In this document: piece after piece, positions 1 through 64,000 of the stretch
Layout of the letters: each line of letters opens with the position of its first letter
Numbering within the stretch: the stretch's first letter is position 1
Assembly: GCF_003149375.1 (NCBI RefSeq)
Contig: NZ_QFWH01000005.1
Coordinates: forward strand, 78,004-142,003
Source: Vampirovibrio chlorellavorus
GTDB lineage: Bacteria; Cyanobacteriota; Vampirovibrionia; Vampirovibrionales; Vampirovibrionaceae
Length of the DNA stretch: 64,000 nt
Reading direction: 5' to 3'
The notes under the pieces: model-generated
The model's input: the letters and a program-made list of their open reading frames with translations, nothing else
What the model was told of the DNA's origin: nothing
Databases searched by the model: none
Made by a program: the position numbers and the translations under genes

Positions 1-210
1 TAATTGCAACAAAACTTTGTGACCATGATATGAAAAAAGCACCGAAAGCAAACTAAAAAGCTTTGTGTTTGCCGGATGGGGATGATAGAGGCGTGCCAGT
101 TCGCCAACGGGGCCGGATTGTTCGAGAGTGCCGTCTGTTCTGCGTTTGGGCGTTTTGGTAAGGAGAGCACGGATGGCGATTTCCGTGTCCCATGCTTTGA
201 CGGGTGACAT
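1..210 (-). CDS. Possible small ORF, truncated by the left edge
   Basis: An open frame on the minus strand starts with ATG at 210 (MSPVKAWDTEIAIRALLTKT...) and stays open to base 1, giving at least 70 residues without a stop. An AGGA lies about 11 bases before the ATG and another touches it. The composition is basic, with a short stretch rich in Leu, Ser, His and Phe near the edge. No family is recognised. It competes with a plus-strand frame at 128-466 that has poorer coding character. Whether it is a gene depends on sequence left of the window. Confidence 0.3.
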   Translation of the reverse strand, partial: MSPVKAWDTEIAIRALLTKTPKRRTDGTLEQSGPVGELARLYHPHPANTKLFSLLSVLFSYHGHKVLLQL

Positions 211-533
211 TCCTGAAATCGTCCTTTGGCGCTCAAATCAATGCTTTTCAGCGCATTACCCCGCCGGAAACAATCCTCTGAAAAAAAGATTCAGGGCGCT
301 TCAAAAAAATTCACACTTGCGCTTTGCTCTTGTCTATCACTCGATGGAGTACTTTTCTATTCAGGAAAAACCATCTATAATGGCAAGACTTTTTGAATGG
401 TTGAGCCAAAACTCAAAAACCATCAAAAACAGTTTTCCGGATCTTCAACCTCTGGAACAAGGTTAGACATTTCTCAGTCATCTTGAATACGAATGAATGG
501 TTCTTAGGGTTTCCCAACATCCATTTTCCTTAA
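211..533. other. Intergenic stretch, nothing supported
   Basis: AT-richer sequence between the left-edge ORF and the promoter at 534. The only pattern seen is a weak AATGG/CCATT inverted repeat near 497-525. No RNA gene or convincing ORF is visible. Confidence 0.4.
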
Positions 534-560
534 TTGTTCGACTCAAAAATTTGCTATAAA
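534..560 (+). promoter_or_regulatory. Extended -10 promoter for the 576 gene
   Basis: The -35-like TTGTTC (534-539) is followed after 15 bases by TGCTATAAA, an extended -10 element with TATAAA at 555-560. Transcription would start near 567, giving a very short leader that includes the GAGGCGGG ribosome site before ATG 576. Confidence 0.5.
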
Positions 561-575
561 AGAGGCGGGTTCGTC

Positions 576-845
576 ATGATTTCACTACGCAGCCGGGCTG
601 TGGATACTGCCACCCCCCAAAATTTCGGTCAACATTTGAACAACCCCGCTTTTACGGGTAAAAGTCCCTCAGCGGGGCGAAAAGCACAACCCCCAAGACA
701 AACCGCCCTGGAGCAGATGGGCATGCTGATGACCATCCCCATTTTGCTGGGGGTGAACGGCCTGTCGTATCTGGCCGGGCTGGAAGAGCCCCAGGCCGTC
801 TGGGTGACCTCGGATGCCGCCAGACGTCTGGATTTGTGGGCTTAG
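576..845 (+). CDS. Small hypothetical protein, 89 aa
   Basis: Start ATG 576 is preceded by GAGGCGGG at 6 bases and by an extended -10 promoter. The N-terminal half is polar and rich in Pro, Ala and Asn and probably disordered. Residues around 50-65 (MGMLMTIPILLGVNGLSYLA) are hydrophobic and could form one membrane segment. The tail is short and charged. No family is recognised. It converges on rlmN with only a few bases between stop codons. An upstream in-frame start at 534 lies inside the promoter and is less likely. Confidence 0.55.
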   Translation: MISLRSRAVDTATPQNFGQHLNNPAFTGKSPSAGRKAQPPRQTALEQMGMLMTIPILLGVNGLSYLAGLEEPQAVWVTSDAARRLDLWA

Positions 846-850
846 CCGAG

Positions 851-1957
851 CTAGGAAAGCCCGGTCTGAACTTTATTGGCCAGCTGTCCGCAGGCCGCGG
901 CGATGTCCACACCACGCTCCACCCGAATGGTCACTTTTTTGCCATAACTGCTCACCACTTCCCGGAAGCGGTGGGTGGCGTTTCCGGAGGGCCGCTTGTA
1001 CCCATAGCCATCACCGATGGGGTTGTAGGGAATGAGGTTCACGTTGCACTTGAGCCCTTTTAGCAGTTCTCCCAGGGCGTGGGCGTGGCCGGGTTGATCG
1101 TTGACACCGGCCAGCAGAATGTATTCAATGGTCAGGCGCTTGCCGGTGGTGTCCACATAGTGATGAAGCGCTGGCATCAGTTGATCCAGCGGCCATTTAC
1201 GGTTGATGGGCATAATGGCCTCCCGGGTTTCATCGTCCGGGGCATGCAGCGAGACGGCCAGCGTTAATTGCCGGTTTTCCCGGGCCAGATCGTAGATGCG
1301 GGGCACAATGCCGGAGGTTGAAATGGTGATGTGCCGAATACCCACTTCTGCCGACTGGTTCAGGATTTGAATGCTCTGCATCAGGTTATCGTAGTTCAAC
1401 AGGGGCTCCCCTTGGCCCATGAACACGATGTTACGGATTTCTTTGCCGCTATCGGACTGGACGTAAAGGTACTGTTCTGCGATTTCCCCGACGCTTAAAT
1501 TTCTCATAAATCCCAGTTTGGCTGTGGCGCAAAAACCGCAATTGACGGCGCAGCCTACCTGTGTACTCAGGCAAATGGCGTAAGAGCCGCGCTCCTCAAA
1601 GTACATCAGCACCGACTCCACCACTTTACCGTCCGGCAGGCGAAACAGGTACTTCACCGTGCCGTCCTGACTGACCTCTTTTTGATCAATCACCAGCGAA
1701 CCCACCTGAAAGCGCTCGGCCAGTTTGTCCCGGAAGGTCTTTTTCAGATTGCTCATGTCATCAAAATGCCGCACGCACTTGACATACAGCCAGTGGTGGA
1801 GCTGGTCCGCCCGGAAGGTGGGCTCCTCCATTTCCTGAACCAGGGCGCGCAATTCGGGCAGCGTCATGCCGATGAGCGCCGGTTTGCCCTCACTGGGCAA
1901 GGGGAGGGGGCTTGTCTGGGTGGCTTCGGGAGCGGTGGGTAAAGGGGTGTTGATCAT
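851..1957 (-). CDS. rlmN: 23S rRNA (adenine2503-C2)-methyltransferase / tRNA m2A37 methyltransferase RlmN
   Basis: RlmN is a radical SAM methylase that adds a methyl to C2 of A2503 in 23S rRNA and, in many bacteria, of A37 in some tRNAs. The radical SAM cluster motif CxxxCxxC reads CAVNCGFC at about residues 136-143. The preceding CLSTQVGC and the C-terminal AAACGQL carry the second methyl-carrying cysteine typical of the family. GQGEPLLN and SLHAPDDETRE are further family blocks. With ATG 1957 the protein has 368 residues, close to the usual length. A longer reading to 2035 would run through the terminator at 2021-2048 and is rejected. ATG 1867 (MTLPELRALV) is the minimal alternative. The gene lies downstream of lexA but is separated from it by a mini-gene and terminator, so it probably has its own promoter. 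Confidence 0.95.
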   Translation of the reverse strand: MINTPLPTAPEATQTSPLPLPSEGKPALIGMTLPELRALVQEMEEPTFRADQLHHWLYVKCVRHFDDMSNLKKTFRDKLAERFQVGSLVIDQKEVSQDGTVKYLFRLPDGKVVESVLMYFEERGSYAICLSTQVGCAVNCGFCATAKLGFMRNLSVGEIAEQYLYVQSDSGKEIRNIVFMGQGEPLLNYDNLMQSIQILNQSAEVGIRHITISTSGIVPRIYDLARENRQLTLAVSLHAPDDETREAIMPINRKWPLDQLMPALHHYVDTTGKRLTIEYILLAGVNDQPGHAHALGELLKGLKCNVNLIPYNPIGDGYGYKRPSGNATHRFREVVSSYGKKVTIRVERGVDIAAACGQLANKVQTGLS

Positions 1958-2020
1958 GGAAAGTACTTTCGTTGGTGGGCCTTGAGTCGCCCCGGGTAAA
2001 AGTGGTGTTTCTAATAATAA

Positions 2021-2048
2021 AAGAAAAAGAGGCAAATAGATTTGCCTC
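2021..2048 (-). terminator. Intrinsic terminator after the lexA/mini-gene transcript
   Basis: GAGGCAAAT (2029-2037) and ATTTGCCTC (2040-2048) form a 9-bp perfect stem. On the minus strand it is followed by TTTTTCTT. It lies after the 27-codon ORF and before the rlmN start, so transcripts from lexA or the mini-gene would end here. Confidence 0.7.
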
Positions 2049-2155
2049 GGTGAGATTTGTGGGATAAAGAGTGGAGTGTGTACAGATAGAGTTAGAAGTG
2101 TTTAAAAAATAAAGTTCCCTGTTTAGGGGTAGGACATATCTGGAAAGCGGGGGCT

Positions 2156-2239
2156 CTAGGCGTTGCCCGGAATGAAAAAGTAGGGCCAGACCAGCAAAGC
2201 GCCGTAAAAAACATCACGTAACAAGCGACGGATACTCAT
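2156..2239 (-). CDS. Mini-gene for a 27-residue hydrophobic peptide
   Basis: ATG 2239 is preceded by a textbook AAGGAG with a 9-base spacer. The frame reads MSIRRLLRDVF, then YGALLVWPYFFIPGNA, and stops with TAG. The peptide has a basic amphipathic N-terminus and a C-terminal stretch rich in Leu, Val, Trp, Tyr and Phe, so it could insert in a membrane. It sits between lexA (ends 2359) and an intrinsic terminator (2021-2048). That makes a complete small transcription unit or the tail of a lexA transcript. The function is unknown. Small hydrophobic SOS-linked peptides such as TisB are a formal analogy only; no homology is claimed. Confidence 0.6.
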   Translation of the reverse strand: MSIRRLLRDVFYGALLVWPYFFIPGNA

Positions 2240-2358
2240 AGGGATAAGCTCCTTGTTCTTTCAGTTGGGTTGTCTAATCAATTCGCTATTAACTAATGGC
2301 TCACTGAAGGAACAGTGACCATAAACATCGTTTCTGAAGCTGGTTTATGCGACAGGGG

Positions 2359-3042
2359 TTAGTATTTGCGGATGACGGCCTCAACCCTTCCCTGGATATG
2401 GACGTCTTTGACAAAAATAGGTTCCATCTCGGAATTGGCGGGCTGCAGACGAATCCGATCTTTCTCCCGGTAAAAGCGTTTGAGGGTGGCCATTTCCTGA
2501 TCAATCAGGGCCACCACCACATCCCCCTCCCGCACCCGGGCCTTGGGGTTAATGATGACCACATCCTCATCCATAATGTGATCTTCAATCATGCTGGTGC
2601 CTCGAACCTTCAAGGCATAACAGCCCGGCGGGCAGAGATCTTCGCTTAAATCGATCCGTTCTACCGTGTCATTTAAGGTTTGCAGGGGAGAACCCGCCGC
2701 GATAGAGCCCAAAAGCGGGAGAACGCCATTTCTAGTGGTTTCGGGACTGAAGGCTTCCGGGGATTCGGTGTCCTCAGCACGGTGTTGGGACGATCGGTAC
2801 TCGTCCCGGAGATCTTCCCGAATGCTGATGGCTCGCTTTTCAGAAGGGTTCCAGTCGATGAGCCCTTTCTTTTTCAGGGCGCTGAGATGAAAGTGAATGG
2901 TGGACGTGGAGCTGACCCCGCACAACTGGCATAATTGTTGAATGGAGGGCGGGTAGTTGTTCTCCAGAACAAAAGCCAGCAGCTGGTTCAGCACTTCTCG
3001 TTGTTTGGCGGTCAAATCACTTTTCATTGCATTCATGTCCAT
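2359..3042 (-). CDS. lexA: LexA repressor (SOS response)
   Basis: LexA represses DNA-repair genes and cleaves itself when bound to RecA filaments. The N-terminus (about residues 8-72) is the LexA winged helix, with TAKQREVLNQLLAF, PPSIQQLCQLCGVSS and ALKKKGLI. The self-cleavage bond is Ala116-Gly117 (SIAAGSPL). The catalytic dyad is Ser150 (VRGTSM) and Lys188 (MATLKRF). A linker of about 35 residues between the domains is rich in Glu, Ser and Arg. Total length is 227 residues, slightly longer than the usual 200-210. MKSDLTAKQ, five residues in, is an alternative start. CGAAC half-sites and ATTCGA repeats upstream suggest autoregulation. Confidence 0.95.
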   Translation of the reverse strand: MDMNAMKSDLTAKQREVLNQLLAFVLENNYPPSIQQLCQLCGVSSTSTIHFHLSALKKKGLIDWNPSEKRAISIREDLRDEYRSSQHRAEDTESPEAFSPETTRNGVLPLLGSIAAGSPLQTLNDTVERIDLSEDLCPPGCYALKVRGTSMIEDHIMDEDVVIINPKARVREGDVVVALIDQEMATLKRFYREKDRIRLQPANSEMEPIFVKDVHIQGRVEAVIRKY

Positions 3043-3123
3043 CTTGCTTGCTGGCTTGTGCCTTTTACCGGAGAGCGACTGTTATTTGACAGTAACGGGT
3101 TTGATAGCGTGGGTTGATTTATC

Positions 3124-3206
3124 TCGAACGCTTTTTCTATCGAACGTAAATTCTATGATACTCTTCCTTGGCAAAAAGGCAAGCGATAATTCGAAAAAAA
3201 ATTCGA
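3124..3206 (-). promoter_or_regulatory. Candidate LexA operators upstream of lexA
   Basis: Two TCGAACG heptamers lie at 3124-3130 and 3140-3146. The second continues into CGAAC-GTAA-ATTC, one base from the Gram-positive-type CGAAC-N4-GTTCG box. Further up, ATTCGA occurs twice in direct orientation (3189-3194 and 3201-3206), separated by an A-run. The position 80-165 bases before the lexA start suits an autoregulatory region. The same intergenic stretch (3043-3510, 468 bases) also holds the leader of the plus-strand PFOR operon. There TACAAT at 3319-3324 with TTGAAA 15 bases upstream is a weak promoter candidate. Confidence 0.4.
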
Positions 3207-3510
3207 TAAAGTTAACAAAGGGGCTAAAGCGCCTTGGGCAGGCATTTTGAGAGATTCACTTTGGGCGACGCCACCCCGAAGGATTGAAAACAGCGCTTTG
3301 AAAATACGGCATTTTCTGTACAATAGATGGCAGTTTGAGATCCTCACCCCCGGTTTAACGGTTCAGGCCCTTACTGACTCATGGGTGTTTCAATGGTTTC
3401 GTCACCCTGAAACAAGAGTCATAGCGCCGCTGGCTGTCTTGCTGATGACTCGAACCGCTCAACTGAAGTTTTTTCGACCACTTTTTCATACTGATATAGG
3501 AGAAGCGTTT

Positions 3511-5568
3511 ATGGCTCTTGCCCAACCGCCTAAAACACAGGAAGAATCTAACGTGTCAGCCCAGAAGTTCAAATATCCCGGTATCCCGGGCACCGCTGAC
3601 GGTTCCGCGATGGTGGTACACGTGGAAACACGGGCCTGTGAGGCTGGTATTGCCTACCCCATCACCCCTTCCACCAGCATGGGGGTTGGCTACCAAACCG
3701 CTTATTCCAACGGGATGAAAAACGTTTGGGGCAAAGATATTATGTGGCTCCAGCCAGAGTCCGAGCATAGTTCGGCCTCTGCCTCCGAGGGGTATGCCGT
3801 GGCGGGTGGTCGGGTGACCAACTTCACCTCCGGCCAGGGTTTGGTGTTGATGAAGGAAGTCCTCTACACCATCTCCGGGAAGCGTTTGGGGGTTGTGTTT
3901 AACATTGGCGCTCGCGCCTTGACCTCCCACTCTCTAAACGTACACGCCGGGCACGATGACGTTATGTCTGTGACTGACGTGGGTTGGGGTATGTTGTTTG
4001 CCCAAAACGCTCAGGAGGCTGGCGATTTGTGCCTGATCTCCCGTCGGGTGGCTGAAAAAACCAAGACGCCGTTTATGAACATTCAGGACGGCTTTTTGAC
4101 CACGCACACCATTGAGAACGTCTTGTTCCCGGAAGACGAACTGGTTCGGGAGTACCTGGGCGCCCCGGAAGAGAAACTTCGCAAGCTGTTTGATCCCAAC
4201 TTCCCTCTGATGAGTGGTGTGGTCCAGAACCAGGACAGCTACATGGCGGGTAAAATCGCCCAGCGCATCTTCTACGATCAAATCCCTGCTGCTCTGGAAG
4301 AGGCTATGGAGGAATTCTACAAGCTGACGGGCCGTCGTTATTCCTTAACGGTGCCTTTCCAGCTGGAAGATGCCGAGTACGGGATTGTGGCGATGGGTTC
4401 CACCGCGGAAACCGCTTCCGTCTCCCTGGATCACCTGCGTAGTCTGGGCCACAAGACCGGCAGCCTGACCATCACCTCTTTCCGTCCTTTCCCCGGCCCG
4501 CAAGTGGTAGAGGCGCTGAAGCACCTGAAAGCCTTTGCGGTCATTGAGCGTATGGACAACCCCTTGGGTGTTTCCAACCCCTTAACCGCTGAAATTGAAG
4601 CGGCCTTCGCCAAAGCGGCCATGGGCACGCCCGGTTATCCAAAAATCGATCGTATTCCGGTGATCTACTCCGGCGTGGCCGGTCTGGGGAGCCGTGATGT
4701 AACCCCGGGGCAAATGGTGGCTACCGTTGAAAATATGACTGAAAAAGGTCTCAACAAGCGATTCTTCAGCTTGGGCATTGATCACGCCAGCGCGCTGGAA
4801 GTGAAAGACGAGCCGGATGTGCGTCCTGCCGGGGCCTTCTCTATTCGCGGCCACTCGGTGGGCGGTTACGGTTCGGTGACCACCAACAAAATTATCGCGA
4901 CCTGCCTGGGCGACATCTTCGGATTCAAGGTGCAGGCTTCTCCCAAATATGGTTCCGAGAAAAAGGGTCTGCCCACCAACACGTACCTGACCACCACCAA
5001 GTCTGGAAAAATCGGCACTCACAGTGAGCTGATTCAGGTCGAGTTTGTGCCCTTGATGGACCCCAATACCTGGAATATGGGCAACCCCCTGGTTGGCTTA
5101 CAGCCCGGTTGCACCCTGTTCCAGCACACCCCCACCGAAGATCCGCAGTTGCTGTGGAATTCCGTGCCGGATTGGGCCAAGTACTTTATTAAAGAAAATA
5201 ACATTCGCTTCTACGGTGTTGATACCATCCGTATTGCTCAGGAGAGCTGCAAATCTGATGATTCGCTGGTGCAGCGCTTCCAGGGGATTGTGTTGCTGGG
5301 CGTATTCCTGCGCCTCACGCCGTTCCAGAAAGACGCTGGCCTGAGTGACGACGAATTGTTCGATCGGGTGCGCATTCCCATTGAGAAATACTTTGGCCGC
5401 AAAGGGGCTGACGTGGTAAGGGATAACCTGGAAGCGGCCCGCAAAGGCTTTAATCAGGTATTTGAGGTGCCCCGTTCCGTGATTGAAAACACTTCGGCTG
5501 ATGTGCTGGAAAAAGGCCGTCAGGAGTGGGAAGCCAAAGGTAAAGACACCAACGCGTTCTTTATCTAG
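3511..5568 (+). CDS. Pyruvate:ferredoxin oxidoreductase, alpha-gamma fusion subunit
   Basis: PFOR interconverts pyruvate + CoA and acetyl-CoA + CO2 with low-potential electrons going to ferredoxin or flavodoxin. This 685-residue protein carries the N-terminal pyrimidine-binding alpha domain (ACEAGIAYPITPSTSMG, EHSSASASEGYAVAGGR, SGQGLVLM) and the transketolase-C-like domain. These are followed by the gamma domain (FSIRGHSVGGYGSVTTNKI) and the EKR-like tail. This is the first half of the usual roughly 1190-residue NifJ-type chain, ending just before the ferredoxin domain. ATG 3511 follows ATAGGAG; an upstream in-frame start at 3247 adds 88 residues of non-family sequence and is rejected. The second half is the next gene, 65 bases downstream. 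Confidence 0.93.
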   Translation: MALAQPPKTQEESNVSAQKFKYPGIPGTADGSAMVVHVETRACEAGIAYPITPSTSMGVGYQTAYSNGMKNVWGKDIMWLQPESEHSSASASEGYAVAGGRVTNFTSGQGLVLMKEVLYTISGKRLGVVFNIGARALTSHSLNVHAGHDDVMSVTDVGWGMLFAQNAQEAGDLCLISRRVAEKTKTPFMNIQDGFLTTHTIENVLFPEDELVREYLGAPEEKLRKLFDPNFPLMSGVVQNQDSYMAGKIAQRIFYDQIPAALEEAMEEFYKLTGRRYSLTVPFQLEDAEYGIVAMGSTAETASVSLDHLRSLGHKTGSLTITSFRPFPGPQVVEALKHLKAFAVIERMDNPLGVSNPLTAEIEAAFAKAAMGTPGYPKIDRIPVIYSGVAGLGSRDVTPGQMVATVENMTEKGLNKRFFSLGIDHASALEVKDEPDVRPAGAFSIRGHSVGGYGSVTTNKIIATCLGDIFGFKVQASPKYGSEKKGLPTNTYLTTTKSGKIGTHSELIQVEFVPLMDPNTWNMGNPLVGLQPGCTLFQHTPTEDPQLLWNSVPDWAKYFIKENNIRFYGVDTIRIAQESCKSDDSLVQRFQGIVLLGVFLRLTPFQKDAGLSDDELFDRVRIPIEKYFGRKGADVVRDNLEAARKGFNQVFEVPRSVIENTSADVLEKGRQEWEAKGKDTNAFFI

Positions 5569-5633
5569 CCCTCGGTTTCTGGCTGACAGGCCGCCAATGT
5601 TTTAAAACTTGCGAATAAAGGAGTTTTATCCCC

Positions 5634-7271
5634 ATGAGTGCACAAGAAAAGAGCAAACACTGGTACGACTACCAGCGCGCGGAAGAAGTGGTTGACGCCT
5701 ATAACAAGGGTGCTGGCTCCAGTCAGCCCGCTGATGAATTCGTGGCCCAAAGCGTTTTACCTGCCGGTACCGGTGGTGCCCGCGATTTCAGCTACATCGC
5801 CCCGGAATTGCCGGAGTATTTGGCGGAAAATTGCGTCGGTTGCATGGATTGCGTCAATAACTGCCCGGATACCGCTATTCTGGGCAAAATCGTGAAGCCG
5901 GAAGATTTGGAAAAGGAACTGGCCAACGTCACGGATGAGTCTCACAAGGAGTACCTCCGCAAGCAGTTTGCCACCACCGTGAAATACCACGGGCAGTTTG
6001 AGAAAAAGCGGGCCAAGGACCCCTCCCAGCCGGAAGGCGCCCTGTTCGGGATTTTTATTGATCCCACCAAGTGCAAGGGCTGCGGCGAATGCGTGGAAGT
6101 CTGCGGCAACCACGACGCCTTGAAGATGATCAAGAAAACCCCGGAAAATCTACCCACCTATCTGGAAACCTACGGTTTCTATAAATCACTGCCAGAGTCC
6201 CCGTTTACCCACATCAACAAGTCCGATATGCGTGACTTGATGCTGAAACTGGGCAACCTGAACATGTACAAGGGCGGCGCTGGTTCTTGCATGGGTTGCG
6301 GTGAAGCCTCGGTTATCCGCCAAATGCTGGCCGCCACGCACGAAAAAGTGGGCGATCGCTTCGGTATCGTGGCCTCTACCGGTTGCAACACCGTGTACGG
6401 CTCCACCTACCCTTACAACCCCTACACGGTGCCGTGGACCAATTCCCTGTTTGAAAACGGCCCCACCGATGCCATGGGCGTTCGGGCCTACTGGGATCAA
6501 AATGGTCACGAGGACTGGGTACTTTGGAACATGGGCGGCGATGGCGCCATGTTGGACATCGGATTCCAGGCTCTCAGCCGGATGTTGATGTCTGGCATGA
6601 ACATCAAGGTGCTGGTTCTGGATACCCAAGTGTATTCCAACACCGGCGGGCAGCAATCCACCTCTTCTTACACCGGTCAGGAATCCAAGATGGGGGCCTA
6701 CGGGAAATCTCATCACGGTAAAATCGAGCGCCGTAAAGAGTTGGGCCAAATCTGCGTGATGCACCCCAACGTGTTCGTGGCCCAAACCATTGGCTCTAAT
6801 TCCACTCACTTCTTCAAGGTCATTAACCGGGCTTTGGAGTTCAAGGGTCCCGCGGTGATTAACGTCTACACCACCTGCCAACCCGAGCATGGTGTGGCCG
6901 ATAACATGGCCGCTCATCAGGCCAAGTTGGCTGTACAAAGTCGCGCCTTCCCCCTGTTCATCTACGATCCAGAGGCTGGCCCGACCATGAAAAGCCGCTT
7001 TAACCTGACTGGGAACCCCAACCCGGATCGGGACTGGGCCTGGGTCAAAGGGCCAAACGGCGAAATGCAGGAACTGACCTTTATCGACTGGGCCAAAACC
7101 GAAGGCCGCTTCAAAAAGCACTTTGATAAAGACGGGAATCCAACCACTCAGGATATCCAGAACGCCAAGGTCGATCGTCAGTTAAACTGGCGCTTGCTGC
7201 AGGAACTGGCTGGCGTGGAAAACAAGGATCTTCTGGCCGAAATGGAAGCCAAAAAGGCTGTGACCGCCTAG
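5634..7271 (+). CDS. Pyruvate:ferredoxin oxidoreductase, ferredoxin-beta (TPP) subunit
   Basis: This is the second half of a split PFOR. Residues about 60-165 hold two 4Fe-4S motifs, CVGCMDCVNNCP and CKGCGECVEVCG; the usual Pro after the second motif is replaced by Gly. The rest is the thiamine-diphosphate beta domain. It includes CMGCGE and STGCNTVYGSTYP (cysteines of the proximal cluster), GGDGAMLDIGFQAL (TPP/Mg site), DTQVYSNTGGQQSTS and TTCQPEHG. An AAGGAG-like site precedes ATG 5634. Together with the upstream subunit it totals 1230 residues, equal to one NifJ chain. A GC hairpin follows the stop, so the two genes form one operon. Whether electrons go to ferredoxin or flavodoxin cannot be told here. 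Confidence 0.93.
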   Translation: MSAQEKSKHWYDYQRAEEVVDAYNKGAGSSQPADEFVAQSVLPAGTGGARDFSYIAPELPEYLAENCVGCMDCVNNCPDTAILGKIVKPEDLEKELANVTDESHKEYLRKQFATTVKYHGQFEKKRAKDPSQPEGALFGIFIDPTKCKGCGECVEVCGNHDALKMIKKTPENLPTYLETYGFYKSLPESPFTHINKSDMRDLMLKLGNLNMYKGGAGSCMGCGEASVIRQMLAATHEKVGDRFGIVASTGCNTVYGSTYPYNPYTVPWTNSLFENGPTDAMGVRAYWDQNGHEDWVLWNMGGDGAMLDIGFQALSRMLMSGMNIKVLVLDTQVYSNTGGQQSTSSYTGQESKMGAYGKSHHGKIERRKELGQICVMHPNVFVAQTIGSNSTHFFKVINRALEFKGPAVINVYTTCQPEHGVADNMAAHQAKLAVQSRAFPLFIYDPEAGPTMKSRFNLTGNPNPDRDWAWVKGPNGEMQELTFIDWAKTEGRFKKHFDKDGNPTTQDIQNAKVDRQLNWRLLQELAGVENKDLLAEMEAKKAVTA

Positions 7272-7298
7272 CCTCTGTTTTGAATTCCACTGGAATAC

Positions 7299-7324
7299 GG
7301 GCATCCTCATGATCGAGGATGTCC
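7299..7324 (+). terminator. Stem-loop after the PFOR operon
   Basis: GGGCATCCTC and GAGGATGTCC form a 10-bp stem with one GU pair and a 6-base loop, 28 bases after the PFOR stop codon. The following T content is poor (GTTTCAGTAATTTC), so it may act as an mRNA end stabiliser or a weak terminator. Confidence 0.5.
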
Positions 7325-7423
7325 GTTTCAGTAATTTCAATGTTTCCGTAATGTCAGTAAACTCGGGCGGGAGAAGTTCTTGGCCCGTAAGCCGCAGTCT
7401 GGCCCCTGTAAATCGGGGATGTC

Positions 7424-7452
7424 TTGCAGGGATGGTTTTTGTATCCTATAAA
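7424..7452 (+). promoter_or_regulatory. Sigma70-type promoter for the 7586 gene
   Basis: TTGCAG (7424-7429) and TATAAA (7447-7452) are separated by 17 bases. The leader to ATG 7586 would be about 125 bases and contains a perfect GAGTTG-T-CAACTC palindrome near 7497-7509, a possible operator or hairpin. Confidence 0.55.
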
Positions 7453-7585
7453 GGGCAGTGCCAAGGAATAGCAATTGCGGTGTACTTTTTGTTTTTGAGT
7501 TGTCAACTCTGATGTGCCCCTGTCCATTTAATGTCCGCTTTGCGGCAGGATGAAAATGAAATTAGTTCTGGTGAGGTATCCGAAG

Positions 7586-7918
7586 ATGAATCGATTGACT
7601 GCTTCCCTGGCTGGATTGCTTCTGACCCTGTTCGTGCTGACGGGGCCGGGTTTTGCCAGATCGACCGTGCGCATACCGGCGGAACTGGCCGGCACACAGC
7701 AGGTGATGCGCTTATTGCGCACTGTCAACGTCCCTCGCACGGAGCAAAAGGCCCGACAAGGGGCGGTGGATATACTGGAATTCAAGGGGCAGCTTTACAA
7801 TCAGAAGCCATTGCTGCGTCCGGGGGTGACGGGACTGAGCGCCAATGGAAATAGCCCCTTGTCGGTGGAGCGTCAAAAACGTTCGCTGCCCCGTTACCGT
7901 CGCTTTCCTCAAAAATAG
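7586..7918 (+). CDS. Secreted hypothetical protein, 110 aa
   Basis: ATG 7586 follows GAGG at about 9 bases. The N-terminus is a clear signal peptide: a short polar start, then LTASLAGLLLTLFVLTGPG and a cut near GFA-RS. The mature part of about 85 residues is basic, with no cysteines and no recognised domain. The C-terminal KRSLPRYRRFPQK is strongly positive. The gene has its own sigma70-like promoter and stands alone between the PFOR operon and the noncoding region at 7919-8532. An upstream in-frame start at 7550 has a poorer ribosome site. Confidence 0.6.
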   Translation: MNRLTASLAGLLLTLFVLTGPGFARSTVRIPAELAGTQQVMRLLRTVNVPRTEQKARQGAVDILEFKGQLYNQKPLLRPGVTGLSANGNSPLSVERQKRSLPRYRRFPQK

Positions 7919-7992
7919 TAGGCAGCCTCGCCCGATTTTTTCAGTTTCATCTTTTTCATCTTTTTTCTATTACACCTTTTGCTCAGGATATG

Positions 7993-8021
7993 AAAAAACC
8001 CCTCAGCAAAGCCAGGAGGGG
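7993..8021 (-). terminator. Strong intrinsic terminator on the minus strand
   Basis: Read on the minus strand, CCCCTC (8021-8016) pairs with GAGGGG (8004-7999) around an 11-base loop and is followed at once by six T. It ends either the RNA described at 8030-8208 or read-through from the HTH-usp operon, whose last stop is 510 bases upstream. Confidence 0.75.
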
Positions 8022-8029
8022 CTAGGAAT

Positions 8030-8208
8030 GATGTACTGTGACCACGCTAAGATCTGCTGGCCATTCTCTTAGTTTCAAAGAAAATGGCGCATGAAGCTAA
8101 AGGGTTTAATCAAACGCTGTCCTTTTCCACGGCTAAATAACCATTTCAAACGTAAAATCCGGGGTCATGAAAAAAGTCTTGACCTTGGTCGGTCACAGAC
8201 TTTGAACA
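8030..8208 (-). ncRNA. Candidate structured RNA, 6S-like
   Basis: On the minus strand CTGTGACC (8198-8191) pairs perfectly with GGTCACAG (8043-8036), closing a domain of about 163 bases. Next inside, CCAAGGTC (8188-8181) pairs with GATCTTAG (8054-8047) with one mismatch. Toward the tip, AAATGG/CCATTT, AAAGG/CCTTT and GTTT/AAAC stack around a GATT loop. The long rod with unpaired flanks, the size near 180 bases and the terminator 14 bases past the closing stem all resemble 6S RNA. A TACAAT -10 lies at 8220-8215, but no good -35 is seen. The pairing is read by eye; identity as 6S RNA is inference and other regulatory RNAs are possible. Confidence 0.42.
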
Positions 8209-8532
8209 CTGCTTATTGTATGCAAAATGGCCGGTAATCATACCTAACCAGTTGGGTAGTTTCTGGGTGTGTTTCTGGTGGCAAGGGACACTTGCCACGC
8301 CGATTATTTTGGTGTGCGTCCATCATGACGGTTTTGAATGCGACGGTTTTGCATGCGGATGAATGGGCCCCTGTCTGGGGGGAGGCGTTTGGTCAGCCAG
8401 GGTGTCCGGCTTGATCCTGTTGGATCAAAATTGGCTCAAAAGAGGGCTTAAGCCGTTGGCTCCAAGATTATCCGTTTGACGGACGGGTTGTTCGGAGGGT
8501 CTTGTGTACGCTTTGTGGACAATGTCGGTGCT
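8209..8532. other. Intergenic stretch with repeats and palindromes
   Basis: No gene seen. It holds a hairpin GTGGCAAG-ggaca-CTTGCCAC (8278-8298) and a tandem 15-bp direct repeat with one mismatch (8327-8341 and 8342-8356). It also holds a perfect TTGATCC-tgtt-GGATCAA inverted repeat (8411-8428) and a GGCTTAAGCC palindrome near 8445. It forms the 3' flank of the usp gene. Confidence 0.5.
8327..8356. repeat. 15-bp imperfect tandem repeat
   Basis: GACGGTTTTGAATGC and GACGGTTTTGCATGC lie head-to-tail with one mismatch, in the noncoding region downstream of usp. Confidence 0.85.
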
Positions 8533-8991
8533 TCAGGTTCTCAGGGGCTCCTCTTGCGTGTGGCTGGCCTCCCGGGTTTTGTCACTGGCGGAGACGGGAT
8601 GGTGAATGGTCACCGGTTTACGACTGCGTTCCAACACCTGAGTGCTGGTGCTGCCCATGAACAGTTTGGTCAAACCGGTGCGCCCGTGTGAGCCCAGCAC
8701 GATTTGATCGGCGTTGATGTCATCCGCGTATCGGCAAATCTGATCCACGGTGTCACCCAGCGCGTAATCCGAACTGGCCACCGTGCAGTGCTGCCGCTCC
8801 AGGTAGTTTCTGGCTTTGCGCAGCAGGGCGGTGGCTTCCACGATGTCAAATTCCACCGTATTCAGGTCTGGCAGGACAGGTATGACAAACAGCAAATGGT
8901 ATTCGGTGCTTTGCGGGTTAAAGGTTTGCACCACCCACTCCAGCGTATGATTGGAACAGGCAGAACCATCAATGGGCAGCAGAATCCTCAT
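8533..8991 (-). CDS. Universal stress protein, UspA family
   Basis: A cytoplasmic single-domain Usp of 152 residues. It begins with MRILLPIDGSACSNHTLEW, the first strand and Asp of the Usp Rossmann-like fold. The nucleotide-binding signature G-2x-G-9x-G-S/T is present as GSHGRTGLTKLFMGST near residues 100-115. This places it in the ATP-binding subgroup. The last 20 residues are a polar tail. SD GAGGAGGAG precedes ATG 8991. It lies 25 bases downstream of an HTH-like gene, so the two are probably cotranscribed. No second domain or kinase partner is nearby. Confidence 0.9.
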   Translation of the reverse strand: MRILLPIDGSACSNHTLEWVVQTFNPQSTEYHLLFVIPVLPDLNTVEFDIVEATALLRKARNYLERQHCTVASSDYALGDTVDQICRYADDINADQIVLGSHGRTGLTKLFMGSTSTQVLERSRKPVTIHHPVSASDKTREASHTQEEPLRT

Positions 8992-9016
8992 GGTCAGTCT
9001 CTCTCCTCCTCATTAT

Positions 9017-9454
9017 TCACAGTTCACACTCATCATCAGGGGCTGGCTTTGGCGATTGCCGACCAGAGCGGCCTGTGGGCTGCCCGGTTGGTCTCCTGCC
9101 CCGGGAGGTCCGTTGTTTTTGGCGGCGCAGCAGTGCTTTCCTGCAGCGAAAGCGCGCAAGCGGGTCCAGAAGCACCAGCGGTAAGTCCAGACTGTTCATG
9201 CGGTAGTCGTAGGCATTTTGATGCAGGCGCTTCAGGCTGGCCAGCAAGGACAGAATTTCGCATTGGTAAAGCGCAGCCAGATCGATCACCGATGGGATCT
9301 GAATGGAGGGCGGATAGCCGCGGCCAAAGCATTGAATCAGCTTTTCCAGCCGCCATGCCACCACATCCGCCTTGACCGGTCGGGTTTGCGAGGCGGTTTT
9401 GGATCGTAGACTGTTGTTGAGCAACGAGCAATCCAGCAGAGACGGAGAGACCAT
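9017..9454 (-). CDS. Small HTH-like protein upstream of usp, 145 aa
   Basis: Residues about 25-95 (VVAWRLEKLIQCF, PPSIQIPSVIDLAALYQCEI, LLASLKRLHQNAYDYR) look like a helical or winged-helix DNA-binding region; the spacing recalls GntR-type helices, but no family is firmly assigned. The C-terminal 50 residues are basic and disordered-looking, ending PDDECEL. AGGAGG with a 6-base spacer before ATG 9454 is a very strong SD. It lies within the palindrome AGGAG-C-CTCCT, which could mask it. A TATAAT at 9515-9510 supplies the promoter. The pairing with usp 25 bases downstream suggests a stress-linked regulator (inference). Confidence 0.6.
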   Translation of the reverse strand: MVSPSLLDCSLLNNSLRSKTASQTRPVKADVVAWRLEKLIQCFGRGYPPSIQIPSVIDLAALYQCEILSLLASLKRLHQNAYDYRMNSLDLPLVLLDPLARFRCRKALLRRQKQRTSRGRRPTGQPTGRSGRQSPKPAPDDECEL

Positions 9455-9509
9455 CAGGAGCCTCCTTTTTTCACGTATCTCCTGACGAGAGGCTGGGGAA
9501 TTGCCTATT

Positions 9510-9515
9510 ATTATA
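9510..9515 (-). promoter_or_regulatory. -10 element for the HTH-usp operon
   Basis: A perfect TATAAT on the minus strand, about 55 bases before ATG 9454. No convincing -35 is seen, so an activator or alternative contacts may be used. Confidence 0.5.
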
Positions 9516-9588
9516 GTCTTTTGCCTGTTACTTTGGATTGCTCGTTTGGCTAGGTCGTATCAGGGTGGATAGGCCTGTGGCCAAGCGT

Positions 9589-10512
9589 TTAACCGGCGGC
9601 GCACTGTACGCCGGAATCCACGCCGTTGCCCGCGCCGCAGATCCCTTCCGCTTTGTAGTCGGTGAGATTGCTGATGATGTTTTCAGCCATGCTGCTGGTA
9701 GGCGCGTTGTAATCGGCAATATTGTAGGCCGCGATGTTGGTCAGGTCGCTGACCGAGAGGATCTGCTCCGATAAGATCTGCACTACATTGCGCAGTACCG
9801 GATCGTTCAATGCCCCGGTTCGCTCGGCGGAGGCGAACAGTTTCTGGAAGGCGGCGATCTCCGGGCAGGCGGTCGGATCGGTGAGGGGATCTGTCACCGC
9901 GTTGGGGTCCATAGAGGCGTTGTCATACCCAATTAGCGATGTAATGCCATCCAGGGTGTAAAATTTTCCGTTGAATTCAAACATACTGGCGCTGAACTCT
10001 GATGGCCTTCTGGAGTTCAGAGCCACGGTTTCAATGGCTTTTTGAATCTCGGCAATGCGGTGGCCCTGGTTGGATAGCGCTATCAGGGTGTTGAATTCAG
10101 ACTGGCTTATAGCGCCTTTCTCAAGCAGTTGTTGGGCTATGGACTTGAGGGTATTGGCCAGTGAATGCGTGGTTCCATTGGCCCCTGCGGTGAGGATTGA
10201 GGTGGAAAGATCCTGGGGATGATCGGGCAGTCGGATGGTGGTTCCATTCGACAGGGTGATTTGAATCTCTCCCGGTTGCAGCGGAGCCCCGGTTACCCCG
10301 CCCGTGGGAGAGGATGGGGTGCTGGTTCCGCCGGTGGTTTGCGCCGGTTTGGAGCCCAGCATATTTTTAAACAGGGTAGAGACGTTATCGCCAAGATTGG
10401 CCAAAGCGACGCAGGAGGCCCCCAGCACAATGGCCGCAATCAGGCCGTACTCGCTCAAGGCATTTCCTGCCAGCGGGCGGCCCAGTCTGGTTTTAGCGGA
10501 GCGATTCGACAT
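9589..10512 (-). CDS. Flp-type pilin with long C-terminal extension, 307 aa
   Basis: The N-terminus has a positively charged leader (MSNRSAKTRLGRPLAG), then NALSEYGLIAAIVLGASCVALANLG and VSTLFKNML. This matches the Flp/Fap pilin pattern: G at the prepilin peptidase site, Glu-Tyr at +5/+6 of the mature helix, and LG..S..F after it. Normal Flp pilins are 50-80 residues. Here about 240 residues follow, starting with a Thr/Ser/Gly/Pro linker (residues 57-80) and continuing as a mostly polar globular region of unknown family. No tad assembly genes or prepilin peptidase are in the window, so assembly must rely on distant genes. It may be a pilus-tip or adhesin-like minor subunit (inference). Confidence 0.7.
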   Translation of the reverse strand: MSNRSAKTRLGRPLAGNALSEYGLIAAIVLGASCVALANLGDNVSTLFKNMLGSKPAQTTGGTSTPSSPTGGVTGAPLQPGEIQITLSNGTTIRLPDHPQDLSTSILTAGANGTTHSLANTLKSIAQQLLEKGAISQSEFNTLIALSNQGHRIAEIQKAIETVALNSRRPSEFSASMFEFNGKFYTLDGITSLIGYDNASMDPNAVTDPLTDPTACPEIAAFQKLFASAERTGALNDPVLRNVVQILSEQILSVSDLTNIAAYNIADYNAPTSSMAENIISNLTDYKAEGICGAGNGVDSGVQCAAG

Positions 10513-10848
10513 CGGGTTTTCTTCCTTTGCCTTGTGGCGACCTGGTTGTTGCCTGATCGAGGGGGAGGGGCGTCTTTGTTTTTGGCGGTCTCTTTTCCTG
10601 ATTTCGACTTATTGGTGGTAAATCTACAGTATTTTTCATTCTTTTTTACATTTCTTTTCATTTGCCGGGTTCCCACTCCCTTGCGAATGATGGGCCTTAC
10701 CGGGAGCCCAGACACTGCCAGCGCCTGCTCCAGGGGATAAAAAGGCGTCTTTATTTCAGAGGTTATTTATTGTAGATATAGGTACTTGTTCTCACTGTCG
10801 TCTCATTGTATTGCTTGTATGAAGGCCGTAATACGGAGGGGTTCTCTT

Positions 10849-11712
10849 ATGTATGGAGCAGGATTTTCCGGAATTCAATGTCCACTGCCAGGAATGAGCC
10901 GAGCCATGCGGCCACGGAGTATTGAGGAGCGTTACCCTGACTGGCCCACAACCGCGCCCTTGCCACTGGGTTCCCCGGAGGAGAAGGAGGCGCGTTGTAG
11001 CACCCTGCTTCGGCAGAAGTTGCAATCGCTGTGGCAGGCGCTAAACCGTCGTCTTTCGGCGATGGGTCTTAAAAAGAAGGCGTCTGTAACGGAGCTGATG
11101 TTGCTGCCCCTGGGGCCAGCCTCCCGGAAGCCCGTTTCTCGGAACGCAAACCCGCTTCGTTTTGGCGCGCCCACTCTGTACAAAACCCGGCAGATTCCCA
11201 TTCCCCAGCGTATTAATCTTGAAAAAAAAGTGGCGGTGGTCGATGAGTCCAACGGGCATGAGCTGGAGTTGTCCCAATATGGCAATTTAAGTGAGCATGG
11301 GGCTTTTTGGCTGAAAAACGTAATCGGCCTGACTCTGGGTACTTTGGGCCGGTCCCGTGCCCCGCAAAGAATTGGCAACACTGTGCCAGTAACCTTTTAT
11401 GCGCTGGATCTCGATGTTCCTTACGCCATCCGGCATACGGACACAGGAGAGGCCATTGCGGAGTATCTGTTGCAGGAGGCCATGCAGCAAGCCCGCAAGG
11501 CCAATTTACGCTTGCTAATCAAGCCGGAATCCGCCCAGCAAAGAAAAGACTACAAGCAATTGGGATTCGTCTCGCTGGAGAAAGCCTTGCAACGCTATGT
11601 CCCTCGGGATCAATCCAATCGCCCGCCCAGGGACATGCAAGGCTGGCTGGCCTACGACGGTTTTTTAGTGGGTTACCCTAGGGAGCGAATCGCTTCAGTA
11701 CAATCGCTGTAA
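10849..11712 (+). CDS. Hypothetical protein, 287 aa
   Basis: ATG 10849 (MYGAGFSGIQC) follows GGAGGGG with an 8-base spacer; an upstream start at 10786 lacks this. The first 100 residues are basic and low in structure. Residues about 180-250 alternate strands and helices (PYAIRHTDTGEAIAEYLLQE, ARKANLRLLIKPES, DYKQLGF). The helix followed by a ...QLGF ending weakly recalls the C-terminal half of a GNAT acetyltransferase, but no acetyl-CoA loop is obvious. It converges on fadN and overlaps its end by 35 bases. Confidence 0.6.
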   Translation: MYGAGFSGIQCPLPGMSRAMRPRSIEERYPDWPTTAPLPLGSPEEKEARCSTLLRQKLQSLWQALNRRLSAMGLKKKASVTELMLLPLGPASRKPVSRNANPLRFGAPTLYKTRQIPIPQRINLEKKVAVVDESNGHELELSQYGNLSEHGAFWLKNVIGLTLGTLGRSRAPQRIGNTVPVTFYALDLDVPYAIRHTDTGEAIAEYLLQEAMQQARKANLRLLIKPESAQQRKDYKQLGFVSLEKALQRYVPRDQSNRPPRDMQGWLAYDGFLVGYPRERIASVQSL

Positions 11713-14308
11713 AATCAGCCATCCAGCGCAGTTGCAGGGCATCCAGTCCAGTCAGGGGCTGCCCGGAAATCACCCGTTTGGCCAGTTTTGGAGTGCGGCG
11801 CGCCTGTCTCAAGTCATCCAGCGAATCGCTCACACGGCTGGGATCTTCTCGCAGGGGCTTGCCGCTTTTCAGGGTGTGGGCAATGCGTTTTTGGGTTTGC
11901 CGGGTTTGAATCAGCGATAAAAATTGTTCCCGCTCCAGTTGCAGCAGGTCGTTTTCAGAGACGGGCCGGGCGCTACTGGTTTGTCCGCCGGTTAATACCT
12001 CAGCCAGGGCGTCGGCCACCACCACATCGTGCCAGGTGGCATCCCCTTTGGCATAGAAATCATCAATGGCCATTCGCAGGGCCGCCTTGCCACTGGGCCC
12101 AGGCAAGCGATAGGTGCCGGGCTTGGGCGGCTGGTAATTGGGGACCAGCGAAAGCGCTTTGGCCTTGGCATCGGCCAGCACCCGATCCGGGTTCATACTG
12201 ATGCCGTCTGTCGGGTTACCCCACAGCTTGCTTTGGGCGTCCTGCGCCGAAGTGGACACGGCCAACTGGGGCATGAGAATGGCCTGAAAGGCTTTGCGCA
12301 CCGGGGGGATCACCCCACCTTTGCGGTTTGCTTCTTCCTGACACCGGGCCAGATAGCGAGCGCAGCCCCCCCAACCGGGGATGAGTCCCACGCCGCTTTC
12401 CACGAGCCCCATGTAGGTTTCGGCGTTGAGTTGCAGGGCATCGCAATGCAGCAAAATTTCGCAGCCGCCGCCAATGGCCATGCCGTTGGGGGCCCCCACC
12501 ACCGGGAAGGGGGCATAGCGCAGGGCGCTGAACACGCTTTGCCCCTGGTACACCAATAGCTCCACGGCCTTATACAGCCCCGCCCCAAACAGTTGACCCA
12601 AGCCGGTTTTCCGCATGAACGGATGGCGAATGAGCTGAAAGCCAGCGTCGATGAGGCCCAGATTGGCCCCCAACGAGAAGTTTTTTTCCGCGTTATAAAT
12701 GACCATGGCCTTGTAGCGGCTGGCATTGTCGCTCATGAATCGCACGCTGTCATTGATCACGTGCAGCACGGACGGGTCCAGGGTGTTCATTTTGGAATGA
12801 AATTCCAGACAGGTCACCCCATCGCCCAAATCCCACAGGCTGGCGGAATGATGGTGGGCTAAAACGTTTCGGCTGTGCTTGATTTCCCCAAAGTTCAGGC
12901 AGCCCGGTTGATCCGGTAAGGGAGCGTAGTCGGCCTGCTGGCGCTCAAAATCAAACACCAGCCGGGATAGTTTGCCGTCCATCGTTTTGTAAAACGGGCG
13001 ATTTTCAGCCAGTTTCAGGACCGGCGGCAGCGCAATGCCATCGGCTTGTACCCGCTGACAAAACCAGTCCACCCCCACCTGATCAATTTGCTCAAAGGGT
13101 CCCCAGTGGGCGTTGTACCCACCCCGCAGGGCGGCGTCCACATCGGCAATATCATCGGCGATTTCGGGAATCAGCGTGGCCGCATACAGCAGGGTATCCC
13201 GCACCACCACCCAGGCGAAGCGCCCATAGCGATCGTCCGTTTCAAACATGGCTTTGGGGCCCTGCTTACGAGCGGCTTTTACGCAGGCCAGCCTGGGTTT
13301 TTCCACCGGATAATAGTCCCCGTCGCTCAGGCGCACGGCCAATTTTTGTTTGCTGCCGTCCGGGTTTTTTCGCATCCGGTAAAATCCGCCGTGGGGGGCG
13401 TTGCGTCCTGTACAGCCCGCTTTCAGCAAATTCCCTACCAGGCTTAGCCCTTTTTCATGATCAAATTTGCGGAAGGCGTCATCGGCGGGCAGGGTTTTCA
13501 GCAGGCTTTCCGTCACCAGCGGAATAATGCCGATGCCCACCAGATCCAGCAGACCGAATATGCCCTCCTTGGGGTAGCCGATGGGCTTGCCCAGAATGGC
13601 GTCCACCCTTTCAATGGGCATGTCCTGCTCAATGGCCTCCGTAATGGCCCGAAACATGAAGTAAATGCCGATGCGATTGGCCAGAAAGGCCGGGGTATCT
13701 TTGCAGATAATCACGTTTTTACCCAGATGCACATCGCCGAAGGCTTGCATTCTCGGGGCAATGTCCGCATCGGTGTCCGGGCCGCTGACGATTTCCAGCA
13801 GGTGCATAAAGCGAGGCGGGTTGAAAAAATGGGTGATGATAAAGCGTTTTCTAAAGGCCTCCGAGCGTCCTTCAATGAGCGTTTCCAGCGGAATGGTGGA
13901 GGTGTTGGAGGCGATTACCGCCGTAGGTTTGCACAGGGTTTCCAGTCGGGCGTAAAGGGCCCGTTTGATGTCCAGATTCTCGATGATCACTTCCACTACC
14001 CAGTCGGCCTCGGCCACCGCTTCGGCCAGATGATCCTCCAGATTGCCGGGGGTAATGCGTTTGGCATTGTCCGGGTGCATGAAGCCAGCGTTCAGTGGAT
14101 CGGTTGCCGGGGTGGCTTTCAGCATGCGCTGGATGGCGTTGTTGGCGATGGCGTTTCGGGCAGCTGTATCTCCACTGGGGGCATTGGGCGGCACAATATC
14201 CAGCAGATACACCTGCACTCCGGCGTTGGCTAGTTGGGCGGCAATACCGGAACCCATGGCTCCCGCGCCCAGAACCGCCGCTTTTCGAATGAACGGTGTT
14301 TCCGCCAT
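11678..14308 (-). CDS. fadN: 3-hydroxyacyl-CoA dehydrogenase / enoyl-CoA hydratase, FadN type
   Basis: A bifunctional beta-oxidation enzyme that hydrates trans-2-enoyl-CoA and oxidises L-3-hydroxyacyl-CoA with NAD+. The dehydrogenase is N-terminal: the NAD loop is VLGAGAMGSGIAAQLANAG and the catalytic His lies in ITHFFNPPRFMHLLEIV. Two dehydrogenase C-terminal domains follow, then the crotonase domain at the C-terminus (PVVGAPNGMAIGGGCEILL, GLVESGVGLIPGWGG with the catalytic Glu). This order is that of Bacillus FadN, reversed relative to E. coli FadB. ATG 14308 (MAETPF) follows AGGATAGGAC; an upstream ATG 14350 is weaker. The length of 876 residues exceeds the usual roughly 790, with extra sequence at the C-terminus. 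It is the last gene of the beta-oxidation operon, 43 bases after fadA. Confidence 0.92.
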   Translation of the reverse strand: MAETPFIRKAAVLGAGAMGSGIAAQLANAGVQVYLLDIVPPNAPSGDTAARNAIANNAIQRMLKATPATDPLNAGFMHPDNAKRITPGNLEDHLAEAVAEADWVVEVIIENLDIKRALYARLETLCKPTAVIASNTSTIPLETLIEGRSEAFRKRFIITHFFNPPRFMHLLEIVSGPDTDADIAPRMQAFGDVHLGKNVIICKDTPAFLANRIGIYFMFRAITEAIEQDMPIERVDAILGKPIGYPKEGIFGLLDLVGIGIIPLVTESLLKTLPADDAFRKFDHEKGLSLVGNLLKAGCTGRNAPHGGFYRMRKNPDGSKQKLAVRLSDGDYYPVEKPRLACVKAARKQGPKAMFETDDRYGRFAWVVVRDTLLYAATLIPEIADDIADVDAALRGGYNAHWGPFEQIDQVGVDWFCQRVQADGIALPPVLKLAENRPFYKTMDGKLSRLVFDFERQQADYAPLPDQPGCLNFGEIKHSRNVLAHHHSASLWDLGDGVTCLEFHSKMNTLDPSVLHVINDSVRFMSDNASRYKAMVIYNAEKNFSLGANLGLIDAGFQLIRHPFMRKTGLGQLFGAGLYKAVELLVYQGQSVFSALRYAPFPVVGAPNGMAIGGGCEILLHCDALQLNAETYMGLVESGVGLIPGWGGCARYLARCQEEANRKGGVIPPVRKAFQAILMPQLAVSTSAQDAQSKLWGNPTDGISMNPDRVLADAKAKALSLVPNYQPPKPGTYRLPGPSGKAALRMAIDDFYAKGDATWHDVVVADALAEVLTGGQTSSARPVSENDLLQLEREQFLSLIQTRQTQKRIAHTLKSGKPLREDPSRVSDSLDDLRQARRTPKLAKRVISGQPLTGLDALQLRWMADFTAIVLKRFAP

Positions 14309-14351
14309 AGCCAGTCCTATCCTTTCAGTGATTTGTTGTGAGCTGCGCATT

Positions 14352-15530
14352 CTAGCTGATGTTGGGGTTTTCCAGCACGATAGCCACCCCCTGGCCGCCG
14401 CCGATACACATGGCGGCTAAGCCGTAGCGTTGGCCGGTGCGTTGCAGCAGTCGGGCTACCTTACCGGTAATGCGGGCCCCGGAGGCTCCCAGTGGATGAC
14501 CCAAGGCAATGGCCCCGCCATCCCGATTGAGTTTGTTTGCATCCACCGCTAAACCCAGCCGATCCAGTTCCTGCAAGACGGCCAGAGTCTGTACGGCGAA
14601 GGCCTCGTTCAACTCCACCACGCCGATGTCTTGCATGCTTAATCCGGCGCGTTGTAGCGCTTTCTGGATGGCATTGACCGGGCCAATGCCCATAATTTCC
14701 GGTTCGCAGCCAGACCCGGCAAAGGCCTTGATGCGGGCCAAAATTGGCAGTTGATGTTCTTGGGCGTATTCCTGAGAGGCCAGCACCACCAGCGAGGCCC
14801 CATCAGTATGCGGAGAGGAGGTTCCGGCGGTCACTGTGCCATCCTGCAAAAAGGCCGGTTTCAGCTTTTGCAACTGCTCCAGCGAGCTATCGGGGCGCAC
14901 GCTGTCATCCAAGGACAACCCTGCCAGAGGCATGATTTCATCGTCAAAATGCCCTTGCTGTTGGGCTTGGGCCGCTTTTTGATGGGACTGCAAGGCAAAG
15001 GCTTCCTGAGCGGCCCGGTCAATCTGGAATTGGGCGGCCAGATTCTCGGCGGTGATGCCCATGTTCATAAAGCCTTTGGCGTTGCCCCCATAGACTTTGG
15101 GGTTGAGCATGGGGTTCCACCCGGCCATGGGAATGCGGCTGATGGACTGCACCCCGGCGCACAGCATGACTTCTGCTTCTCCGGCCCCGATGGCGTTTTT
15201 GGCATCGGCGATAATGTGCATGGACGATCCACAAAAACGATCCACACTGATCCCGCCTACGCTGTGCGGCAACCCGGCCTCCGGGTTCAGCACAATCATG
15301 CGGGCCAGATTCAGCCCTTGCTCGGCCTCCTGATGCACACAGCCCAGCAGCAGGGCTTCCACATGATTGGGATTGATACCGGTGCGTTTGAGGCTTTCGG
15401 CAATGAGGGCGGCCACCATGTCATCCGGTAATAAACTGGCGAACTTTCCCTGTTTGGGGCTGCCGGAGGTGGGTTCCACGGCCTTGGCAAAGGGGGTGCG
15501 CAAATAATCGACAATGACGGCCTGCTTCAT
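14352..15530 (-). CDS. fadA: Acetyl-CoA acyltransferase (3-ketoacyl-CoA thiolase)
   Basis: This thiolase cleaves 3-ketoacyl-CoA with CoA to acetyl-CoA and a shortened acyl-CoA. All three catalytic signatures are visible: the nucleophile Cys in VDRFCGSSMH (about residue 90), the His in GGAIALGHPLGASGAR, and the second Cys in AAMCIGGGQG near the C-terminus. At 392 residues it is standard length. ATG 15530 overlaps the stop of the FadE-FadD gene as ATGA, showing translational coupling. It is the middle gene of the beta-oxidation operon. Confidence 0.95.
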   Translation of the reverse strand: MKQAVIVDYLRTPFAKAVEPTSGSPKQGKFASLLPDDMVAALIAESLKRTGINPNHVEALLLGCVHQEAEQGLNLARMIVLNPEAGLPHSVGGISVDRFCGSSMHIIADAKNAIGAGEAEVMLCAGVQSISRIPMAGWNPMLNPKVYGGNAKGFMNMGITAENLAAQFQIDRAAQEAFALQSHQKAAQAQQQGHFDDEIMPLAGLSLDDSVRPDSSLEQLQKLKPAFLQDGTVTAGTSSPHTDGASLVVLASQEYAQEHQLPILARIKAFAGSGCEPEIMGIGPVNAIQKALQRAGLSMQDIGVVELNEAFAVQTLAVLQELDRLGLAVDANKLNRDGGAIALGHPLGASGARITGKVARLLQRTGQRYGLAAMCIGGGQGVAIVLENPNIS

Positions 15531-18500
15531 GATGCCTGCTCCATATCCAGCCCTTCGTTGATATCGGTAATCACGTGTTCTCCGTGCGGAAATTCAGTCA
15601 GCTTTTCCCGTTCCTGCATGGCCCGCCAGTCGGGCTTGCCCACCGGGGTTTTGGGAAGTTCGAACGGGACAAATTCCACGTGCCGGGGTAGCTCAATGCG
15701 GCTGAGGTATTCGCCCAGAAAGTCTTTCAGCTGTTGGGCGTTCAGGTGCTGGCCGTGCTTGAGTCGGACGAAAGCCTTGGCCGCCTCCCCGGATCGAGGA
15801 TCGGGCACACTGATGACCATACACTCGGCCACCGCCGGATGCCGGGCAATGGCCTGCTCCAGCTGGGTGGGGTAGACGTTAAAGCCATTCACCAGAATCA
15901 GGCGCTTTTTGCGGTCCACGATGTGCAGATAATGATCAGCATCCAGATACCCCAAATCACCGGTGAAGAACCAGCCGTTTCTCAGGCTCTGCTCGGTTTC
16001 CTCCGGGCGTTGATAGTAGCCTTTCATCACCTGTGGGCCGCTGATGCAGATTTCTCCCACTTCGCCCATGGCCAGCACCCGATCCGGATCCTGGGGATCC
16101 ACGATTTGAATGCGGGTTTGGGGCAGGGGCAGTCCAATGGATTCCGGTTTGTTGATGCCAAAGGGCGGATTGGCCGCCGCCACCGGGGCCGTTTCCGTGA
16201 GTCCGTAGCCCTGCTTAATCAGTCCCGGCTTGCCGGTCACCTGCTCAAAGGCCTGATGGACAGCCAGGGGAATGGCCGCCCCCCCGGAGATGACCGTTTG
16301 CAGACTGCTGAGGTCATATTGGCGCAGTTTGGGATGCTCACAAATGGCCTGAAGCAGCCGGGGAACCGCCGGGAACAGGGTGGGCTTTTTCTCGTGAATG
16401 GTCTTCAGGGTTTCCGTAATGTTACGCGGATCAGGCAGGATGATCAGCTCCGCGCCCATTTTCAGGCTGGAGAGCATGGCCACGGTCAGCCCGAAAATAT
16501 GGAAGTAGGGGATGGTGGCCAACACCCGCTCTTGTCCCGGCCGGAGCAAGGCTTCACACTGGGGTTTGTTGGCGGAGAAGCCAAAGAACTCCTCAATCTG
16601 GCAAATATTGGCTACCAGATTGGCATGCGTCAGCATGGCCCCTTTGGGCGTGCCAGTGGTCCCGCCGGTATACTGCAACAAGGCCACATCCTGGGGATCA
16701 ATAGGCACGGGCTGTAGCTTGTGCTTGCTGTGGATGAGATCCCGAAAGCCCAGTCGCAGGCCGGAGGCGGAAACTCCCGCTCCGACTTCCTGATCGCCTT
16801 TGCCCGCTTTGCCGCTTTTTTCCCATGCGTCCGCGCGGACAATGTGCGAACTGCGGAACAGCCGGTAAGCGTGTGACTTGAAGAAGGGCAGCACCGCTTC
16901 CATTTTGCATACGATCATTCGGGACAGCAGACCTTCATCCAGCAGTTGGGCCGTTTTGTTGAAGGCATCCTTCAGATCCAGGGTAATCAGGGTTTTCGTA
17001 CCGCTGTCCGCCACTTGCTCCCGCAATTCGCTCAGGGTGTGCATGGGGCAGACGTTCACCACCACGGCTCCCACTTTCAGGGCGGCAAAAAACAGGATGG
17101 GATAATATGGGGTGTTGGGCATGTACAGGCCGATGCGATCGCCCTTTTGAATGCCCAGACCTTGCAGCCCGGCGGCGGCCCGGTTCACCAGACTGCCCAT
17201 TTCCCCGTAATCGTACTTTTTACCCAGGGAATCCATGCAGGGCAAATGCCGGTATCGATCCACGGCGGCTTCAAATAATTCGACCAGATTTTGGTTGGGC
17301 AGCTCAAGATCCCAGCGGGTTCCCAGTGGATACACCGTCTTTAGCTGGCTCCCGCCGACAAATGCCGTTTTTTTTTCCAGGAGGTTGAAGTGAAGGTCAA
17401 AATCATCAACGGCCAAGACCTGTTTTCGTAACACTTCCACCTGCTTGAGCAAGGCCCGTTCCTGGGCGCTGATGATTTTCTGGGCGGCGGCTTCCTCCAG
17501 CAAGGTCTCTGGCGTTTGGGCGCTCAGGCGGCCTTCCTTTTTGGCTTGGCGAATGGTGGCTTCCAGCACGTCGGCTTGCACGGCCATGCCCATGCACTGC
17601 TCCAGTTGGGCCAGAGGTTCGTGTTCGCTGGTGGGTAAGTAAATGCCCTGAGTGAGTCGATCCCGTAGCATGCCGGGGGTGACCAGCATTTGGGCCAGCT
17701 TGCGATCCTGACGGTGGCTGGGCAGCTGAATGCGTCGACCCAGCGGGAAAATGATGGGTCGCAGTAAGGCTCCCAGTATCGGGTTGGGGAAGTTTTGCAA
17801 CAGGCGATCCATGGCCTCTTCCGCTTGGTGCAGCAAAGTCTGGCAAGCCCAATGCACCAGCGGCCGTTCATCCTGAAGGCGCCCGTGAGCCTGATAGTGC
17901 CGTAAGACGGCGGAGGCCATAAACAGGTAGCTCATGGCATCACCCAGCAGGGCGGAAATGCGCTCCTTGCGTTTGACGCTATCACCCAGCAGCATCAGGA
18001 TGTTATCGGCCAACGTGGCGTAGGCGGCGCTGAGGCGGTTGATGTGCCGGAAGTAATAGGCCTCGGTTTGATCGGCGTTGGGCACCCCGCTGCCGTGTCC
18101 GTTGGTCAGACCAAAAATCAGGCTGCGGACCGTGTTTTCCACGCTGTGCCGCACATGTTGGGCCATCAGATCGCTGAACTGGGCCCGGGCCTCCTGTTCA
18201 TTCTCCAGACGGGCCGCCTCGATTTCCTTGAGCAGGTAGGGATGCGAGCGCACCGAGCCTTGCCCGAAGATGATCATGTTGCGGGTCAGAATATTGGCCC
18301 CTTCCACGGTAATGCCGATGGGAATGCCGTGATAGAGGGGGGCGATCAGGTTATCCGGCCCATCACAAATGGCTTTTCCGCCCAGCACGTCCATGCCGTC
18401 GTTGACGATTTTGCGCCCGTACTCGGTCATGTGGTACTTCAGGATGGCCGACAAAATGGTGGGATGTTCCCCCCGATCCAGCATTTGCAGGGTGGCGATG

Positions 18501-19747
18501 CGGCAGGCTTCCATGAGGTAGGTAGTGCCTGCCATGCGGGCCAGTAGCTCTTCCACGCCTTCAAACTGGTTGATGGATACCTTGAATTGCTTGCGAACCC
18601 GGCTGTAAGCCCCGGTCAGGCGGCTGACCAGTTTGACCGATCCCACTGACAGGGCGGGCAGGGAAATACAGCGCCCCACCGAGAGGCACTCCATCAGCAT
18701 GCGCCAGCCTTGCCCGGCGTATTCCCGGCCCCCGATGATTTGATCCAGCGAGATCCACACGTCTTTGCCGTGGGTGGGGCCGTTCATAAAGGGAATGCCC
18801 AGCGGGTTGTGACGGCGGCCAATTTCCACGCCCGGGGCGTGGGTGGGGATGAGGGCCAGGGTGATGCCCAGCTCTTTTTTCTGGCCCAGTAGGCAGTCTG
18901 GGTCTCGCAGTTTAAAGGCCACCCCCAACAGGGTGGCAATGGGGCTAAGGGTGATGTAGCGTTTGTCCCAGTTCAGCACAATGCCCAGTTGACCATCCCG
19001 CTCCGTGACTATGCCGTGGGCGGTCATGCTGGAGGCGTCGGAGCCGGCCTCGGGTTCGGTCAGGGCAAAGGAGGGGATCTCTTCCCCTTTGGCCAAACGG
19101 GGCAGGTAATGATTTTTTTGTTCGTCCGTGCCATACCGAATCAGCAACTCCGCCGGGCCCAGCGAATTGGGCACCATGGTGGTCACACAGGCGGTGGTGC
19201 TGCGGCTGGCCAGCTTCAAGACCACCTCCGAATGAGCCCGAGCGGAAAAACCCAGTCCGCCATACTCCTTGGGAATGATCATGCCGAAGAAGCCTTTTTC
19301 TTTCAAAAAGGCCCAGGCCTCGGGCGGTAAGTCATACAGTTCCGTCCTGATTTTCCAGTCATCCAGCAGGGCGCACAGTTGTTCCACCGGCCCATCCAGA
19401 AAGGCCTGCTCGATTTCGTTCAGGTGCGGTTTGGGCAGATCCAGCAGCTTGCGCCAGTCCGGGTGCCCACTCAGGATTTCTCGCTCAAAGCCCACGGAGC
19501 CGGAGGCCAGCGCCTCTTTTTCGGTATCGGAGATCTTGGCCTTCCGGGTGCCCTGAAAGGCCTGATCCCGCAGGGGGGCCATGACCGTGTACACCAGCAG
19601 TTTGTAGAAGGCGTGGATGGGCGAAAGATTGCTAGGCATGATGGCACTTCCCACTTTCATGTTAGTCAGGTCGTGTGCTGAATCGGGTTTGGCGTAAGAC
19701 TCGTTTGTTTTTGGAGAGGCAGGCGTGGCTGAGTCCTGGCATCCCAT
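15527..19747 (-). CDS. fadE-fadD: FadE-FadD fusion: acyl-CoA dehydrogenase plus long-chain acyl-CoA ligase, 1406 aa
   Basis: Residues about 40-805 closely follow E. coli FadE in order and wording. Examples are DGPVEQLCALLDDW, GFFGMIIPKEYGGLGFSA, VPNSLGPAELLIRYGTDEQK, FALTEPEAGSDASSM, ITVEGANILTRNMIIFGQGS, and the FadE C-terminal domain ending VDDFDLHFN. Residues about 830-1400 are an AMP-forming fatty acyl-CoA ligase. The P-loop is YTGGTTGTPKG near residue 1024, followed by GYGLTETAPV, FTGDLGYLDAD and DRKKRLILVNGFNVYP. So activation and the first oxidation step sit on one chain. The two N-terminal membrane helices of E. coli FadE are missing. ATG 19639 (MPSNLSP), with GGGAAG 7 bases upstream, is an alternative start. 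The stop overlaps fadA as ATGA. Confidence 0.93.
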   Translation of the reverse strand: MGCQDSATPASPKTNESYAKPDSAHDLTNMKVGSAIMPSNLSPIHAFYKLLVYTVMAPLRDQAFQGTRKAKISDTEKEALASGSVGFEREILSGHPDWRKLLDLPKPHLNEIEQAFLDGPVEQLCALLDDWKIRTELYDLPPEAWAFLKEKGFFGMIIPKEYGGLGFSARAHSEVVLKLASRSTTACVTTMVPNSLGPAELLIRYGTDEQKNHYLPRLAKGEEIPSFALTEPEAGSDASSMTAHGIVTERDGQLGIVLNWDKRYITLSPIATLLGVAFKLRDPDCLLGQKKELGITLALIPTHAPGVEIGRRHNPLGIPFMNGPTHGKDVWISLDQIIGGREYAGQGWRMLMECLSVGRCISLPALSVGSVKLVSRLTGAYSRVRKQFKVSINQFEGVEELLARMAGTTYLMEACRIATLQMLDRGEHPTILSAILKYHMTEYGRKIVNDGMDVLGGKAICDGPDNLIAPLYHGIPIGITVEGANILTRNMIIFGQGSVRSHPYLLKEIEAARLENEQEARAQFSDLMAQHVRHSVENTVRSLIFGLTNGHGSGVPNADQTEAYYFRHINRLSAAYATLADNILMLLGDSVKRKERISALLGDAMSYLFMASAVLRHYQAHGRLQDERPLVHWACQTLLHQAEEAMDRLLQNFPNPILGALLRPIIFPLGRRIQLPSHRQDRKLAQMLVTPGMLRDRLTQGIYLPTSEHEPLAQLEQCMGMAVQADVLEATIRQAKKEGRLSAQTPETLLEEAAAQKIISAQERALLKQVEVLRKQVLAVDDFDLHFNLLEKKTAFVGGSQLKTVYPLGTRWDLELPNQNLVELFEAAVDRYRHLPCMDSLGKKYDYGEMGSLVNRAAAGLQGLGIQKGDRIGLYMPNTPYYPILFFAALKVGAVVVNVCPMHTLSELREQVADSGTKTLITLDLKDAFNKTAQLLDEGLLSRMIVCKMEAVLPFFKSHAYRLFRSSHIVRADAWEKSGKAGKGDQEVGAGVSASGLRLGFRDLIHSKHKLQPVPIDPQDVALLQYTGGTTGTPKGAMLTHANLVANICQIEEFFGFSANKPQCEALLRPGQERVLATIPYFHIFGLTVAMLSSLKMGAELIILPDPRNITETLKTIHEKKPTLFPAVPRLLQAICEHPKLRQYDLSSLQTVISGGAAIPLAVHQAFEQVTGKPGLIKQGYGLTETAPVAAANPPFGINKPESIGLPLPQTRIQIVDPQDPDRVLAMGEVGEICISGPQVMKGYYQRPEETEQSLRNGWFFTGDLGYLDADHYLHIVDRKKRLILVNGFNVYPTQLEQAIARHPAVAECMVISVPDPRSGEAAKAFVRLKHGQHLNAQQLKDFLGEYLSRIELPRHVEFVPFELPKTPVGKPDWRAMQEREKLTEFPHGEHVITDINEGLDMEQAS

Positions 19748-20082
19748 GCCCCATCAGCCATCCGTTTTCAAAAATCCAAAAAGATGAATCCAACATGTTT
19801 AGTCGGTCCCCTTCCCCAAAACTTTAGGCCTTCTGCTGTTTGAGATTGAAATCTCCCAGCTTTTCCCCAAAATGGAAACGATTTGTCTCAGCCGTTACAC
19901 GACGTTAAAGCGCATGACGTTTGTTTTTGGGCTTTGTTTTACAGAGTCTGGCCAGCGCTTTATATTTCTTTACAAAGAAAGCCGGATCCGGGGATTTTGC
20001 TCCCCAGCCAGTGCTGCTGTTTGCATGGTTTTCTCACTTCGGAAAAGTCAAAACGACGCTTGCGGTGCCCTTTGCCCCGGCG
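19748..20082. other. Upstream region of the beta-oxidation operon
   Basis: 335 bases between the FadE-FadD start and the end of the SDR-like gene. A perfect inverted repeat is described separately. No RNA gene or ORF is supported. It should carry the operon promoter, but no convincing -35/-10 pair was found by eye. Confidence 0.45.
19842..19855. promoter_or_regulatory. Palindrome, candidate operator of the fad operon
   Basis: GAGATTGAAATCTC is a perfect 6-bp inverted repeat with a 2-base centre. It lies 95 bases before the distal start and 203 before the proximal start of fadE-fadD. Fatty-acid regulons are commonly controlled by TetR- or GntR-type repressors that bind such sites; the regulator here is unknown. 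Confidence 0.35.
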
Positions 20083-20778
20083 CTAGGTCAACAATGTGGA
20101 TAAACCGGCCAGCCACGGGGAGCGACCCACCCGATTTTTCCCTTTTAAGACCCCGGCCACCAGATCATCGGCGGTTTCCGGCGGGCTGAGCTTGACTTTG
20201 CGATCCAGCCGTTTGGCCAGTTCCGCCTGCAGGTGAGAGGGAGCCCGCTGTGGAAAGACCAGACTCATAGAGAGAGCCGATTTCTGTTGCTTGAAGGCTC
20301 GGGCCTGCGCTTCGCACCAGGTCCACAGGGCCCCCTGACTGGCGCTGAAGGGGCCCAATCCGGGCAAGCCGAGCCGCCCATTTTGCCCCAGATAGACCCC
20401 CACACAGCCTGCCTCCTGTTGTTCCATTCGGGCGCAGGCTTCTTGCAGGAACCGGGTGGATTGCACCACGTTGACCCGCAACATGCGCTCAAAGTCCTCA
20501 TCGTAAATACCCACGCAATGAAACACCGCTTGCGGCGCTGGCACCTCGCTCAGGATACTGGGCCAGTCCTCAGATTCCAGATCAAAGGGCTGCCAAAACA
20601 GACTTTTTTGCTGGGCCATGGCCCACTCCGGCAGATCTTTGGGCTCCTGCCGACTGAGGGCGATGACCTGCCAGTTCAGGCGCAGCAGAGTCATAACCGT
20701 TTTGCGGCCCCAGTATCCACTGGCTCCGCTGACCCAGGCGATTCCCGGATTGTGATAAAGATTTGGCTTGGTTGGCAT
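20083..20778 (-). CDS. SDR-fold protein lacking the catalytic triad
   Basis: A 231-residue Rossmann-fold protein of the short-chain dehydrogenase family. The nucleotide loop is present (VSGASGYWGRKT, residues about 15-26), as are VFHCVGIYD and the helix region of the active site. At that region, where classical SDRs read like ISS...LPGLAAYSASKGAL, this protein reads YLGQNGRLGLPGLGPFSASQGAL across residues about 129-151. The catalytic Ser, Tyr and Lys are thus replaced by Gly, Phe and Gln. Oxidoreductase activity by the usual mechanism is not expected; a binding or scaffold role is possible. It is the last gene of the lipid operon, 49 bases after the methyltransferase. Confidence 0.8.
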   Translation of the reverse strand: MPTKPNLYHNPGIAWVSGASGYWGRKTVMTLLRLNWQVIALSRQEPKDLPEWAMAQQKSLFWQPFDLESEDWPSILSEVPAPQAVFHCVGIYDEDFERMLRVNVVQSTRFLQEACARMEQQEAGCVGVYLGQNGRLGLPGLGPFSASQGALWTWCEAQARAFKQQKSALSMSLVFPQRAPSHLQAELAKRLDRKVKLSPPETADDLVAGVLKGKNRVGRSPWLAGLSTLLT

Positions 20779-20827
20779 AAACAGGCAAACTCATGTTGGG
20801 GTTATCAGGAATTTATTGGCGGACTAA

Positions 20828-21583
20828 CTATTGGCGTACTAGGGTGCCCACGGCGAAAAAGTCATTGCGTTCCAGTTTCTCCAGCGTCCAGCCATGCGCT
20901 TTGGCCCAGTCGGCCAACTGCTCGGCGGGACGAGGCACCAGTTCCCAGCGCTGCTGATGCAGATCGACCATGGTTTCCTTCAGCAGACGCAAATCAGGGT
21001 GATGCTCCTGAATGGTGAATACCCAGCGGGCCCCCGGCTGAGTGATTCTGGAGCCGTTTTCCAGCACTTTCAGGATCTCTTCCTCTTTCACCAGAATGTC
21101 AAAAAAACCGGAGCTGACCAGAATATCAGCCTGCTGGCAGGCCAGTTCGTTCGCCTCAAAGGCATTGCTTTGCTGGAAGCTGATATCGGTTCGTCCCAGT
21201 GTTTGGGCCTTTTGCTGGCCCTGGGCTACCGCTTCCGGGGCGAAATCTCCGGCGATGATTTGGGCTTGGTTGGGCGGCAGGGCAAACAGATACGAGCCAA
21301 CGCCCGCAGCGAAATCAAACACAACAGGGTTAGCATAACGGGTTAAAGCCTCCTCCAGTTGGCCAATCAGCAGAGTCCGGCGGGAGCGCACCCCGTCCCA
21401 CACCGGGTGAGAAATGAATTGACGATCCACCCAAACGCCCAGGGGCGTGGTGCCTCGGGGCTGGTTTTCGTAAATGTACTCCAGCATGACCCCGGAGTCA
21501 AAGCCGGTGCGCCAGCCCAGCCGAATGCCTTCACTCAGGCGACCGACGGTTTGCAACAGGATGCGGGTGAGCCGATATTTCAA
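20828..21583 (-). CDS. Class I SAM-dependent methyltransferase, YnbC-C-terminal-like
   Basis: 251 residues. The start is TTG 21583 with AGAGGA 7 bases upstream. The SAM-binding motif I is VVFDFAAGVGSYLFAL (about residue 90), followed by IIAGDFAPEA (motif II), QADILVSSGFFDIL and GARWVFTIQEHH. The N-terminal 85 residues (LLQTVGRLSEGIRLGWRTGFDSGVMLEYIYEN) match the style of the putative-methyltransferase domain fused to a hydrolase in E. coli YnbC. Here the hydrolase half is absent. The position in a phospholipid-type operon suggests a lipid headgroup or acyl-chain substrate; this is inference from context. Confidence 0.8.
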   Translation of the reverse strand: MKYRLTRILLQTVGRLSEGIRLGWRTGFDSGVMLEYIYENQPRGTTPLGVWVDRQFISHPVWDGVRSRRTLLIGQLEEALTRYANPVVFDFAAGVGSYLFALPPNQAQIIAGDFAPEAVAQGQQKAQTLGRTDISFQQSNAFEANELACQQADILVSSGFFDILVKEEEILKVLENGSRITQPGARWVFTIQEHHPDLRLLKETMVDLHQQRWELVPRPAEQLADWAKAHGWTLEKLERNDFFAVGTLVRQ

Positions 21584-21637
21584 GGTTTAGTCCTCTGAAA
21601 AAATCTTTTAAAAAATTCCTGAATCGGGGCCCCGCCG

Positions 21638-22675
21638 TTAGAGGGCCGTATAACTCTCTGCCAGCCATTGAGTCACGGTTTTAAGCTGTCCCATGGGGTT
21701 AAAGACATGGGGAGACAGCCGCACGTAATCGCCCCGCTGGGTGACGATAATTTTGCGACTTTGGGCGTTTTTCACCAGTAGTTCCGCCCGCCCCGGCCCC
21801 GGATCGATGGACACAATGCCGGACCAGCGCTTGGGGCAGGAAACCACGTGCCAGCCCATATCCAGCAGACGCTCATGCAGGTAGTTGCGGCGCTGTTTGA
21901 CTTTTTCCGTAATGCTTTCCCAGCCGACTTTGGAAAAATAATCCAGATTACTCTCCAGTCGGGCCAGGGCCGCCTGACTGATCCAGCCGCATTCCCAGGC
22001 CCGGGCGGTCTCCAGCAATCCCGAGTCTACTTTGCCCGTTTCTTTCAGGCTCAGCCAGTTGGGAAACGGCGGCTGTAACTGCTTCAGCACCCGGGGGCTC
22101 AGCACCAAAATGGCCAGACCGGTGCCGGAGACCAGCCATTTTTGGGTGCCCGCGCACCAGAAATCAATATCCGGGTGCCAGCTGGGCAGCACCCCCGCCG
22201 ATTGAATGGCGTCTACGCAGGTCCAGATGCTCCGGGCCTGCGCTTGCAGAATCACCTCTCGCCAGGGTTGCTCGATGCCGGTGGCGTAATTGACGCTGGA
22301 GATGCTAACCATGCGGGTGCGGCTGGGCCAGGACTCCTGCCAGTTGTCCACGGCCACCGGGTTCACCCCGAAGCGGGCCAGTTTTTCCCAGGGCAGCACG
22401 TTGGCCGGAAAATCGTGGGGGTTGTAAAGCACCCCATCGCCCGGTTGCCAGTTCAGGCTGTAAGCGGCGCTGTACAAGGCCATGCTGGTAGAGGGCACAA
22501 AGGCCACCTGATCGGCGTGGCAGCCCAGCCAGTGGGCCACTTTATCCCGCAAGCGTTCCGCCTGGGCAAACCACTGGGGCAGGCGGACATTACCGAACAG
22601 TTCCGGGGCCAGCAGGCCGTTCAGGTAAGCGCCGAAGCGTAACGGGGCCATACCCGCGTAGTTCATGTAAATCAT
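21638..22675 (-). CDS. Class V PLP-dependent aminotransferase / cysteine desulfurase-like enzyme
   Basis: 345 residues from ATG 22675, which overlaps the preceding stop as ATGA; an upstream start at 22783 is therefore rejected. Fold type I features are visible: PSTSMALYSAAY for phosphate binding, VDAIQSAGVLP with the cofactor-contacting Asp, and the Schiff-base Lys in CAGTQKWLVSG (about residue 195). The C-terminal small domain contains VTQRGDYVRLSPHVFN. The active-site Cys loop of cysteine desulfurases is not seen. A role as an amino-acid lyase or aminotransferase supplying or modifying an amine headgroup fits the neighbouring lipid genes but is not proven. No iscU or sufU is nearby. Confidence 0.82.
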   Translation of the reverse strand: MIYMNYAGMAPLRFGAYLNGLLAPELFGNVRLPQWFAQAERLRDKVAHWLGCHADQVAFVPSTSMALYSAAYSLNWQPGDGVLYNPHDFPANVLPWEKLARFGVNPVAVDNWQESWPSRTRMVSISSVNYATGIEQPWREVILQAQARSIWTCVDAIQSAGVLPSWHPDIDFWCAGTQKWLVSGTGLAILVLSPRVLKQLQPPFPNWLSLKETGKVDSGLLETARAWECGWISQAALARLESNLDYFSKVGWESITEKVKQRRNYLHERLLDMGWHVVSCPKRWSGIVSIDPGPGRAELLVKNAQSRKIIVTQRGDYVRLSPHVFNPMGQLKTVTQWLAESYTAL

Positions 22676-23325
22676 TGGGGAGAGCCCGTTGTTTGGGAGG
22701 AAGCCGCACTCAGATCCAGACCGTAAATTTCCCGAATGGAACGATAAACCCGCAGGCCAATGGTCAGGGCGCACCCGGCGCACATCAGGGGAACCAATGT
22801 CGGCCAGACGTTTACCTTAAAAAGGGCCAGCAGGCAGCCCAGCATTAAAATGGCCAGGCGATCGGTTTGCCCACAGGGGCCCACGGACTGGGTGGAGCCC
22901 CCGGCGGCCAGCCCTAGCAATCCGAATACTTGCACCCAGCCGGTCAGGATGATCAGGGGCAGTATCCAGTGCATGGGGGCATGCGGGTACAGGGCCAATA
23001 CAATCAGGACGTCGGTGAACTCGCCGGGCAGGCGGTTCAGGTAGCCGCCGATGTGCGTTTTTTTATCGAACTCTTCGGCCACCAGCCCGTCCAGGGTATT
23101 GATGATCATGCGTCCGGCAATGCTCAGCAGGGCCCCCAGCCACTCGCCCTCAAACAAAAACACGGCAGCCAGCAGTCCCGGTCCCAACCCGGCGATGGAA
23201 AGCAAATTGGGGGAGAGTTTGCCAATGCCCGGGAGGGTGCGTAGCACCTTGCGTAACAGGTACTTGGTCTGGTACAAGCCCAAATCGGGCTTGATGACGG
23301 GATCGGCGGGGGCTTGCTTACTCAT
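22672..23325 (-). CDS. CDP-alcohol phosphatidyltransferase-family membrane protein with degenerate motif
   Basis: 217 residues with about six membrane segments. The CDP-alcohol signature D-x2-D-G-x2-A-R-x8-G-x3-D-x3-D is recognisable but altered: it starts N-TL-D-G-LV-A-E and continues after eight residues with G, Asn where the third Asp should be, and Gly where the catalytic fourth Asp should be. Asn at the first and third positions also occurs in E. coli YnbA (from memory), but loss of the Arg and the fourth Asp goes further. The enzyme may use a different acceptor or mechanism, or be inactive. The start overlaps the plsC-like gene by 8 bases and the stop overlaps the aminotransferase as ATGA. 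Confidence 0.82.
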   Translation of the reverse strand: MSKQAPADPVIKPDLGLYQTKYLLRKVLRTLPGIGKLSPNLLSIAGLGPGLLAAVFLFEGEWLGALLSIAGRMIINTLDGLVAEEFDKKTHIGGYLNRLPGEFTDVLIVLALYPHAPMHWILPLIILTGWVQVFGLLGLAAGGSTQSVGPCGQTDRLAILMLGCLLALFKVNVWPTLVPLMCAGCALTIGLRVYRSIREIYGLDLSAASSQTTGSPQ

Positions 23326-23986
23326 GCGGGTACAACTCTCGTTCCAGTTTCTCTATTAAACAGTCTATGTCATGCCCTTGAAAAGGCTCATAAAAAGTAA
23401 CTTTTAAACGACGAAAGGGACGCCACAGAGGGGCATGGCTGGGCCAGGCCGCATCGGCCCCTTCCAGTCGGGCGGGCAGAATCTGCCAGCCTTCTTTCAG
23501 CAGTATCTTCAATAATCCGGCCTGTATGCTTGTAGAATGCCGACTGCCACTGGGATAAAACAGCAACCAGCCCCGCTCCAGATTTTTGAGGTGCTGATAC
23601 CAGGCCCGCACGGCGGTCCAGTGAAGTCGATCAAAGGCTACGGCCTGACAGAGCAGGGAAGCGGCCATGGCTTTGGGGGCGTTGTTGAAAAAGTAATCCT
23701 GAGCGGCCAGCACCACGGTTTGTTGTCTGCGGGCGTAGGGCAGGGCGGCCAACAGGGTGGCCGTATCCAGGTGGGATTGATGGTTGGCCACAATGGCCAG
23801 CCGATCGCTGTCTGGCAAGCGCCCCACCACGCTTAAGGGGAATTGGGTACGAATGAACAATACACTCAGCCAGCTGCCCAGCCAGCGCAAAAAGTCCCAG
23901 CTTAAATCGGGGACGCGGGGATAGTTCCCCAGCCGTTGCCGCAGGGGTTGCCCAAAGTCCCGGGTGCGCTGATACTCAAATTTCAC
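23318..23986 (-). CDS. PlsC-family 1-acyl-glycerol-phosphate acyltransferase-like protein
   Basis: The start is GTG 23986, which overlaps the stop of the 52-codon ORF as GTGA; longer readings to 24151 are rejected. The 222-residue protein has the acyltransferase motif I NHQSHLDT (NHx4D) and a hydrophobic N-terminal segment (FLRWLGSWLSVLFI). Motif III, normally FPEGTRS, reads YPSGSRHS, so the usual Glu is Ser. The family moves acyl groups from acyl-ACP or acyl-CoA to lysophospholipids at the inner membrane. Its place between CdsA-like and CDP-alcohol enzymes matches the ynb-like clusters of other bacteria. Confidence 0.85.
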   Translation of the reverse strand: MKFEYQRTRDFGQPLRQRLGNYPRVPDLSWDFLRWLGSWLSVLFIRTQFPLSVVGRLPDSDRLAIVANHQSHLDTATLLAALPYARRQQTVVLAAQDYFFNNAPKAMAASLLCQAVAFDRLHWTAVRAWYQHLKNLERGWLLFYPSGSRHSTSIQAGLLKILLKEGWQILPARLEGADAAWPSHAPLWRPFRRLKVTFYEPFQGHDIDCLIEKLERELYPHE

Positions 23987-24141
23987 AACGGGGCCCCCGG
24001 TCGGTGGATGAGGGGTTCGGGCCGCAGGGGTGGGCCATGCTCGGTTTGCTTCAGGATGACCCGCCGCACGGCGTGGGTGACCGGATTGGGGGTCTCCACC
24101 CGATAGCGGTCCGTCACGCTGGCTTCCCGAACGTTCCCCAT
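23983..24141 (-). CDS. 52-residue ORF translationally coupled on both sides
   Basis: ATG 24141 overlaps the cdsA-like stop (TAATG), and its TGA overlaps the plsC-like GTG start (GTGA). The frame exactly fills the 150-base gap that the two enzymes would otherwise leave. The product begins MGNVREASVTDRYRVETPN and ends EPLIHRPGAPL. It is polar, basic and Pro-rich, with no membrane segment and no recognised family. The double stop-start overlap is the main evidence that it is a gene rather than a spacer. It might help couple translation of the flanking lipid enzymes. Confidence 0.6.
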   Translation of the reverse strand: MGNVREASVTDRYRVETPNPVTHAVRRVILKQTEHGPPLRPEPLIHRPGAPL

Positions 24142-25169
24142 TAGCAGCCAAACCCGGAATGAAAGTAACGGGCCATGTGGAAAAACAGGGGCGACACCCA
24201 CACCAGACTGTCCACCCGATCCAGAATGCCCCCGTGACCGGGTAACAGGGTGCCGAAGTCCTTCACTCCCAAATCCCGTTTGAAGGTGGACATGACCAAA
24301 TCGCCCATCTGGCCGCCAAAACTGACCGCAAATCCGGCCATGGCCACCAGCCACCATTCAAAATGCGGAAACGCGATGGGCCAGTTCAAAAAGGCGATAA
24401 CCATACTACTGAGCAGTGCCAGCACGGAGCCTTCAATAGTCTTTTTGGGGGAGATGGCCGTAAAATGGGTTTTGCCGAAGAGCTTGCCCCACAAAAAGCA
24501 CATGGCGTCGTTGAACTGGGTAAAAATCAGCACAAACAGCAGATAGCCCAACCCGTATTCGGAACGCACCAGAAAGCCCAGATGCCCTAAAAACCACCCA
24601 AAATAAACCAGCCCCACCACGGACAGGGCCATATTCTGGATGGCGTTTTCAAAACGATTCTGGAAGACGGGAATGGTGCTCAGGGCCACCACCCCCCAGA
24701 TGGGGGCCACCATAAACAGGCCGTAATCGTTGATCATGGCACAGACGGCCATGGCGATCATGACAACATAGACGGTCAGGCAATGCGCTTTTTGTGCGTA
24801 CAGTCCGGTGCCTTTGGCGAATTCCTTGAAGCCGTAAATGGAAATCAGCAGCACGGTGAGAATCCAGAACACCGGGCCCAGCCACAGGGGCAGCATCAGC
24901 AGAGGGATCATGATGGCCCAGGTCAGGTAGGGCTTTTTGGCCACTTCCAGCGGTTTTAACCAGATGAAGGCCCCCAGAATGGCATACAGGGATAGCACCA
25001 GCGCCGTGTAAAAGGCCAGTACGTTAAAGTGAGGGTTTCCCACGGTCAGGGTTTCCAAAAACGGCCACATCTGTGCGGTGCTTTCCTTTATGGTGCTTTC
25101 CAGGCCGGTAACCACTACGACGAAGGCAAAATGCCACAGGGCGAGAGCGGTATTTGCCTGCCAGCGCAA
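24141..25169 (-). CDS. Phosphatidate cytidylyltransferase (CdsA/YnbB-like)
   Basis: An integral membrane enzyme expected to make CDP-diacylglycerol or a related CDP-lipid from CTP and phosphatidate. The CdsA signature is intact in the C-terminal part: STFKRDLGVKDFGTLLPGHG followed by GILDR. About eight to nine hydrophobic segments are visible, with FNDAMCFLWGKLFGKT and SPKKTIEG as family blocks. A TTG start at 25229 opens the frame further, but a TATAAT promoter lies inside that extension. TTG 25169 with GAGG 5 bases upstream is preferred and gives 342 residues. This is probably not the housekeeping CdsA but the first enzyme of the lipid operon. Confidence 0.88.
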   Translation of the reverse strand: MRWQANTALALWHFAFVVVVTGLESTIKESTAQMWPFLETLTVGNPHFNVLAFYTALVLSLYAILGAFIWLKPLEVAKKPYLTWAIMIPLLMLPLWLGPVFWILTVLLISIYGFKEFAKGTGLYAQKAHCLTVYVVMIAMAVCAMINDYGLFMVAPIWGVVALSTIPVFQNRFENAIQNMALSVVGLVYFGWFLGHLGFLVRSEYGLGYLLFVLIFTQFNDAMCFLWGKLFGKTHFTAISPKKTIEGSVLALLSSMVIAFLNWPIAFPHFEWWLVAMAGFAVSFGGQMGDLVMSTFKRDLGVKDFGTLLPGHGGILDRVDSLVWVSPLFFHMARYFHSGFGC

Positions 25170-25197
25170 ACGGCCCTCACCTGCCTCTACAGATTTT

Positions 25198-25227
25198 ATT
25201 ATACGCCCTGAGGGGTTCGGCTGTCTC
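25198..25227 (-). promoter_or_regulatory. Promoter of the lipid operon
   Basis: On the minus strand GAGACA (25227-25222) and a perfect TATAAT (25203-25198) are 18 bases apart. Transcription would start near 25191, upstream of the TTG start at 25169, separating this operon from the CHAP-domain gene. Confidence 0.5.
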
Positions 25228-25277
25228 AATGCACTGTGGCGCCGGGCAAAGCGGTTTGCAAACTACTGAAGACAATA

Positions 25278-26405
25278 CTAAAGGGGGGCGATATAGCCGA
25301 TGATGCGGGGATCGCCCACCGGGTAACGGTTGCGCTGCACCATGCCGCCGGGGGCGTTCCCGGATCGGGTGCCCTCGTTGCCGCCAATGGTGGTGAAACT
25401 CTGGTCTGGCAGAAGGCTTTCCACAATGGCGGTGTGATCAAAACCGGATACGCCAAAGCGAAAGATGGCGATGTCGCCCGGTTCCGGGAACGGCTTGAGG
25501 CGTTGGTGGGTCAGCCCCCAGTCATAAATATCTCGCACCAGCGAGGTGTGCCCCCAGGGAGAGCCCCCGGCCCAGTTCAGCACGGTGGATACGAAATCGG
25601 CGCACCAGGCCTGATCTTTCCCCATACTGTAGGTGTTGTTGACGTAATCCCTGGCTTCCGCCTTGCTGATGCCCAACTGGGAGCGGGCCACGTCCACAAT
25701 TTTCATGCGGTTAAGCGGGGTGGCCTGATAGGAAACCGGAGGCGGGCCAAAGGTGGGGGGGACGTCTGGTCTGGGGCTGTAGGGGCTGATGGGGCCGGTA
25801 TAGGCCAACTGGGGCGGTGGAGACGCCGGGCGGCCAAACATGCGATGAAAAAAACGACTGGCCCGTCCGGGCGCTTCCGGGGCATAAACCCGCAGGACGT
25901 GGTTGGTGCCTCGTCCCAGGCTGATATTCAGTTTATCCGCCTGCGGCGACTCAATGACCAGTCGCACGGTGGTGGCATCAAACTGCCCCAGCCGGATGGT
26001 GGTGTAGGGCATGGGGCCTAAATTGCCACTGGGCAGTTGAATGGCTTTCTCCGGGAGCAGGCTTTGATCGATATCCACCACCAGCCGGGTGGGACTGGCC
26101 AGTACAAAACGGTTTTTAACCAGTAGCTGAGTGCCGGGCGGGCTGATTAGCCGTAATTCGTCGTTCACCAGCTGCACGCTGGCAATGGTGTTGGGTGGTG
26201 GGGAGGGTTGAGTATTTCCCGGTAACGCCTGCATGGGCGGTCCCTGCAATGCCTGAATGGCCGGGCTGGCATCGGGAAGCTGGGCAGGCACCGGTGGGGG
26301 GGTCGCCTGAGCCTCTCCGCAAAGGATGACTGCCAAAGCCAGCAGTCCCAATAGATGAATCGGCTTTGGGCAGCGCTGGCTGCACCCATGCGTCGGGACG
26401 TTCAT
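25278..26405 (-). CDS. Secreted AMIN-CHAP peptidoglycan hydrolase, 375 aa
   Basis: A signal peptide is formed by IHLLGLLALAVILCGEAQA. Residues about 75-165 (VQLVNDELRLISPPGT, PTRLVVDID, YTTIRLGQFDATTVRLVIES) are an AMIN domain that localises cell-wall enzymes. A Pro-rich linker follows. The C-terminal domain (about 235-375) is CHAP-like: the nucleophile Cys is in AWCADFVSTVLNWAG, then PFPEPGDIAIF, the active His in DHTAIVES, and IGGNEG. It should cut peptide cross-links or the stem amide in the periplasm. It has an AGAGAG ribosome site and stands alone. Confidence 0.88.
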   Translation of the reverse strand: MNVPTHGCSQRCPKPIHLLGLLALAVILCGEAQATPPPVPAQLPDASPAIQALQGPPMQALPGNTQPSPPPNTIASVQLVNDELRLISPPGTQLLVKNRFVLASPTRLVVDIDQSLLPEKAIQLPSGNLGPMPYTTIRLGQFDATTVRLVIESPQADKLNISLGRGTNHVLRVYAPEAPGRASRFFHRMFGRPASPPPQLAYTGPISPYSPRPDVPPTFGPPPVSYQATPLNRMKIVDVARSQLGISKAEARDYVNNTYSMGKDQAWCADFVSTVLNWAGGSPWGHTSLVRDIYDWGLTHQRLKPFPEPGDIAIFRFGVSGFDHTAIVESLLPDQSFTTIGGNEGTRSGNAPGGMVQRNRYPVGDPRIIGYIAPL

Positions 26406-26791
26406 CTGGACTCTCTTTGTTCCGGTTGTGGTTACAGTAACTCAATGATTCGGGCTGAATTTTTCAGGCTGATTTTGATTGTAGCGGAAATTCCTGGGCT
26501 TGGGGGGAGGATTCATTCACTTCAGCGCAGCCATTCAGACAAATTATTCAGAGCGCTGTTGAGGGTGGAAGGTGGCTCCACCCATACAGGGGCGGGTGCT
26601 GGTTTTTAAATACTGATTTCCAAAACGCAAGAAAAAGAGCCGAGGGCTGAAACGGGGGATGGGACTGTTTTTCTGTACATTCCCCTGAGACTGCCGGAAT
26701 GCGATTTATTAAAGCAGTCTGAAAAATGTAACGATTATTTACAGTTTTTTCAATTTTTATCAATTATTTGAATGGATTGCGTAATATACAC
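26406..26791. other. Intergenic region, AT-rich right half
   Basis: Upstream of the CHAP gene and of a candidate small RNA. Sequence after about 26600 is clearly AT-rich. No ORF with a ribosome site and no known RNA family is seen. Confidence 0.4.
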
Positions 26792-26803
26792 TATGACTTT
26801 AAC

Positions 26804-26865
26804 AATTTAGTTCAAGGTTTTGAACTGCCATGCCTCTTGTTTGCGGGCATGGCTTTTTCTTTTTC
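26804..26865 (+). ncRNA. Candidate small RNA with two hairpins
   Basis: TTGAAT (26768-26773) and TATGAC (26792-26797), 18 bases apart, could start an RNA near 26804. It folds into GTTCAA-ggtt-TTGAAC (26810-26825). A terminator follows at once: GCCATGCC (26827-26834) paired with GGCATGGC (26846-26853), then TTTTTCTTTTTC. No plus-strand gene precedes this terminator back to at least 26406, so it must serve a short RNA of its own. The downstream tas gene starts 68 bases later. It could also be an attenuator in the tas leader. Confidence 0.45.
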
Positions 26866-26932
26866 TCATAGGGAATGGCTGGCAAGCCTGATAAAATAGG
26901 CCCAATTCTGTTGACTGGCGAGGGACTGTGCC

Positions 26933-27976
26933 ATGGAAATGCGCGTATTGGGAAACACCGATGTGAAGGTCAGCGTGATTGCCCTGGGCACCATGACCTG
27001 GGGTCAGCAGAACACGGAAGCGGAAGCCCACGCCCAAATGGATTTCGCCCTGGAGCGGGGGGTGAACTTCTGGGATACGGCGGAAGTGTACCCGGTGCCC
27101 ATTCGGGGGGAAACCTACGGCATTACCGAAACCTGTATTGGCACCTGGCTGGCCTCCCGCCGCTGCCGGGATAAAATCGTGTTGGCCTCCAAAGTGGCCG
27201 GCCCCACCCAGCGGCTGACCTATATTCGGGATGGCAACCTGCGCTTTGATCGAAAGAATATGGAAAAAGCCCTGCATGATAGCCTGAAGCGTCTGCAGAC
27301 GGATTACCTGGATCTGTATCAACTCCACTGGCCGGAGCGCAGCACCAACTTTTTCGGGCAATTGGGCTATAAACATCAACCGGACGAAACCTTCACCCCG
27401 GTGGCGGAAACCTTGTCTGTGCTGCAGGAATTTGTGCAGGCGGGCAAAGTGCGGGCAATCGGTTTGTCCAACGAAACCCCCTGGGGCGTGGCCCAGTTTT
27501 TAAAAGTGGCCGAGCAGTTGAATCTGCCCCGGGTGGTCAGCATCCAGAACCCTTACAGCTTGTTGAACCGCACCTTTGAAATCGGTCTGGCGGAAATGGC
27601 CATTCGGGAGCAGGTGGGTCTGTTGGCCTATTCTCCCATGGCCTTTGGCCTGCTTAGCGGGAAGTATCGAAACGGGCAAACACCGGCTGGTTCCCGCATG
27701 GCCCTGTTTGGCGATTACTTTGATCGTTATTCCAACCCGCAAGCCCTGTCCGCCGCCGATGCCTACATTGAGCTGGCTGAGAAACACGGCCTGAGTCCGG
27801 CCCGGATGTGTCTGGCCTTCGTCAATCAGCAGCCCTTTGTGACCAGCAACATCATCGGAGCCACCAGTCTGGCCCAGTTGCAGGAGAACATCGACAGCGC
27901 TGAACTGACCTTATCGCCTGCGTTGCTGGCCGAGATCGAGGCCATTCACACCCGCTACCCCAACCCGTCCCCTTAA
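26933..27976 (+). CDS. tas: Aldo/keto reductase, Tas family
   Basis: A 347-residue NADP(H)-dependent aldo/keto reductase, equal in length to E. coli Tas. It starts MEMRVLGNTDVKVSVIALGTMTWG. The catalytic tetrad is recognisable: Asp and Tyr in FWDTAEVYP, Lys in VLASKVAG and His in YQLHWPER. The cofactor region IGLSNETPWGV, QNPYSLLNR, YSPMAFGLLSGKY and IIGATSLAQLQENI is typical. The natural substrate is unknown; Tas was named for restoring tyrosine prototrophy under stress. The ribosome site is GGCGAGGG. The gene is monocistronic and converges on the TPR gene. Confidence 0.92.
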   Translation: MEMRVLGNTDVKVSVIALGTMTWGQQNTEAEAHAQMDFALERGVNFWDTAEVYPVPIRGETYGITETCIGTWLASRRCRDKIVLASKVAGPTQRLTYIRDGNLRFDRKNMEKALHDSLKRLQTDYLDLYQLHWPERSTNFFGQLGYKHQPDETFTPVAETLSVLQEFVQAGKVRAIGLSNETPWGVAQFLKVAEQLNLPRVVSIQNPYSLLNRTFEIGLAEMAIREQVGLLAYSPMAFGLLSGKYRNGQTPAGSRMALFGDYFDRYSNPQALSAADAYIELAEKHGLSPARMCLAFVNQQPFVTSNIIGATSLAQLQENIDSAELTLSPALLAEIEAIHTRYPNPSP

Positions 27977-28039
27977 CCCAAAGCGTTGGCCTTGGCTAAC
28001 AGCGCTCCCGGCGGTGGACAGCGGCAGGCTCCTGGGCCG

Positions 28040-28936
28040 CTATTCCGGCGGGGAGACGGACTGCAACAGGCAGTCTTTTTCCAGGAAAGGGGGCACCCCC
28101 GGGTCGCTCAAGGTGCGGCGATTACTGTTAAAGACCGTATTTTTCACCGCCTGAACCTGCAAGGCCAGCTTCTGGGCGGCGGCCATTTCGTTGCGCTCAC
28201 TGAGAATTTGCACCGCCCGGGCCAGTTGACGATAAGCCTCATCCTGAAAGTTCAACTCACTGAGAACCAGCCCCAGGTTGTAACGGCTCTGGTAGCTATC
28301 GGGGCGCAACTGAAGGGCCTTACAGTATGTTTTGGCCGCAGCGGTGCCATCCCCCAGATTTTGATAGGCCACACCTAAATTAAACTGAGTCTGGAATTGC
28401 CCAGCATCCAACTTTAGTGACTCCTGAAAATAATAACGGGCTTGGGTATGAAGCCACTTTCGCACCGACTCCCGAGTTTCCTGAGGATTTTCCGCCGCCG
28501 TTTTGTAAACGCCCCCCAGAGTGGCCAGCAGACGGGGGTTATGGGGATAGCGCTTCAAAGATTGACGCAATTCGGTAATACTCTCATTAACCCGACTGGG
28601 CTGCTGCTTGAGTAAATTGGCCAACCCAATCCGGGCCTCCAGATGTTCGGGGTCCTGCCGCAAAATCCCTCGATACAGTGCTTCCGCCGGAGCGGGCTGA
28701 TTGTTTTTCAGGTACCACCATGCCAGTCGCATGCTAATTTCCACGTTATCCGGGTATTGCTTGTGACCAGCCTCGTACAGTTCGATGCCTTGTTCCCAGT
28801 TGTGGGCCGCCAAAGCCTTTTGGGCCGCCCGCTCAATTTCGTTGGCCCGACCGTAGCTCAACAGGGCCTTAAAGTTGAAGGCCACCGTAGCCACAATCCC
28901 CAAAAACAACAAAAAACTGATGACGCGATAAAACAT
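28040..28936 (-). CDS. Membrane-anchored TPR protein, 298 aa
   Basis: An N-terminal uncleaved membrane segment (VISFLLFLGIVATVAFNF) is followed by tetratricopeptide repeats. These include WEQGIELYEAGHKQYPDN, PAPAEALYRGILRQDPEHLEARIGLANLL and AKTYCKALQLRPDSYQSRYNLGLVL. The repeats would face the periplasm and act as a protein-interaction scaffold. The start lies 3 bases after the DUF4149 stop, so the two form an operon. No enzymatic domain is present and the function is unknown. Confidence 0.82.
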   Translation of the reverse strand: MFYRVISFLLFLGIVATVAFNFKALLSYGRANEIERAAQKALAAHNWEQGIELYEAGHKQYPDNVEISMRLAWWYLKNNQPAPAEALYRGILRQDPEHLEARIGLANLLKQQPSRVNESITELRQSLKRYPHNPRLLATLGGVYKTAAENPQETRESVRKWLHTQARYYFQESLKLDAGQFQTQFNLGVAYQNLGDGTAAAKTYCKALQLRPDSYQSRYNLGLVLSELNFQDEAYRQLARAVQILSERNEMAAAQKLALQVQAVKNTVFNSNRRTLSDPGVPPFLEKDCLLQSVSPPE

Positions 28937-28939
28937 ATC

Positions 28940-29545
28940 TTACCCGGCATCCGTGGGCTGTAAGGATGGGTCTGAATTGTTTGTGTCTGATTTTTTCGAG
29001 TCTGATTTTTCCTGAGGGCGGGCGTCCACAAAGGGGGTCAGGATCAAGAGCAGTAACACCAGCAACAGGTCTAGCTTGTACAAATTTTCCGAAAGCCGAT
29101 GAACCCGCTCAAACCGCTGGCCTTGGGCTGTGGTCAAATTTCGCTGGACCCCGGCCCGGTTCAGCTCCGTAATTTGCGGATTGACCACCACTGTGGCGTA
29201 CAGCAAAGTAACCGTCAACAAGGCCAGAATTACCAAGCGCAACCTGCCCCCAAGGCCCTGAATCCACAGCGATGGCCGGGCAGCCCGACGCAGGGCTTCT
29301 CCCAGTAGAGCCAGGCCCAGGGCCATTTGCAATACCGTATCAAAGCGGGTAAAAATCTGGGCCATCAGGGGAGCGGCTTCCTCACGGGGCAGGGTGTGAA
29401 ACACGGTGGGAGCGGTAAAAGCACCCAGCGCCAGCATACCACCGGCCATGATGGCCAACCCGATGCCTTGTAATGCCGTCCCTGTGGGGAACCAGTCCCA
29501 CTGGATGCCGACGCCCTTAATCGATTGACTCGCCTGTTGACTCAT
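28940..29545 (-). CDS. DUF4149-family membrane protein
   Basis: 201 residues with four predicted membrane segments: ALQGIGLAIMAGGMLALGAFTAP, VLQMALGLALLG, LRLVILALLTVTLLYATVVV and LDLLLVLLLLILTPFV. The pattern of a first helix ending in AFTAPTVF, FDTVLQMALG and VNPQITELN...RFERVHRLSENLYKLDLLL matches DUF4149 (TMEM205-like). The C-terminal 30 residues are polar and rich in Asp, Ser and Asn. It is the first gene of a two-gene operon with the TPR protein. The biochemical role is not known. Confidence 0.8.
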   Translation of the reverse strand: MSQQASQSIKGVGIQWDWFPTGTALQGIGLAIMAGGMLALGAFTAPTVFHTLPREEAAPLMAQIFTRFDTVLQMALGLALLGEALRRAARPSLWIQGLGGRLRLVILALLTVTLLYATVVVNPQITELNRAGVQRNLTTAQGQRFERVHRLSENLYKLDLLLVLLLLILTPFVDARPQEKSDSKKSDTNNSDPSLQPTDAG

Positions 29546-29992
29546 TGAAATTCTTCCTGCGCTCTCCTGAACGACTTGCCGACGCCCATTTCATTATACG
29601 AGATTCCAGACCGCTTGGCGGAAGTGGAATCCCGCATTGAGCGCCAACCCTTGCTATGGTTGAGTTTGCCCCCTGTTAAAAGCGGTGATAGGATGAAAGC
29701 CTCATAAATCACAAGCCCTCAACACGATCCATTTTTAAACCGGTTTTGAATCTGTGCTGTTCTGGATTAAAAGCGTGGACGGTTTCAGCGCAGCCTCCTT
29801 CCGCAAAGCCGGGGGGCTTGCTCTGTCCTTGCCCGGAAGGTCACTCCGGCAAGGCCTGCCCAAGACTCGCCAGCGTCTGTTTGAACACCACTATTTTGAA
29901 CATCGCAATCTGAAATCTGGCGCCCGTCCGGGCAATAGACTTTACAACCGCCCTCAACCATACACTCAGCACGATAGGGAGAGAATTCAACA
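29546..29992. other. Divergent intergenic region with mutually exclusive hairpins
   Basis: 447 bases between DUF4149 and the beta-helix gene. CCTTCCG (29797-29803) can pair with CGGAAGG (29834-29840), enclosing AAGCC-gggg-GGCTT (29806-29819). Alternatively CCTTGC...CGGA (29827-29837) pairs with TCCG-GCAAGG (29845-29854), using the same CGGA bases. Both cannot form together. This is compatible with a switching leader of the beta-helix gene. No ORF is supported and no known riboswitch class was recognised. Confidence 0.45.
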
Positions 29993-31246
29993 ATGCTTCG
30001 GAACCCTCTTTTTCACCCCAATTCCTTGCCCGTTCTGACGGCTTGCGCCGTGTCGGTCATGGCCTTGTCCGCGACGCCCGCCCATGCCTACCAGGTGGAT
30101 GCCCCCAACCGAACCCTTAACGTAACCCCCGGGGCCAGTCCTGCCGAAACCACCAACGATCTCAAAGGCGTCTTCAATTACCTGATCAATCGCAGTGATA
30201 AAACCAGCCAGTGGACGGTCAAATTCGCCCCCGGTAACTACTATGTGGTCAGTCAAATTCCCATTCGCAACCTGGAAAATACCGCCCTGCAGAGCGATAT
30301 GAACAAACCGGCCAAGCTGATTAAGGACAAAACCTTCAACAGCGCCACCGCCGGAGAGTATTTACTGAACTTTCAGTTTGGCAAAAACCTTTCGGTCAGT
30401 GGAATGCAGTTTTACGGACAAACCCCCTTTACCGCCAGTCTGGATCCGGTCTGGCCGGATCAGGGGGTTTATTTTGGCTCCTGCAACGGGGTAACGGTTC
30501 AGAATAATGGCTTTTATAACTTTGGCAACGCCGCCCTGCGGGTCACCACCACTGAACGGGATCCCGTGCCCGGGGTGAACAGCTTCAACACCGTGGTGAC
30601 CAATAACCTGTTCAACAACATCTACCAGATTTCCACCACCCCCAACGATGAAATTCATGGCGGCAGCAGCAATTACGTTTTGCAAAACAACGTGTTCTAC
30701 AACCTGCGGGGCTCCATTAAATTCGCCTCTCGCACCGCCGGGGCCAAAAACGTGAAGATCCTGAACAACAAGGTCAACGGCGGCGATCACTACGCTTTTG
30801 AAATCAACAATTACGATGATATGGAAATTCGGGGTAACAGCCTGCAAAACCTGAAGGAATTTGCCATCAACATCTACAACAACCCCCGGGCCAGCCAGTC
30901 CTTTAACTGGGGCAATAATTTCATCATCGCCGATAACCTGATTAACACGGTGGGTCGGGGCATTCGTTTTAGCACCGAGCCTTACGCCGATGGCACCCTG
31001 CTCACCCCCAGTAACGTTACTTTTACCAACAACAGCCTGGATAAGGTCAGCGATACCAGTGGCCTGCCAGCCATCGCCCAGGTCAACGGGGCCATCAAGG
31101 GGCTGACCATTACCGGCAACAAGCTCAGCAACATCGCCAATAAAAAATACATTGGCTACAGTTCAGCCTCCAGTAATGTCAGCTACTTTAACAATCAGGT
31201 TGATGGAAAACCTTACGGGCCACAACAAAGCACGGCCAGTAACTAG
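29993..31246 (+). CDS. Secreted right-handed beta-helix protein, 417 aa
   Basis: A signal peptide runs to about residue 32 (VLTACAVSVMALSATPAHA, cut before YQVD). The mature protein opens with a region like pectate-lyase superfamily proteins (WTVKFAPGNYYV). About ten parallel beta-helix coils follow, with Asn-rich ladders such as NGVTVQNNGFYNFGNAAL, YVLQNNVFYNL, NVKILNNKVNGG and MEIRGNSLQNL. Such folds bind or cleave acidic polysaccharides or form surface proteins. No catalytic residues of a named lyase are assigned. AGGGAGA precedes ATG 29993, and an intrinsic terminator follows at 31271, so the gene is monocistronic. Confidence 0.82.
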   Translation: MLRNPLFHPNSLPVLTACAVSVMALSATPAHAYQVDAPNRTLNVTPGASPAETTNDLKGVFNYLINRSDKTSQWTVKFAPGNYYVVSQIPIRNLENTALQSDMNKPAKLIKDKTFNSATAGEYLLNFQFGKNLSVSGMQFYGQTPFTASLDPVWPDQGVYFGSCNGVTVQNNGFYNFGNAALRVTTTERDPVPGVNSFNTVVTNNLFNNIYQISTTPNDEIHGGSSNYVLQNNVFYNLRGSIKFASRTAGAKNVKILNNKVNGGDHYAFEINNYDDMEIRGNSLQNLKEFAINIYNNPRASQSFNWGNNFIIADNLINTVGRGIRFSTEPYADGTLLTPSNVTFTNNSLDKVSDTSGLPAIAQVNGAIKGLTITGNKLSNIANKKYIGYSSASSNVSYFNNQVDGKPYGPQQSTASN

Positions 31247-31270
31247 GGAAAACTTTTGTCAAAAGCAGTG

Positions 31271-31305
31271 AACGGGCTGGGGAAGCAGATTCCTCGGCCC
31301 GTTTT
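31271..31305 (+). terminator. Intrinsic terminator of the beta-helix gene
   Basis: AACGGGC-TGGGGAA (31271-31284) pairs with TTCCTCG-GCCCGTT (31290-31303) around a 5-base loop, with two GU pairs, and runs into TTTT. It starts 24 bases after the stop codon. Confidence 0.8.
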
Positions 31306-31577
31306 GGGCAGGACACTGGGTCAAGGCGGTCCGCAGCCGGTCTGTTTGTAGCGCTTTGGCTGATCCTCAAATACTCGGAACCCCGCTATGACGGGCAGAA
31401 TGTCAGCTGGGTACAAACGAGTGATAAGGTTGATGAGTAGTATTAAGAAATGTAAAAGCGACCTTTTGTAATTTCTCAAGACCTGCCTCCATCTGCCGAT
31501 AAGCGAATGGAAGCGAGCGTTCGTCCACGAATCGTCTGTAGGGGAAACACCCTCTTCTGTCTAAAAGGACATCCCTG
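31306..31577. other. Leader region of the pseudopilin gene
   Basis: No ORF is supported. It includes a short AGGG-gaaaca-CCCT hairpin at 31540-31553 just before the AAAGGA ribosome site of the pilin-like gene. No riboswitch consensus was recognised. Confidence 0.35.
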
Positions 31578-32177
31578 ATGCACAGCACCCTGAAGCGCGA
31601 CAAACCGCCTTCATTCGGCTTTACACTGGCTGAGTTGCTTATTTCGCTGGCCATTTTGGGGCTGATTGCCACCTTTACCATTCCCAAAGTGTTGAGCAGT
31701 ACCCAAAACAGCGCCAATGTGGCTAAAGTCAAAGAGGCCGCAGCAACGCTGGCAGCAGCCTACCAGCAAGCCAAACTGGATGGGAGCATCAACAGTAATT
31801 CCGATGTGTCAGATCTTTCCCCATACCTGAATTATCTGGCCTGGGATACCAGTGGAACGCTCATCGACCATGTACAGGGGTCAACCTCCCAGGCTTGTAA
31901 CACGACATACCCCTGCGCAAAGCTGGCGAATGGGACAACGATACTATTCAATGCGCCCTCACAATTTGGAGGCACCGCTACCACCAACATGCTTAATTTT
32001 TTTGTAGACCCGGAACCCGGCTATTCCGGCACCACCAACCCCGTGAGGGCGGTTCAGATGGTGCTGTATTACGATGGCTTTATCACCTCCCGGGCTTTCG
32101 CCCGCCCCAACAGCTATACCTCACTGGGTGGGCCTTATGGGCCGGGCAGTTTTGATCCGCCCTGGTTTAGCTGGTAA
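31578..32177 (+). CDS. Type IV pilin-like / type II secretion pseudopilin, 199 aa
   Basis: The class III prepilin signal is complete: a basic leader (MHSTLKRDKPPS), then FG|FTLAELLISLAILGLIATFTIP, with Phe at +1 and Glu at +5 of the mature protein. The hydrophobic helix is followed by a polar domain with a long N-terminal helix (NVAKVKEAAATLAAAYQQAKLDG) and a short beta region with two cysteines (ACNTTYPCAKLANG) that could pair. This is the general architecture of pilins and pseudopilins in competence or type II secretion systems. No assembly ATPase or platform gene is nearby. AAAGGAC precedes ATG 31578. Confidence 0.82.
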   Translation: MHSTLKRDKPPSFGFTLAELLISLAILGLIATFTIPKVLSSTQNSANVAKVKEAAATLAAAYQQAKLDGSINSNSDVSDLSPYLNYLAWDTSGTLIDHVQGSTSQACNTTYPCAKLANGTTILFNAPSQFGGTATTNMLNFFVDPEPGYSGTTNPVRAVQMVLYYDGFITSRAFARPNSYTSLGGPYGPGSFDPPWFSW

Positions 32178-32254
32178 TTCAGGGACTCACACCATTGAGC
32201 CCTCAGGGCAAGAATAGTACAATGGCGGCGCAGTGTCAGAGGAGCCAGTCGCCC

Positions 32255-33103
32255 ATGAGCATGACCGAAACCATTCCCGCCGTTTTACCCCTGGAAGACG
32301 GATTTACGGATGTGTTGGGCAAAGCCCGCAAAGGCCTCAAGCTCTCTACGGAGACGTTGGCCGAACGCACCGGCCTACCCACCGAACAGGTGGAAGCCGC
32401 TTTTCAAGGACAAGTAGACGAATCGACGCTGCTGAAACTGGCCTTCACCCTGAATTTGCACGGGCCGTCCCTGCTGACCATGGCCCAGAACCAATGGCAA
32501 CCCGAACCCTTGCCGCAGATGACAGGCTTGCGGCAATTCACCACCTGGTACGGAGATATGACCGTCAACGCCTACCTGCTGTGGGACGCGCAAAGCAACG
32601 AGGCGGCCTCCTTCGATACGGGGGCCAACTGCCAGCAAATGCTGGATTTTATAGAAAGTAACGGACTCTCCCTGAAAAAAATCTTTATCACCCACACCCA
32701 CATGGATCATCTGGCCGATCTGGCCCGGCTGTCTGGAGAGCATCCCGCCGCCGTCTGTTACGGCTCTGCGGTGGACAACCCCCTGGGCCTCAAGCCCCTG
32801 ATTGAAGGCGATGGGTTGATGGTGGGCAGCCTCAGCATCCGGGTACTGGGCACCTCCGGGCACACCCCCGGCGGCCTGAGTTACTGGGTGGAAGGCCTGA
32901 GCCAGCCGGTGGTGGTGGTGGGCGATGCCCTGTTTGCCAGTTCCATGGGCGGGGCCCCTTACGCCTATCAGGAGGCCCGCCGCAACAATCTGACCAAAAT
33001 ACTGACCTTGCCGGAGCGAACCCTTATTTGTCCCGGCCATGGCCCCATGACCACGGTGGGTGAGGAAAAAGCCCACAACCCGTTTTTCCCGGAAACCAAA
33101 TAA
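32255..33103 (+). CDS. HTH domain fused to a metallo-beta-lactamase-fold hydrolase
   Basis: 282 residues from ATG 32255 with GAGGAG 11 bases upstream. Residues about 10-70 (GKARKGLKLSTETLAERTGLPTEQVEAAFQGQ) form an XRE-like helix-turn-helix. The rest is a metallo-beta-lactamase fold: the zinc motif THTHMDH (HxHxDH), a later His in GTSGHTPGGLSYW, the bridging Asp in VVGDALFASSMGG, and the final His in CPGHGPMT. This is the glyoxalase II-like layout for thioester or small-molecule hydrolysis. The HTH may sense or localise rather than regulate. It lies 47 bases upstream of a dehydrogenase gene, probably in one operon. Confidence 0.82.
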   Translation: MSMTETIPAVLPLEDGFTDVLGKARKGLKLSTETLAERTGLPTEQVEAAFQGQVDESTLLKLAFTLNLHGPSLLTMAQNQWQPEPLPQMTGLRQFTTWYGDMTVNAYLLWDAQSNEAASFDTGANCQQMLDFIESNGLSLKKIFITHTHMDHLADLARLSGEHPAAVCYGSAVDNPLGLKPLIEGDGLMVGSLSIRVLGTSGHTPGGLSYWVEGLSQPVVVVGDALFASSMGGAPYAYQEARRNNLTKILTLPERTLICPGHGPMTTVGEEKAHNPFFPETK

Positions 33104-33150
33104 GCCGGGCGTTTAGCATTAACCGTATTGCAGCAGGGGAGATCACGCTG

Positions 33151-34059
33151 ATGACGTTTCAAAAGATTGGCATCGTGGGGGTGGGCCGAATGGGCTCCAA
33201 CATGGCCCGACGTCTGAGAGAGCAAGGCTTTTCCATCGTCGCCGTGTACGATGCGCACACCGCTTTGGCCCAAGAAATGGCCCGGGAGCTTTCCGCCACG
33301 GCCTGCCAAAGTCTCTCGGAAGTGACCCATCGGTCGGATGTCATCATCACCGTGGTCACCGATGACGCCGCCATGCGCTTTATTTTCCACAACCCGGATG
33401 ATCATCTGTTCATGAACGCTGCGGGCAAACTGTTTATCAACTGCGCCACCATCAGCCCGGAAGTGCATATTGCCCTGCATGCTCAAGCCCTGAAAGTGGG
33501 CGCCAATACCCTGGAATGTCCCATGGCCTCCAGCATCAGTCAGGCCCGCACAGGTACCCTGTACCTGATGTGCGCGGGCGATGAAAGCGTCTATCAGGAG
33601 GCTCAACCCATCCTGAAGGCCCTGAGCGCCTCCAGCATTTACACCGGCCCGCCCGGCACGGCGGCCCAACTCAAAGCCCTGGTCAATATGGTCATGAACA
33701 TCAACACGGCAGGGCTGGCGGAAGGCTTGGGTCTGGCCCATGCGCTGGGGCTGGATCTCAATCTGGTGCGTCAGGTCTTTTCCCAAACCGGGGCCAATTC
33801 CCGGGTGCTGGAAACCGACGGGGAAGACATGCAAAACCGGGAGCATGACACGTATTTTTCCGCGGCCCATGCGGCCAAGGACAGCGGCATTGCCCTGGCT
33901 CTGGGACAGGCTTACGGCTTGAATCTCCCCTTGGCGGCGGCCACCAAACAGCAGTACGAGCGCATGATGGCGCTGGGGCTGGGCGATCTGGACAAATCGG
34001 GCGTTTCGGAACTCACCTTCCGGGATCGCTTGCCGGAAAGGACACAAGCCCCCGCCTGA
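33151..34059 (+). CDS. NAD(P)-dependent beta-hydroxyacid dehydrogenase (3-hydroxyisobutyrate/tartronate semialdehyde type)
   Basis: 302 residues of the HIBADH/6-phosphogluconate dehydrogenase superfamily. The nucleotide loop is IGIVGVGRMGSNMARRL. The substrate-binding and catalytic parts include ECPMASSISQARTGTLYLMC (normally DAPVSGG...A..G.L) and the catalytic Lys in GTAAQLKALVNMV. The C-terminal helical domain follows (KDSGIALALGQAYGLNLPL). The SGG of the substrate loop is SSI here, so the substrate may be unusual. Such enzymes reduce small aldehyde acids such as glyoxylate, succinic semialdehyde or tartronate semialdehyde. The partner is the HTH-MBL hydrolase upstream. Confidence 0.85.
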   Translation: MTFQKIGIVGVGRMGSNMARRLREQGFSIVAVYDAHTALAQEMARELSATACQSLSEVTHRSDVIITVVTDDAAMRFIFHNPDDHLFMNAAGKLFINCATISPEVHIALHAQALKVGANTLECPMASSISQARTGTLYLMCAGDESVYQEAQPILKALSASSIYTGPPGTAAQLKALVNMVMNINTAGLAEGLGLAHALGLDLNLVRQVFSQTGANSRVLETDGEDMQNREHDTYFSAAHAAKDSGIALALGQAYGLNLPLAAATKQQYERMMALGLGDLDKSGVSELTFRDRLPERTQAPA

Positions 34060-34189
34060 GGCAGGCTTTCCACCACGCTGCCTGCCAATCGGTTAGTCAA
34101 GCCATTAATCAGGCAGGGGCAAAAAAAGATATTGCCCGGCGTTAGTATGAGTACTTCCGATTTTTTTGTGCTGGTCACGAGGTTTCCCG

Positions 34190-34639
34190 ATGGGCCCCCT
34201 GCCGATGCTTCCCTTGCCCAATACCTTGCCATCCCCGGTAGCGCCACTGCCTGCGGGGACTTATCGGTCGTCGTCACCCGGAGCCCCTTTCTCAGTCGCT
34301 CCTTTACCCGTCGCCAGTCGGGGCCTGCCAGTTTCCACGGCAAAATCCATGCCCCAGCCCTACACCCCGACCGTCTCTTCCGCTTTATCGGATTTTATTG
34401 ACTTCCAGACCACCATGGCCTCTTCTCGCTTCCTGCACCTGAAAGAAAAAAAACGGGTCTCTGTGGCCAAAACCTCTTGTTTCTCGGCCATGTTGACCGC
34501 TGCGCTGACGGCCATTCCGGTCACCATTTCGGCCATTAACGGGCAAAGCGAAAAAGTGTTTCTCATCCCCATTCTGGGGACGCTAGCCGCCATTCACGGG
34601 GCCATGCTGGGCTTGCTGCTCAATCACGATCAGGATTAG
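34190..34639 (+). CDS. Small membrane protein, 149 aa
   Basis: ATG 34190 follows GAGG at 6-7 bases. The first 90 residues are Pro-, Ser- and Leu-rich and look disordered. The C-terminal third has two hydrophobic segments (SAMLTAALTAIPVTISAING and VFLIPILGTLAAIHGAMLGLLL), with a lysine-rich stretch just before the first. The family is unknown. The gene converges on tex, with 39 bases between stops. Confidence 0.55.
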   Translation: MGPLPMLPLPNTLPSPVAPLPAGTYRSSSPGAPFSVAPLPVASRGLPVSTAKSMPQPYTPTVSSALSDFIDFQTTMASSRFLHLKEKKRVSVAKTSCFSAMLTAALTAIPVTISAINGQSEKVFLIPILGTLAAIHGAMLGLLLNHDQD

Positions 34640-34678
34640 TCAGCACAAAGCTGTCAACCTTTGCCGCTAGACCTGCGC

Positions 34679-36859
34679 TTATGACGATTGCCGCATGGAC
34701 AGGGCAATGCGCTTTCTGGGAATGTCCACTTCCACCACGCTGACCTTAACCACATCGCCCGCTTTCACCACGCTGTGCGGGTCTTTCACAAAGCGATCGG
34801 CCAGCATGGAGATATGCACCAGCCCATCCTGATGCACCCCGATGTCCACAAACGCCCCAAAGTTGGTCACGTTGGTCACCACGCCTTCCAGCTGCATGCC
34901 CGGCTTTAAATCGTTCAGGGTTTCCACACCCTCGGCAAAAATGGCCGTTTGAAAGGCTGGCCGGGGGTCTCGGCCCGGCTTTTCCAGTTCCGCCAGAATG
35001 TCCCGCACCGTGGGCAACCCAAATTGATCATCGGTAAACTCAGTGGGCTTCAGGCTGGATAAAAAGGCCTTATCCCCAATCACAGCCCGCAACTCCCGCC
35101 CGGATTGCTTCAGGATTTTCTGCACCACCGGATAGGCCTCCGGGTGTACCGCCGAGGCGTCCAGCGGATTGTCCCCATTGGTGACGCGCAAAAAGCCAGC
35201 GGCCTGCTCAAAGGCCTTGGGCCCCAGTCGGGGTACTTTTTTAAGGGCCGCCCGGTTGGCAAAAGCGCCTTTCTGATTGCGATAGTCCACAATGGACTGG
35301 GCCAAACTGGGAGACAAGCCCGCCACATAGCGCAGCAAGGCGGGTGAGGCTGTATTCACATCCACGCCCACGGCGTTCACGCAATCCTGCACCACGGCAT
35401 CCAGCCCCCGCTCCAGGCGAGTTTGGTTGACATCGTGCTGATACTGGCCCACCCCAATGGCCTTGGGCTCGATTTTGACCAACTCGGCCAAGGGATCTTG
35501 CAAACGGCGGGCGATGGACACCGCCCCCCGCAGGGAAACATCCATGTCAGGCAGTTCCTGAGAGGCCAAGGCCGAGGCGGAATAGACCGAGGCCCCCGCT
35601 TCCGAGACCAGGGCCTTGGTCAGTTTCAGCTCCGGGTGCCGCTTCATCAGGGTACTCACCAGCCGATCGGTTTCCCGAGAGCCGGTACCGTTGCCGATGC
35701 TGACCAAGGTCACCGCATGCTGGCGGATTAAGGCCACCAGCGCGTCTATGCTGGCCTGCTCCTGATTTTGAGGCGGATGCGGATAAATCACCGACGTGGC
35801 CAGCACTTTGCCGGTAGCGTCCACCACGGCCACTTTCACCCCGGTCCGCAAGCCCGGGTCCAGCCCCAAGGCCACCTGATGCCCCGCCGGCGCAGCCAGC
35901 AACAGATCCCGCAGATTTCGGGTAAATACCTGAATGGCTTCCGCTTCCGCCTGCTCCCGCAGTTGGGCCATTAAATCGCTTTCCAGATGGGGGAGCAACT
36001 TATCACTCCAGGCCGCTTGAAAACAGTCTGCCAGCCAGTCGTCGGCCAGGCGGTTTTGCGGCCGCCAGTTAAAATGCCGGGCAATGCGGCCCACGATTTG
36101 CTCGGTGGCTCGTTCTACATCCGCTTTTTGAGCGGCTGGTTTTAAAGCGACCCGCAAGAAGCCTTCCTGCTTGCCCCGAAACAGGGCCAAGGCCCGATGG
36201 GAGGGAATGGCCCGAATGGGTTCCACGTAATCGAAATAATCGCTGAACTTGGCTGCTTCGGCCTGTTTGGCTTTGACCACCGTGGAAATCACCACCCCGC
36301 TGTTCCACAACAATTCCCGCAAGGCCCCGATTAGAGGCGGAGACTCTGAAAACTGCTCCACCAGAATATGAGAAGCCCCTTCCAGAGCGGCTTTCACATC
36401 GGGGATGCCCGCTTCCGGGTTCACGAAAGATTTTGCGGCCGCTTCTGGCTCTTGGTTGGGGTTTTGAAACAACCGCTCGGCCAGGGGGGCCAAGCCCGCC
36501 TCTCGGGCCATTTGGGCCTTGGTGCGACGCTTGGGTTTGAAGGGTAGGTACAAATCTTCCAGCTGGGCCTTGGTTTGGGCCGCTTCAAAAGCCTGCTTTA
36601 ATTCATCGGTCAGCTTGCCCTGCTCCGCCACGCTCTCTAAAATGGCTTCCCGGCGCTTGGATAAATCCCGTAAGTACTGCAAACGCTCATCCAGGGTGCG
36701 CAGTTGCGCGTCATCCAGCCCGCCGGTGGCCTCCTTGCGGTAACGGGCGATAAAGGGAATGGTGGCCCCTTCTTCCAGCAGCTTCAGCACCGCGCTGACC
36801 TGACGCTCCTGCACTTGTAATTCCCGGGCAATTTGGCGACTGATCAGGGCGTCATTCAT
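34679..36859 (-). CDS. tex: Transcription accessory protein Tex
   Basis: A 726-residue RNA-binding protein of the Tex/Spt6-like family. The N-terminal Tex domain reads [18 protein letters not shown]. The YqgF/RNase H-like fold includes [18 protein letters not shown]. Helix-hairpin-helix motifs follow ([27 protein letters not shown]). A C-terminal S1 domain ([30 protein letters not shown]) ends ALSMRQSS. Length and order are typical. Tex affects transcription of toxin and stress genes and RNA turnover. The gene is monocistronic and divergent from the DUF429 gene. Confidence 0.95.
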
Positions 36860-37026
36860 GAATTCAAGCTCTCACACACACAAGCAACGGAAAGCGGCAA
36901 GGGACAGATGAGGGGGCATTCTCCAACCTGACCGCCGCATTATTATACACAAAGCGCTGGCCCAATAAGGTCAACTCGCCCCAGTCAGGACTATGCGCAC
37001 CAAGCTGGAAGTGCTTCAATGTCAGC

Positions 37027-37962
37027 ATGAGCAAACCCAGCGAACCCATGACCATTTACGGGGTGGACTTCACCAGCGCCCCCAGCCCCAAAAAACCCAT
37101 TGTGGTGGCCGACTGTGCCTTTCACCATCAAACCCTGACCCTGCGGCAATGCCTGAAATTGACCGATTTCGAGCAATTTGAGCAGTTTTTAAGCACCGAT
37201 GGCCCCTGGGTGGCGGCCATGGACTTCCCCTTGTCCATGCCCCACAGTTGGCTGGCGGCCATGCAGTGGCCCACGGATTGGGCGAAGTCGGTGCGGCACA
37301 TCCAGAAACTCAGTCTCAAAGCGTTTTGCCAGACCATCAACGACTACTGCCGCCACCAGCCCGCCGGGAAAAAGCATCACTTTCGGCCCATCGATCGGCT
37401 GGCCGGGGCCTGTAGCCCCATGACCATATACTACACCCCGGTGGGTAAAATGTTTTATCAGGGGGCTTTTCGGTTGCTGGAGGCCGGGGTAACCGTGCTG
37501 CCGTTTCAGGGCCATCTCATTCAAAGCAAGCAGGCTCAGGGCAAGAAGGGCGCTTCACGGGCCAAAGCCGATCCGCACCGCATTGTGGTGGAAGGCTACC
37601 CAGCCCTCATCGCCCGCCAGCTCTGCCCCAAGCAGGGCTATAAGTATGAGAGCCCACCTGCCAGCGCCGCCCAAAAAGCGGCCAAGGACTTTACCCGCAA
37701 AGAGATGATCCAGAAACTGGGCGCCCAATGGCTGGAAGCAGATTTTGGCATAACGTTCGATCTGAACGGGCATGCGGACACCCTGTGGCAGGATTTTACA
37801 GGAGATTCGCTGGATGCCGTGTTTTGCGCCCTACAGGCCGCTTGGGCTTATACTCAGCGAGACGCAAATTTTGGTATCCCCCACGCCACAGAAGCCCTTG
37901 CCCCAGACGCTCAGGAGGGCTGGATTGCCGTGCCGCCCCATTTCCTGAAGCAAAAACAGTAA
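37027..37962 (+). CDS. DUF429-family predicted nuclease-fold protein
   Basis: 311 residues. The family pattern is an N-terminal RNase H-like strand with Asp (YGVDFTSAPSPKKP), a second acidic strand (WVAAMDFPLSM), EGYPAL, and a C-terminal DSLDAVFCALQAAWA. The three acidic positions suggest a metal-dependent RNase H-fold active site, but no activity has been established for the family as far as recalled. ATG 37048 (MTIYGVD) is an alternative start. A terminator-like long hairpin lies 135 bases after the stop. Confidence 0.8.
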   Translation: MSKPSEPMTIYGVDFTSAPSPKKPIVVADCAFHHQTLTLRQCLKLTDFEQFEQFLSTDGPWVAAMDFPLSMPHSWLAAMQWPTDWAKSVRHIQKLSLKAFCQTINDYCRHQPAGKKHHFRPIDRLAGACSPMTIYYTPVGKMFYQGAFRLLEAGVTVLPFQGHLIQSKQAQGKKGASRAKADPHRIVVEGYPALIARQLCPKQGYKYESPPASAAQKAAKDFTRKEMIQKLGAQWLEADFGITFDLNGHADTLWQDFTGDSLDAVFCALQAAWAYTQRDANFGIPHATEALAPDAQEGWIAVPPHFLKQKQ

Positions 37963-38097
37963 CCCTCATCAAAAATGCCCACGGGAACACTAAAGAGGGT
38001 CTGTTTTGGATGCACGACTGGCCTTTGAAATGATTCAGGTAAGTTGTTCAGGCAATTTGGGGTTATTTATTGTTTTTATTCAATCAGCATATAAAGC

Positions 38098-38171
38098 ACA
38101 GGCCGAGGCGAACCGTATGCGTGCGTGCTTAAAGTGAGTACGGTTCTTATTATGCCCGGCCTGTCTTTTTT
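38098..38171 (+). terminator. Long two-tier hairpin with T-run; terminator or small RNA
   Basis: ACAGGCCG (38098-38105) pairs with CGGCCTGT (38157-38164), and inside GAACCGTA (38110-38117) pairs perfectly with TACGGTTC (38139-38146). CTTTTTT follows. It could end the DUF429 transcript. TATAAA at 38090-38095, directly upstream, would start an RNA at the very foot of the stem, so a separate RNA of about 70 bases is also possible. Confidence 0.6.
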
Positions 38172-38229
38172 ATTTTTAAGGTCAGGCTGCCTTCCGTACC
38201 CGTTTGTTACTGCGTGATTGCAGACGGCC

Positions 38230-38583
38230 TTAACGATCCTGCGGGAAAGCGGCCAGCAACTTTTCAAGCACTTGCGAGCTGCCCCCTTGCCCCAGTGACA
38301 CCAGTTTCTGGTTCAGGAAATATACATCCAACCGGGTGTTGCATTGGGCCAACCCCGTATTTATTTGAGAAAACCGCTGATCCAGCCCGCCGGTAGCCAG
38401 TCCGCTCAGGGCCATGGCCTGCCTTAGCAAGGCGACCCCGGCCACCACATTGGGAATTTTCAATTCCAGAATGTTCAGACCGGGCGCATTCAAGTCCGGC
38501 GAAGGACTGGATTGCAGGCGCACCCGCTGGGCGTTGTCCAACTCAATATCCAGATCAGCCTGAATCAGCAGATTCTCAAACAT
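38230..38583 (-). CDS. Hypothetical protein, 117 aa
   Basis: A soluble protein without signal peptide. The first half is beta-rich (LLIQADLDIELDNAQRVRLQ, LNILELKIPNVVAGVALLR) and the second is helical, with Gln/Asn and a single Cys. No family is recognised. It starts 9 bases after the stop of the 69-residue gene, so the two are almost certainly co-translated and may form a complex. Confidence 0.7.
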   Translation of the reverse strand: MFENLLIQADLDIELDNAQRVRLQSSPSPDLNAPGLNILELKIPNVVAGVALLRQAMALSGLATGGLDQRFSQINTGLAQCNTRLDVYFLNQKLVSLGQGGSSQVLEKLLAAFPQDR

Positions 38584-38592
38584 GGGCCCGCC

Positions 38593-38802
38593 CTACTTTT
38601 GGTCGCGGGTGGTAATCTTCACCACGCCGTTCACTTTCCATTTGGCTTGCAACGCATCCGGCGCGGTGCTGGCGGGCACAAACACTTCCAGATTTTCAAA
38701 CTGGTAGGTTATTTCGGCCCCACGCCCAGTCAGCTTGTCGTACAACCCAATGGCCAGTTCCGGCCAGGTGTGTGTTTCTTTCTCAGAAATTGCGTTCGCC
38801 AT
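38593..38802 (-). CDS. Hypothetical protein, 69 aa
   Basis: A compact protein beginning MANAISEKETHTWPELAIGL, then YDKLTGRGAEITYQFENLEV, and ending with strands (WKVNGVVKITTR). A short helix plus four beta strands is suggested. GGGAG lies about 10 bases before ATG 38802. It is the first gene of a two-gene unit with the 117-residue protein. The family is not recognised, but the regular hydrophobic pattern and coupling support a real gene. Confidence 0.7.
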   Translation of the reverse strand: MANAISEKETHTWPELAIGLYDKLTGRGAEITYQFENLEVFVPASTAPDALQAKWKVNGVVKITTRDQK

Positions 38803-39039
38803 CGTGCATCAACTCCCATCTATTAATAACAGCCATTACCCTTTTGAAATCTGTATACCGATCAGTATATCGATGAACTTTGTTTTTTACAAGTTCGAAC
38901 AGATTATCGATTTTAATCGCCTGGCAGGCTCAGGAAAATTAGTCAGGTCGCTATGCGCATTCGCCTGCTGTTACACCTTAAGTCCTCAACTTGATGAAAC
39001 CCACTTAAACTTGGCCAGAGATTGATCTAGACTGAGCCT

Positions 39040-39519
39040 ATGAAAAAGTACATGCCGTTTTTTATCATCTTTTTGCTGATCAGCACCATTCCGGCGCTGG
39101 TGTTTGTCCTGTTTCCCAACGCCGCCTCCAATATCAACAGTGGCGATATTCCCAGTTTTAACCAAAGCGCCAGTAAAAATTCCACAGAAACTCAGGAAGT
39201 TCAGACCCCCGATTATCTGCTGCGCTGGCGAAGCCAGCCATCCCCCCTGAAAGCGGGACAAACCAGCCGTTTGACCCTCAACATCCTAAGCCGGGCCTCT
39301 GGCAGCCCTTGGGAGGGGCAACTCAGCGCTGTGTTCATCCGTCGTTCCAAGCTGGCCAGTGACAGTCAGCCTATCCCGGCCAGCGTTGAAACGACCGGTC
39401 AAAGCGGTGTGTATCACATTGAAGCCCAACTGCCGCAAGCAGGCCCGTGGGATCTGCAGCTAACTCTCACTAAGCAGCAAGCGCCTGTGGTGATAAAGCT
39501 CTATGTGGCTGAGTCCTAG
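39040..39519 (+). CDS. Membrane-anchored FixH/YtkA-like protein, 159 aa
   Basis: The N-terminus MKKYMPFFIIFLLISTIPALVFVLF is an uncleaved anchor or signal. The outer domain (residues about 60-155) is an immunoglobulin-like beta sandwich. It has SPLKAGQTSRLTLNILSRASG, VETTGQSGVYHIEAQLPQAGPWDLQLTL and VVIKLYV, the pattern of FixH and YtkA-like domains. FixH proteins help cytochrome oxidase assembly, but no oxidase or copper genes are next to it, so the role is open. The gene stands alone. Confidence 0.65.
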   Translation: MKKYMPFFIIFLLISTIPALVFVLFPNAASNINSGDIPSFNQSASKNSTETQEVQTPDYLLRWRSQPSPLKAGQTSRLTLNILSRASGSPWEGQLSAVFIRRSKLASDSQPIPASVETTGQSGVYHIEAQLPQAGPWDLQLTLTKQQAPVVIKLYVAES

Positions 39520-39754
39520 CAAGTCAGGCAGTTAAATCAAACGGAATCTTTCCATCACTTCCTATTGCTTTTAAGGGGGCTTTGCCCCCTGTAACCCCCA
39601 CTGGCGAGGGAACAGAGTCCAGCGCCAGCGTCCACCGGCGTCCAATGGACTCCTGCTGTTGCGGGAATGACCAATAGCGCTGCACCTGAATTGAAGTTTC
39701 CACTGGGCGCACCCCGTTGTGCTTAAAACGGGTGCTGAACTCTAAAATACCCGT

Positions 39755-39931
39755 TTACTGGACGACCACTAAAAATAACCCCAGATTAATGAGCATGATG
39801 AAAAACCACACTTTCATCACCGGGCTTTGATTTTCCAATAACGCCTGGAATACGTTTTTGTCCTGATCCTGGTTCAGCAGGGCGGAGGACAGCTTGAGAT
39901 CCTCCTGGAAGGCCAGCTCTCGGAAGGTCAT
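39755..39931 (-). CDS. 58-residue membrane protein
   Basis: ATG 39931 opens a frame reading MTFRELAFQEDLKLSSALLN, then a Gln/Asp-rich linker, then one membrane helix (VWFFIMLINLGLFLVVVQ) and stop. The cytosolic part is amphipathic and the C-terminal helix ends the protein, as in tail-anchored proteins. The ribosome site is weak (GAGAG upstream). No family is recognised. Codon use and the sharp helix argue that it is coding. Confidence 0.55.
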   Translation of the reverse strand: MTFRELAFQEDLKLSSALLNQDQDKNVFQALLENQSPVMKVWFFIMLINLGLFLVVVQ

Positions 39932-40092
39932 CTTTCACACACTCTCTTTGTTACGTAAATTGGATCGTACTTTTATTGTAGAAAATCCTTCAAGGTCGCT
40001 CATCCACCGGATGGTCAATGTTTTTGTTTTTATATTCTTTATTCTAGGCCATCTGCCCAAAAGTGCAATGCCCGGTGTTTAAAGCGGCCTGA

Positions 40093-40122
40093 TTGGTCAG
40101 CACTGGCTTTTCAGGCTATAAT
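40093..40122 (+). promoter_or_regulatory. Promoter of the substrate-binding lipoprotein gene
   Basis: TTGGTC (40093-40098) and a perfect TATAAT (40117-40122) are 18 bases apart. The leader to ATG 40172 is about 43 bases. Confidence 0.6.
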
Positions 40123-40171
40123 GGGTCGGCTTTGAATCTTCGTTTTAGTCCTTGTGAGGCGGTATATTGAT

Positions 40172-42046
40172 ATGAAACGCACCCTGTCGGCTTTGTCTAT
40201 CGTGATGGTGTTAGGAACCATGGCGGGATGCGCCCCGCCGCCTCCGGGAGGTTCCACGGCTGGGTATGGCAAAAGCATCGCTGGAGAGGGCAAGCCGATT
40301 CTCAGTGTAAAACCGACCCCACGCGGGCCGTTTCAAACCGTGCTGGTAAATGGGGCCGAATTGATGCAGGCCCGGGGCCATGTGGGTCAGTTTGGCGGTA
40401 CGTTTTATGATAACCAGATCAGCGACGGGCCCAAGACATTCAACCCCTGGGCCTCGACGGATGCCACTTCCAGTACTCTGGGCGGCATGTTGTACGCTGG
40501 TTTGGTAACCACTGACGCTTACACCGGGGAGCCCATTCCCTATCTGGCCAAATCCGTGAAAATTGGCGATGACAAGATGACTTATACGGTCACCTTGCGC
40601 AAGGGCCTGAAATGGTCGGATGGTCAGCCTTTGACCGCTAAAGACGTGGTGTTCACCTGGAACGAGATTGTCAAAGCCGGCTTGGGTAACGCCAGCCATC
40701 GGGATGTGGTGCTGGTGGACGGCAAGTTCCCGGAAGTTAAGGCTTTAGACGATTTAACCGTTCAATTCAAGACGGCCAAGCCTTTTGCCCCGTTCCTGCG
40801 AAATCTGGGGGAAGGCATTGCCCCGGCCCATATTTTCAAGCCCGTCGTGGCCAAAGGGGATGCCGCCTTTTCTGCCTTTATGGGGGTGTCTGATGCGGCC
40901 AAGACCCCTGAGAAATTTGTATCCGGCGGCATGTGGCTGCTGGAAAGTTACGTGCCTCGGCAGAAGGCTGTGTTTAAGCGCAATCCCAACTTTTTTATGG
41001 TGGATGCCCAGAACCGTCGCCTGCCCTATATGGATCGCTACAGCATGAGCTTTGTGGGCGACATGAACAATCAGGGCTTGCAGTTTGAGCAGGGCAAGGT
41101 GGATGTGTACAACGTGCCGGGCAACTTGCTCTCCCATTTGCGGCAATTGAAAAAGCCCGATTTTAGCCTGTACAATCTGGGGCCCGCTTCCGGCACGGTG
41201 TTTATGACCCTCAACCTGAACAACCGCAAGAACGATCAGGGCAAGCCGTTTGTGGATCCCATCAAGTCGGCCTGGTTCCGGGATGTGAATTTTCGTCAGG
41301 CCATCAACCACACCATCAAGCGGCAGGATATTGTGGATAACATCCTGAAAGGGGTGGGTGCGCCCTTGTTCACCTCCGAGGCGCTGGCCTCCATCTACCT
41401 GAACCAGAAACTGGCCAAGGGCTTTGAAGCTGATCCCACCTACGCCCGGGAATTGCTCAAAAAAAGCGGCTTTACCTGGGATAAACAAGGTATTTTGCAC
41501 GACAAGCAGGGCCATGTGGTGGAGTTTAATCTGTACACCAATAGCGGTAACACCGAGCGGGAGGCCATCGGGGTCAATATCAAGCAGGATTTGGCCCAGT
41601 TGGGCATGAAGGTGAACTTCAAGCCCATCGATTTTAACGTCCTCATTGGCAACCTGAAGGACGGCAGCTGGGAGGCCATGATCATGGGCCTGACCGGCAG
41701 CCAGCTGGAGCCGCACAGTGGGGCCAACGTGTGGCGGAGTGACGGCTCTATCCACATGTTCAACCAGCGCAAGATTGAGGCGGGAAAGCCCACCGATATC
41801 AGCGATCGCCTGCCGTGGGAAAAGCAGTTGGATGACTTAATCGAGCAGGGTTCCCAAACCTTTGACGTGCAGGCCCGCCACAAAATTTATGACCAATTGC
41901 AGCAGGTGGTTTACGATCAGGCTCCCTTTATTTACCTGTACTCGCCGTTGAACGTGTTGGCGGTACGCACCCGCATCCAGAACGTGGACCCCACCCCGCT
42001 GGAAGCCTTTCACAATCTGGAAGAAGTCTGGATTCAGGAAAAGTAG
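40172..42046 (+). CDS. ABC transporter substrate-binding lipoprotein, family 5 (peptide/oligopeptide)
   Basis: A 624-residue extracytoplasmic solute receptor. The lipoprotein signal is MKRTLSALSIVMVLGTMAGC, with Cys as acyl site. The family 5 signature is seen in GMLYAGLVTTDAYTGEPIPYLAKS, TYTVTLRKGLKWSDGQPLTAKDVVFTW, FRDVNFRQAINHTIKRQDIV and VYDQAPFIYLYSPLNVLAVR. It should bind peptides, nickel complexes or other ligands. No permease or ATPase gene is adjacent, so it is an orphan receptor. GAGGCGG precedes ATG 40172. A good terminator follows at 42087. Confidence 0.92.
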   Translation: MKRTLSALSIVMVLGTMAGCAPPPPGGSTAGYGKSIAGEGKPILSVKPTPRGPFQTVLVNGAELMQARGHVGQFGGTFYDNQISDGPKTFNPWASTDATSSTLGGMLYAGLVTTDAYTGEPIPYLAKSVKIGDDKMTYTVTLRKGLKWSDGQPLTAKDVVFTWNEIVKAGLGNASHRDVVLVDGKFPEVKALDDLTVQFKTAKPFAPFLRNLGEGIAPAHIFKPVVAKGDAAFSAFMGVSDAAKTPEKFVSGGMWLLESYVPRQKAVFKRNPNFFMVDAQNRRLPYMDRYSMSFVGDMNNQGLQFEQGKVDVYNVPGNLLSHLRQLKKPDFSLYNLGPASGTVFMTLNLNNRKNDQGKPFVDPIKSAWFRDVNFRQAINHTIKRQDIVDNILKGVGAPLFTSEALASIYLNQKLAKGFEADPTYARELLKKSGFTWDKQGILHDKQGHVVEFNLYTNSGNTEREAIGVNIKQDLAQLGMKVNFKPIDFNVLIGNLKDGSWEAMIMGLTGSQLEPHSGANVWRSDGSIHMFNQRKIEAGKPTDISDRLPWEKQLDDLIEQGSQTFDVQARHKIYDQLQQVVYDQAPFIYLYSPLNVLAVRTRIQNVDPTPLEAFHNLEEVWIQEK

Positions 42047-42086
42047 CGGTCCTAAAATTCTCAATCCTGGAACCGCTTAAACTCAA

Positions 42087-42117
42087 AACCGGGAGCGCCC
42101 ATTGGCCTCCCGGTTTT
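42087..42117 (+). terminator. Intrinsic terminator, probably bidirectional
   Basis: CCGGGAG (42089-42095) pairs with CTCCCGG (42107-42113), followed by TTTTC on the plus strand and preceded by AAAA. It can end both the lipoprotein transcript and the converging ankyrin gene transcript. Confidence 0.7.
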
Positions 42118-42149
42118 CAATGATTAGGATTTAGTCCAGGGTCGGCAGT

Positions 42150-42641
42150 TTATCCAAAGCACCCGAAGAAACGATTGAGCGAACTCTTTTTTTTAATTGC
42201 TTCAGGGTTCTCAAAGGCTTCAACAGCGGCTGTTTGACCGAACTTTCGCGCGGTGTCCAATGGGGTTTTACCCGTATAATCTTTTATTTTTGTATCAGCG
42301 CCCGCTTGAATTAGCACAGCAATGGCCTTGGGCTGTCCGTAGCGTGCCGCATAATGCAGCGGCGTTTTTCCCTGGCGATCTTTGGCGTTGAGATCGGGCG
42401 TAATACGCAATAATCTGCCCTCTGGATTCAGAAGCGCCTGCAAGGTTTTTGCGTGTCCTTTACTCGCCGCCCAATGCAGTGGGGTCAATCCATGCGCATC
42501 GGCTGAATTGATGGAAGCTGGTTCCATGGCCGCTTTATCTCTGACAACGGAGCTGTAGCCCTTTGCAGCAGCTTGATGAAGCGATAGTTGATACTTTTGG
42601 GTTTGGCTCGTTCCAAAATGGATGTTGGTTGTATTCAACAT
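42150..42641 (-). CDS. Ankyrin-repeat protein, 163 aa
   Basis: Three to four ankyrin repeats, with the typical GLTPLHWAASKGHAKTLQALL, GKTPLHYAARYGQPKAIAVLI and GKTPLDTARKFGQTAAVEAF. There is no signal peptide. ACGGAG with a 6-base spacer precedes ATG 42641. The C-terminus is basic (KKKSSLNRFFGCFG), with a single Cys. Ankyrin proteins mediate protein contacts and in host-associated bacteria may be effectors, which cannot be judged here. Base composition is AT-richer than neighbouring housekeeping genes. Confidence 0.85.
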   Translation of the reverse strand: MLNTTNIHFGTSQTQKYQLSLHQAAAKGYSSVVRDKAAMEPASINSADAHGLTPLHWAASKGHAKTLQALLNPEGRLLRITPDLNAKDRQGKTPLHYAARYGQPKAIAVLIQAGADTKIKDYTGKTPLDTARKFGQTAAVEAFENPEAIKKKSSLNRFFGCFG

Positions 42642-42855
42642 AAAAAACTCCGTTCACGTAGCACATGACTACGAACGTAAGTCAAAGCAATTTGATGCTA
42701 GTAAGCCATGAACAACCGCAAACAACCGTTTATCAGTTTGTCTCTACCCAGAACAGCTTCAGCAAGCAGAGGCCGCTTATTGTTGTGAGACACAGCCTTG
42801 CCCAATTTTTTATCCCGATTATTGCCGATTGTAGCCGTGGGCAAAATGCCCAGTT

Positions 42856-42901
42856 CACTTGGTACGTGCCACTACTTAATACGTACCAAAGTGGTGTTTT
42901 T
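42856..42901 (+). terminator. Inverted repeat with T-run at the end of a TPR gene
   Basis: CACTTGGTACGT (42856-42867) pairs with ACGTACCAAAGTG (42881-42893) with one bulge and is followed by GTGTTTTT on the plus strand. It overlaps the 3' end of the minus-strand TPR gene. The T-run side points to a plus-strand transcript starting within 42642-42855, for which no ORF is seen. Confidence 0.45.
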
Positions 42902-43717
42902 GCTGGATTTCACCCGGCCCAACTCGGCGTTCAGGTTGATAATGCGCTTTTCGATAAACTCACTGTTTTTGCCACTGGGACGCAGCCGCAGAACCTGAGT
43001 ATAGCTGTCAATGGCTTGTTGGCGTTTTCCGGCTTTGTCCAGAGTAATGGCCAGCCCCAAATGCCCACGGGTAAAGTCGGGGGCTTTGGTAATCAGTGTG
43101 TTAAACAGGGCCTCAGCCTCATCATAGCGCCCCAGTCGCATGAAGATGCTGCCCAAATTGTTGTAGGCGGGCAGAAATTCCGGTTCAATGGCAATAATCT
43201 GCTCATACAAGCGCACGGTGTAGTCAAAATCCTCGGTCATTTCCACCACCAGCGCCAAGCCAAAGCGGGCTTCCACGGATTGACGATCCAGCTTGATAGC
43301 CCGTTCGTAGTGGTAAATGGCCTTGGCCGTGTAGCCGCATTCGGCGTAGCACTTGGCGATATCCTGATGCAATTCCTTGCGGAAACCATTCTGGGACAGG
43401 GCTTGATCCAGATACTGAATGGCCCCCAGACTATCCCCTTTGCGACGCAGGCACTTGGCAATGCCCACGTAGGCTTCCGTAAAATCCTGACGTTGCTTCA
43501 GGGCCAGACGATACTGGGCGATGGCCGTGTCAATCTCTTCGCGGTAGCGATGGGTATCGCCTGAAATCAGGTAGTCGTAGGCTTTGCCGTACTTGACCTT
43601 CAAGGGGTTGGTCACCTCAGTGGCCAGCCCGCCGGTAAACCGGTTCAGGGCGGTCATCAGCTTGCTGGAGTATCGAAGCCCCGGTTGGGTGGCTTGCCGC
43701 TGTTCATTTAAGCTCAT
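42872..43717 (-). CDS. Cytoplasmic TPR protein, 281 aa
   Basis: Six or more tetratricopeptide repeats cover residues about 55-265 (IDTAIAQYRLALKQRQDFTEAYVGIAKCL, SLGAIQYLDQALSQ, TAKAIYHYERAIKLDRQSVEARFGLALVV, AYNNLGSIFMRLGRYDEAEALF). There is no signal peptide. The N-terminal 45 residues are a basic helix-rich lead. It serves as an interaction scaffold of unknown partner. It is monocistronic and divergent from ybaB. Confidence 0.85.
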   Translation of the reverse strand: MSLNEQRQATQPGLRYSSKLMTALNRFTGGLATEVTNPLKVKYGKAYDYLISGDTHRYREEIDTAIAQYRLALKQRQDFTEAYVGIAKCLRRKGDSLGAIQYLDQALSQNGFRKELHQDIAKCYAECGYTAKAIYHYERAIKLDRQSVEARFGLALVVEMTEDFDYTVRLYEQIIAIEPEFLPAYNNLGSIFMRLGRYDEAEALFNTLITKAPDFTRGHLGLAITLDKAGKRQQAIDSYTQVLRLRPSGKNSEFIEKRIINLNAELGRVKSSKNTTLVRIK

Positions 43718-44085
43718 CGTAATTCCACAGCTCCCTTGGAGAAGGGGTCATCTAACCAATTCCACGAATATCACCACAAACCCGGACGGGCGCCCTGCGC
43801 TCAGCGGGATACTGTTATTGTAGGGGCTTGGCCTCCGCTTGGAATCGTCCAAGGGATCGATGCCGAAGGATCAGTGTTTGAAGATCTTGTTACATGTTAT
43901 TGCTGTAACAGGTTAAGCGGCCGGTGAGGGGCAGGGCCGCGCTTTTGGAACCGAGGGCCCTTTGGGGTATAATTTCCGCAGTTGATTGGGTAAGTGGTTT
44001 GCTCATCCGCTTTTCCCGACCTGTTTGCAGGTCAGAGCAGAGTCCATTCCCGATTTTGAGTTTGAGTGCAGAGAAAGGCATCCCC
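43718..44085 (+). other. Divergent upstream region of ybaB
   Basis: Contains the ybaB promoter at 43945-43973 and its leader. Nothing else is supported. Confidence 0.4.
43945..43973 (+). promoter_or_regulatory. Promoter of ybaB-recR
   Basis: TTGGAA (43945-43950) and a perfect TATAAT (43968-43973) are separated by exactly 17 bases. Transcription would begin near 43980, leaving a leader of about 105 bases. Confidence 0.7.
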
Positions 44086-44403
44086 ATGTTCAATATCCAG
44101 CAAATGATGAAACAGGCCCAAAAAATGCAGGACCAGATGAAGGACGTGCAAACCGAAATGGAACGGGCCGAATTTACAGGAACCGCCGGTGGTGGCGCTG
44201 TGAGCATTACCTGCAACGGCAAGTACGAGTTTACCGCCGTCAAAATCAAGGAAGATGCCCTGAGCGATCGGGACATGCTGGAAGATTTGGTGTTGGCCGC
44301 CCTGAAGGACGCTAGCAGCAAGGTGACCGACACCATGGAGCAGAAAATGTCCAAAATCACCGCCGGGCTGAACATTCCCGGTTTGAAACTCCCTGGCTTC
44401 TAA
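44086..44403 (+). CDS. ybaB: YbaB/EbfC nucleoid-associated protein
   Basis: 105 residues from ATG 44086, preceded by GAGAAAGG. The N-terminal helix MFNIQQMMKQAQKMQDQMKD, then EFTGTAGGGAVSITCNGKYE and LVLAALKDASSKVTDTMEQKM, are diagnostic. The dimer binds DNA in a tweezer-like manner and influences nucleoid structure and gene expression. The neighbour recR, 150 bases downstream, is the classic ybaB-recR arrangement. A longer reading from 43924 would enclose the promoter and is rejected. Confidence 0.95.
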   Translation: MFNIQQMMKQAQKMQDQMKDVQTEMERAEFTGTAGGGAVSITCNGKYEFTAVKIKEDALSDRDMLEDLVLAALKDASSKVTDTMEQKMSKITAGLNIPGLKLPGF

Positions 44404-44553
44404 ATCGTCCTGACGCTTACTGGTTTTTCCAGTGTTTTCCCAGTTGCTGTGCCTGCGAAAAGTCGTTCTTTCCGCAGGCATGGCTTTCTTGGGTACAATA
44501 AGAACAGTATTCTCTCTGGTTTGTATTGAACAATTTGCCGTGAAAGCCCCCCC

Positions 44554-45150
44554 ATGAGTTACACCTTACCGCTGGCCCGCCTGATTGAAGAGTTTCAGAA
44601 ACTACCGGGGATTGGCCCCAAGTCCGCCCAGCGCCTGGCCTTTCATGTTCTCAAGCAGCCCCCGGAGGATGTGCGTACTTTCTCCGATGCTTTATTAGAA
44701 GCCCGGGACAAGATTGGGTACTGCCAGCAGTGTTTCAACCTGTCCGCCCAAAGCGTTTGTGAATTGTGCGTGCAGCCCAATCGCAAGCAGCAGACCATTT
44801 GTCTGGTCTCTGAACCCAAGGATTTATACGCCCTGGAGCGCACCGGGGAGTTCAAAGGCGTTTATCATGTGCTGCAAGGCCTCATTTCCCCCTTGGAGGG
44901 CATTAGCCCGGAGGATTTGAAAATCAAGGAACTGCTGGCCCGGCTGTCCAACCCGGATGTGGAAGAGGTCATTCTGGCCCTGCCGCCCTCCATCGAGGGC
45001 GATACCACCAGCCTGTACCTGTCCCGGCTGATCAAGCCGCTGGGCATCAAGCTGACCCGGATTGCCTTTGGCTTGCCGGTGGGCGCCGATCTGGAATACG
45101 CCGACAGCATGACCATTACCCGGGCCCTGCAGGGGCGACAGTCGGTATAA
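44554..45150 (+). CDS. recR: Recombination mediator RecR
   Basis: A 198-residue ring-forming DNA-binding protein of the RecFOR pathway that helps load RecA on gapped DNA. Visible are the N-terminal helix-hairpin-helix (KLPGIGPKSAQRLAFHVL), a four-Cys zinc finger (CQQCFNLSAQSVCELC), the Toprim domain (TICLVSEPKDLYALE) and the C-terminal Walker-like part (GLPVGADLEYADSMTITRAL). Length is standard. It follows ybaB on the same strand. A CCGGAC/GTCCGG hairpin lies just after the stop. Confidence 0.97.
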   Translation: MSYTLPLARLIEEFQKLPGIGPKSAQRLAFHVLKQPPEDVRTFSDALLEARDKIGYCQQCFNLSAQSVCELCVQPNRKQQTICLVSEPKDLYALERTGEFKGVYHVLQGLISPLEGISPEDLKIKELLARLSNPDVEEVILALPPSIEGDTTSLYLSRLIKPLGIKLTRIAFGLPVGADLEYADSMTITRALQGRQSV

Positions 45151-45312
45151 CCCGCAGGGGTGTGATTGCTCGGGCTCGTTGAACAAAATCCCGTCAACCG
45201 GACGATACAGGAGTCCGGGATAATTGGCTATACTGTACGTATCTGGAAGCCGGGCCAAAGCTCCACGGTACAAGCGGATGTGTGGGGCATTAACAGAAGG
45301 GGTCATTGACCG

Positions 45313-45594
45313 ATGCGAAATGGGTGGCGCTTGCTTTGTATAGGCGCTCTGCTGATGGGATGCGTCTCTCCGGCGGGAGCGGTGGCCGTGGATAAGTTCC
45401 AGCTCAGGGAGCCGGTACTGCTTCAGGACCCGGCCCGGAAGCCGGAAAATCTGGCGGAAATTTTATGGCGTTTACACAGTCTGGCCGAACAGCAAGCCCT
45501 TCGCAGCCGAATGTTGTTTCCCCGGGAGATTTTGGAAACCGATGTGCCCCTCATCGACCCCCGACGGAGTTCTGTTGAGGTGAATGGACTTTAA
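45313..45594 (+). CDS. Small putative lipoprotein, 93 aa
   Basis: A signal sequence WRLLCIGALLMGCVSPAGA contains a possible lipobox LLMGC at residue 17, or alternatively a signal peptidase I site after AGAVA. The mature part of about 70 residues is polar and helical (NLAEILWRLHSLAEQQALRSR). AGAAGGGG precedes ATG 45313. A TATACT at 45229-45234 could be its -10 element. No family is recognised. It converges on aroB with 3 bases between stops. Confidence 0.6.
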   Translation: MRNGWRLLCIGALLMGCVSPAGAVAVDKFQLREPVLLQDPARKPENLAEILWRLHSLAEQQALRSRMLFPREILETDVPLIDPRRSSVEVNGL

Positions 45595-45597
45595 ACG

Positions 45598-46746
45598 TCA
45601 AGGGCTGGTTTCATTGCTTAAAATCGATAGAATGGCGGCATCGGGAATGTCATCCCGTACGATGACCTGTCCAATGGTCTGATGGGGAAGAATCAGCTTG
45701 ATGCCCCCGTCCTGGTTCTTTTTATCGTGCTTCATCACAGCCAGCACTTCGGTCGCCGGGAAGCGCGGGGCATTTTGTACGATCGCTGACAGGCCCACCT
45801 GTTGATACAGGGCATCCAGACGCTGTAACAGGGTGGCATCAACCAGACCCAGCGCCACGGACAACCGAACGGCCAGCCGCATGCCAATGGCCACGGCCTC
45901 CCCGTGTAAAATGCCATATTCACTCAGGGTTTCGTAAGCATGGCCAAAGGTGTGGCCCAGATTCAGGAAAAAGCGCAGCCCCCTGGTTTCCAGCTCGTCG
46001 GCCATGACCACGGCCGCCTTGATGGCCGCGCACCGGTGAATCATGGCTGGCAAGCCCGCTTGCAGATCACTGGCATGGGCTTCCAGCCACTCGAAAAAGC
46101 CGGTTTGCCCATCGCAAGAAGTTTCAATCAGGCCGTATTTGATCACCTCAGCCATCCCGGCTACAAATTCCCGAGGTGGGAGGCTGTTCAGGGTGTCGGT
46201 GTCGGTGAAAACGGCTTTGGGCTGGTAAAAGGTGCCCACCATGTTTTTGATTTGCCCCAGATTGACCGCCGTTTTACCCCCAATGGCCGAATCCACCTGA
46301 GCCACCAGCGTGGTGGGCACATGAATCAGGGCCATGCCCCGGTGGTAAGTGGAGGCGCAAAAACCGCTCAGATCGCCAATCACGCCACCGCCCAGGCCCA
46401 ACAGGGTGTCTTTTCGGGTGAAGCCTTGCTGGATCAGGGTTTGGTAAACACCCTGGGCTTGATCCAGACTTTTGCTGCGTTCCCCGGCGTCCAGCACCAG
46501 AGACGTCACCTCAAACCCGGCCTGTTGCAGGCTGTCTTGCACTTGGCTCAGGTAGCGGTTTTGCAGGTTGGTATCGGTCAGAATCAAGACTTTTGTGCCC
46601 AAAGCGCCCAGTTGTCGGCAGGCATGGCCCAGCTGGGACAAGAGACCTGCCTGGGCCATAATGGGATACGCTCGGGACTCTCCCCCGGTTAAGCGCACTG
46701 CAATGGGAGCGTGGCTGGAGTTGCCCAAACCGGCGGGACTAGGCAT
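45598..46746 (-). CDS. aroB: 3-dehydroquinate synthase
   Basis: Converts DAHP to 3-dehydroquinate in the shikimate pathway, using NAD+ and a divalent metal. Motifs: VLILTDTNLQNRY; GLGGGVIGDLSGFCASTYHRG with the NAD loop; PTTLVAQVDSAIGGKTAVNL; GMAEVIKYGLI with a metal Glu; and LNLGHTFGHAYET with metal His residues. From ATG 46746 the protein has 382 residues; a longer start at 46794 lies inside aroK. The start overlaps the aroK stop by 8 bases, so the two are co-translated. Confidence 0.95.
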   Translation of the reverse strand: MPSPAGLGNSSHAPIAVRLTGGESRAYPIMAQAGLLSQLGHACRQLGALGTKVLILTDTNLQNRYLSQVQDSLQQAGFEVTSLVLDAGERSKSLDQAQGVYQTLIQQGFTRKDTLLGLGGGVIGDLSGFCASTYHRGMALIHVPTTLVAQVDSAIGGKTAVNLGQIKNMVGTFYQPKAVFTDTDTLNSLPPREFVAGMAEVIKYGLIETSCDGQTGFFEWLEAHASDLQAGLPAMIHRCAAIKAAVVMADELETRGLRFFLNLGHTFGHAYETLSEYGILHGEAVAIGMRLAVRLSVALGLVDATLLQRLDALYQQVGLSAIVQNAPRFPATEVLAVMKHDKKNQDGGIKLILPHQTIGQVIVRDDIPDAAILSILSNETSP

Positions 46747-47299
46747 GATCGAGGGCCTCCAGACTGAGTTTCCGCAGAATTTCCTGTACCACATCGTCGG
46801 GTTTGCGATGCACGGTGTCCACGGTCAGGTCGGCCTGCTCGTAATAGTGGCGGCGTTGTTCAAAGTAAGCCCGGAACGTGGCTTCCTCTTCGGGGACATC
46901 CACTTGCGGGCGATCCTTGGGGCTGAAAATAACCCGCTCATACAGGTCGGACACGGGGGCCCGCAGGTAAATCAGTTGTCCGCTCTGGCGGGCAATCTGG
47001 AAGGTTTCATCCCGCACCAGCGTGCCGCCACCGGTGGAAATAATGACCTGATGGCGCTGGGCCAGTTCCTTCAGCACCATGAGTTCCGCCTTGCGGAAGG
47101 CCGCCTCCCCGTTTTCCGCAAAAATAGCGGACATGGGCTTGTGGAAGCCTTTCACTACCAAATGGTCGGTGTCGTAAAAGCGGTACCCCATGCGCTGGGC
47201 CAGAATTTTTCCAATGGTGGACTTACCGGCTCCCATAAAGCCGGTAAGGTAAATGCGGCTGGGTTTCAGCGTTTTAGGATCTGGGGCTGATGGGTTCAC
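46739..47299 (-). CDS. aroK: Shikimate kinase
   Basis: Phosphorylates shikimate at O3 using ATP. The Walker A loop is LTGFMGAGKSTIGK, followed by the Asp of FYDTDHLV, the substrate region STGGGTLV and the lid with RPQV. GTG 47299 (VNPSAPDPKTLK...) gives 186 residues. It overlaps the end of the preceding secreted-protein gene by 26 bases. A longer ATG start at 47428 would overlap that gene by over 150 bases and add a disordered tail not seen in the family. No clear SD precedes the GTG, so the start is the least certain part. Confidence 0.9.
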   Translation of the reverse strand: MNPSAPDPKTLKPSRIYLTGFMGAGKSTIGKILAQRMGYRFYDTDHLVVKGFHKPMSAIFAENGEAAFRKAELMVLKELAQRHQVIISTGGGTLVRDETFQIARQSGQLIYLRAPVSDLYERVIFSPKDRPQVDVPEEEATFRAYFEQRRHYYEQADLTVDTVHRKPDDVVQEILRKLSLEALDHA

Positions 47300-47600
47300 G
47301 TCGCTGGATAGTGGGGATTGACTGGATGGTGGGCCTGGGTTGGGCCTTTGGGCCCGTATTGAGCTTGTTATTGCCGCCGCCCTGTGTTTTTCCGGGGGCG
47401 AGAATGTTGCTTGCAGGGGGCGCAACACTGCTGCCCGCTGTTTGTGCCTGAATACTTCTATCTGCCCGGGCCGCTGGGGTCACAAGCAAACCACCGGCTA
47501 TGAATAAAGCACAGGCAAGCACGCTGAGCCCTGACTTTAGGGCTGTTTGGGCGTTTTCTACTTGAGAGACTTGCTTGAGGAGGGGGGATTGGCGATCCAT
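47274..47600 (-). CDS. Secreted low-complexity protein, 108 aa
   Basis: ATG 47600 follows AGGAAGA. After a polar N-region comes a signal-like segment (SGLSVLACALFIAGGLLVTPAARA, cut near residue 46). The mature part of about 60 residues is disordered: Pro, Gln, Gly and Asn with PRPTIQSIPTIQRREPISPR. No family is recognised. It overlaps the TPR gene by 43 bases upstream and aroK by 26 bases downstream, so it is embedded in the operon. Confidence 0.55.
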   Translation of the reverse strand: MDRQSPLLKQVSQVENAQTALKSGLSVLACALFIAGGLLVTPAARADRSIQAQTAGSSVAPPASNILAPGKTQGGGNNKLNTGPKAQPRPTIQSIPTIQRREPISPRS

Positions 47601-48604
47601 TTCTTCCTGACCTCCGCGATCTTGGCCTGCACCTGGCTTTTGTCAGAAGCGTCCGGAGTCAGTTGCAGGTATGTCTCATAGGATTTTACCGCCTGCTCGT
47701 ATTTTTTCAGCTTTTCCTGGGTCTGGCCCAGGTGCAGATAGACTTCCCCGATGGTGGGGTCTATTTTGAGGGCTTCGTTGTAGGCGGTCAGGGCTTCTTC
47801 GTAGCGTCCCAGTCCGTACAGGGCAAAGCCTTTACTGTCCAGCGTGGCCGCACTGTCTGGTTTCAGCGTCAGGGAGCGCTCCACCGCTTCCAGCGCTTCG
47901 CTGTAGCGTCCCATTTGGGCCAGCGCGTAGCCGTAGTTGTTGTAGGCCTCGGCAAAGTCACTGCCCTGCCCCTCAAAGGCCTTTTGGGAGTAGATGGCTG
48001 AATTGGGGTAATCCCCTTTCTTGGCGTAAAGTACGCCCAGATCGTAGTTGATAAAATTGTTGTCCGGCGTGATTTCCAGGGCTTTTTTAAGGCTGGCCAC
48101 CCCGGCATCAATGCGCCCCAGCTTGTCCTGTAACAAGCCAATGCTGTAGTGAGCCTGCACCAGTTTGGGGGCGTACTTCAGCGCTTCCTGATACTGACTC
48201 AGGGCCTCTTCGCTTTTTTGCAGGGCCTCCAGCACAATGCCGTAATTCATATGCACATACGGATTGCTGGGCGTGAGCTTGGCAGCCTTGGCCAGCATCG
48301 TCTCAGCCGAGCTGATTTGCCCCCGGGCGGCCAATTGGGTACCCAGGGTGTAGTAAAAGTTACCAAACAGCTGGTTGGTGTCTCTGGTATTGTAAATATA
48401 CAGGGATTGCGGCTGGATATGAGCGGGATTCAGGCCGTCCGTCCATTGGAGGGCGTCGCTCCGGGGAGCGTTGGGGCTCGGAAAGTATTTTAAAAAAAGC
48501 AAATTAACGACGATAATGGCCGGAAAAACGGAAAACAAGGTAATCCAAGGCATAGCCCGACGAATGATGCTTGGCTGATTGGAAAAAATGCGCTTGATTT
48601 GCAT
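47558..48604 (-). CDS. Membrane-anchored TPR protein, 348 aa
   Basis: An N-terminal membrane helix (MPWITLFSVFPAIIVVNLLFLKYF) precedes seven to eight TPRs from about residue 75. Examples are NYGIVLEALQKSEEALSQYQEALKYAP, HYSIGLLQDKLGRIDAGVASLKKALEITPD, NNYGYALAQMGRYSEALEAVERSLTLKPD and YLHLGQTQEKLKKYEQAVKSYETYLQL. The repeat domain would lie outside the cytoplasmic membrane. It is the first gene of the tpr-orf108-aroK-aroB chain and divergent from tsaD. Confidence 0.85.
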   Translation of the reverse strand: MQIKRIFSNQPSIIRRAMPWITLFSVFPAIIVVNLLFLKYFPSPNAPRSDALQWTDGLNPAHIQPQSLYIYNTRDTNQLFGNFYYTLGTQLAARGQISSAETMLAKAAKLTPSNPYVHMNYGIVLEALQKSEEALSQYQEALKYAPKLVQAHYSIGLLQDKLGRIDAGVASLKKALEITPDNNFINYDLGVLYAKKGDYPNSAIYSQKAFEGQGSDFAEAYNNYGYALAQMGRYSEALEAVERSLTLKPDSAATLDSKGFALYGLGRYEEALTAYNEALKIDPTIGEVYLHLGQTQEKLKKYEQAVKSYETYLQLTPDASDKSQVQAKIAEVRKKWIANPPSSSKSLK

Positions 48605-48752
48605 GCGTTCTGCCTATCCCTGACGTAAGGTGTATTGTATCCTAAAATCCAGCCTCTGTTCCAGACCCTTGTTCAGGCTTTGTGTAATTCCTGATGAATC
48701 CTGGTCTGGAAATGGCTGTTTCCAATGCGCTGAGGAAAGCCGGAAAACCCAC

Positions 48753-49799
48753 ATGATGCCTGCCTATCGAAAAATTTTAGCCCTGGAAAGCAGTTGCGAC
48801 GACACTGCCGTGGCCATCGTGGAAAATGGTCGCCGGGTGCTGGCCAGCGTTATCACCTCCCAGGCCACGCTTCACGCCCAGTTTGGCGGGGTGGTGCCAG
48901 AGGCGGCCGCCCGTGAACACATCGAGAGTGTGAACCTTGCCCTGCAGGCGGCGCTGGATCAAGCCGGGTGTCGTCTGGCGGATGTGGATGCCTTTGCGGC
49001 CACCCTGGGGCCGGGGCTGATCGGCTCTTTGCTGGTGGGGGCCAACACGGGCAAAACCTTGAGCCTCATCACCGGCAAGCCCTTTTTGGGCGTGAATCAT
49101 CTCTACGCCCACGTGGCGTCTAATTATCTGGAAAGCGATTTGCAGCCGCCTTTTCTGTGTTTGCTGGTCAGTGGCGGGCATACCCAGCTCATTGTTGTGG
49201 ACGATTACGCCTCCATGCGCATTGTGGGTACCACTCTGGATGACGCGGTGGGGGAGGCCTACGATAAAGTGGCCCGGTTTATGGAATTGCCCTATCCCGG
49301 CGGCCCCGTGGTGGATCAACTGGCCGCGCAGGGCAACTCCGGGGCCTTTGCCCTGCCCCGAGCCACGGTGGAAGGCCCCTACGATTTCAGCTTTAGTGGG
49401 CTGAAAACGGCCACCACCCGAGCGTTTGAAAAGGCCCGTACCCAGCTTGGGGCGGATGTGGCTACGGACGGGCCGCTCCGGCTTGAAGCGCTTCAGCGGG
49501 ATATGGCGGCCTCCTTTCAGCATACCGTGGTGGAAACGCTGTTTGAAAAAACAATCTCCTGCGCCCGGGATCACGGCCTCCAGACCATTGCCATCGCCGG
49601 TGGGGTTTCCGCCAACCGGGGATTAAGACACCGCTTTGAGCGCTTTGTGCGGGAAAATCCCGACTTTCACCTCTACCTGCCGCAACTGGCCTTTTGCACG
49701 GATAACGCGGCCATGGTGGCAGCATCGGCTTATGTTAATCCCATTACCGATGATATCCGGCACGAGGTATTTTCCAGAACCGTCATGGCACCTTCCTAA
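48753..49799 (+). CDS. tsaD: tRNA N6-adenosine threonylcarbamoyltransferase TsaD
   Basis: Essential enzyme that transfers the threonylcarbamoyl group to A37 of ANN-reading tRNAs together with TsaB and TsaE. The ASKHA-fold features are ILALESSCDDTAVAIV, the metal-binding HxxxH in GVNHLYAHVAS, LLVSGGHTQLIVV, DDAVGEAYDKVARFM, PYDFSFSGLKTA, IAGGVSANRGLRH and FCTDNAAMVA. From ATG 48753 the protein has 348 residues, the normal size; a longer start at 48630 adds non-family sequence. GAGGAAAG lies about 13 bases upstream. Confidence 0.96.
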   Translation: MMPAYRKILALESSCDDTAVAIVENGRRVLASVITSQATLHAQFGGVVPEAAAREHIESVNLALQAALDQAGCRLADVDAFAATLGPGLIGSLLVGANTGKTLSLITGKPFLGVNHLYAHVASNYLESDLQPPFLCLLVSGGHTQLIVVDDYASMRIVGTTLDDAVGEAYDKVARFMELPYPGGPVVDQLAAQGNSGAFALPRATVEGPYDFSFSGLKTATTRAFEKARTQLGADVATDGPLRLEALQRDMAASFQHTVVETLFEKTISCARDHGLQTIAIAGGVSANRGLRHRFERFVRENPDFHLYLPQLAFCTDNAAMVAASAYVNPITDDIRHEVFSRTVMAPS

Positions 49800-49806
49800 A
49801 GCGCGA

Positions 49807-50073
49807 TTAAAGGGCCTTGAGATCCATCATGATAATGGTCACCGCTTCTCCCTCTACCTCCGGCTCTGGCACGATATAGATCAAATAGCAGCCGGGTTGC
49901 CGAAACCGGTAGAGCGCGCCTTCTTTGCGGTTGCTGATGTGGGTGATTCTGTTTTTAAAGTCGGTTGGATGTTCCCGGATGATCTCGACGGCTTCATCCG
50001 TCAGGCGCCGCAGTCGTAGCGGGAGCTTGGAATATTTGTATTTGAAGTTAGAGGACTTATCAACGTTGTGCAT
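49807..50073 (-). CDS. RelE/ParE-fold-like small protein, 88 aa
   Basis: A small basic protein. An N-terminal helix region (YSKLPLRLRRLTDEAVEIIREHP) is followed by strands (ISNRKEGALYRFRQPGCYLIYIVPEPEVEGEAVTIIMMDLKA). The layout recalls RelE/ParE-type toxins, whose C-terminal sheet reads like YR.R.g.yRliY...., but no canonical antitoxin gene lies beside it. It may be an orphan toxin-fold protein or an unrelated alpha/beta protein. The stop lies 7 bases from the converging tsaD stop. Confidence 0.6.
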   Translation of the reverse strand: MHNVDKSSNFKYKYSKLPLRLRRLTDEAVEIIREHPTDFKNRITHISNRKEGALYRFRQPGCYLIYIVPEPEVEGEAVTIIMMDLKAL

Positions 50074-50374
50074 GCGCTGGATTTCACTCGTCTGGAAGTC
50101 GCTTCCTCAAATTGCAGACCGGAAGCTCCGCCTCAGGGCTCTGGAGGATGCCGGGTTTTCCCGTTTTTGCCGACTGTTACCGTGCGGGCCGCTTTCTCCT
50201 TGAACTCAGGCTTGAATCAGGTCTGAGTTAGCAGAAACTCAGGCGGTCAATAATTATTGTTATTATAAGTTAAATAAAGACAAGCTGAGCAGGCATTCAC
50301 CGAAACCGTTTTAATTTGACAAGGCCACGCAAGACTTTGCCTTGTTTCAGGGGGGTAATTTTCACGTCCCCGAT
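50074..50374. other. Intergenic region with one hairpin
   Basis: 301 bases. CTGAGTT-agcaga-AACTCAG (50222-50241) is a perfect 7-bp hairpin without a T-run on either side, followed by an AT-rich stretch. No ORF or known RNA is recognised. Confidence 0.4.
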
Positions 50375-51190
50375 TCAGCTGGCGTCTTTCTTGTAAATGG
50401 AAAGAATGGGCACGTTGGTTTTATCCCGCAGCAAGGTCTCGATTTCTTCGGCCTCCGGCGGGCTGACTGTGCGCAGGGTACGGGTGGGGTAGGGTTTGTC
50501 CCCGTGATTTCCCCGGGAATCCAGATGCCACTCCAGCGGGTAGGCCCGTTTGGGGGTGTTTAATTGCACCTCATCAGGCTGAATCTCGTTGATCAGTGCC
50601 GCCATTTGCTCCACTTCCCGCCGGTTGGTGGGCATAAACATGCACTGTAGGGCAATTTTTCCCTTGAAATGGGCCTTCAGGTTTTGAATACCGGAAACAA
50701 TGCTGTCCAGGCTGACCCCGGGCACCGGGCGGTTCATCTGCTTCAGGCCCGCTTCCGTGGCGGCGTCCAGCTTGCAGGAAACCATATCCGCTTCCTGTAA
50801 ATCCTGAATGACCGCCGGATCATGCAGCAGGGTGGCGTTGGTCAGCACCATGACCGGTTTGTGGGTGTATTCCTTCACCAAATGAATGGCTTCGGCTAAA
50901 TTTAGGGCCAAAGTGGGCTCTCCACTGCCGCTGAAGGTGATAATATCGGCCTCTTCCCAGCGGCTGCGGCGCAAGTCGTGTTCCAGTTGCGCGGTGGGCA
51001 CATAAATTTTACGTTCGGCGGTTTTCAGCTGGATATCGCCCAACTGGCAGTAGATGCAGTTGAAGGAGCAGGTGGAGGTTTCCAACAGCATATCAATGCC
51101 CAGAGAGGAGCCCACCCGCCAGGAGTGAACCGGCCCGTAGACAGAGGATTTTTCGGCGGAAACGTCGGCGATATCGGATTGAATGCTCAT
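50375..51190 (-). CDS. Radical SAM protein, COG0731-like
   Basis: 271 residues from ATG 51190 (MSIQSDIADV). The 4Fe-4S/SAM motif is CSFNCIYCQLG (CxxxCxxC) near residues 44-52, followed by FSGSGEPTLA, which corresponds to the SAM-binding GGE motif. VMVLTNATLL, CKLDAA and NRREVEQMAALINEI follow. The family includes wybutosine-like and molybdenum cofactor-related enzymes and many of unknown substrate. The C-terminal 60 residues are helical, without additional cysteines. No clear SD is visible. The frame is open upstream to 51346 but without family features. Confidence 0.82.
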   Translation of the reverse strand: MSIQSDIADVSAEKSSVYGPVHSWRVGSSLGIDMLLETSTCSFNCIYCQLGDIQLKTAERKIYVPTAQLEHDLRRSRWEEADIITFSGSGEPTLALNLAEAIHLVKEYTHKPVMVLTNATLLHDPAVIQDLQEADMVSCKLDAATEAGLKQMNRPVPGVSLDSIVSGIQNLKAHFKGKIALQCMFMPTNRREVEQMAALINEIQPDEVQLNTPKRAYPLEWHLDSRGNHGDKPYPTRTLRTVSPPEAEEIETLLRDKTNVPILSIYKKDAS

Positions 51191-51363
51191 GGGGGAAACA
51201 CCTGCGCTGGGCTTTGATACTTTAAAATTTCCCCCTGATCCTATCACAAGTAACCGGCGCGCCAGAGCCCAGTACCCAGTGAATACTACAAGAGAACTCT
51301 GTAAGCAGCCGGGCGAGGTCTTACTGCCAAAGTCATGCGATATCAACCACTTCCCGTTCCGCA

Positions 51364-52887
51364 GTGGGCAAAAACAAGGTTGTTTCGGTTTTAATAAGAG
51401 CGCATCGTTTTTATAAGGCGCAGTCCATCGTGGTCTATCCCGTTTCCACTTTCAGCCCCAGTATTCGCGCTGTTAATGCCAGTACATCCCCTGTTCTTAA
51501 AAGACCGGTCAAGGACACCCCGGAGGCCCGGGTGGCCTGGCATGCCATAGCCCCTGTCGAGATCTTTCCACTGGGGACTACAGCGGCGTCGGTTTCAGCG
51601 GAGCTACTGGATAATGGGCAAATTGTGACGGAAACTGTTCTGGGCCCGCAAGCGCAAGGGCAGTTGGACACCTTGGGCAATTACCAGTTGAACAATGGCA
51701 TTCGGGGAAATTTATTTCAGGATTCCTGGTTAAACATGAAATTGCCGGATTCGCCGAACCCATTTTTAAATGCCCTGAAGGCCACTCAGCGACGCAGGGC
51801 TGTAGTGGGTTCGGAAATTCCCCGGATTCGGCAATTACTGACCAACAGGGGGCTGACCGGGGCAGGCATTAAGATTGGTATTCTGGATGGCCAGAGGAGA
51901 TCCGGTCCAGATAATCAATGGGAGCAGCACCCTCATACCCGGGTGGTGGGTGCCATTATCAACGATCCCATCTGGGGCGTGGCGCCTGGGGCCCAGGTAG
52001 AAGATTTTGGACGGCCTTATACGGATGGTCCTCTGAAATTGGCTGCGGATAATTATCAGGCTTTCTCAAATGCCCTGGTGGAAGACTACAAAACAATGAT
52101 GCAGGAACGGATTGATTTGTTGAACTCTTTGATAGCCAAACGAGATCCGGCCCTGCGGGTTTTAAATGCGACTTGGGGGCTCAGTCACAGCGAAATCTAT
52201 GGGCATACTTATCATCGGGTTTTATTGAAACAAGATGAAAACGGGTATTACAAATACCCCATGTTACGCCAAACTCTTTTGGGGCCAGCTTTAATGGGCT
52301 CAAAAGCTGAAAAAATGCAGGCTTTGGTTAATGCGGTTGATGCAATATTGACACAGAACCCGGTGGCTCAAGCGGTCAAGGCTCAATACATTGATGCGAC
52401 CCGTCGGGCCGCCAATGCCGGTATGATTTTGGTGGGAGCCGCTGCGAATGAAGGTGAGTTTGATTTACCTGGAGTTTCATGGAAAGCCGGATCGCAGATT
52501 GGTTTCTTTTCGGAAAGTCCTTATGTGATCACGGTAGCGGCGGCCAACACCCGTCAACAACCCGGCAATCGGGCTGCTTATAAAGTGGCTGACTTCTCTT
52601 CCCGGGGTGATGGTTACTGGATAAATCCCACCATTGCCGCCCCCGGAGAGGAAATGGGGATTAGTTTGCCACAGGGGCATTTAGGCCATAACTTGGTGGT
52701 GAGAGGGACTTCGTTTTCCACCCCCTTTGTGTGCGGGGTGATTGCCATGATGTTGCAACGCAACCCGTGGCTGACCTTTGAGCAGGTGAAAGCCAAGCTG
52801 CAGGCCACGGCGGTTCAGGCGCCAGGCTATGGCCCCGCCGATTACGGGGCCGGTTTCGTCAATGCCGAAGCGGCGGTGCTGTCCTGA
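51364..52887 (+). CDS. Subtilisin-like serine protease (S8 family), 507 aa
   Basis: The catalytic Asp is in IKIGILDGQ (about residue 174). The His lies in EQHPHTRVVGAI, a variant of HGTHVAG. The oxyanion Asn is in GAAANEGEF, and the Ser in GTSFSTPFVCGVIAM. An insertion of about 170 residues between His and Asn is largely helical (NALVEDYKTMMQERIDLLNSL). No signal peptide is evident with the GTG 51364 start; GTG 51430 (VVYPVSTF) is an alternative. The first 130 residues could be a propeptide. Base composition is AT-richer than its neighbours, which hints at recent acquisition. A terminator follows at 53007. Confidence 0.85.
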   Translation: MGKNKVVSVLIRAHRFYKAQSIVVYPVSTFSPSIRAVNASTSPVLKRPVKDTPEARVAWHAIAPVEIFPLGTTAASVSAELLDNGQIVTETVLGPQAQGQLDTLGNYQLNNGIRGNLFQDSWLNMKLPDSPNPFLNALKATQRRRAVVGSEIPRIRQLLTNRGLTGAGIKIGILDGQRRSGPDNQWEQHPHTRVVGAIINDPIWGVAPGAQVEDFGRPYTDGPLKLAADNYQAFSNALVEDYKTMMQERIDLLNSLIAKRDPALRVLNATWGLSHSEIYGHTYHRVLLKQDENGYYKYPMLRQTLLGPALMGSKAEKMQALVNAVDAILTQNPVAQAVKAQYIDATRRAANAGMILVGAAANEGEFDLPGVSWKAGSQIGFFSESPYVITVAAANTRQQPGNRAAYKVADFSSRGDGYWINPTIAAPGEEMGISLPQGHLGHNLVVRGTSFSTPFVCGVIAMMLQRNPWLTFEQVKAKLQATAVQAPGYGPADYGAGFVNAEAAVLS

Positions 52888-53006
52888 TTCAATGGGGGCA
52901 AGGCAGCCTTCCCTGAAATCAATTACATCAATTTTGTCATTAATGAAGAGTCGGCTTTAAATAGGAATTAATCTTAAATAGAGATTATTCTGAATCAGGC
53001 GTTCAT

Positions 53007-53054
53007 CGAAGCGGCAGCCCGGTGAGTCCCTGCCTTGTGGCCGCTTCGGGTTTT
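53007..53054 (+). terminator. Probable terminator after the protease gene
   Basis: CGAAGCGGC (53007-53015) pairs with GCCGCTTCG (53040-53048), followed by GGTTTTG. The 24-base loop is long, so efficiency is uncertain. Confidence 0.5.
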
Positions 53055-53106
53055 GTTCGCAAGGAAAAAAACCGGATCCTGTGAAAAGGCCGCGTTTTGA
53101 CAGGTT

Positions 53107-54213
53107 CTAGTCGCCCACGGAAACGCTTTCAATCCGGTTCCGTCCGTTCAGCTTGGCCTTGTACAGCTCGTCATCGGCCAGCTTCAGCAGATCCTCATAG
53201 GAGGTCAGGGCTTGGCCTTCGGGGGATTTGAAATCCACCACGCAAATCCCGAAGCTGGCGCTGGTTCGCAAGTTAGGATCTTCCTCAAAGCGCAGCAGGG
53301 GAAGGCTTTGATGGATTTTGGCGATGATGGCGGTAGCCTCTTCCCGGGTTTTCTTGGGCATAATGACCGAAAACTCCTCTCCCCCAAAGCGGCAGCAGAA
53401 GCAGTCGTTGGGCGTGCTGCCCTTGGCCACCTGGGCCACGGCTTTCAGCACCTTGTCACCCATTAGGTGACCATAGTTGTCGTTCAGTTTTTTGAAGTGG
53501 TCAATATCCACCATGGCAATGGCCAGAATTTGTTTTTTACTTTTGGCCTGATTGAATTCGTAGGTGATTTTTTCGATGAAAAAGCGCTTGTTGTAGACCT
53601 TGGTCAACTCGTCGGTAATAACCGACTGGGCCAGGGCGCTGTTTTCCTTGGACAGGTTTTTGAATTCCACGTTCAGCTTCACCAGATCGGCGGCTCGCTT
53701 TTCCAGGGCTTCCTGGTAACGGCCTTCCTTGCGCTTGGTAAAGGACATTTCAATGAACAGGTTCCAGAACAGGGTTTTGAACAAGTCGATGCAGACATCC
53801 AACAGCGGCCCTAGCAGCAGGTAAAATCCCATGGCCAGCAAGGGCAGAAAGTCCAGGTAGCCCACCATGGCCTGCTGAATGCTGTCTGAGGTCAGAATGG
53901 CCTGGGCCTGGGGCACGGCGGTTAGGGCACCCTGCAACAGGGCCAGCAGGTTGGCCATATAAATACCCGGGAACCAGTCGGACGGGGGGAAAACATGGAT
54001 GAGCAGGTCATTGTACAGGAGGTTGATCGGCCACATGAAGTAGCTACTGACGGTGTAAATGCCGTCAATCAGGGGGCGCCAGTCCCGATAGGGGGCCATA
54101 CCCACCGATAAATCCTGATTGCCAGCCAACGGGTCCCAAAGGGCCGTAAAATAACGGCACCATAGAAGAACCAGAATGCTCCATTGCGTTATGTTTTTAA
54201 TGAGTCTGTACAC
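53107..54213 (-). CDS. Membrane diguanylate cyclase (GGDEF domain), 368 aa
   Basis: Makes the second messenger c-di-GMP from two GTP. The N-terminal half has about three to four hydrophobic segments (WSILVLLWCRYF, YMANLLALLQGAL, YLDFLPLLAMGFYLLLGPLLDV), then a coiled coil (KRKEGRYQEALEKRAADLVKLN). The GGDEF domain (about residues 205-360) is complete: DELTKVYNKRFF, DIDHFKKLNDNYGH, and the active motif GGEEF in RFGGEEFSVIMP. No RxxD inhibitory site is present five residues before GGEEF, so product feedback of the usual kind is not expected. GTG start. Confidence 0.93.
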   Translation of the reverse strand: MYRLIKNITQWSILVLLWCRYFTALWDPLAGNQDLSVGMAPYRDWRPLIDGIYTVSSYFMWPINLLYNDLLIHVFPPSDWFPGIYMANLLALLQGALTAVPQAQAILTSDSIQQAMVGYLDFLPLLAMGFYLLLGPLLDVCIDLFKTLFWNLFIEMSFTKRKEGRYQEALEKRAADLVKLNVEFKNLSKENSALAQSVITDELTKVYNKRFFIEKITYEFNQAKSKKQILAIAMVDIDHFKKLNDNYGHLMGDKVLKAVAQVAKGSTPNDCFCCRFGGEEFSVIMPKKTREEATAIIAKIHQSLPLLRFEEDPNLRTSASFGICVVDFKSPEGQALTSYEDLLKLADDELYKAKLNGRNRIESVSVGD

Positions 54214-54261
54214 TGCTACTCTTCACGCTCAAGGTCAATTCAGCCGTATCAAGACAGAGGA

Positions 54262-54525
54262 ATGATACTTACCAATAGTGTCTCGGCAGATTCCTGGCAG
54301 ACTTTAATGAAATCCGTTCACTCCGCACCCGGTCAATGGGAGGGCGCTCGCCTTTCAGGCGCTGACTTAATCGTACCGGAATCCCGGGCAAATTTTGCGA
54401 ACAGGCCACTCAAATTCATTCGCCTGAATGACATTGGGCTGAATGAATGCGGGCTGCAGGATTTGCATCCATGGACGCCAGGTGCCCTGTCCTTACGAGC
54501 CAGCGTCCGGGGCCGTGCGGGATAG
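54262..54525 (+). CDS. Doubtful ORF, 87 aa
   Basis: ATG 54262 (MILTNSVSADSW) follows GAGG but with almost no spacer. The sequence is polar with no recognised domain and ends SLRASVRGRAG. It lies between the diguanylate cyclase start and the rmuC end. It may be a gene or chance. Confidence 0.25.
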   Translation: MILTNSVSADSWQTLMKSVHSAPGQWEGARLSGADLIVPESRANFANRPLKFIRLNDIGLNECGLQDLHPWTPGALSLRASVRGRAG

Positions 54526-54575
54526 CGTTTGCTGGCACAGGCAGCAATATCGAGGGATGAGCTGATGGGAGCGGG

Positions 54576-55943
54576 TTACTCGGTGAGTGTCAGCAGGGAA
54601 GCGGGCACGTCCACGATCTGCTGTTGCCGGGCTTTCCCGTTTTTCTCCGGTAGCAGTGCCTGACTGCTCTCTTCCGCCGTGGGCGGGGGCAGCGTTTTTT
54701 CGGACTTGCAGCCGTACTCCTCAAACTTGCGCAGTTGAGGCACCAGTCCCAGTCTGCCATCGAGGGACAGTTTAGCCTCTTCAAACTGCTTACCCAGGGC
54801 TTCCAGGCGATCGCCCACTTTAAGGAAGCGTTCCACAAAGGTGGCGGCTCGCTTGTGCAGATCTTTGCCCAGCTGATGAATCTCATCGGCTTTTTGAGAC
54901 AGTTGCGCCTGATCCCAGCCGTAGGCCACGGTTTTGAGAATGGACATCAGGATCAGGGGGCTGGCCAGAATGACCCGGCGCTGAAAAGCCTGCTCCATCA
55001 GGGCGGGGCGTTCTTCCAGCGCCGCCCGAAGCATGGATTCTCTTGGTACATACAGCACCACGAAATCGATGCTTTCCTTGCAGCGGGTTTCGTAGGCCTT
55101 CAGGCTCAGGGATAAAATCTCCTTTTCCAGGGCGGCGGCGTGCTTTTTGCGTTCGCTGTTTTCCGCTTCGGAGTCTTCCGCGTTGAGCAGGCGCTCCAGG
55201 TTGATCAGGATGGTTTTGGCGTCTACGTAGAGAACCCGCTGGTTGGACAACTTGATTGTGATATCGGGACGCAGGCCATCCTGCACTTTCTGGGCCTCGT
55301 AGTGAACGCCCGGCATCAGCCCGGAGTGTTCTAACAGGCGGATCAGCTCCATCTCTCCCCAGTCGCCCCGGCCTTTGCTGTTGCTGAGCGCTTCGGCCAG
55401 CTTGTTTTTCACCCCCACCAGCTTGCCGGTTTCGGCCACAATCATTTCAATGTGCGTTTTCAGGGAGGCGGTGTCTTCGGTGTGCTGCTTCTCGATTTCC
55501 CGCACCTTTTTTTCGTTTTGCTCAATCACCTCTCGCAAGGGTTTGAGCAAGGCGCTCAGTTTTTCATCCAGCTGGGTTTGCTTTTGCTGGTATTCCCGGT
55601 TGGCTTTCTCTTCCAGTTCGTCTTTCAGACGCTTCAATGTTTTTTGGCTCAAGGCCTCAAACTGTTCCTGCTGCTGTTCGGTCAGCTTTTTATTCTCTTC
55701 CAGCAATGTTTCCAGCCGTACGTTGGACAGGCTGACCTCGTTCAGCTCCATGCGCAGCAAATCTTCCGTGGCGCGCAAGCCCTCCAGCTGAGCTTTCAGC
55801 AGCTGGTTTTCGGTTTCGGCTTTGGAGAGCTGGTTTTTCAGCTCGTTGGAAGCCTGGCTGGCCTTGCTATTGGAGTAAAGCCAGCCGATCCAGTAGCCGA
55901 GTGCCAGGCCAACGGGCAAGTATAACAGATTGAGCATGCGCAA
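54576..55943 (-). CDS. rmuC: DNA recombination protein RmuC
   Basis: 455 residues. An N-terminal membrane anchor (LLYLPVGLALGYWIGWLY) is followed by a long coiled coil to about residue 185. The RmuC nuclease-like domain then begins SNSKGRGDWGEMELIRLLEHSG, with LRPDITIKL, LYVDAKT, IDFVVLYVPRE and ASPLILMSILKTVAYGW. RmuC limits inversions at short inverted repeats; the core resembles a PD-(D/E)xK nuclease fold. The C-terminal 45 residues are disordered. MLNLLYLP at 55937 is an equally good start. Confidence 0.93.
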   Translation of the reverse strand: MRMLNLLYLPVGLALGYWIGWLYSNSKASQASNELKNQLSKAETENQLLKAQLEGLRATEDLLRMELNEVSLSNVRLETLLEENKKLTEQQQEQFEALSQKTLKRLKDELEEKANREYQQKQTQLDEKLSALLKPLREVIEQNEKKVREIEKQHTEDTASLKTHIEMIVAETGKLVGVKNKLAEALSNSKGRGDWGEMELIRLLEHSGLMPGVHYEAQKVQDGLRPDITIKLSNQRVLYVDAKTILINLERLLNAEDSEAENSERKKHAAALEKEILSLSLKAYETRCKESIDFVVLYVPRESMLRAALEERPALMEQAFQRRVILASPLILMSILKTVAYGWDQAQLSQKADEIHQLGKDLHKRAATFVERFLKVGDRLEALGKQFEEAKLSLDGRLGLVPQLRKFEEYGCKSEKTLPPPTAEESSQALLPEKNGKARQQQIVDVPASLLTLTE

Positions 55944-56164
55944 AGCCTTTCCAGTGGATTGAGGATCTGTGGTTCTGGGAGTTTTTGGGGATTGCAGACC
56001 TGCCTGATTGTATCACCCAAGGCTGTCCTGCCCAATACGATGGGGTTTACATTTTTTGAGACTGGTTTTTTGAAACTGGGGCTTGCAATGTGTTTTTCTT
56101 TCAGGCATTCTATATCCACACTCAATTTTAAAGCGCACCTCATCATTGCCTTTATTATTTCCAC

Positions 56165-56241
<77 letters not shown>

Positions 56242-56251
56242 CTTAAACCTT

Positions 56252-56286
56252 AAAAGCCTCGTCTCATTCATGAACGAGGCTTTTTT
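56252..56286 (+). terminator. Intrinsic terminator of the initiator tRNA gene
   Basis: AAAAGCCTCGT (56252-56262) pairs with ACGAGGCTTTT (56274-56284) and continues in T. The stem is an 11-bp perfect match with an 11-base loop; the A and T runs make it active in both directions. Confidence 0.85.
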
Positions 56287-56562
56287 GTGTTTGAGCCTGT
56301 CTTTAAAACACCCCGGATTTTGCCCTGAAAAACCGGGGGCCTGAAACACCGGAAGGATTCCCTATAATCGCGTTCTGTACCCGGCTGGGCTTTTGTGATA
56401 GGATACCCCGACAATAAAAAGTTGTTTCTATTATTTGTTCCAACCGATCCAATCAGAGTGATGGCCGTATGAATCCTGAAACAATCACTCCACAATCTTT
56501 AGCATTGAGTTCAGTATTCAAGAATAACCATTTGACATAGCGTTAACCAACAGGCGTTTATC
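56287..56562. other. Intergenic region before the peroxiredoxin gene
   Basis: No ORF supported. A perfect -35 TTGACA occurs at 56532-56537, but its -10 position would fall at or just before the GTG 56563 start. Confidence 0.35.
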
Positions 56563-57114
56563 GTGTTTGAAACAGTCACTTTCCCAACGATGCTGCGTAG
56601 TTCTGTTTTGTTAGGTTTATTGAGTTTGTTTGTAATGGGAGGATGTAAGCCAATGTCAACCACCATCGATATCTATCAACCCCTGCCCGTGGGCACCGCC
56701 GCACCGGATTTCAATTTGCCGGCCACCGGCGGAAAATCCGTGCAGCTCAGCCAATACGCCGGTAAAAATCTGGTTATTGTGTTTTACCCCAAGGATCAAA
56801 CCCCCGGCTGCACCCAGCAATTGTGCGCCCTGCGGGATGACACGGAAGTCTTTAAGGGGCTGAACACGGAGTTTCTGGGCTCCAATCCGGGCTCTATGGA
56901 AAGCCACGAGAAGTTTGCCCAGGCTCAGGGCTATCAATTCCCCATCGCCGTGGATGCCCAACGCACCATGGCCAAGGCCTACCACGCGCTTAAAGAGGAT
57001 GGACAGGGCATCCAGAGAACGGTCTATATTATCGACGGCAAGGGTGTTATCCGGTACGCCAAACAGGGCTTGCCGCCTAACAGCGAACTGATTGAGGCCA
57101 TCAAGCAGTTCTAG
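56563..57114 (+). CDS. bcp: Bcp/PrxQ-type thiol peroxidase with lipoprotein signal
   Basis: Reduces hydroperoxides using thioredoxin-type donors. The peroxidatic and resolving cysteines form the CxxxxC pair in TPGCTQQLC, preceded by FYPKD, as in the atypical 2-Cys BCP group. VPTAAPDFNLPATGGKSVQLSQY-like and ESHEKFAQ...FPIAVDAQ parts fit. Unusually, an N-terminal secretion signal ends in FVMGGC, a lipobox, so the enzyme would be membrane-anchored outside the cytoplasm. The start is GTG 56563 (AGGCG upstream) or ATG 56590. 183 residues from the GTG. Confidence 0.88.
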   Translation: MFETVTFPTMLRSSVLLGLLSLFVMGGCKPMSTTIDIYQPLPVGTAAPDFNLPATGGKSVQLSQYAGKNLVIVFYPKDQTPGCTQQLCALRDDTEVFKGLNTEFLGSNPGSMESHEKFAQAQGYQFPIAVDAQRTMAKAYHALKEDGQGIQRTVYIIDGKGVIRYAKQGLPPNSELIEAIKQF

Positions 57115-57159
57115 TTCAGACATCCTGTACCCTACAAGGCTCGGACGGATTGATTTCGT

Positions 57160-57189
57160 TTGGGCCTTGTTCGTTTGTGTGCCTATAAT
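57160..57189 (+). promoter_or_regulatory. Promoter of the MFS gene
   Basis: TTGGGC (57160-57165) and a perfect TATAAT (57184-57189) lie 18 bases apart, giving a leader of about 85 bases to the TTG start at 57279. Confidence 0.6.
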
Positions 57190-57278
57190 AATAGGGCTTG
57201 GGCCACAGTCGAGGCTGAGAAAGATACCGTTCATTCATGCATGGTGTCGGTTGGTTTGCTTTTCCTGGGAGAATTGAA

Positions 57279-58520
57279 TTGTTAGCGCTGTTTAAAGACA
57301 CCTTCCGGGCTCTACGCAGTCGAAACTACAGGCTGTTTATTGGTGGTCAGCTGGTTTCGCTGGCCGGCACCTGGATGCAGCAGGTGGCCATCAGTTGGCT
57401 GGTTTACCGGCTGACGCATTCGGTCTGGCTGTTGGGCATGGTGGCCTTCCTGAATCAGGCGCCCGGGGTGTTGATTGCCCCTGTGGCCGGTTTAATGGCC
57501 GATCGCTACGATCGACGGCGCTTGCTGATGGCCACCCAGTCGCTGGCCCTGATTCAGGCCCTGATTCTGGCCATTTTGACCCTGGGCGGCTGGGTTCAGC
57601 CCTGGCATATCATGGTGCTGGCGGCCTTTACCGGCGTTATTACCGGTCTGGATATTCCCATTCGGCAGTCGCTGGTGCTGGATTTGCTGGATCGACCCGA
57701 GGACTTGAGTAATGCCATTTCGCTTAACTCCTCGGTGTTCAACGGGTCCCGGCTGGTGGGGCCTGCCTTGGCCGGTTTGCTCATCAGTCGGGTGGGAGAA
57801 GGGATGTGCTTTTTGCTGAACGCCCTGAGTTTTTGCGCCGTGCTTGCGGCTCTGGCGGCCATTCGGATTCAACGGGAGCAGACCTTTGAACGGCCCATGG
57901 GGTATTGGCAAAGCCTGCAAGAGGGCTTGCAGTACGTGTATCAACATCCCCCCATGAAGGCCATTCTGGGGCTGGTGGGCCTGACCAGTCTGGTGGGTCT
58001 GCCCTATTCGGTGCTGATTCCTGTGTACGCCAAGGATATTTTGCAGGGCAACGTGCAGACCCTGGGCTGGCTGATGGGCGCGGTGGGGGCCGGCGCCCTG
58101 ACCGGGGCCATTTATCTGGCGTCTCACAAGGCGGTGGAGCGTTTGTTGAAGTTGCTGCCCTTTGCCGTGTTGGGCTTTGGGCTCATCATGCTGCTGTTCT
58201 CCGGGGTGCGCTCCCTGTGGCTGGCCATGGCCTGTCTGTACCTGTTAGGGCTGGGCATGATGCTGCTGTTTGCCTCCAGCAATATTTTGCTGCAAACACT
58301 GGCCGATCCCAAAAAGCGGGGCCGGGTGATGAGTCTGTACACACTGGCCTATATCGGCATGTACCCCATCGGCAGTCTGGGGGTGGGCTGGATGGGCGCC
58401 CATTGGGGGGTATCGCGCACCTTGCAGCTGGGGGGCATGCTAACCATAATGGGCGCCGCCTGCTATTTTTGGGCCTATCCCCATATTGTACGCGCCCACC
58501 AGCGACTGAAAGCGGCCTGA
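57279..58520 (+). CDS. MFS transporter, EntS/DUF894-like exporter
   Basis: 413 residues with about 12 membrane helices. TTG 57279 with GGGAG 7 bases upstream gives the N-terminus LLALFKDTFRALRSRNYRLF, typical for the family; ATG 57237 has no SD. Motif A-like loops are VAGLMADRYDRRRLL and ADPKKRGRVMSLY. TWMQQVAISWLVYRLTHS and FTGVITGLDIPIRQSLVLDL are hallmarks of the enterobactin exporter-like branch. The substrate is unknown and no siderophore genes are nearby. It has its own promoter. Confidence 0.9.
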   Translation: MLALFKDTFRALRSRNYRLFIGGQLVSLAGTWMQQVAISWLVYRLTHSVWLLGMVAFLNQAPGVLIAPVAGLMADRYDRRRLLMATQSLALIQALILAILTLGGWVQPWHIMVLAAFTGVITGLDIPIRQSLVLDLLDRPEDLSNAISLNSSVFNGSRLVGPALAGLLISRVGEGMCFLLNALSFCAVLAALAAIRIQREQTFERPMGYWQSLQEGLQYVYQHPPMKAILGLVGLTSLVGLPYSVLIPVYAKDILQGNVQTLGWLMGAVGAGALTGAIYLASHKAVERLLKLLPFAVLGFGLIMLLFSGVRSLWLAMACLYLLGLGMMLLFASSNILLQTLADPKKRGRVMSLYTLAYIGMYPIGSLGVGWMGAHWGVSRTLQLGGMLTIMGAACYFWAYPHIVRAHQRLKAA

Positions 58521-58571
58521 CCAATCGGGGCAGCGCAGAGGGCCCTTGGGGCGGCTGTGCCTGTGAGCGGC

Positions 58572-58601
58572 AAAAAAAAGTCACGGGCTTTGGCCCGTGA
58601 C
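58572..58601 (-). terminator. Intrinsic terminator of the Spy-like gene
   Basis: GTCACGGGC (58580-58588) pairs with GCCCGTGAC (58593-58601) around a 4-base loop. On the minus strand eight T follow directly. It lies 75 bases past the stop of the Spy-like gene. Confidence 0.9.
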
Positions 58602-58675
58602 CGTTGAGTAGTTTAAGGTCAATGCGGTACAGCGATGAGAGAAACCTCAGGCTTGATTGACAGGGGAGGCCTGGT

Positions 58676-59170
58676 TTATTTGTGTTTCTGCTGCCATTGC
58701 GCTTTGCGTTCGGCCCGTTTGGCCTCCCACTTGGCTTGCTGTTCCGGGGTGAGAATGCCTTGCATACTGGCATTCTTCTTGGCCATCAAGGCTTCCCGCT
58801 CCTGCCGGATTTCCGCCTTGAGTTTTTGACGCTGGGCATCGTTGGCCGAGTCGGTTCCCAGTTGTTTCAGTTGTTTGTATTTGCCTTTCAGGCTTTCCAT
58901 GGCAGGTTTGTTTTCCTGACGAAACGCTTCATGGGCGGCCTTCATTTTGGCCTTTTGCTCGTCGCTCAGGTTTAATTCCTGCATGAATTTTTGACGTTCT
59001 TCCGCGTACTTTTTATATCGCTCGCCTTTGTGCTGGTGCTGCTCTCCCGGGCCGGACTTTCCGCTGGGAGTGGCCGGTTCCGCAAAGGCAGCGGGTACTG
59101 CGCTCATCACGGTCATCACGGCCAGACTCATCAGGCCAAATTGCTGGATGGATTTCAAATTCATGGTCAT
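58676..59170 (-). CDS. Spy/CpxP-like periplasmic protein
   Basis: 164 residues from ATG 59170 (MTMNLKSIQQF), with GGAGAG close upstream; ATG 59164 is equally possible. The signal peptide is LMSLAVMTVMSAVPAAFA. The mature part is a helical, charged protein: a His/Lys-rich start, LNLSDEQKAKMKAAHEAF, and the LTxxQ motif in ILTPEQQAKWEAKRA. These features define the Spy/CpxP chaperone-like group, which binds unfolded proteins or metals in the periplasm. No cpxRA-type regulators are adjacent. An unusual palindrome covers its -10 region. Confidence 0.85.
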   Translation of the reverse strand: MTMNLKSIQQFGLMSLAVMTVMSAVPAAFAEPATPSGKSGPGEQHQHKGERYKKYAEERQKFMQELNLSDEQKAKMKAAHEAFRQENKPAMESLKGKYKQLKQLGTDSANDAQRQKLKAEIRQEREALMAKKNASMQGILTPEQQAKWEAKRAERKAQWQQKHK

Positions 59171-59230
59171 AAGACTCTCCAAAAACATTGAGGGTGAACA
59201 CTGCTGATGAATTCAACACATCTTAAAAAT

Positions 59231-59258
59231 CAGCCTTGTATTTTATATACACTGGCTG
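59231..59258 (-). promoter_or_regulatory. Promoter of the Spy-like gene inside an inverted repeat
   Basis: The minus-strand -10 region TATATAAAAT lies within CAGCC-tt-GTAT...ATAC-act-GGCTG (59231-59258). Repressor binding or cruciform extrusion over the promoter is possible. The distance to the start is about 65 bases. Confidence 0.45.
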
Positions 59259-59283
59259 CTCACAAAAAGTTTCAGGACATGAA

Positions 59284-59415
59284 ATCTTTCGATCGTTTTG
59301 GCGGCGGGAAACAGTTTGATCCCCCTGAACACTGACGACTGCCGCTCAGCACTGTTGTGACAGCGGCTCAGTACTATCGAAAGATCCCAAGGCTTTAGAG
59401 TGAGCCTCTTTTTTA
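59284..59415 (+). ncRNA. Candidate structured RNA of about 130 bases
   Basis: ATCTTTCGAT (59284-59293) pairs perfectly with ATCGAAAGAT (59376-59385), closing a domain. Inside, ACT-GCCGCT (59338-59346) pairs with AGCGGC and AGT (59362-59372) around a 15-base loop. Five bases after the closing helix, AGGCT-ttagagtg-AGCCT plus CTTTTTT (59390-59414) forms a terminator. No plus-strand gene lies upstream before the MFS gene. Promoter signals are weak (TTAAAA and TATACA, 17 bases apart, near 59223-59251). It matches no RNA family I recognise; a miniature inverted-repeat element is an alternative. Confidence 0.42.
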
Positions 59416-59448
59416 AAGGAAACCCCTACAAGCCTCCAAAACCGGATT

Positions 59449-60540
59449 TTAAGTCAGGGCAGGGGACTGATTTTTGGGATGAAGGATTTGAATATCCTGA
59501 GCGTGCTTGCGCTGGAGCCATTGCTGATAGAGTCGACCTTTCCAGGAAGTGGGGTTGATGATGTAGAGATCAGAACACGGCAACGTGAGATTGGCGCTTT
59601 GGATTTTGTAGAAGTAATCGCCCGGGCCCATGTGGAAGTGCTGGATGTTTTGTCGGGCGCAAGCCTCCAGTCTTAAATTCAGGCCGACAATGCCCGGGGC
59701 GTAATTCCTGTGCAAGCCCGTATTGACGGTAAACAGCCAGTAAAAGGCAGGACCGTTGCGCACACCCACACTCAGGTTGACGGTTTGCTCATTCATTAAC
59801 AGACGTTCCAGAACCAGTTGCCCGCTTTGGTGCAGGGCCATTGCCCAGTGATAGAGAAACTGTTGCTCCTCGGGGTGATTGAGGTAGCTGTGGCCCGCTT
59901 TCTCATCCCAGTACTGGATATGATGCTGAATGAGTTCCTCTAAAAATCGCTCAACGGCTTGGGGTTTCGAGACGGTTACCAGCGTGGGATTCAGCGCTTG
60001 CGCCAGTCGGGTTTTCTTTTTCAGGCTCTTGCGGCTGTTGTGGCTCAGTCCTTTTAAGTAGGACGCCATTCCTTGACTGAGATCAATGCTGTATTGCAAG
60101 GGGGCGGGCACCATCAGGCAGGGAAAATCCGGCAGGGCCAGTTGCTGGATGGCATCAGACTGATCGGGGTCAGTATTCAGACGTACCTGGAAATAATCCC
60201 AGGCGCTGGTCTGTTGCAGCCGGTGTAATTCGGAGATTCGGTCTGCGTTCAGCGTTTGATGCCAGGCCGTATTCCACCCGGAAACCCGTGCCTCTTTCAG
60301 TGTCAGAAATCCTCGGGCCACTTTTTTTCTGTGGATTAGCAAGGCTTGCCCTTTAACGGGAATATCAAAGCGGGGGGACAGGTAACGCCACCAGCACTGA
60401 TGAAAGGACGACATTTCAAAGGGAGCGTCGTTTTCAGGCTGTTGAGACACTGACAATTCTGCGGATGGCAGTTCCGGGTTGGGGGCGGTGTTCATGGCCT
60501 CGATGGAGGGGGCCTGTGGGGTGAGGGTCTCGTGGGTCAT
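59449..60540 (-). CDS. CelD/BcsL-like acyltransferase (GNAT), second copy
   Basis: 363 residues from ATG 60540, which overlaps the preceding stop as ATGA; an upstream start at 60630 is rejected. The N-terminal 50 residues are Pro/Ser/Glu-rich and disordered. The GNAT core has SHNSRKSLKKKTRLAQ, LEELIQHHIQYWDEKAGHSYL, QLVLERLLMNEQTVNLSVGV and HFMGPGDYFYKIQSANLTL, the latter resembling the family end motif. Such enzymes acylate sugars or exopolysaccharides or act in FemAB-like ways. It is the last gene of the glycan operon and a paralogue of the gene before it. Confidence 0.82.
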   Translation of the reverse strand: MTHETLTPQAPSIEAMNTAPNPELPSAELSVSQQPENDAPFEMSSFHQCWWRYLSPRFDIPVKGQALLIHRKKVARGFLTLKEARVSGWNTAWHQTLNADRISELHRLQQTSAWDYFQVRLNTDPDQSDAIQQLALPDFPCLMVPAPLQYSIDLSQGMASYLKGLSHNSRKSLKKKTRLAQALNPTLVTVSKPQAVERFLEELIQHHIQYWDEKAGHSYLNHPEEQQFLYHWAMALHQSGQLVLERLLMNEQTVNLSVGVRNGPAFYWLFTVNTGLHRNYAPGIVGLNLRLEACARQNIQHFHMGPGDYFYKIQSANLTLPCSDLYIINPTSWKGRLYQQWLQRKHAQDIQILHPKNQSPALT

Positions 60541-61736
60541 CCGGCGGTCTTTCTCAGGCACTTTTTCAGAAAATGATCCAGAGCCCACAGAGCTTTGGCC
60601 AGCGGGTGCCGAAACAGTCGCAGGTTCCATAGTGGGTGTTTTTCTCGGGTCCAGAGGTGTTTGTAGGGTTCATCCCCCCGCCCGAAATTAAATTCCGTGG
60701 CGCCAGCTTCCACCGCGTGGAACACCAGGGCATCCATGTGCAAGGTGCCGGGACTATAGCTTCTAAAATTCTGGTTAAAGTTGGTCAGGTGACTGAGATA
60801 ACTGCTGCCCTGCCAGAAGCCCAGTTGGTAGCTTAAGGTTATATCATTCGCTGCCAGTGTGGAGAGCAAGAGTCTGGGGGCGTTTTTCTCACTTTTTATA
60901 TCAATGCCAGCCGCTTCCTCCAGCATATGCCGGTAAAAGGAATGCAGCTCGGGATAGCGCACAAAATCACTTTTTTGCCCCCGGCTGGCCCAATATTGTT
61001 TGTGGTTGTCCACAAATGCTTTCAACAGAACGTCACTGACCTTCGGTTCTGTGTGGAAGGTCAACTGAGGGCGGCTTCCCCGATCTTTTTCAAAGCGGTT
61101 GTTGTGACGGTTGACCTCCAGACGTGTTTTTTTACGCCGGGTGGTTTCATAGGCCTTGACCGAGTCGGGTAGGGGCAAGCAGGGCATCACGGTTTCCGTG
61201 TGGATGGCCGATTCGACCTGCCGGGGGGCCAGGGCCTGGGCCAAGGCCTCACACTGGGCGCGATTTCGCATGAAGAGCAAATCCAGAACATCCCAGCGAC
61301 TGTCACGGATGACGCTGGCGATGGTATTCAGCACGGCAAGTTCGTTTTGTTCTGAGGCAATGACGATTTCCATCCAGTCGTAGACGTTGGGCTGTGTGCC
61401 AATGAATTGTAGGTGCCTCAATCGCTTGCAAGTGAAGCCCTGTTTCCCCAGACTGATTTTTAAGGGGGCCACGGCCAACCAGTTTTCCCGGTGATCCTGA
61501 ACAATGATAATCAGGAGTTCCTGAGCCGGGAAGTGCTGCAACCACTGGGTCAGCCAGGCGTGGGTGAGGCAGAGGTTTTCCACGCCAGCTATGTTCAGGA
61601 AGTCGTCCCATTGCTTTTTCAGGGGTAAAAATTCAGCGAGCGAGCGAATGACCTGAACCCGGAAATCCGCAGGCTGCGCCACGGGACACGAGGTCGGGGC
61701 CGGGTTGATTTTTGAGACTGGGGTGGCTGAACTCAT
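60537..61736 (-). CDS. CelD/BcsL-like acyltransferase (GNAT), first copy
   Basis: 399 residues. Family blocks: VIRSLAEFLPLKKQWDDFL, LTHAWLTQWLQHF, WDVLDLLFMRNRAQCEAL, RRKKTRLEVNRHNNRFEKD, and the signature FNFGRGDEPYKHLWTREKHP near the C-terminus. This is the Acetyltransf_6 group linked to cellulose and exopolysaccharide gene clusters. There is no signal or membrane segment, so it should act on the cytoplasmic side of glycan assembly. Both start and stop overlap neighbours as ATGA, showing strict co-translation with the glycosyltransferase and the second copy. Confidence 0.88.
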   Translation of the reverse strand: MSSATPVSKINPAPTSCPVAQPADFRVQVIRSLAEFLPLKKQWDDFLNIAGVENLCLTHAWLTQWLQHFPAQELLIIIVQDHRENWLAVAPLKISLGKQGFTCKRLRHLQFIGTQPNVYDWMEIVIASEQNELAVLNTIASVIRDSRWDVLDLLFMRNRAQCEALAQALAPRQVESAIHTETVMPCLPLPDSVKAYETTRRKKTRLEVNRHNNRFEKDRGSRPQLTFHTEPKVSDVLLKAFVDNHKQYWASRGQKSDFVRYPELHSFYRHMLEEAAGIDIKSEKNAPRLLLSTLAANDITLSYQLGFWQGSSYLSHLTNFNQNFRSYSPGTLHMDALVFHAVEAGATEFNFGRGDEPYKHLWTREKHPLWNLRLFRHPLAKALWALDHFLKKCLRKTAG

Positions 61737-62854
61737 GGGGAACCTGCGGATAAAGGACTGATGGGGCTGGTTTTAAGGCGGCTTTTCCAGAGGCGTGCTT
61801 GCCGCCGCAAGGACACCAGTAAGTCATCCAGCCCGGTGGGAAGGAAAGACCGGATGAGCAAGGGGCCGCATCCCAACAGGGCGTCCCCGAGTTTGATGTT
61901 TGGCTCCCGGAATGTTTTCAGCGCCAGTTTGCGGGCGATGTGAGGCTGATGTTGCAACAGGCGCTCCCGGGCCAGATAGCGGTAACAACCCAGATAGGCT
62001 TTCGACTTCAGCGGTCGCACCTCAGCCGGGATGGGTGCTTCCGTGAACATCCAGTGCATGATTTTGAGGCAGCTGCTCAGCAATTTTTCATAGTGTTCCG
62101 GGGCCTTGGTCAGGCTGGCCGCGTGAATGCGGTACTGGTACACGTAGTCGTTCAGGCACAGGACGCCCGCATGGTTGTGTAAAAACATGCGCACATAAAA
62201 TTCATAGTCTTCCGGGCCACACAGGGTTTCATTGAAATACCCGATCTGTTCCCAGGCGCTGCGGCGGATCATCAGTCCGGCCAACAGGCAACTGATTTGA
62301 CTGGTGACAATGCGATCCCAGCTGTGGGCGTAGTGGCTGGCGGGGTATCGGTGGGGCTGGGCTGGCTGTTCGGGCCCACTTTTTTCAGGGGGCGCTTCCA
62401 CCAGCTGAATGGGGTTGGGCAAGGGGTTCCCCTGATGATCGATCTGATCGGCAAACCCGTATGCCGAGATGAGATTCGGGTTGTTTAACAGGGGAGTCGA
62501 GAGTTTGGCCAGCGTGTCCGGGTAGTACAAGTCATCGGAATCCAGAAAGGCGATGAGTTCTCCTTTGGCATGGCGCAGGGCCGCGTTGCGCACCCCGGCC
62601 GGATGTCCCACCCGCGCCAGTTTTTGGTAATGAATCCGGACATCGTTGAAGGAGGCCACAATGTGCCCGGTCTCATCAGTGGAAGCGTCATCGGCAATCA
62701 GTAGTTCCCAGTTGGGGTAGGTTTGATTCAGCACGGATTGGATCGATTGACCAATATAGGCAGCCGCGTTGTGGGTGGGCATAATAATGGAAACCAGCGG
62801 CAGGGCCTGCTCGGGTGTGGTGGGTGGTGATGCAGGATGGGGGACGATGGTCAT
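61733..62854 (-). CDS. Family 2 glycosyltransferase, 373 aa
   Basis: A GT-A fold begins with PLVSIIMPTHNAAAYIGQSI, QTYPNWELLIADDASTDETG (nucleotide-binding Asp pair), AALRHAKGELIAFLDSDDLYYP (DxD-like metal site) and CGPEDYEFYVRMFLH (acceptor/base region). The C-terminal 100 residues are helical and cytosolic, with no multi-helix membrane domain. It therefore adds single sugars to a lipid-linked intermediate rather than polymerising. The start overlaps the flippase stop as ATGA and the stop overlaps the CelD-like start. Confidence 0.93.
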   Translation of the reverse strand: MTIVPHPASPPTTPEQALPLVSIIMPTHNAAAYIGQSIQSVLNQTYPNWELLIADDASTDETGHIVASFNDVRIHYQKLARVGHPAGVRNAALRHAKGELIAFLDSDDLYYPDTLAKLSTPLLNNPNLISAYGFADQIDHQGNPLPNPIQLVEAPPEKSGPEQPAQPHRYPASHYAHSWDRIVTSQISCLLAGLMIRRSAWEQIGYFNETLCGPEDYEFYVRMFLHNHAGVLCLNDYVYQYRIHAASLTKAPEHYEKLLSSCLKIMHWMFTEAPIPAEVRPLKSKAYLGCYRYLARERLLQHQPHIARKLALKTFREPNIKLGDALLGCGPLLIRSFLPTGLDDLLVSLRRQARLWKSRLKTSPISPLSAGSP

Positions 62855-64000
62855 GACAGGGAATCCAGGGTTAAGGCGTTTGGCGTGTTTTTTTCATTTT
62901 GTCTGAAAAATTTTTGTCTGAAAAATTTTTGAGCGATGAACTGGCGCAGCTGTGCTTTTTCCTGTGCGCTGGTATTTCGGCGGAGCCACAACCAGGCTCC
63001 CAGGCCCAGGGCGCTCAGGGCAATCAGGGCAATGATACCCAGGGCCATGGCTTCATTGGCCCAGGGGCGGAAGCTCATGAGGAAGCGACCCAGCTGGGCC
63101 CAACCAAAAGAAACAAGAAGGGGGAAGAAAATTGCCCCGTAAACGGACTTCAGGTAGTCGCCTGCGGAAATTTTCAGGGTGCGGCAGGCTTGACCAATCA
63201 ATCCCCACTGGTGCTGAAGGAGCTGGGGAATGAGAGTGCCCAGGGTCACGCCCACAATGCCCCAGTGCTGCACCAGAATAAAACTGAGACCCAGGTTGGC
63301 CAGTGCCGCCAGAATGCTGGTGACGCTCAGGAAGCGGTGTTGTCCCCAGGTAAAGAGGAGGGCGTTGGCTGGCATTTGCAGAATGCCGCTGAGGACGCAG
63401 GGCACGGCCAGCGCCAGAATGGGCAGGGTTTGGGCAAGGGGGACTTTTCCGGCGGAGAAGATACCGAACAGTTCGGGATAAAACAGGACGATCAGCATCA
63501 GGGTGGAGGCTCCCACAAAATTCAGGAAGCAGCTGGCCCTTAAAAAGAGTTGCCGGGCTTCTGCGGTCTGATTGAGGGCGGCCATGCGGGCAAACAGGGG
63601 GTAAATGCCTTCTTGTAGTTTGAGGCAGATTTGCAGGGTGACTCCCAGAAATCGGAAAACAATTTCATACACCCCCACGGCGCTGATGGGAAGGAATTTG
63701 GCGATGACAATGTCATCGATTTTATGGGAAACGATGATGCTGAAGTTGATCATCATGGCATGGCCGCTCAAGCGAAACAGTTTTTGCAGGGTCTGCAGGC
63801 AGAAGGGGGTGTTCCTGCACCACAGCCGGGGCTCAGCTCGGTTGGCCCGCACCACGATGATGCTGAGGCGAAGCAGGGCGGCCAACAGGCGCAGCCCGAA
63901 GATCAGGGTTAAATCCCCGCCCAGCCACAGGGCCAGCAAGGCCCCTCCGTTGCTGAGGATGGCGTAAACACTATCCGCCAGATTGGTCCATTGCTGGCTG
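62851..64000 (-). CDS. Polysaccharide flippase (Wzx/MurJ-like), truncated by the right edge
   Basis: The frame stays open to the last base, so the N-terminus is missing. About 380 residues are visible, with at least eight membrane helices. KIDDIVIAKFLPISAVGVYEIVF, the loop typical of oligosaccharide flippases, is followed by LQEGIYPLFARMAALNQT and IVGVTLGTLIPQLLQHQW. It should move lipid-linked glycan units across the inner membrane. The cytosolic C-terminus contains a 5-residue tandem duplication (KFFRQKFFRQ) encoded by a 15-bp repeat. It is cotranscribed with the glycosyltransferase by ATGA overlap. Confidence 0.9.
   Translation of the reverse strand, partial: SQQWTNLADSVYAILSNGGALLALWLGGDLTLIFGLRLLAALLRLSIIVVRANRAEPRLWCRNTPFCLQTLQKLFRLSGHAMMINFSIIVSHKIDDIVIAKFLPISAVGVYEIVFRFLGVTLQICLKLQEGIYPLFARMAALNQTAEARQLFLRASCFLNFVGASTLMLIVLFYPELFGIFSAGKVPLAQTLPILALAVPCVLSGILQMPANALLFTWGQHRFLSVTSILAALANLGLSFILVQHWGIVGVTLGTLIPQLLQHQWGLIGQACRTLKISAGDYLKSVYGAIFFPLLVSFGWAQLGRFLMSFRPWANEAMALGIIALIALSALGLGAWLWLRRNTSAQEKAQLRQFIAQKFFRQKFFRQNEKNTPNALTLDSLS
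62901..62930. repeat. 15-bp perfect tandem repeat in the flippase gene
   Basis: GTCTGAAAAATTTTT occurs twice head-to-tail (62901-62915, 62916-62930). It encodes five residues in frame, so copy number can change without a frameshift. Confidence 0.9.

Follow-up and report, generated by a model that had tools for sequence, protein, structure and literature searches.

What, if anything, is encoded by the short open reading frame (ORF) behind lexA in Vampirovibrio chlorellavorus? In the 64,000-nucleotide stretch of DNA that was analysed (the window), the minus strand carries, in order, lexA (3042-2359), a gap of 119 nt from the lexA stop to the short ORF, the ORF itself (2239-2156), a 3' UTR, a terminator (2048-2029) and rlmN (1957-851). 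The lexA product, of 227 amino acids, contains the Pfam LexA DNA-binding domain (PF01726) and the S24 peptidase domain (PF00717), and shares 95% identity with LexA from a Vampirovibrio sp. MAG and 91% with its V. chlorellavorus NCIMB 11383 counterpart; rlmN, the next gene past the terminator, is matched by PF04055 and PF21016. Translation of positions 2156-2239 gives the peptide MSIRRLLRDVFYGALLVWPYFFIPGNA, closed by a TAG stop codon, with a basic N-terminus and a hydrophobic C-terminal stretch that includes P19 and P24. The Shine-Dalgarno sequence AAGGAG (2249-2254, minus strand) is positioned 9 nt from the peptide ATG. The original prediction, a 27-residue ORF with AAGGAG, ATG and stop behind lexA, was therefore confirmed at 2156-2239 on the minus strand. 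It had also placed an intrinsic terminator immediately downstream: the terminator scan does identify a stem of eight pairs (2029-2048, minus strand) followed by TTTTTCTTTT, and "immediately" is slightly generous for a stem lying ~107 nt 3' of the peptide stop.

ORFs of this size often arise by chance, and this one is very short. The locus was compared across five genomes of the genus, i.e., the window genome, L031, L032, L033 and L034. All five have the ORF in the same frame, with the same length (27 codons), start, place behind lexA and Shine-Dalgarno sequence; the lexA-peptide gap ranges from 72 to 239 nt, and the ORF itself is without indel. The peptides of the window, L031 and L032 (the latter being V. 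chlorellavorus NCIMB 11383) are identical, and the other two are MRIRALIRDFLVGGLLVLPYLFLPTHA and MRIQTFLRDLLVGSLLLFPYLFIPSHV. Every ORF substitution among those first three genomes is synonymous (2, 3 and 5 in the pairwise comparisons), and comparison of these three close genomes with the two diverged ones gives pS of 0.64-0.87 and pN of 0.29-0.31. When alignment columns were shuffled, none of 20,000 shuffles matched the protein similarity across the three lineages (observed 225; shuffle maximum 184), and each of the other five reading frames is interrupted by stops. As judged from these comparisons, purifying selection is acting on the peptide ORF, at the level of amino acids rather than codons. 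Conservation of the frame in related species had been named beforehand as a refuting test, and its outcome favours a gene. A chance ORF is refuted for practical purposes by the conservation in 5/5 genomes, the exclusively synonymous changes and the shuffles, and we assign it a negligible probability; the ORF is almost certainly a true, conserved gene below annotation size. A profile built from the genus peptides retrieved one lexA-linked copy in each of the five genomes and no convincing further copy in these or in 13 other genomes of the order, the remaining matches having E values of at least 0.03 and the best match away from lexA (E 0.035) having a stop inside. Searches with the 27-mers gave no matching model in Pfam or NCBIfam, and the family is absent from both.

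Two further elements lie in the gap between lexA and the peptide gene. A leader block, AGCGAATTGATTA (AGCGAATTGRTTA), is found 5' of the Shine-Dalgarno sequence at 2275-2287 (minus strand); AGCGAATTGRTTA is kept in all five genus genomes, and the remainder of the gap diverges. A small hairpin at 2298-2320 (minus strand) has the arms CACTG/CAGTG in the window and CGCTG/CAGCG in L031 and L032, and is absent from L033 and L034.

How would such a gene be transcribed? In each of the five genus genomes, two copies of the pattern AGAAN6TTCGA precede lexA and one precedes recA. A matrix built on those boxes identified a third box before lexA, CGAATTTTTTTTCG, in all five, and boxes before lexA in L035-L039 too. 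On the minus strand of the window, predicted SOS box 1 (CGAATTTTTTTTCG, 3192-3205) is 5' of a putative -35 element and is identical in all five genus genomes, box 2 (AGAATTTACGTTCG, 3141-3154) abuts the putative -10 element, and box 3 is AGAAAAAGCGTTCG (3125-3138); boxes are present at the latter two positions in 5/5 genomes. The putative lexA promoter, TTGCCT-16-TATCAT (3155-3182, minus strand), is assigned by consensus match only. The predicted box spacing agrees with the Gram-positive type, CGAACN4GTTCG. Across genome G000 the exact pattern shows no enrichment over its backward control (8 occurrences versus 13), and four other matches inspected there look like chance; one of the inspected matches is located before what is presumably a flgK-like ORF and another inside a presumed rpoB-like ORF. 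For these reasons the argument for SOS boxes depends on those located before lexA and recA.

Scanning the region 3' of the lexA stop at ten loci with the same matrix, no SOS box scored above 7.2 bits, whereas the training boxes scored 13.8-17.4 bits. A candidate for a LexA box of the peptide's own, the weak AGAAACGATGTTTG in L032 (7.2 bits), was rejected as far under the real boxes. A consensus scan of the lexA-peptide gap of the window detected no sigma-70-like promoter, and no terminator was found between lexA and the peptide, the T-runs in the gap being short. Since none of these three signals (strong box, consensus promoter, terminator) interrupts the gap, the peptide gene is most simply explained as being read through from lexA, and it would then belong to the lexA transcription unit. 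Given also the conserved boxes before lexA and recA, we infer that lexA and the peptide gene are likely carried on one transcript that is raised by DNA damage and so coupled to the SOS response. By the same box and promoter scans, the peptide lacks the LexA-controlled promoter of its own that would mark a type I toxin. In L036 there are six T just 3' of the lexA stop. At 1958, close to where rlmN starts, a site resembling a box scores 13.1 bits; it is absent from L031 and L032 and is thus taken as chance.

We further analyzed the distribution of the gene in a set of 18 genomes of the order. LexA searches gave matches in 13 of these, and 11 were counted as lexA-bearing, the weak partial matches in G005 and G008 being left out of the count. 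Among the six lexA-bearing genomes outside the genus, a short ORF occupies the same slot in four (L035, L036, L037 and L038) and is missing in L039 and L024; L039 has a terminator-like hairpin and T-run within ~95 nt of the lexA stop. The four ORFs start with ATG, have a purine-rich ribosome-binding sequence and are 57, 37, 23 and 23 codons long, with the C-termini LLLVLPHVV, LLLVLPHLF, LVLLCPFVFG and LVLLCPFLLGL, respectively, a hydrophobic-proline pattern like that of the genus peptides. This C-terminal pattern, which was composed after the peptides had been seen, matches seven of 209 distinct short ORFs preceded by a Shine-Dalgarno sequence, and all seven are those downstream of lexA. The genus profile misses L035-L038, so that position and pattern are the grounds for treating these four as homologous, and for the same reason the profile cannot demonstrate absence outside the genus. 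On position and pattern, the peptide family probably extends beyond the genus. Across the class, at 16 lexA-type loci outside the order, no Shine-Dalgarno-preceded ATG ORF with the peptide pattern was found in the 400 nt behind lexA; the 39-residue ORFs of L018 and L021, also outside the order, sit among other small membrane ORFs. Viral contigs were considered as carriers and rejected (11 pattern matches, none confirmed), as were weak Pfam matches of the L037 peptide to DUF7860 (E 0.0034) and Tom5 (E 0.14) and of the L035 peptide to GAPES4 (E 0.077), all below curated cut-offs. Separately, a convincing LexA is missing in 7 of the 18 Vampirovibrionales genomes (G005, G006, G008, G011, G013, G015 and G017), of which five have no match and two a weak partial match, some of the assemblies being incomplete; given this, the order may include lineages in which the SOS repressor was lost or another took its place.

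Conservation is also seen in the RNA that follows the ORF. A 29-nt block of the 3' UTR, ACTCCACTCTTTATCCCACAAATCTCACC (2049-2077, minus strand), has 0-1 mismatch in all five genus genomes, with one copy per genome, and over the 71-nt region of block plus terminator identity reaches 97% in G003 and 94% in G001, while G007 has a recognisable version (E 8e-9). When three control terminators of the window were sought in G003 and G001, two gave nothing convincing and the third proved to be partly kept (94% across 35 nt; 79% across 59 nt). The 3' UTR and terminator (2019-2077, minus strand) are thus conserved more strongly than the three control terminators, which are a better control than the recA alignment, a rough one only, with row L097 misplaced. 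The window's 26 other listed terminator-like sites contain no copy of the block, no Rfam family matches it above threshold, and Pfam Hfq is found in none of the 18 order genomes. Pairing between the block and the peptide leader was rejected, being no better than shuffled, and no promoter for rlmN or for the opposite strand was seen inside the block, where both were sought by eye only. Possible roles of the conserved block include a small RNA and a part in controlling rlmN. Two observations concern other terminator-like sites: at the family f2 loci L037, L038 and L039 the lexA 3' ends have ACACTCCAA in common before a hairpin and T-run, and at 7988-8260 (minus strand) of the window there are two terminator-like hairpins, with T-runs from 8175 and 7998 and the sequence TTTTGCATACAAT upstream. 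Parts of this latter region are kept in G003 and G001, and Rfam gives no match to it; it is possible that it encodes a small RNA.

What might the peptide do? Each of the seven distinct peptides has one hydrophobic stretch of ~15 residues near the C-terminus, short for a full span, with a proline near the end of the stretch and a neutral or positive N-side. These properties suggest an N-in, C-terminal membrane anchor. The original prediction stands in its view of a gene below annotation limits behind lexA, which proves to be conserved, and its "membrane-active", toxin-like sense is just one of several readings. In the E. coli lexA-dinF operon, a membrane protein gene is co-transcribed with lexA, as would be the case here; unlike the present peptide, DinF is large, crosses the membrane several times and resembles a transporter. 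More similar in size are several small proteins, which we compared by description. SidA of Caulobacter crescentus, of 29 residues, is SOS-induced, resides in the inner membrane and blocks division at FtsW (PMC4211646). The Vampirovibrio peptide resembles it in size class, in its single hydrophobic segment and in LexA control, which is predicted here, and differs in being encoded by what would be the second cistron of lexA itself. The lexA-adjacent division inhibitors SosA, YneA and ChiZ have a single transmembrane segment and diverged sequences, and recur in Gram-positives (PMC6851548); the lexA linkage, the single (here predicted) transmembrane segment and the fast-diverging sequence are common features. 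SosA, however, has 77 residues, of which the C-terminal part is extracellular, and its gene and lexA are divergently transcribed (PMC6851548), whereas the order's peptides have 23-57 residues, would lack an extracellular part and are encoded co-directionally behind lexA. DinQ of E. coli, which also has 27 residues, is a single-transmembrane SOS peptide with a depolarising effect on the membrane, and its gene is paired with an antisense RNA (PMC3567139). Our peptide is hydrophobic and, by inference, SOS-linked, like DinQ and TisB; these differ from it in having an antisense RNA and in lying away from lexA, while at the present locus neither an antisense promoter nor a LexA box of its own was found. 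In Staphylococcus aureus, sbrB encodes the 38-residue SbpB behind lexA on the opposite strand from a SigB promoter (PMC8745188). It, too, is a small protein gene on the lexA 3' side, but SbpB has marked lysines where the Vampirovibrio peptide has a hydrophobic tail.

We tentatively favour an SOS-coupled membrane micropeptide that would restrain cell division in the manner of SidA or SosA, to which we give somewhat less than an even chance. By this model, lexA and the peptide gene would form an autoregulated operon with the peptide gene as second cistron, and LexA would repress its own promoter via the three boxes. After DNA damage, RecA would trigger the self-cleavage of LexA, and the lexA-peptide mRNA, ending at the terminator behind the peptide gene, would rise. 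The peptide would then insert into the membrane as a short, single, N-in helix with its C-terminus stopping at the outer face, and might bind a late division-machinery membrane protein of the FtsW/FtsI class, its proposed target, so that septation would be delayed until LexA builds up again. Members of the FtsW/RodA family are present in 15 of the 18 order genomes, including 12/12 of those of good quality, and V. chlorellavorus divides by binary fission, with FtsZ (PMC4451040). These two points, the features of the peptide and the SidA and SosA/YneA/ChiZ precedents lead us to place a checkpoint peptide first; a different membrane modulator comes next, then a depolarising peptide, an RNA effect and, last, a leader for rlmN. 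Against a role in division, the tie to lexA would mean that undamaged cells produce the peptide too, at the basal level of LexA, in contrast to SosA with its divergent placement, 2 of the 11 lexA-bearing order genomes (L039 and L024) are without the ORF, and the hydrophobic stretch has only ~15 residues.

Many micropeptides of bacteria serve membrane enzymes as accessory subunits, and the peptide could be a small, SOS-linked membrane protein with a modulating effect on a target outside division, such as a membrane protease, a transporter, a respiratory enzyme, or LexA/RecA turnover. The genetic evidence for such a modulator is identical to that for the division reading, and basal co-production with LexA fits it better than an inhibitor. 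We nevertheless regard it as rather unlikely, because no candidate partner emerged (the neighbour examined, rlmN, is kept behind the peptide in family f1) and because lexA is repeatedly paired with division inhibitors in other bacteria, which speaks for a checkpoint. A membrane-depolarising dormancy peptide of the TisB or DinQ type would agree in size and layout, DinQ having the same number of residues (PMC3567139). However, no antitoxin ORF is apparent at the locus, the gene is without a LexA box of its own, and the plus strand of 2019-2360 shows no sigma-70-like site, although a consensus scan cannot exclude one. The prolines in and at the end of a short helix suit a toxin poorly, and basal co-production with LexA argues somewhat against a strong toxin, so that we consider a depolarising peptide improbable.

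Two readings shift the emphasis from the peptide to the RNA. Selection might mainly keep the 3' UTR block and terminator, released as a small RNA, with the peptide secondary. The near-invariance of the 29-nt block in 5/5 genomes, and of the 71-nt region relative to the less conserved control terminators, is as expected of such an RNA, but the ORF has its own coding signature, and the missing Hfq, the lack of an Rfam match above threshold and leader pairing no better than shuffled make this very doubtful. Alternatively, translation of the ORF as a leader peptide could control the terminator before rlmN by attenuation. The lexA-ORF-rlmN order is kept in 7/7 lexA-bearing family f1 genomes and the sequence directly before the terminator is strongly conserved, yet the conservation of the ORF is at the amino-acid and not the codon level, and in all five folds the terminator stem forms with the preceding block unpaired. 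Furthermore, the f2 ORFs of L037 and L038 have no rlmN within the 1.6 and 3.0 kb downstream examined, so that, provided these ORFs are homologous, the association with rlmN is not constant. Attenuation is therefore the least probable of the functional readings.

In the open-licence literature searched, we found no description of a lexA-downstream peptide in Vampirovibrio, and nothing on LexA and the SOS response in Melainabacteria or on a small membrane ORF in a lexA operon. Vampirovibrio and lexA come up together there in work on DNA phosphorothioation, and small proteins downstream of lexA in the work on S. aureus sbrB. The favoured checkpoint reading can be extended, as a long shot, to a three-part damage module of LexA, a membrane peptide dosed by LexA resynthesis, and an Hfq-independent regulatory RNA from the 3' UTR; if this were true, the checkpoint would release itself as LexA returns. 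A checkpoint peptide would mean that a non-photosynthetic sister lineage of cyanobacteria owns an SOS micropeptide made in step with LexA, and that a new bacterial branch joins those in which lexA has recurrently been paired with membrane checkpoint peptides that are not homologous to each other. The hosts are predatory non-photosynthetic cyanobacteria, for which this is a one-gene and easily tested hypothesis, and the locus illustrates that the 3' side of lexA can harbour conserved genes under annotation limits.

Follow-up and report, generated by a model that had tools for sequence, protein, structure and literature searches.

A FadE-type acyl-CoA dehydrogenase joined to an AMP-forming acyl-CoA ligase at the head of a beta-oxidation operon in Vampirovibrionaceae

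A single open reading frame in the window (the whole 64,000-nucleotide stretch that was analysed) encodes, from N- to C-terminus, a full acyl-CoA dehydrogenase of the FadE type, a variable stretch of about 20 residues and a complete AMP-forming acyl-CoA ligase. Judged by its domains, conservation and gene neighbourhood, the protein is likely to be a bifunctional fatty-acid-degrading enzyme particular to the Vampirovibrionaceae, with its two presumed activities tethered at a fixed 1:1 ratio. Activating and oxidising enzymes are thereby joined in Vampirovibrio, a small predatory group that is related to cyanobacteria but non-photosynthetic. The features are as follows:

15527..19747, minus: FadE-FadD fusion ORF, 1406 codons; probable true start at ATG 19639 (M37), 1370 aa
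18272..19360, minus: acyl-CoA dehydrogenase core (N, M and C domains), residues 130-492 (Pfam; predicted fold like ACAD9 and VLCAD)
18302..18304, minus: invariant Glu482 in ITVEGANILTR (alignment)
17399..18253, minus: FadE-specific ACDH_C (PF09317), residues 499-783 (Pfam, 7e-97)
17324..17389, minus: linker after the conserved VDDFD, residues ~787-808, variable and predicted disordered
16013..17275, minus: AMP-binding large domain, residues 825-1245 (Pfam, 1e-93; Foldseek)
16640..16672, minus: P-loop YTGGTTGTPKG, residues 1026-1036, nearly every position invariant
15635..15862, minus: AMP-binding_C small domain, residues 1296-1371, ending at the invariant A10 Lys1371 (Pfam, alignment)
14352..15530, minus: acetyl-CoA C-acyltransferase (thiolase), second gene (Pfam; TIGR01930 above cut-off)
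11678..14350, minus: FadN-like 3-hydroxyacyl-CoA dehydrogenase/enoyl-CoA hydratase, 890 aa, third gene (Pfam, NCBIfam)

The fusion frame and its two halves

The frame runs from an ATG at 19747 to a stop codon at 15527-15529 without any internal stop, in agreement with the coordinates and length given by the sequence-only reading, which had left out the strand (minus). Acyl-CoA_dh_N, Acyl-CoA_dh_M, Acyl-CoA_dh_1, ACDH_C, AMP-binding and AMP-binding_C follow one another in this order, all above their Pfam gathering cut-offs. That FadE and the ligase share one chain, as had been proposed, is borne out by the single open frame, the intact motifs, their conservation and the selection acting on both halves.

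The first methionine common to the window protein and its V. chlorellavorus counterpart is M37 (ATG at 19639). Upstream of M37, M30 is not conserved and the frame is shifted, as judged by eye on the sequences, by a length difference of 1 nt from V. chlorellavorus. GGGAAG precedes the M37 codon, and GAGGAAG or GGGAAGG stands before the aligned ATG in two distant loci (L035 and L109). On these grounds we place the start at M37; the first ~36 residues would probably remain untranslated, leaving a likely product of ~1370 residues. Scans for promoters and terminators gave no clear excess over shuffled sequence.

In the FadE half, Pfam places Acyl-CoA_dh_N at residues 130-222, _M at 226-322 and _1 at 345-492, and these ACAD N, M and C domains together with ACDH_C identify the half as FadE. 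Residues 71-786 match the NCBIfam FadE subfamily model NF007000 with 1034 bits (cut-off 600), and the half exceeds the cut-offs of two FadE-type subfamily models. Glu482 (TVEGANILTR) is invariant across 20 aligned sequences, at the position that we take to be that of the ACAD catalytic base. ACAD9 and VLCAD are structural matches of the predicted FadE part; among solved structures, only more distant ACADs were found for FadE. The claim that this half corresponds to E. coli FadE over its whole length apart from the membrane part also held, the N-terminal hydrophobic segment being all that is missing. The peak 19-residue hydropathy near the N-terminus is 1.16 in the fusion versus 2.18 in E. coli FadE, and neither hydropathy nor the alignment with E. 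coli FadE reveals a transmembrane-like segment at the N-terminus of the fusion. This segment lies outside the curated FadE domain models, and the lack of it is compatible with membership.

The C-terminal half contains both the AMP-binding and the AMP-binding_C domain, the P-loop, YGLTE and the A10 lysine, which makes it an AMP-forming acyl-CoA ligase of the ANL superfamily and confirms the earlier statement that all AMP-forming motifs are present. The P-loop and the A5 and A10 motifs are kept in all fusion orthologues that cover them. Among the matches listed, the ligase half falls below every NCBIfam cut-off (best 431 bits versus 869), and it is assigned neither to FadD (NF006523, 383 bits versus a cut-off of 884) nor to the dicarboxylate ligase PimA (TIGR03205, 419.7 bits versus 705.6).

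Because the PimA model scores almost as high as the long-chain ligase models (420 bits versus 431 and 430), a substrate other than an ordinary fatty acid is conceivable. The ligase half could then serve other acids (dicarboxylates, aromatic or branched acids), to which FadE would have adapted as well; PimA is among the best NCBIfam matches, the nearest ligase relatives are alphaproteobacterial, and 4-coumarate-CoA ligases are the best structural matches of the predicted ligase half (Foldseek, E=1e-53), besides other ANL enzymes. We regard this as quite unlikely, since all models stay below cut-off and the long-chain ones score slightly higher than PimA, since the FadE half lies above two FadE-type cut-offs, and since structural matches mirror what was crystallised more than the substrate. 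Medium- and long-chain monocarboxylates are the presumed substrate class.

Conservation, distribution and origin of the fusion

The junction at residues ~786-808 is read through in five Vampirovibrionaceae genomes (G000, which contains the window, G004, G001, G007 and G003), the other four having 63-94% identity to the window fusion; the protein of V. chlorellavorus NCIMB 11383 (L001) is 93% identical. The fusion is intact in G000, G004 and G001 from the same genus and in G007 from another genus of the family (66%). In G003, a contig ends within FadE, and a second piece starts at residue 526, spans the junction and stops close to the end; in G002, the contig edge falls at residue 600, inside the FadE half. 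Of the five genus members sampled, four thus retain the junction, the fifth being G002, whose contig ends before it; a second genus retains it too. The sampled Vampirovibrionaceae genomes yielded no split version.

In comparison with V. chlorellavorus, dN/dS is 0.033 for the ACAD core, 0.069 for the FadE C-terminal domain and 0.137 and 0.057 for the ligase. These low values (0.03-0.07 for FadE, 0.06-0.14 for the ligase) indicate that both halves are maintained. For the linker dN/dS amounts to 0.45 (27-residue linker region, versus V. chlorellavorus) and 0.85, and its length varies between orthologues, yet it is short (~20 residues) in all. An assembly or frameshift artefact joining two genes, a concern of the sequence-only reading, might be suspected as the majority of the genomes are metagenome assemblies. 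With the junction open in five genomes, four of them at 63-94% identity, and flanked on both sides by sequence under purifying selection, the probability of such an artefact is negligible; since independent genomes read through the junction, we treat the fusion as real.

FadE-domain (PF09317) searches covered six phyla and ~1,500 genomes, a FadE-ligase fusion needing ~1300 or more residues. PF09317 was found in 10 of 339 Cyanobacteriota genomes, where no frame but that of the window is longer than 907 residues. It was further matched in 181 of 399 genomes of Pseudomonadota (longest frame among the matches listed, 1067), in 69 of 192 of Bdellovibrionota (above cut-off; longest 973), in 42 of 198 of the phylum of Longimonas (longest 1030), in five of 199 of Acidobacteriota and in four of 198 of the phylum of a Geobacteraceae locus. 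No other fusion-length FadE chain appeared in these searches (for Pseudomonadota, among the matches listed), nor was the fusion found in other sampled Vampirovibrionia. Outside the Vampirovibrionaceae, all FadE proteins found in the sampled phyla are unfused, in keeping with the earlier remark that these enzymes are separate in known systems.

A peptide-pattern scan of 84,980 species genomes, which reaches relatives sharing the chosen peptide, returned the fusion in Vampirovibrionales only, and no plasmid record covers 80% of the fusion query. The literature within our scope, which mostly excluded subscription papers and InterPro/UniProt architecture counts, yielded no description of a FadE-ligase fusion. 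On this sequence evidence, absence of the fusion elsewhere is well supported but not proven, because the samples are partial and the pattern scan is limited to peptide-sharing relatives.

Several candidates were rejected. In the Gallionella, Ectothiorhodospiraceae and KW1-S15 loci both halves were matched, by separate frames with ligases only ~25% identical. None of the long FadE frames from other loci (up to 1067 aa) has room for both a dehydrogenase of ~720 aa and a ligase of ~580 aa, and those of L131 and L132 are upstream stop-to-stop extensions.

Beta-oxidation is, to our knowledge, usually thought to be missing in Cyanobacteriota. Nine other genomes from the sample of 339 (G058, G062, G068, G077, G108, G230, G238, G256 and G375; loci L094 and L096-L099) encode FadE-type proteins without a ligase-sized extension.

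The FadE halves of the fusions form one clade (100/100) on a long stem, with no resolved sister and outside the oxygenic cyanobacterial FadE; cyanobacterial inheritance of FadE was rejected for this separation from the other FadE proteins of the phylum. The ligase halves likewise form one clade (SH-aLRT 100), nearest to two alphaproteobacterial ligases (SH-aLRT 99; quick tree), and the stem under the fusion clade is long and bare on both trees. In other genomes, where fadE is unfused, a thiolase gene is often close by and a ligase gene sometimes, which offers a plausible route to the fusion: in Arsenicitalea (L036), one of the two alphaproteobacterial genomes, ligase and fadE are divergent neighbours, and in L017 fadE is followed by a thiolase and later by a ligase. 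As the halves have different relatives, neither of them close to oxygenic cyanobacterial FadE, the simplest reading is that the fusion probably arose once in the Vampirovibrionaceae, within an acquired or rearranged beta-oxidation operon.

A chance intergenic deletion might also have joined two enzymes that still act independently, the fusion persisting neutrally or for expression balance only. The proximity of FadE and ligase genes in several unrelated genomes, the flexible, relaxed linker and the restriction to one family are consistent with such an event, whereas a junction kept in four of five genomes of the genus (the G002 contig ending in FadE) and in a second genus, with no split version, speaks against it. 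We hold this to be a possible explanation, though not the one that we expect.

Operon and genome context

The fusion heads a three-gene operon in which it is followed by the thiolase and the FadN-like hydratase/dehydrogenase, together a complete beta-oxidation set; its stop codon and the thiolase start overlap by 4 nt (ATGA). This order is kept in L001, L035 and L109, and in L110 as far as the contig reaches. In the distant L035 and L109, the three-gene unit is all that is shared with the window neighbourhood, the flanking genes being different. Genes for a 3HCDH-ECH protein, a thiolase and an acyl-CoA dehydrogenase thus lie adjacent on one strand, as in an operon of the fadNAE type.

The FadN-like protein is divergent, Pfam recognising only ~65 residues of its hydratase domain. 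Among the matches listed it reaches no NCBIfam cut-off, the best being Staph_FadB (NF052272, 449 bits versus 999).

The genome encodes two ETF-alpha and two ETF-quinone oxidoreductase (ETF-QO) proteins, so that an electron route exists. Despite the operon, ETF and ETF-QO, no FadL/Toluene_X homologue was found in the whole genome (G000). Further ligases and short-type ACADs are present, and the fusion therefore need not be the main route.

Upstream of the operon, 20083-25229 (minus) holds a lipid-type gene run conserved in V. chlorellavorus (short-chain dehydrogenase, Methyltransf_20, class V aminotransferase, CDP-alcohol phosphatidyltransferase, acyltransferase and cytidylyltransferase). On its other side, 9589-10512 (minus) encodes a 307-aa protein with no Pfam match, of which V. 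chlorellavorus has two tandem relatives (L001:16143-18213; 64% and 51% identity). Elsewhere in the window, pyruvate:ferredoxin oxidoreductase is encoded by two adjacent genes (3247-7271, plus), and a polysaccharide-type cluster (59449-63939, minus) comprises two neighbouring GNAT-fold proteins in overlapping frames, a glycosyltransferase and a flippase-like protein.

Proposed function and relation to known systems

The C-terminal ligase half would convert free fatty acid, ATP and CoA to acyl-CoA, and the N-terminal FadE half, with FAD as cofactor, would oxidise acyl-CoA to trans-2-enoyl-CoA, probably passing electrons to ETF/ETF-quinone oxidoreductase. The thiolase and the FadN-like hydratase/dehydrogenase would finish the beta-oxidation turn. 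The fusion itself may have formed by the joining of neighbouring beta-oxidation operon genes in the family ancestor, probably once. That activation and first oxidation are co-expressed and co-localised at 1:1 is well grounded, and the putative benefit is a stoichiometric one: a short flexible tether would hold the ligase beside the dehydrogenase, with no sealed channel.

Modelled alone, the ligase half folds well (pLDDT 79.9, pTM 0.79). A 1200-residue model (pTM 0.62) renders the FadE part well and the ligase part poorly, displays no domain interface and, given the poor ligase part, is silent on the mutual orientation of the two active sites; the linker is of low confidence in both models, with pLDDT < 50 around it. 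In these predictions, the linker would suit a flexible tether no less than a channel. Putative true channelling, in which acyl-CoA from the ligase would reach the FadE site without leaving the protein, would suit consecutive reactions on one chain and a ~20-residue linker that stays short in all orthologues, but the linker is variable and predicted disordered, and the 1200-residue model, with its poorly modelled ligase, has no interface; we think it unlikely. It is similarly doubtful that the protein is a self-contained 'activate-and-oxidise' enzyme through which free fatty acids, such as those from digested algal membrane lipids, would enter beta-oxidation while their acyl-CoA stayed apart from the cell pool. 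If it were, the fusion would physically demonstrate that FadD and FadE are natural partners.

A natural fusion retained across a whole family hints, in the 'Rosetta stone' sense, that FadE and the activating ligase operate next to each other. The sequence-only reading had called the separate enzymes membrane-associated, which is only partly right: FadD is cytosolic, with an expected association with the inner membrane, while the location of FadE is described as essentially unknown (PMC9329746). The same review lists the interaction of FadBA with FadD and FadE and the cellular organisation of the beta-oxidation enzymes as open questions (PMC9329746), which is why a natural fusion is useful: the FadD-FadE partnership could be measured in a single protein that has no obvious membrane helix, and that is also a candidate for FadE structural work and for the engineering of fatty-acid degradation. 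Beta-oxidation receives no more than a general mention in published work on V. chlorellavorus (PMC4451040).

E. coli FadE (NF007000/PRK09463, PF09317) shares domain order, length and the catalytic Glu region with the fusion over residues 71-786 (~52% identity over residues 50-784). It differs in its N-terminal hydrophobic segment, which the fusion lacks, and in the short C-terminal tail after VDDFD, where the fusion carries the ligase. With FadD and long-chain acyl-CoA ligases (ANL: PRK07059, PRK05605, PimA) the fusion has complete AMP-binding and AMP-binding_C domains and all motifs in common; it carries GKPDWR instead of the usual C-terminal GKILRR, and the closest free-standing relative found is only ~38% identical to its ligase half. 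In B. subtilis, fadNAE is an operon of a 3HCDH-ECH protein, a thiolase and an acyl-CoA dehydrogenase. This operon and those of staphylococcal FadB (FadN-type) hold the same gene set as the fusion operon, whose dehydrogenase, in contrast, is of the large FadE type and carries a ligase. An acyl-activating enzyme is also paired with an ACAD by the FAAL and ACAD genes of daptomycin-related lipopeptide clusters (PMC9113097); these genes are separate and biosynthetic, and they work on ACP-bound chains without passing through acyl-CoA, whereas the fusion would be degradative. Fusion of consecutive enzymes is of a known kind, and the FadE-ligase case is, in the genomes sampled, specific to the Vampirovibrionaceae lineage.
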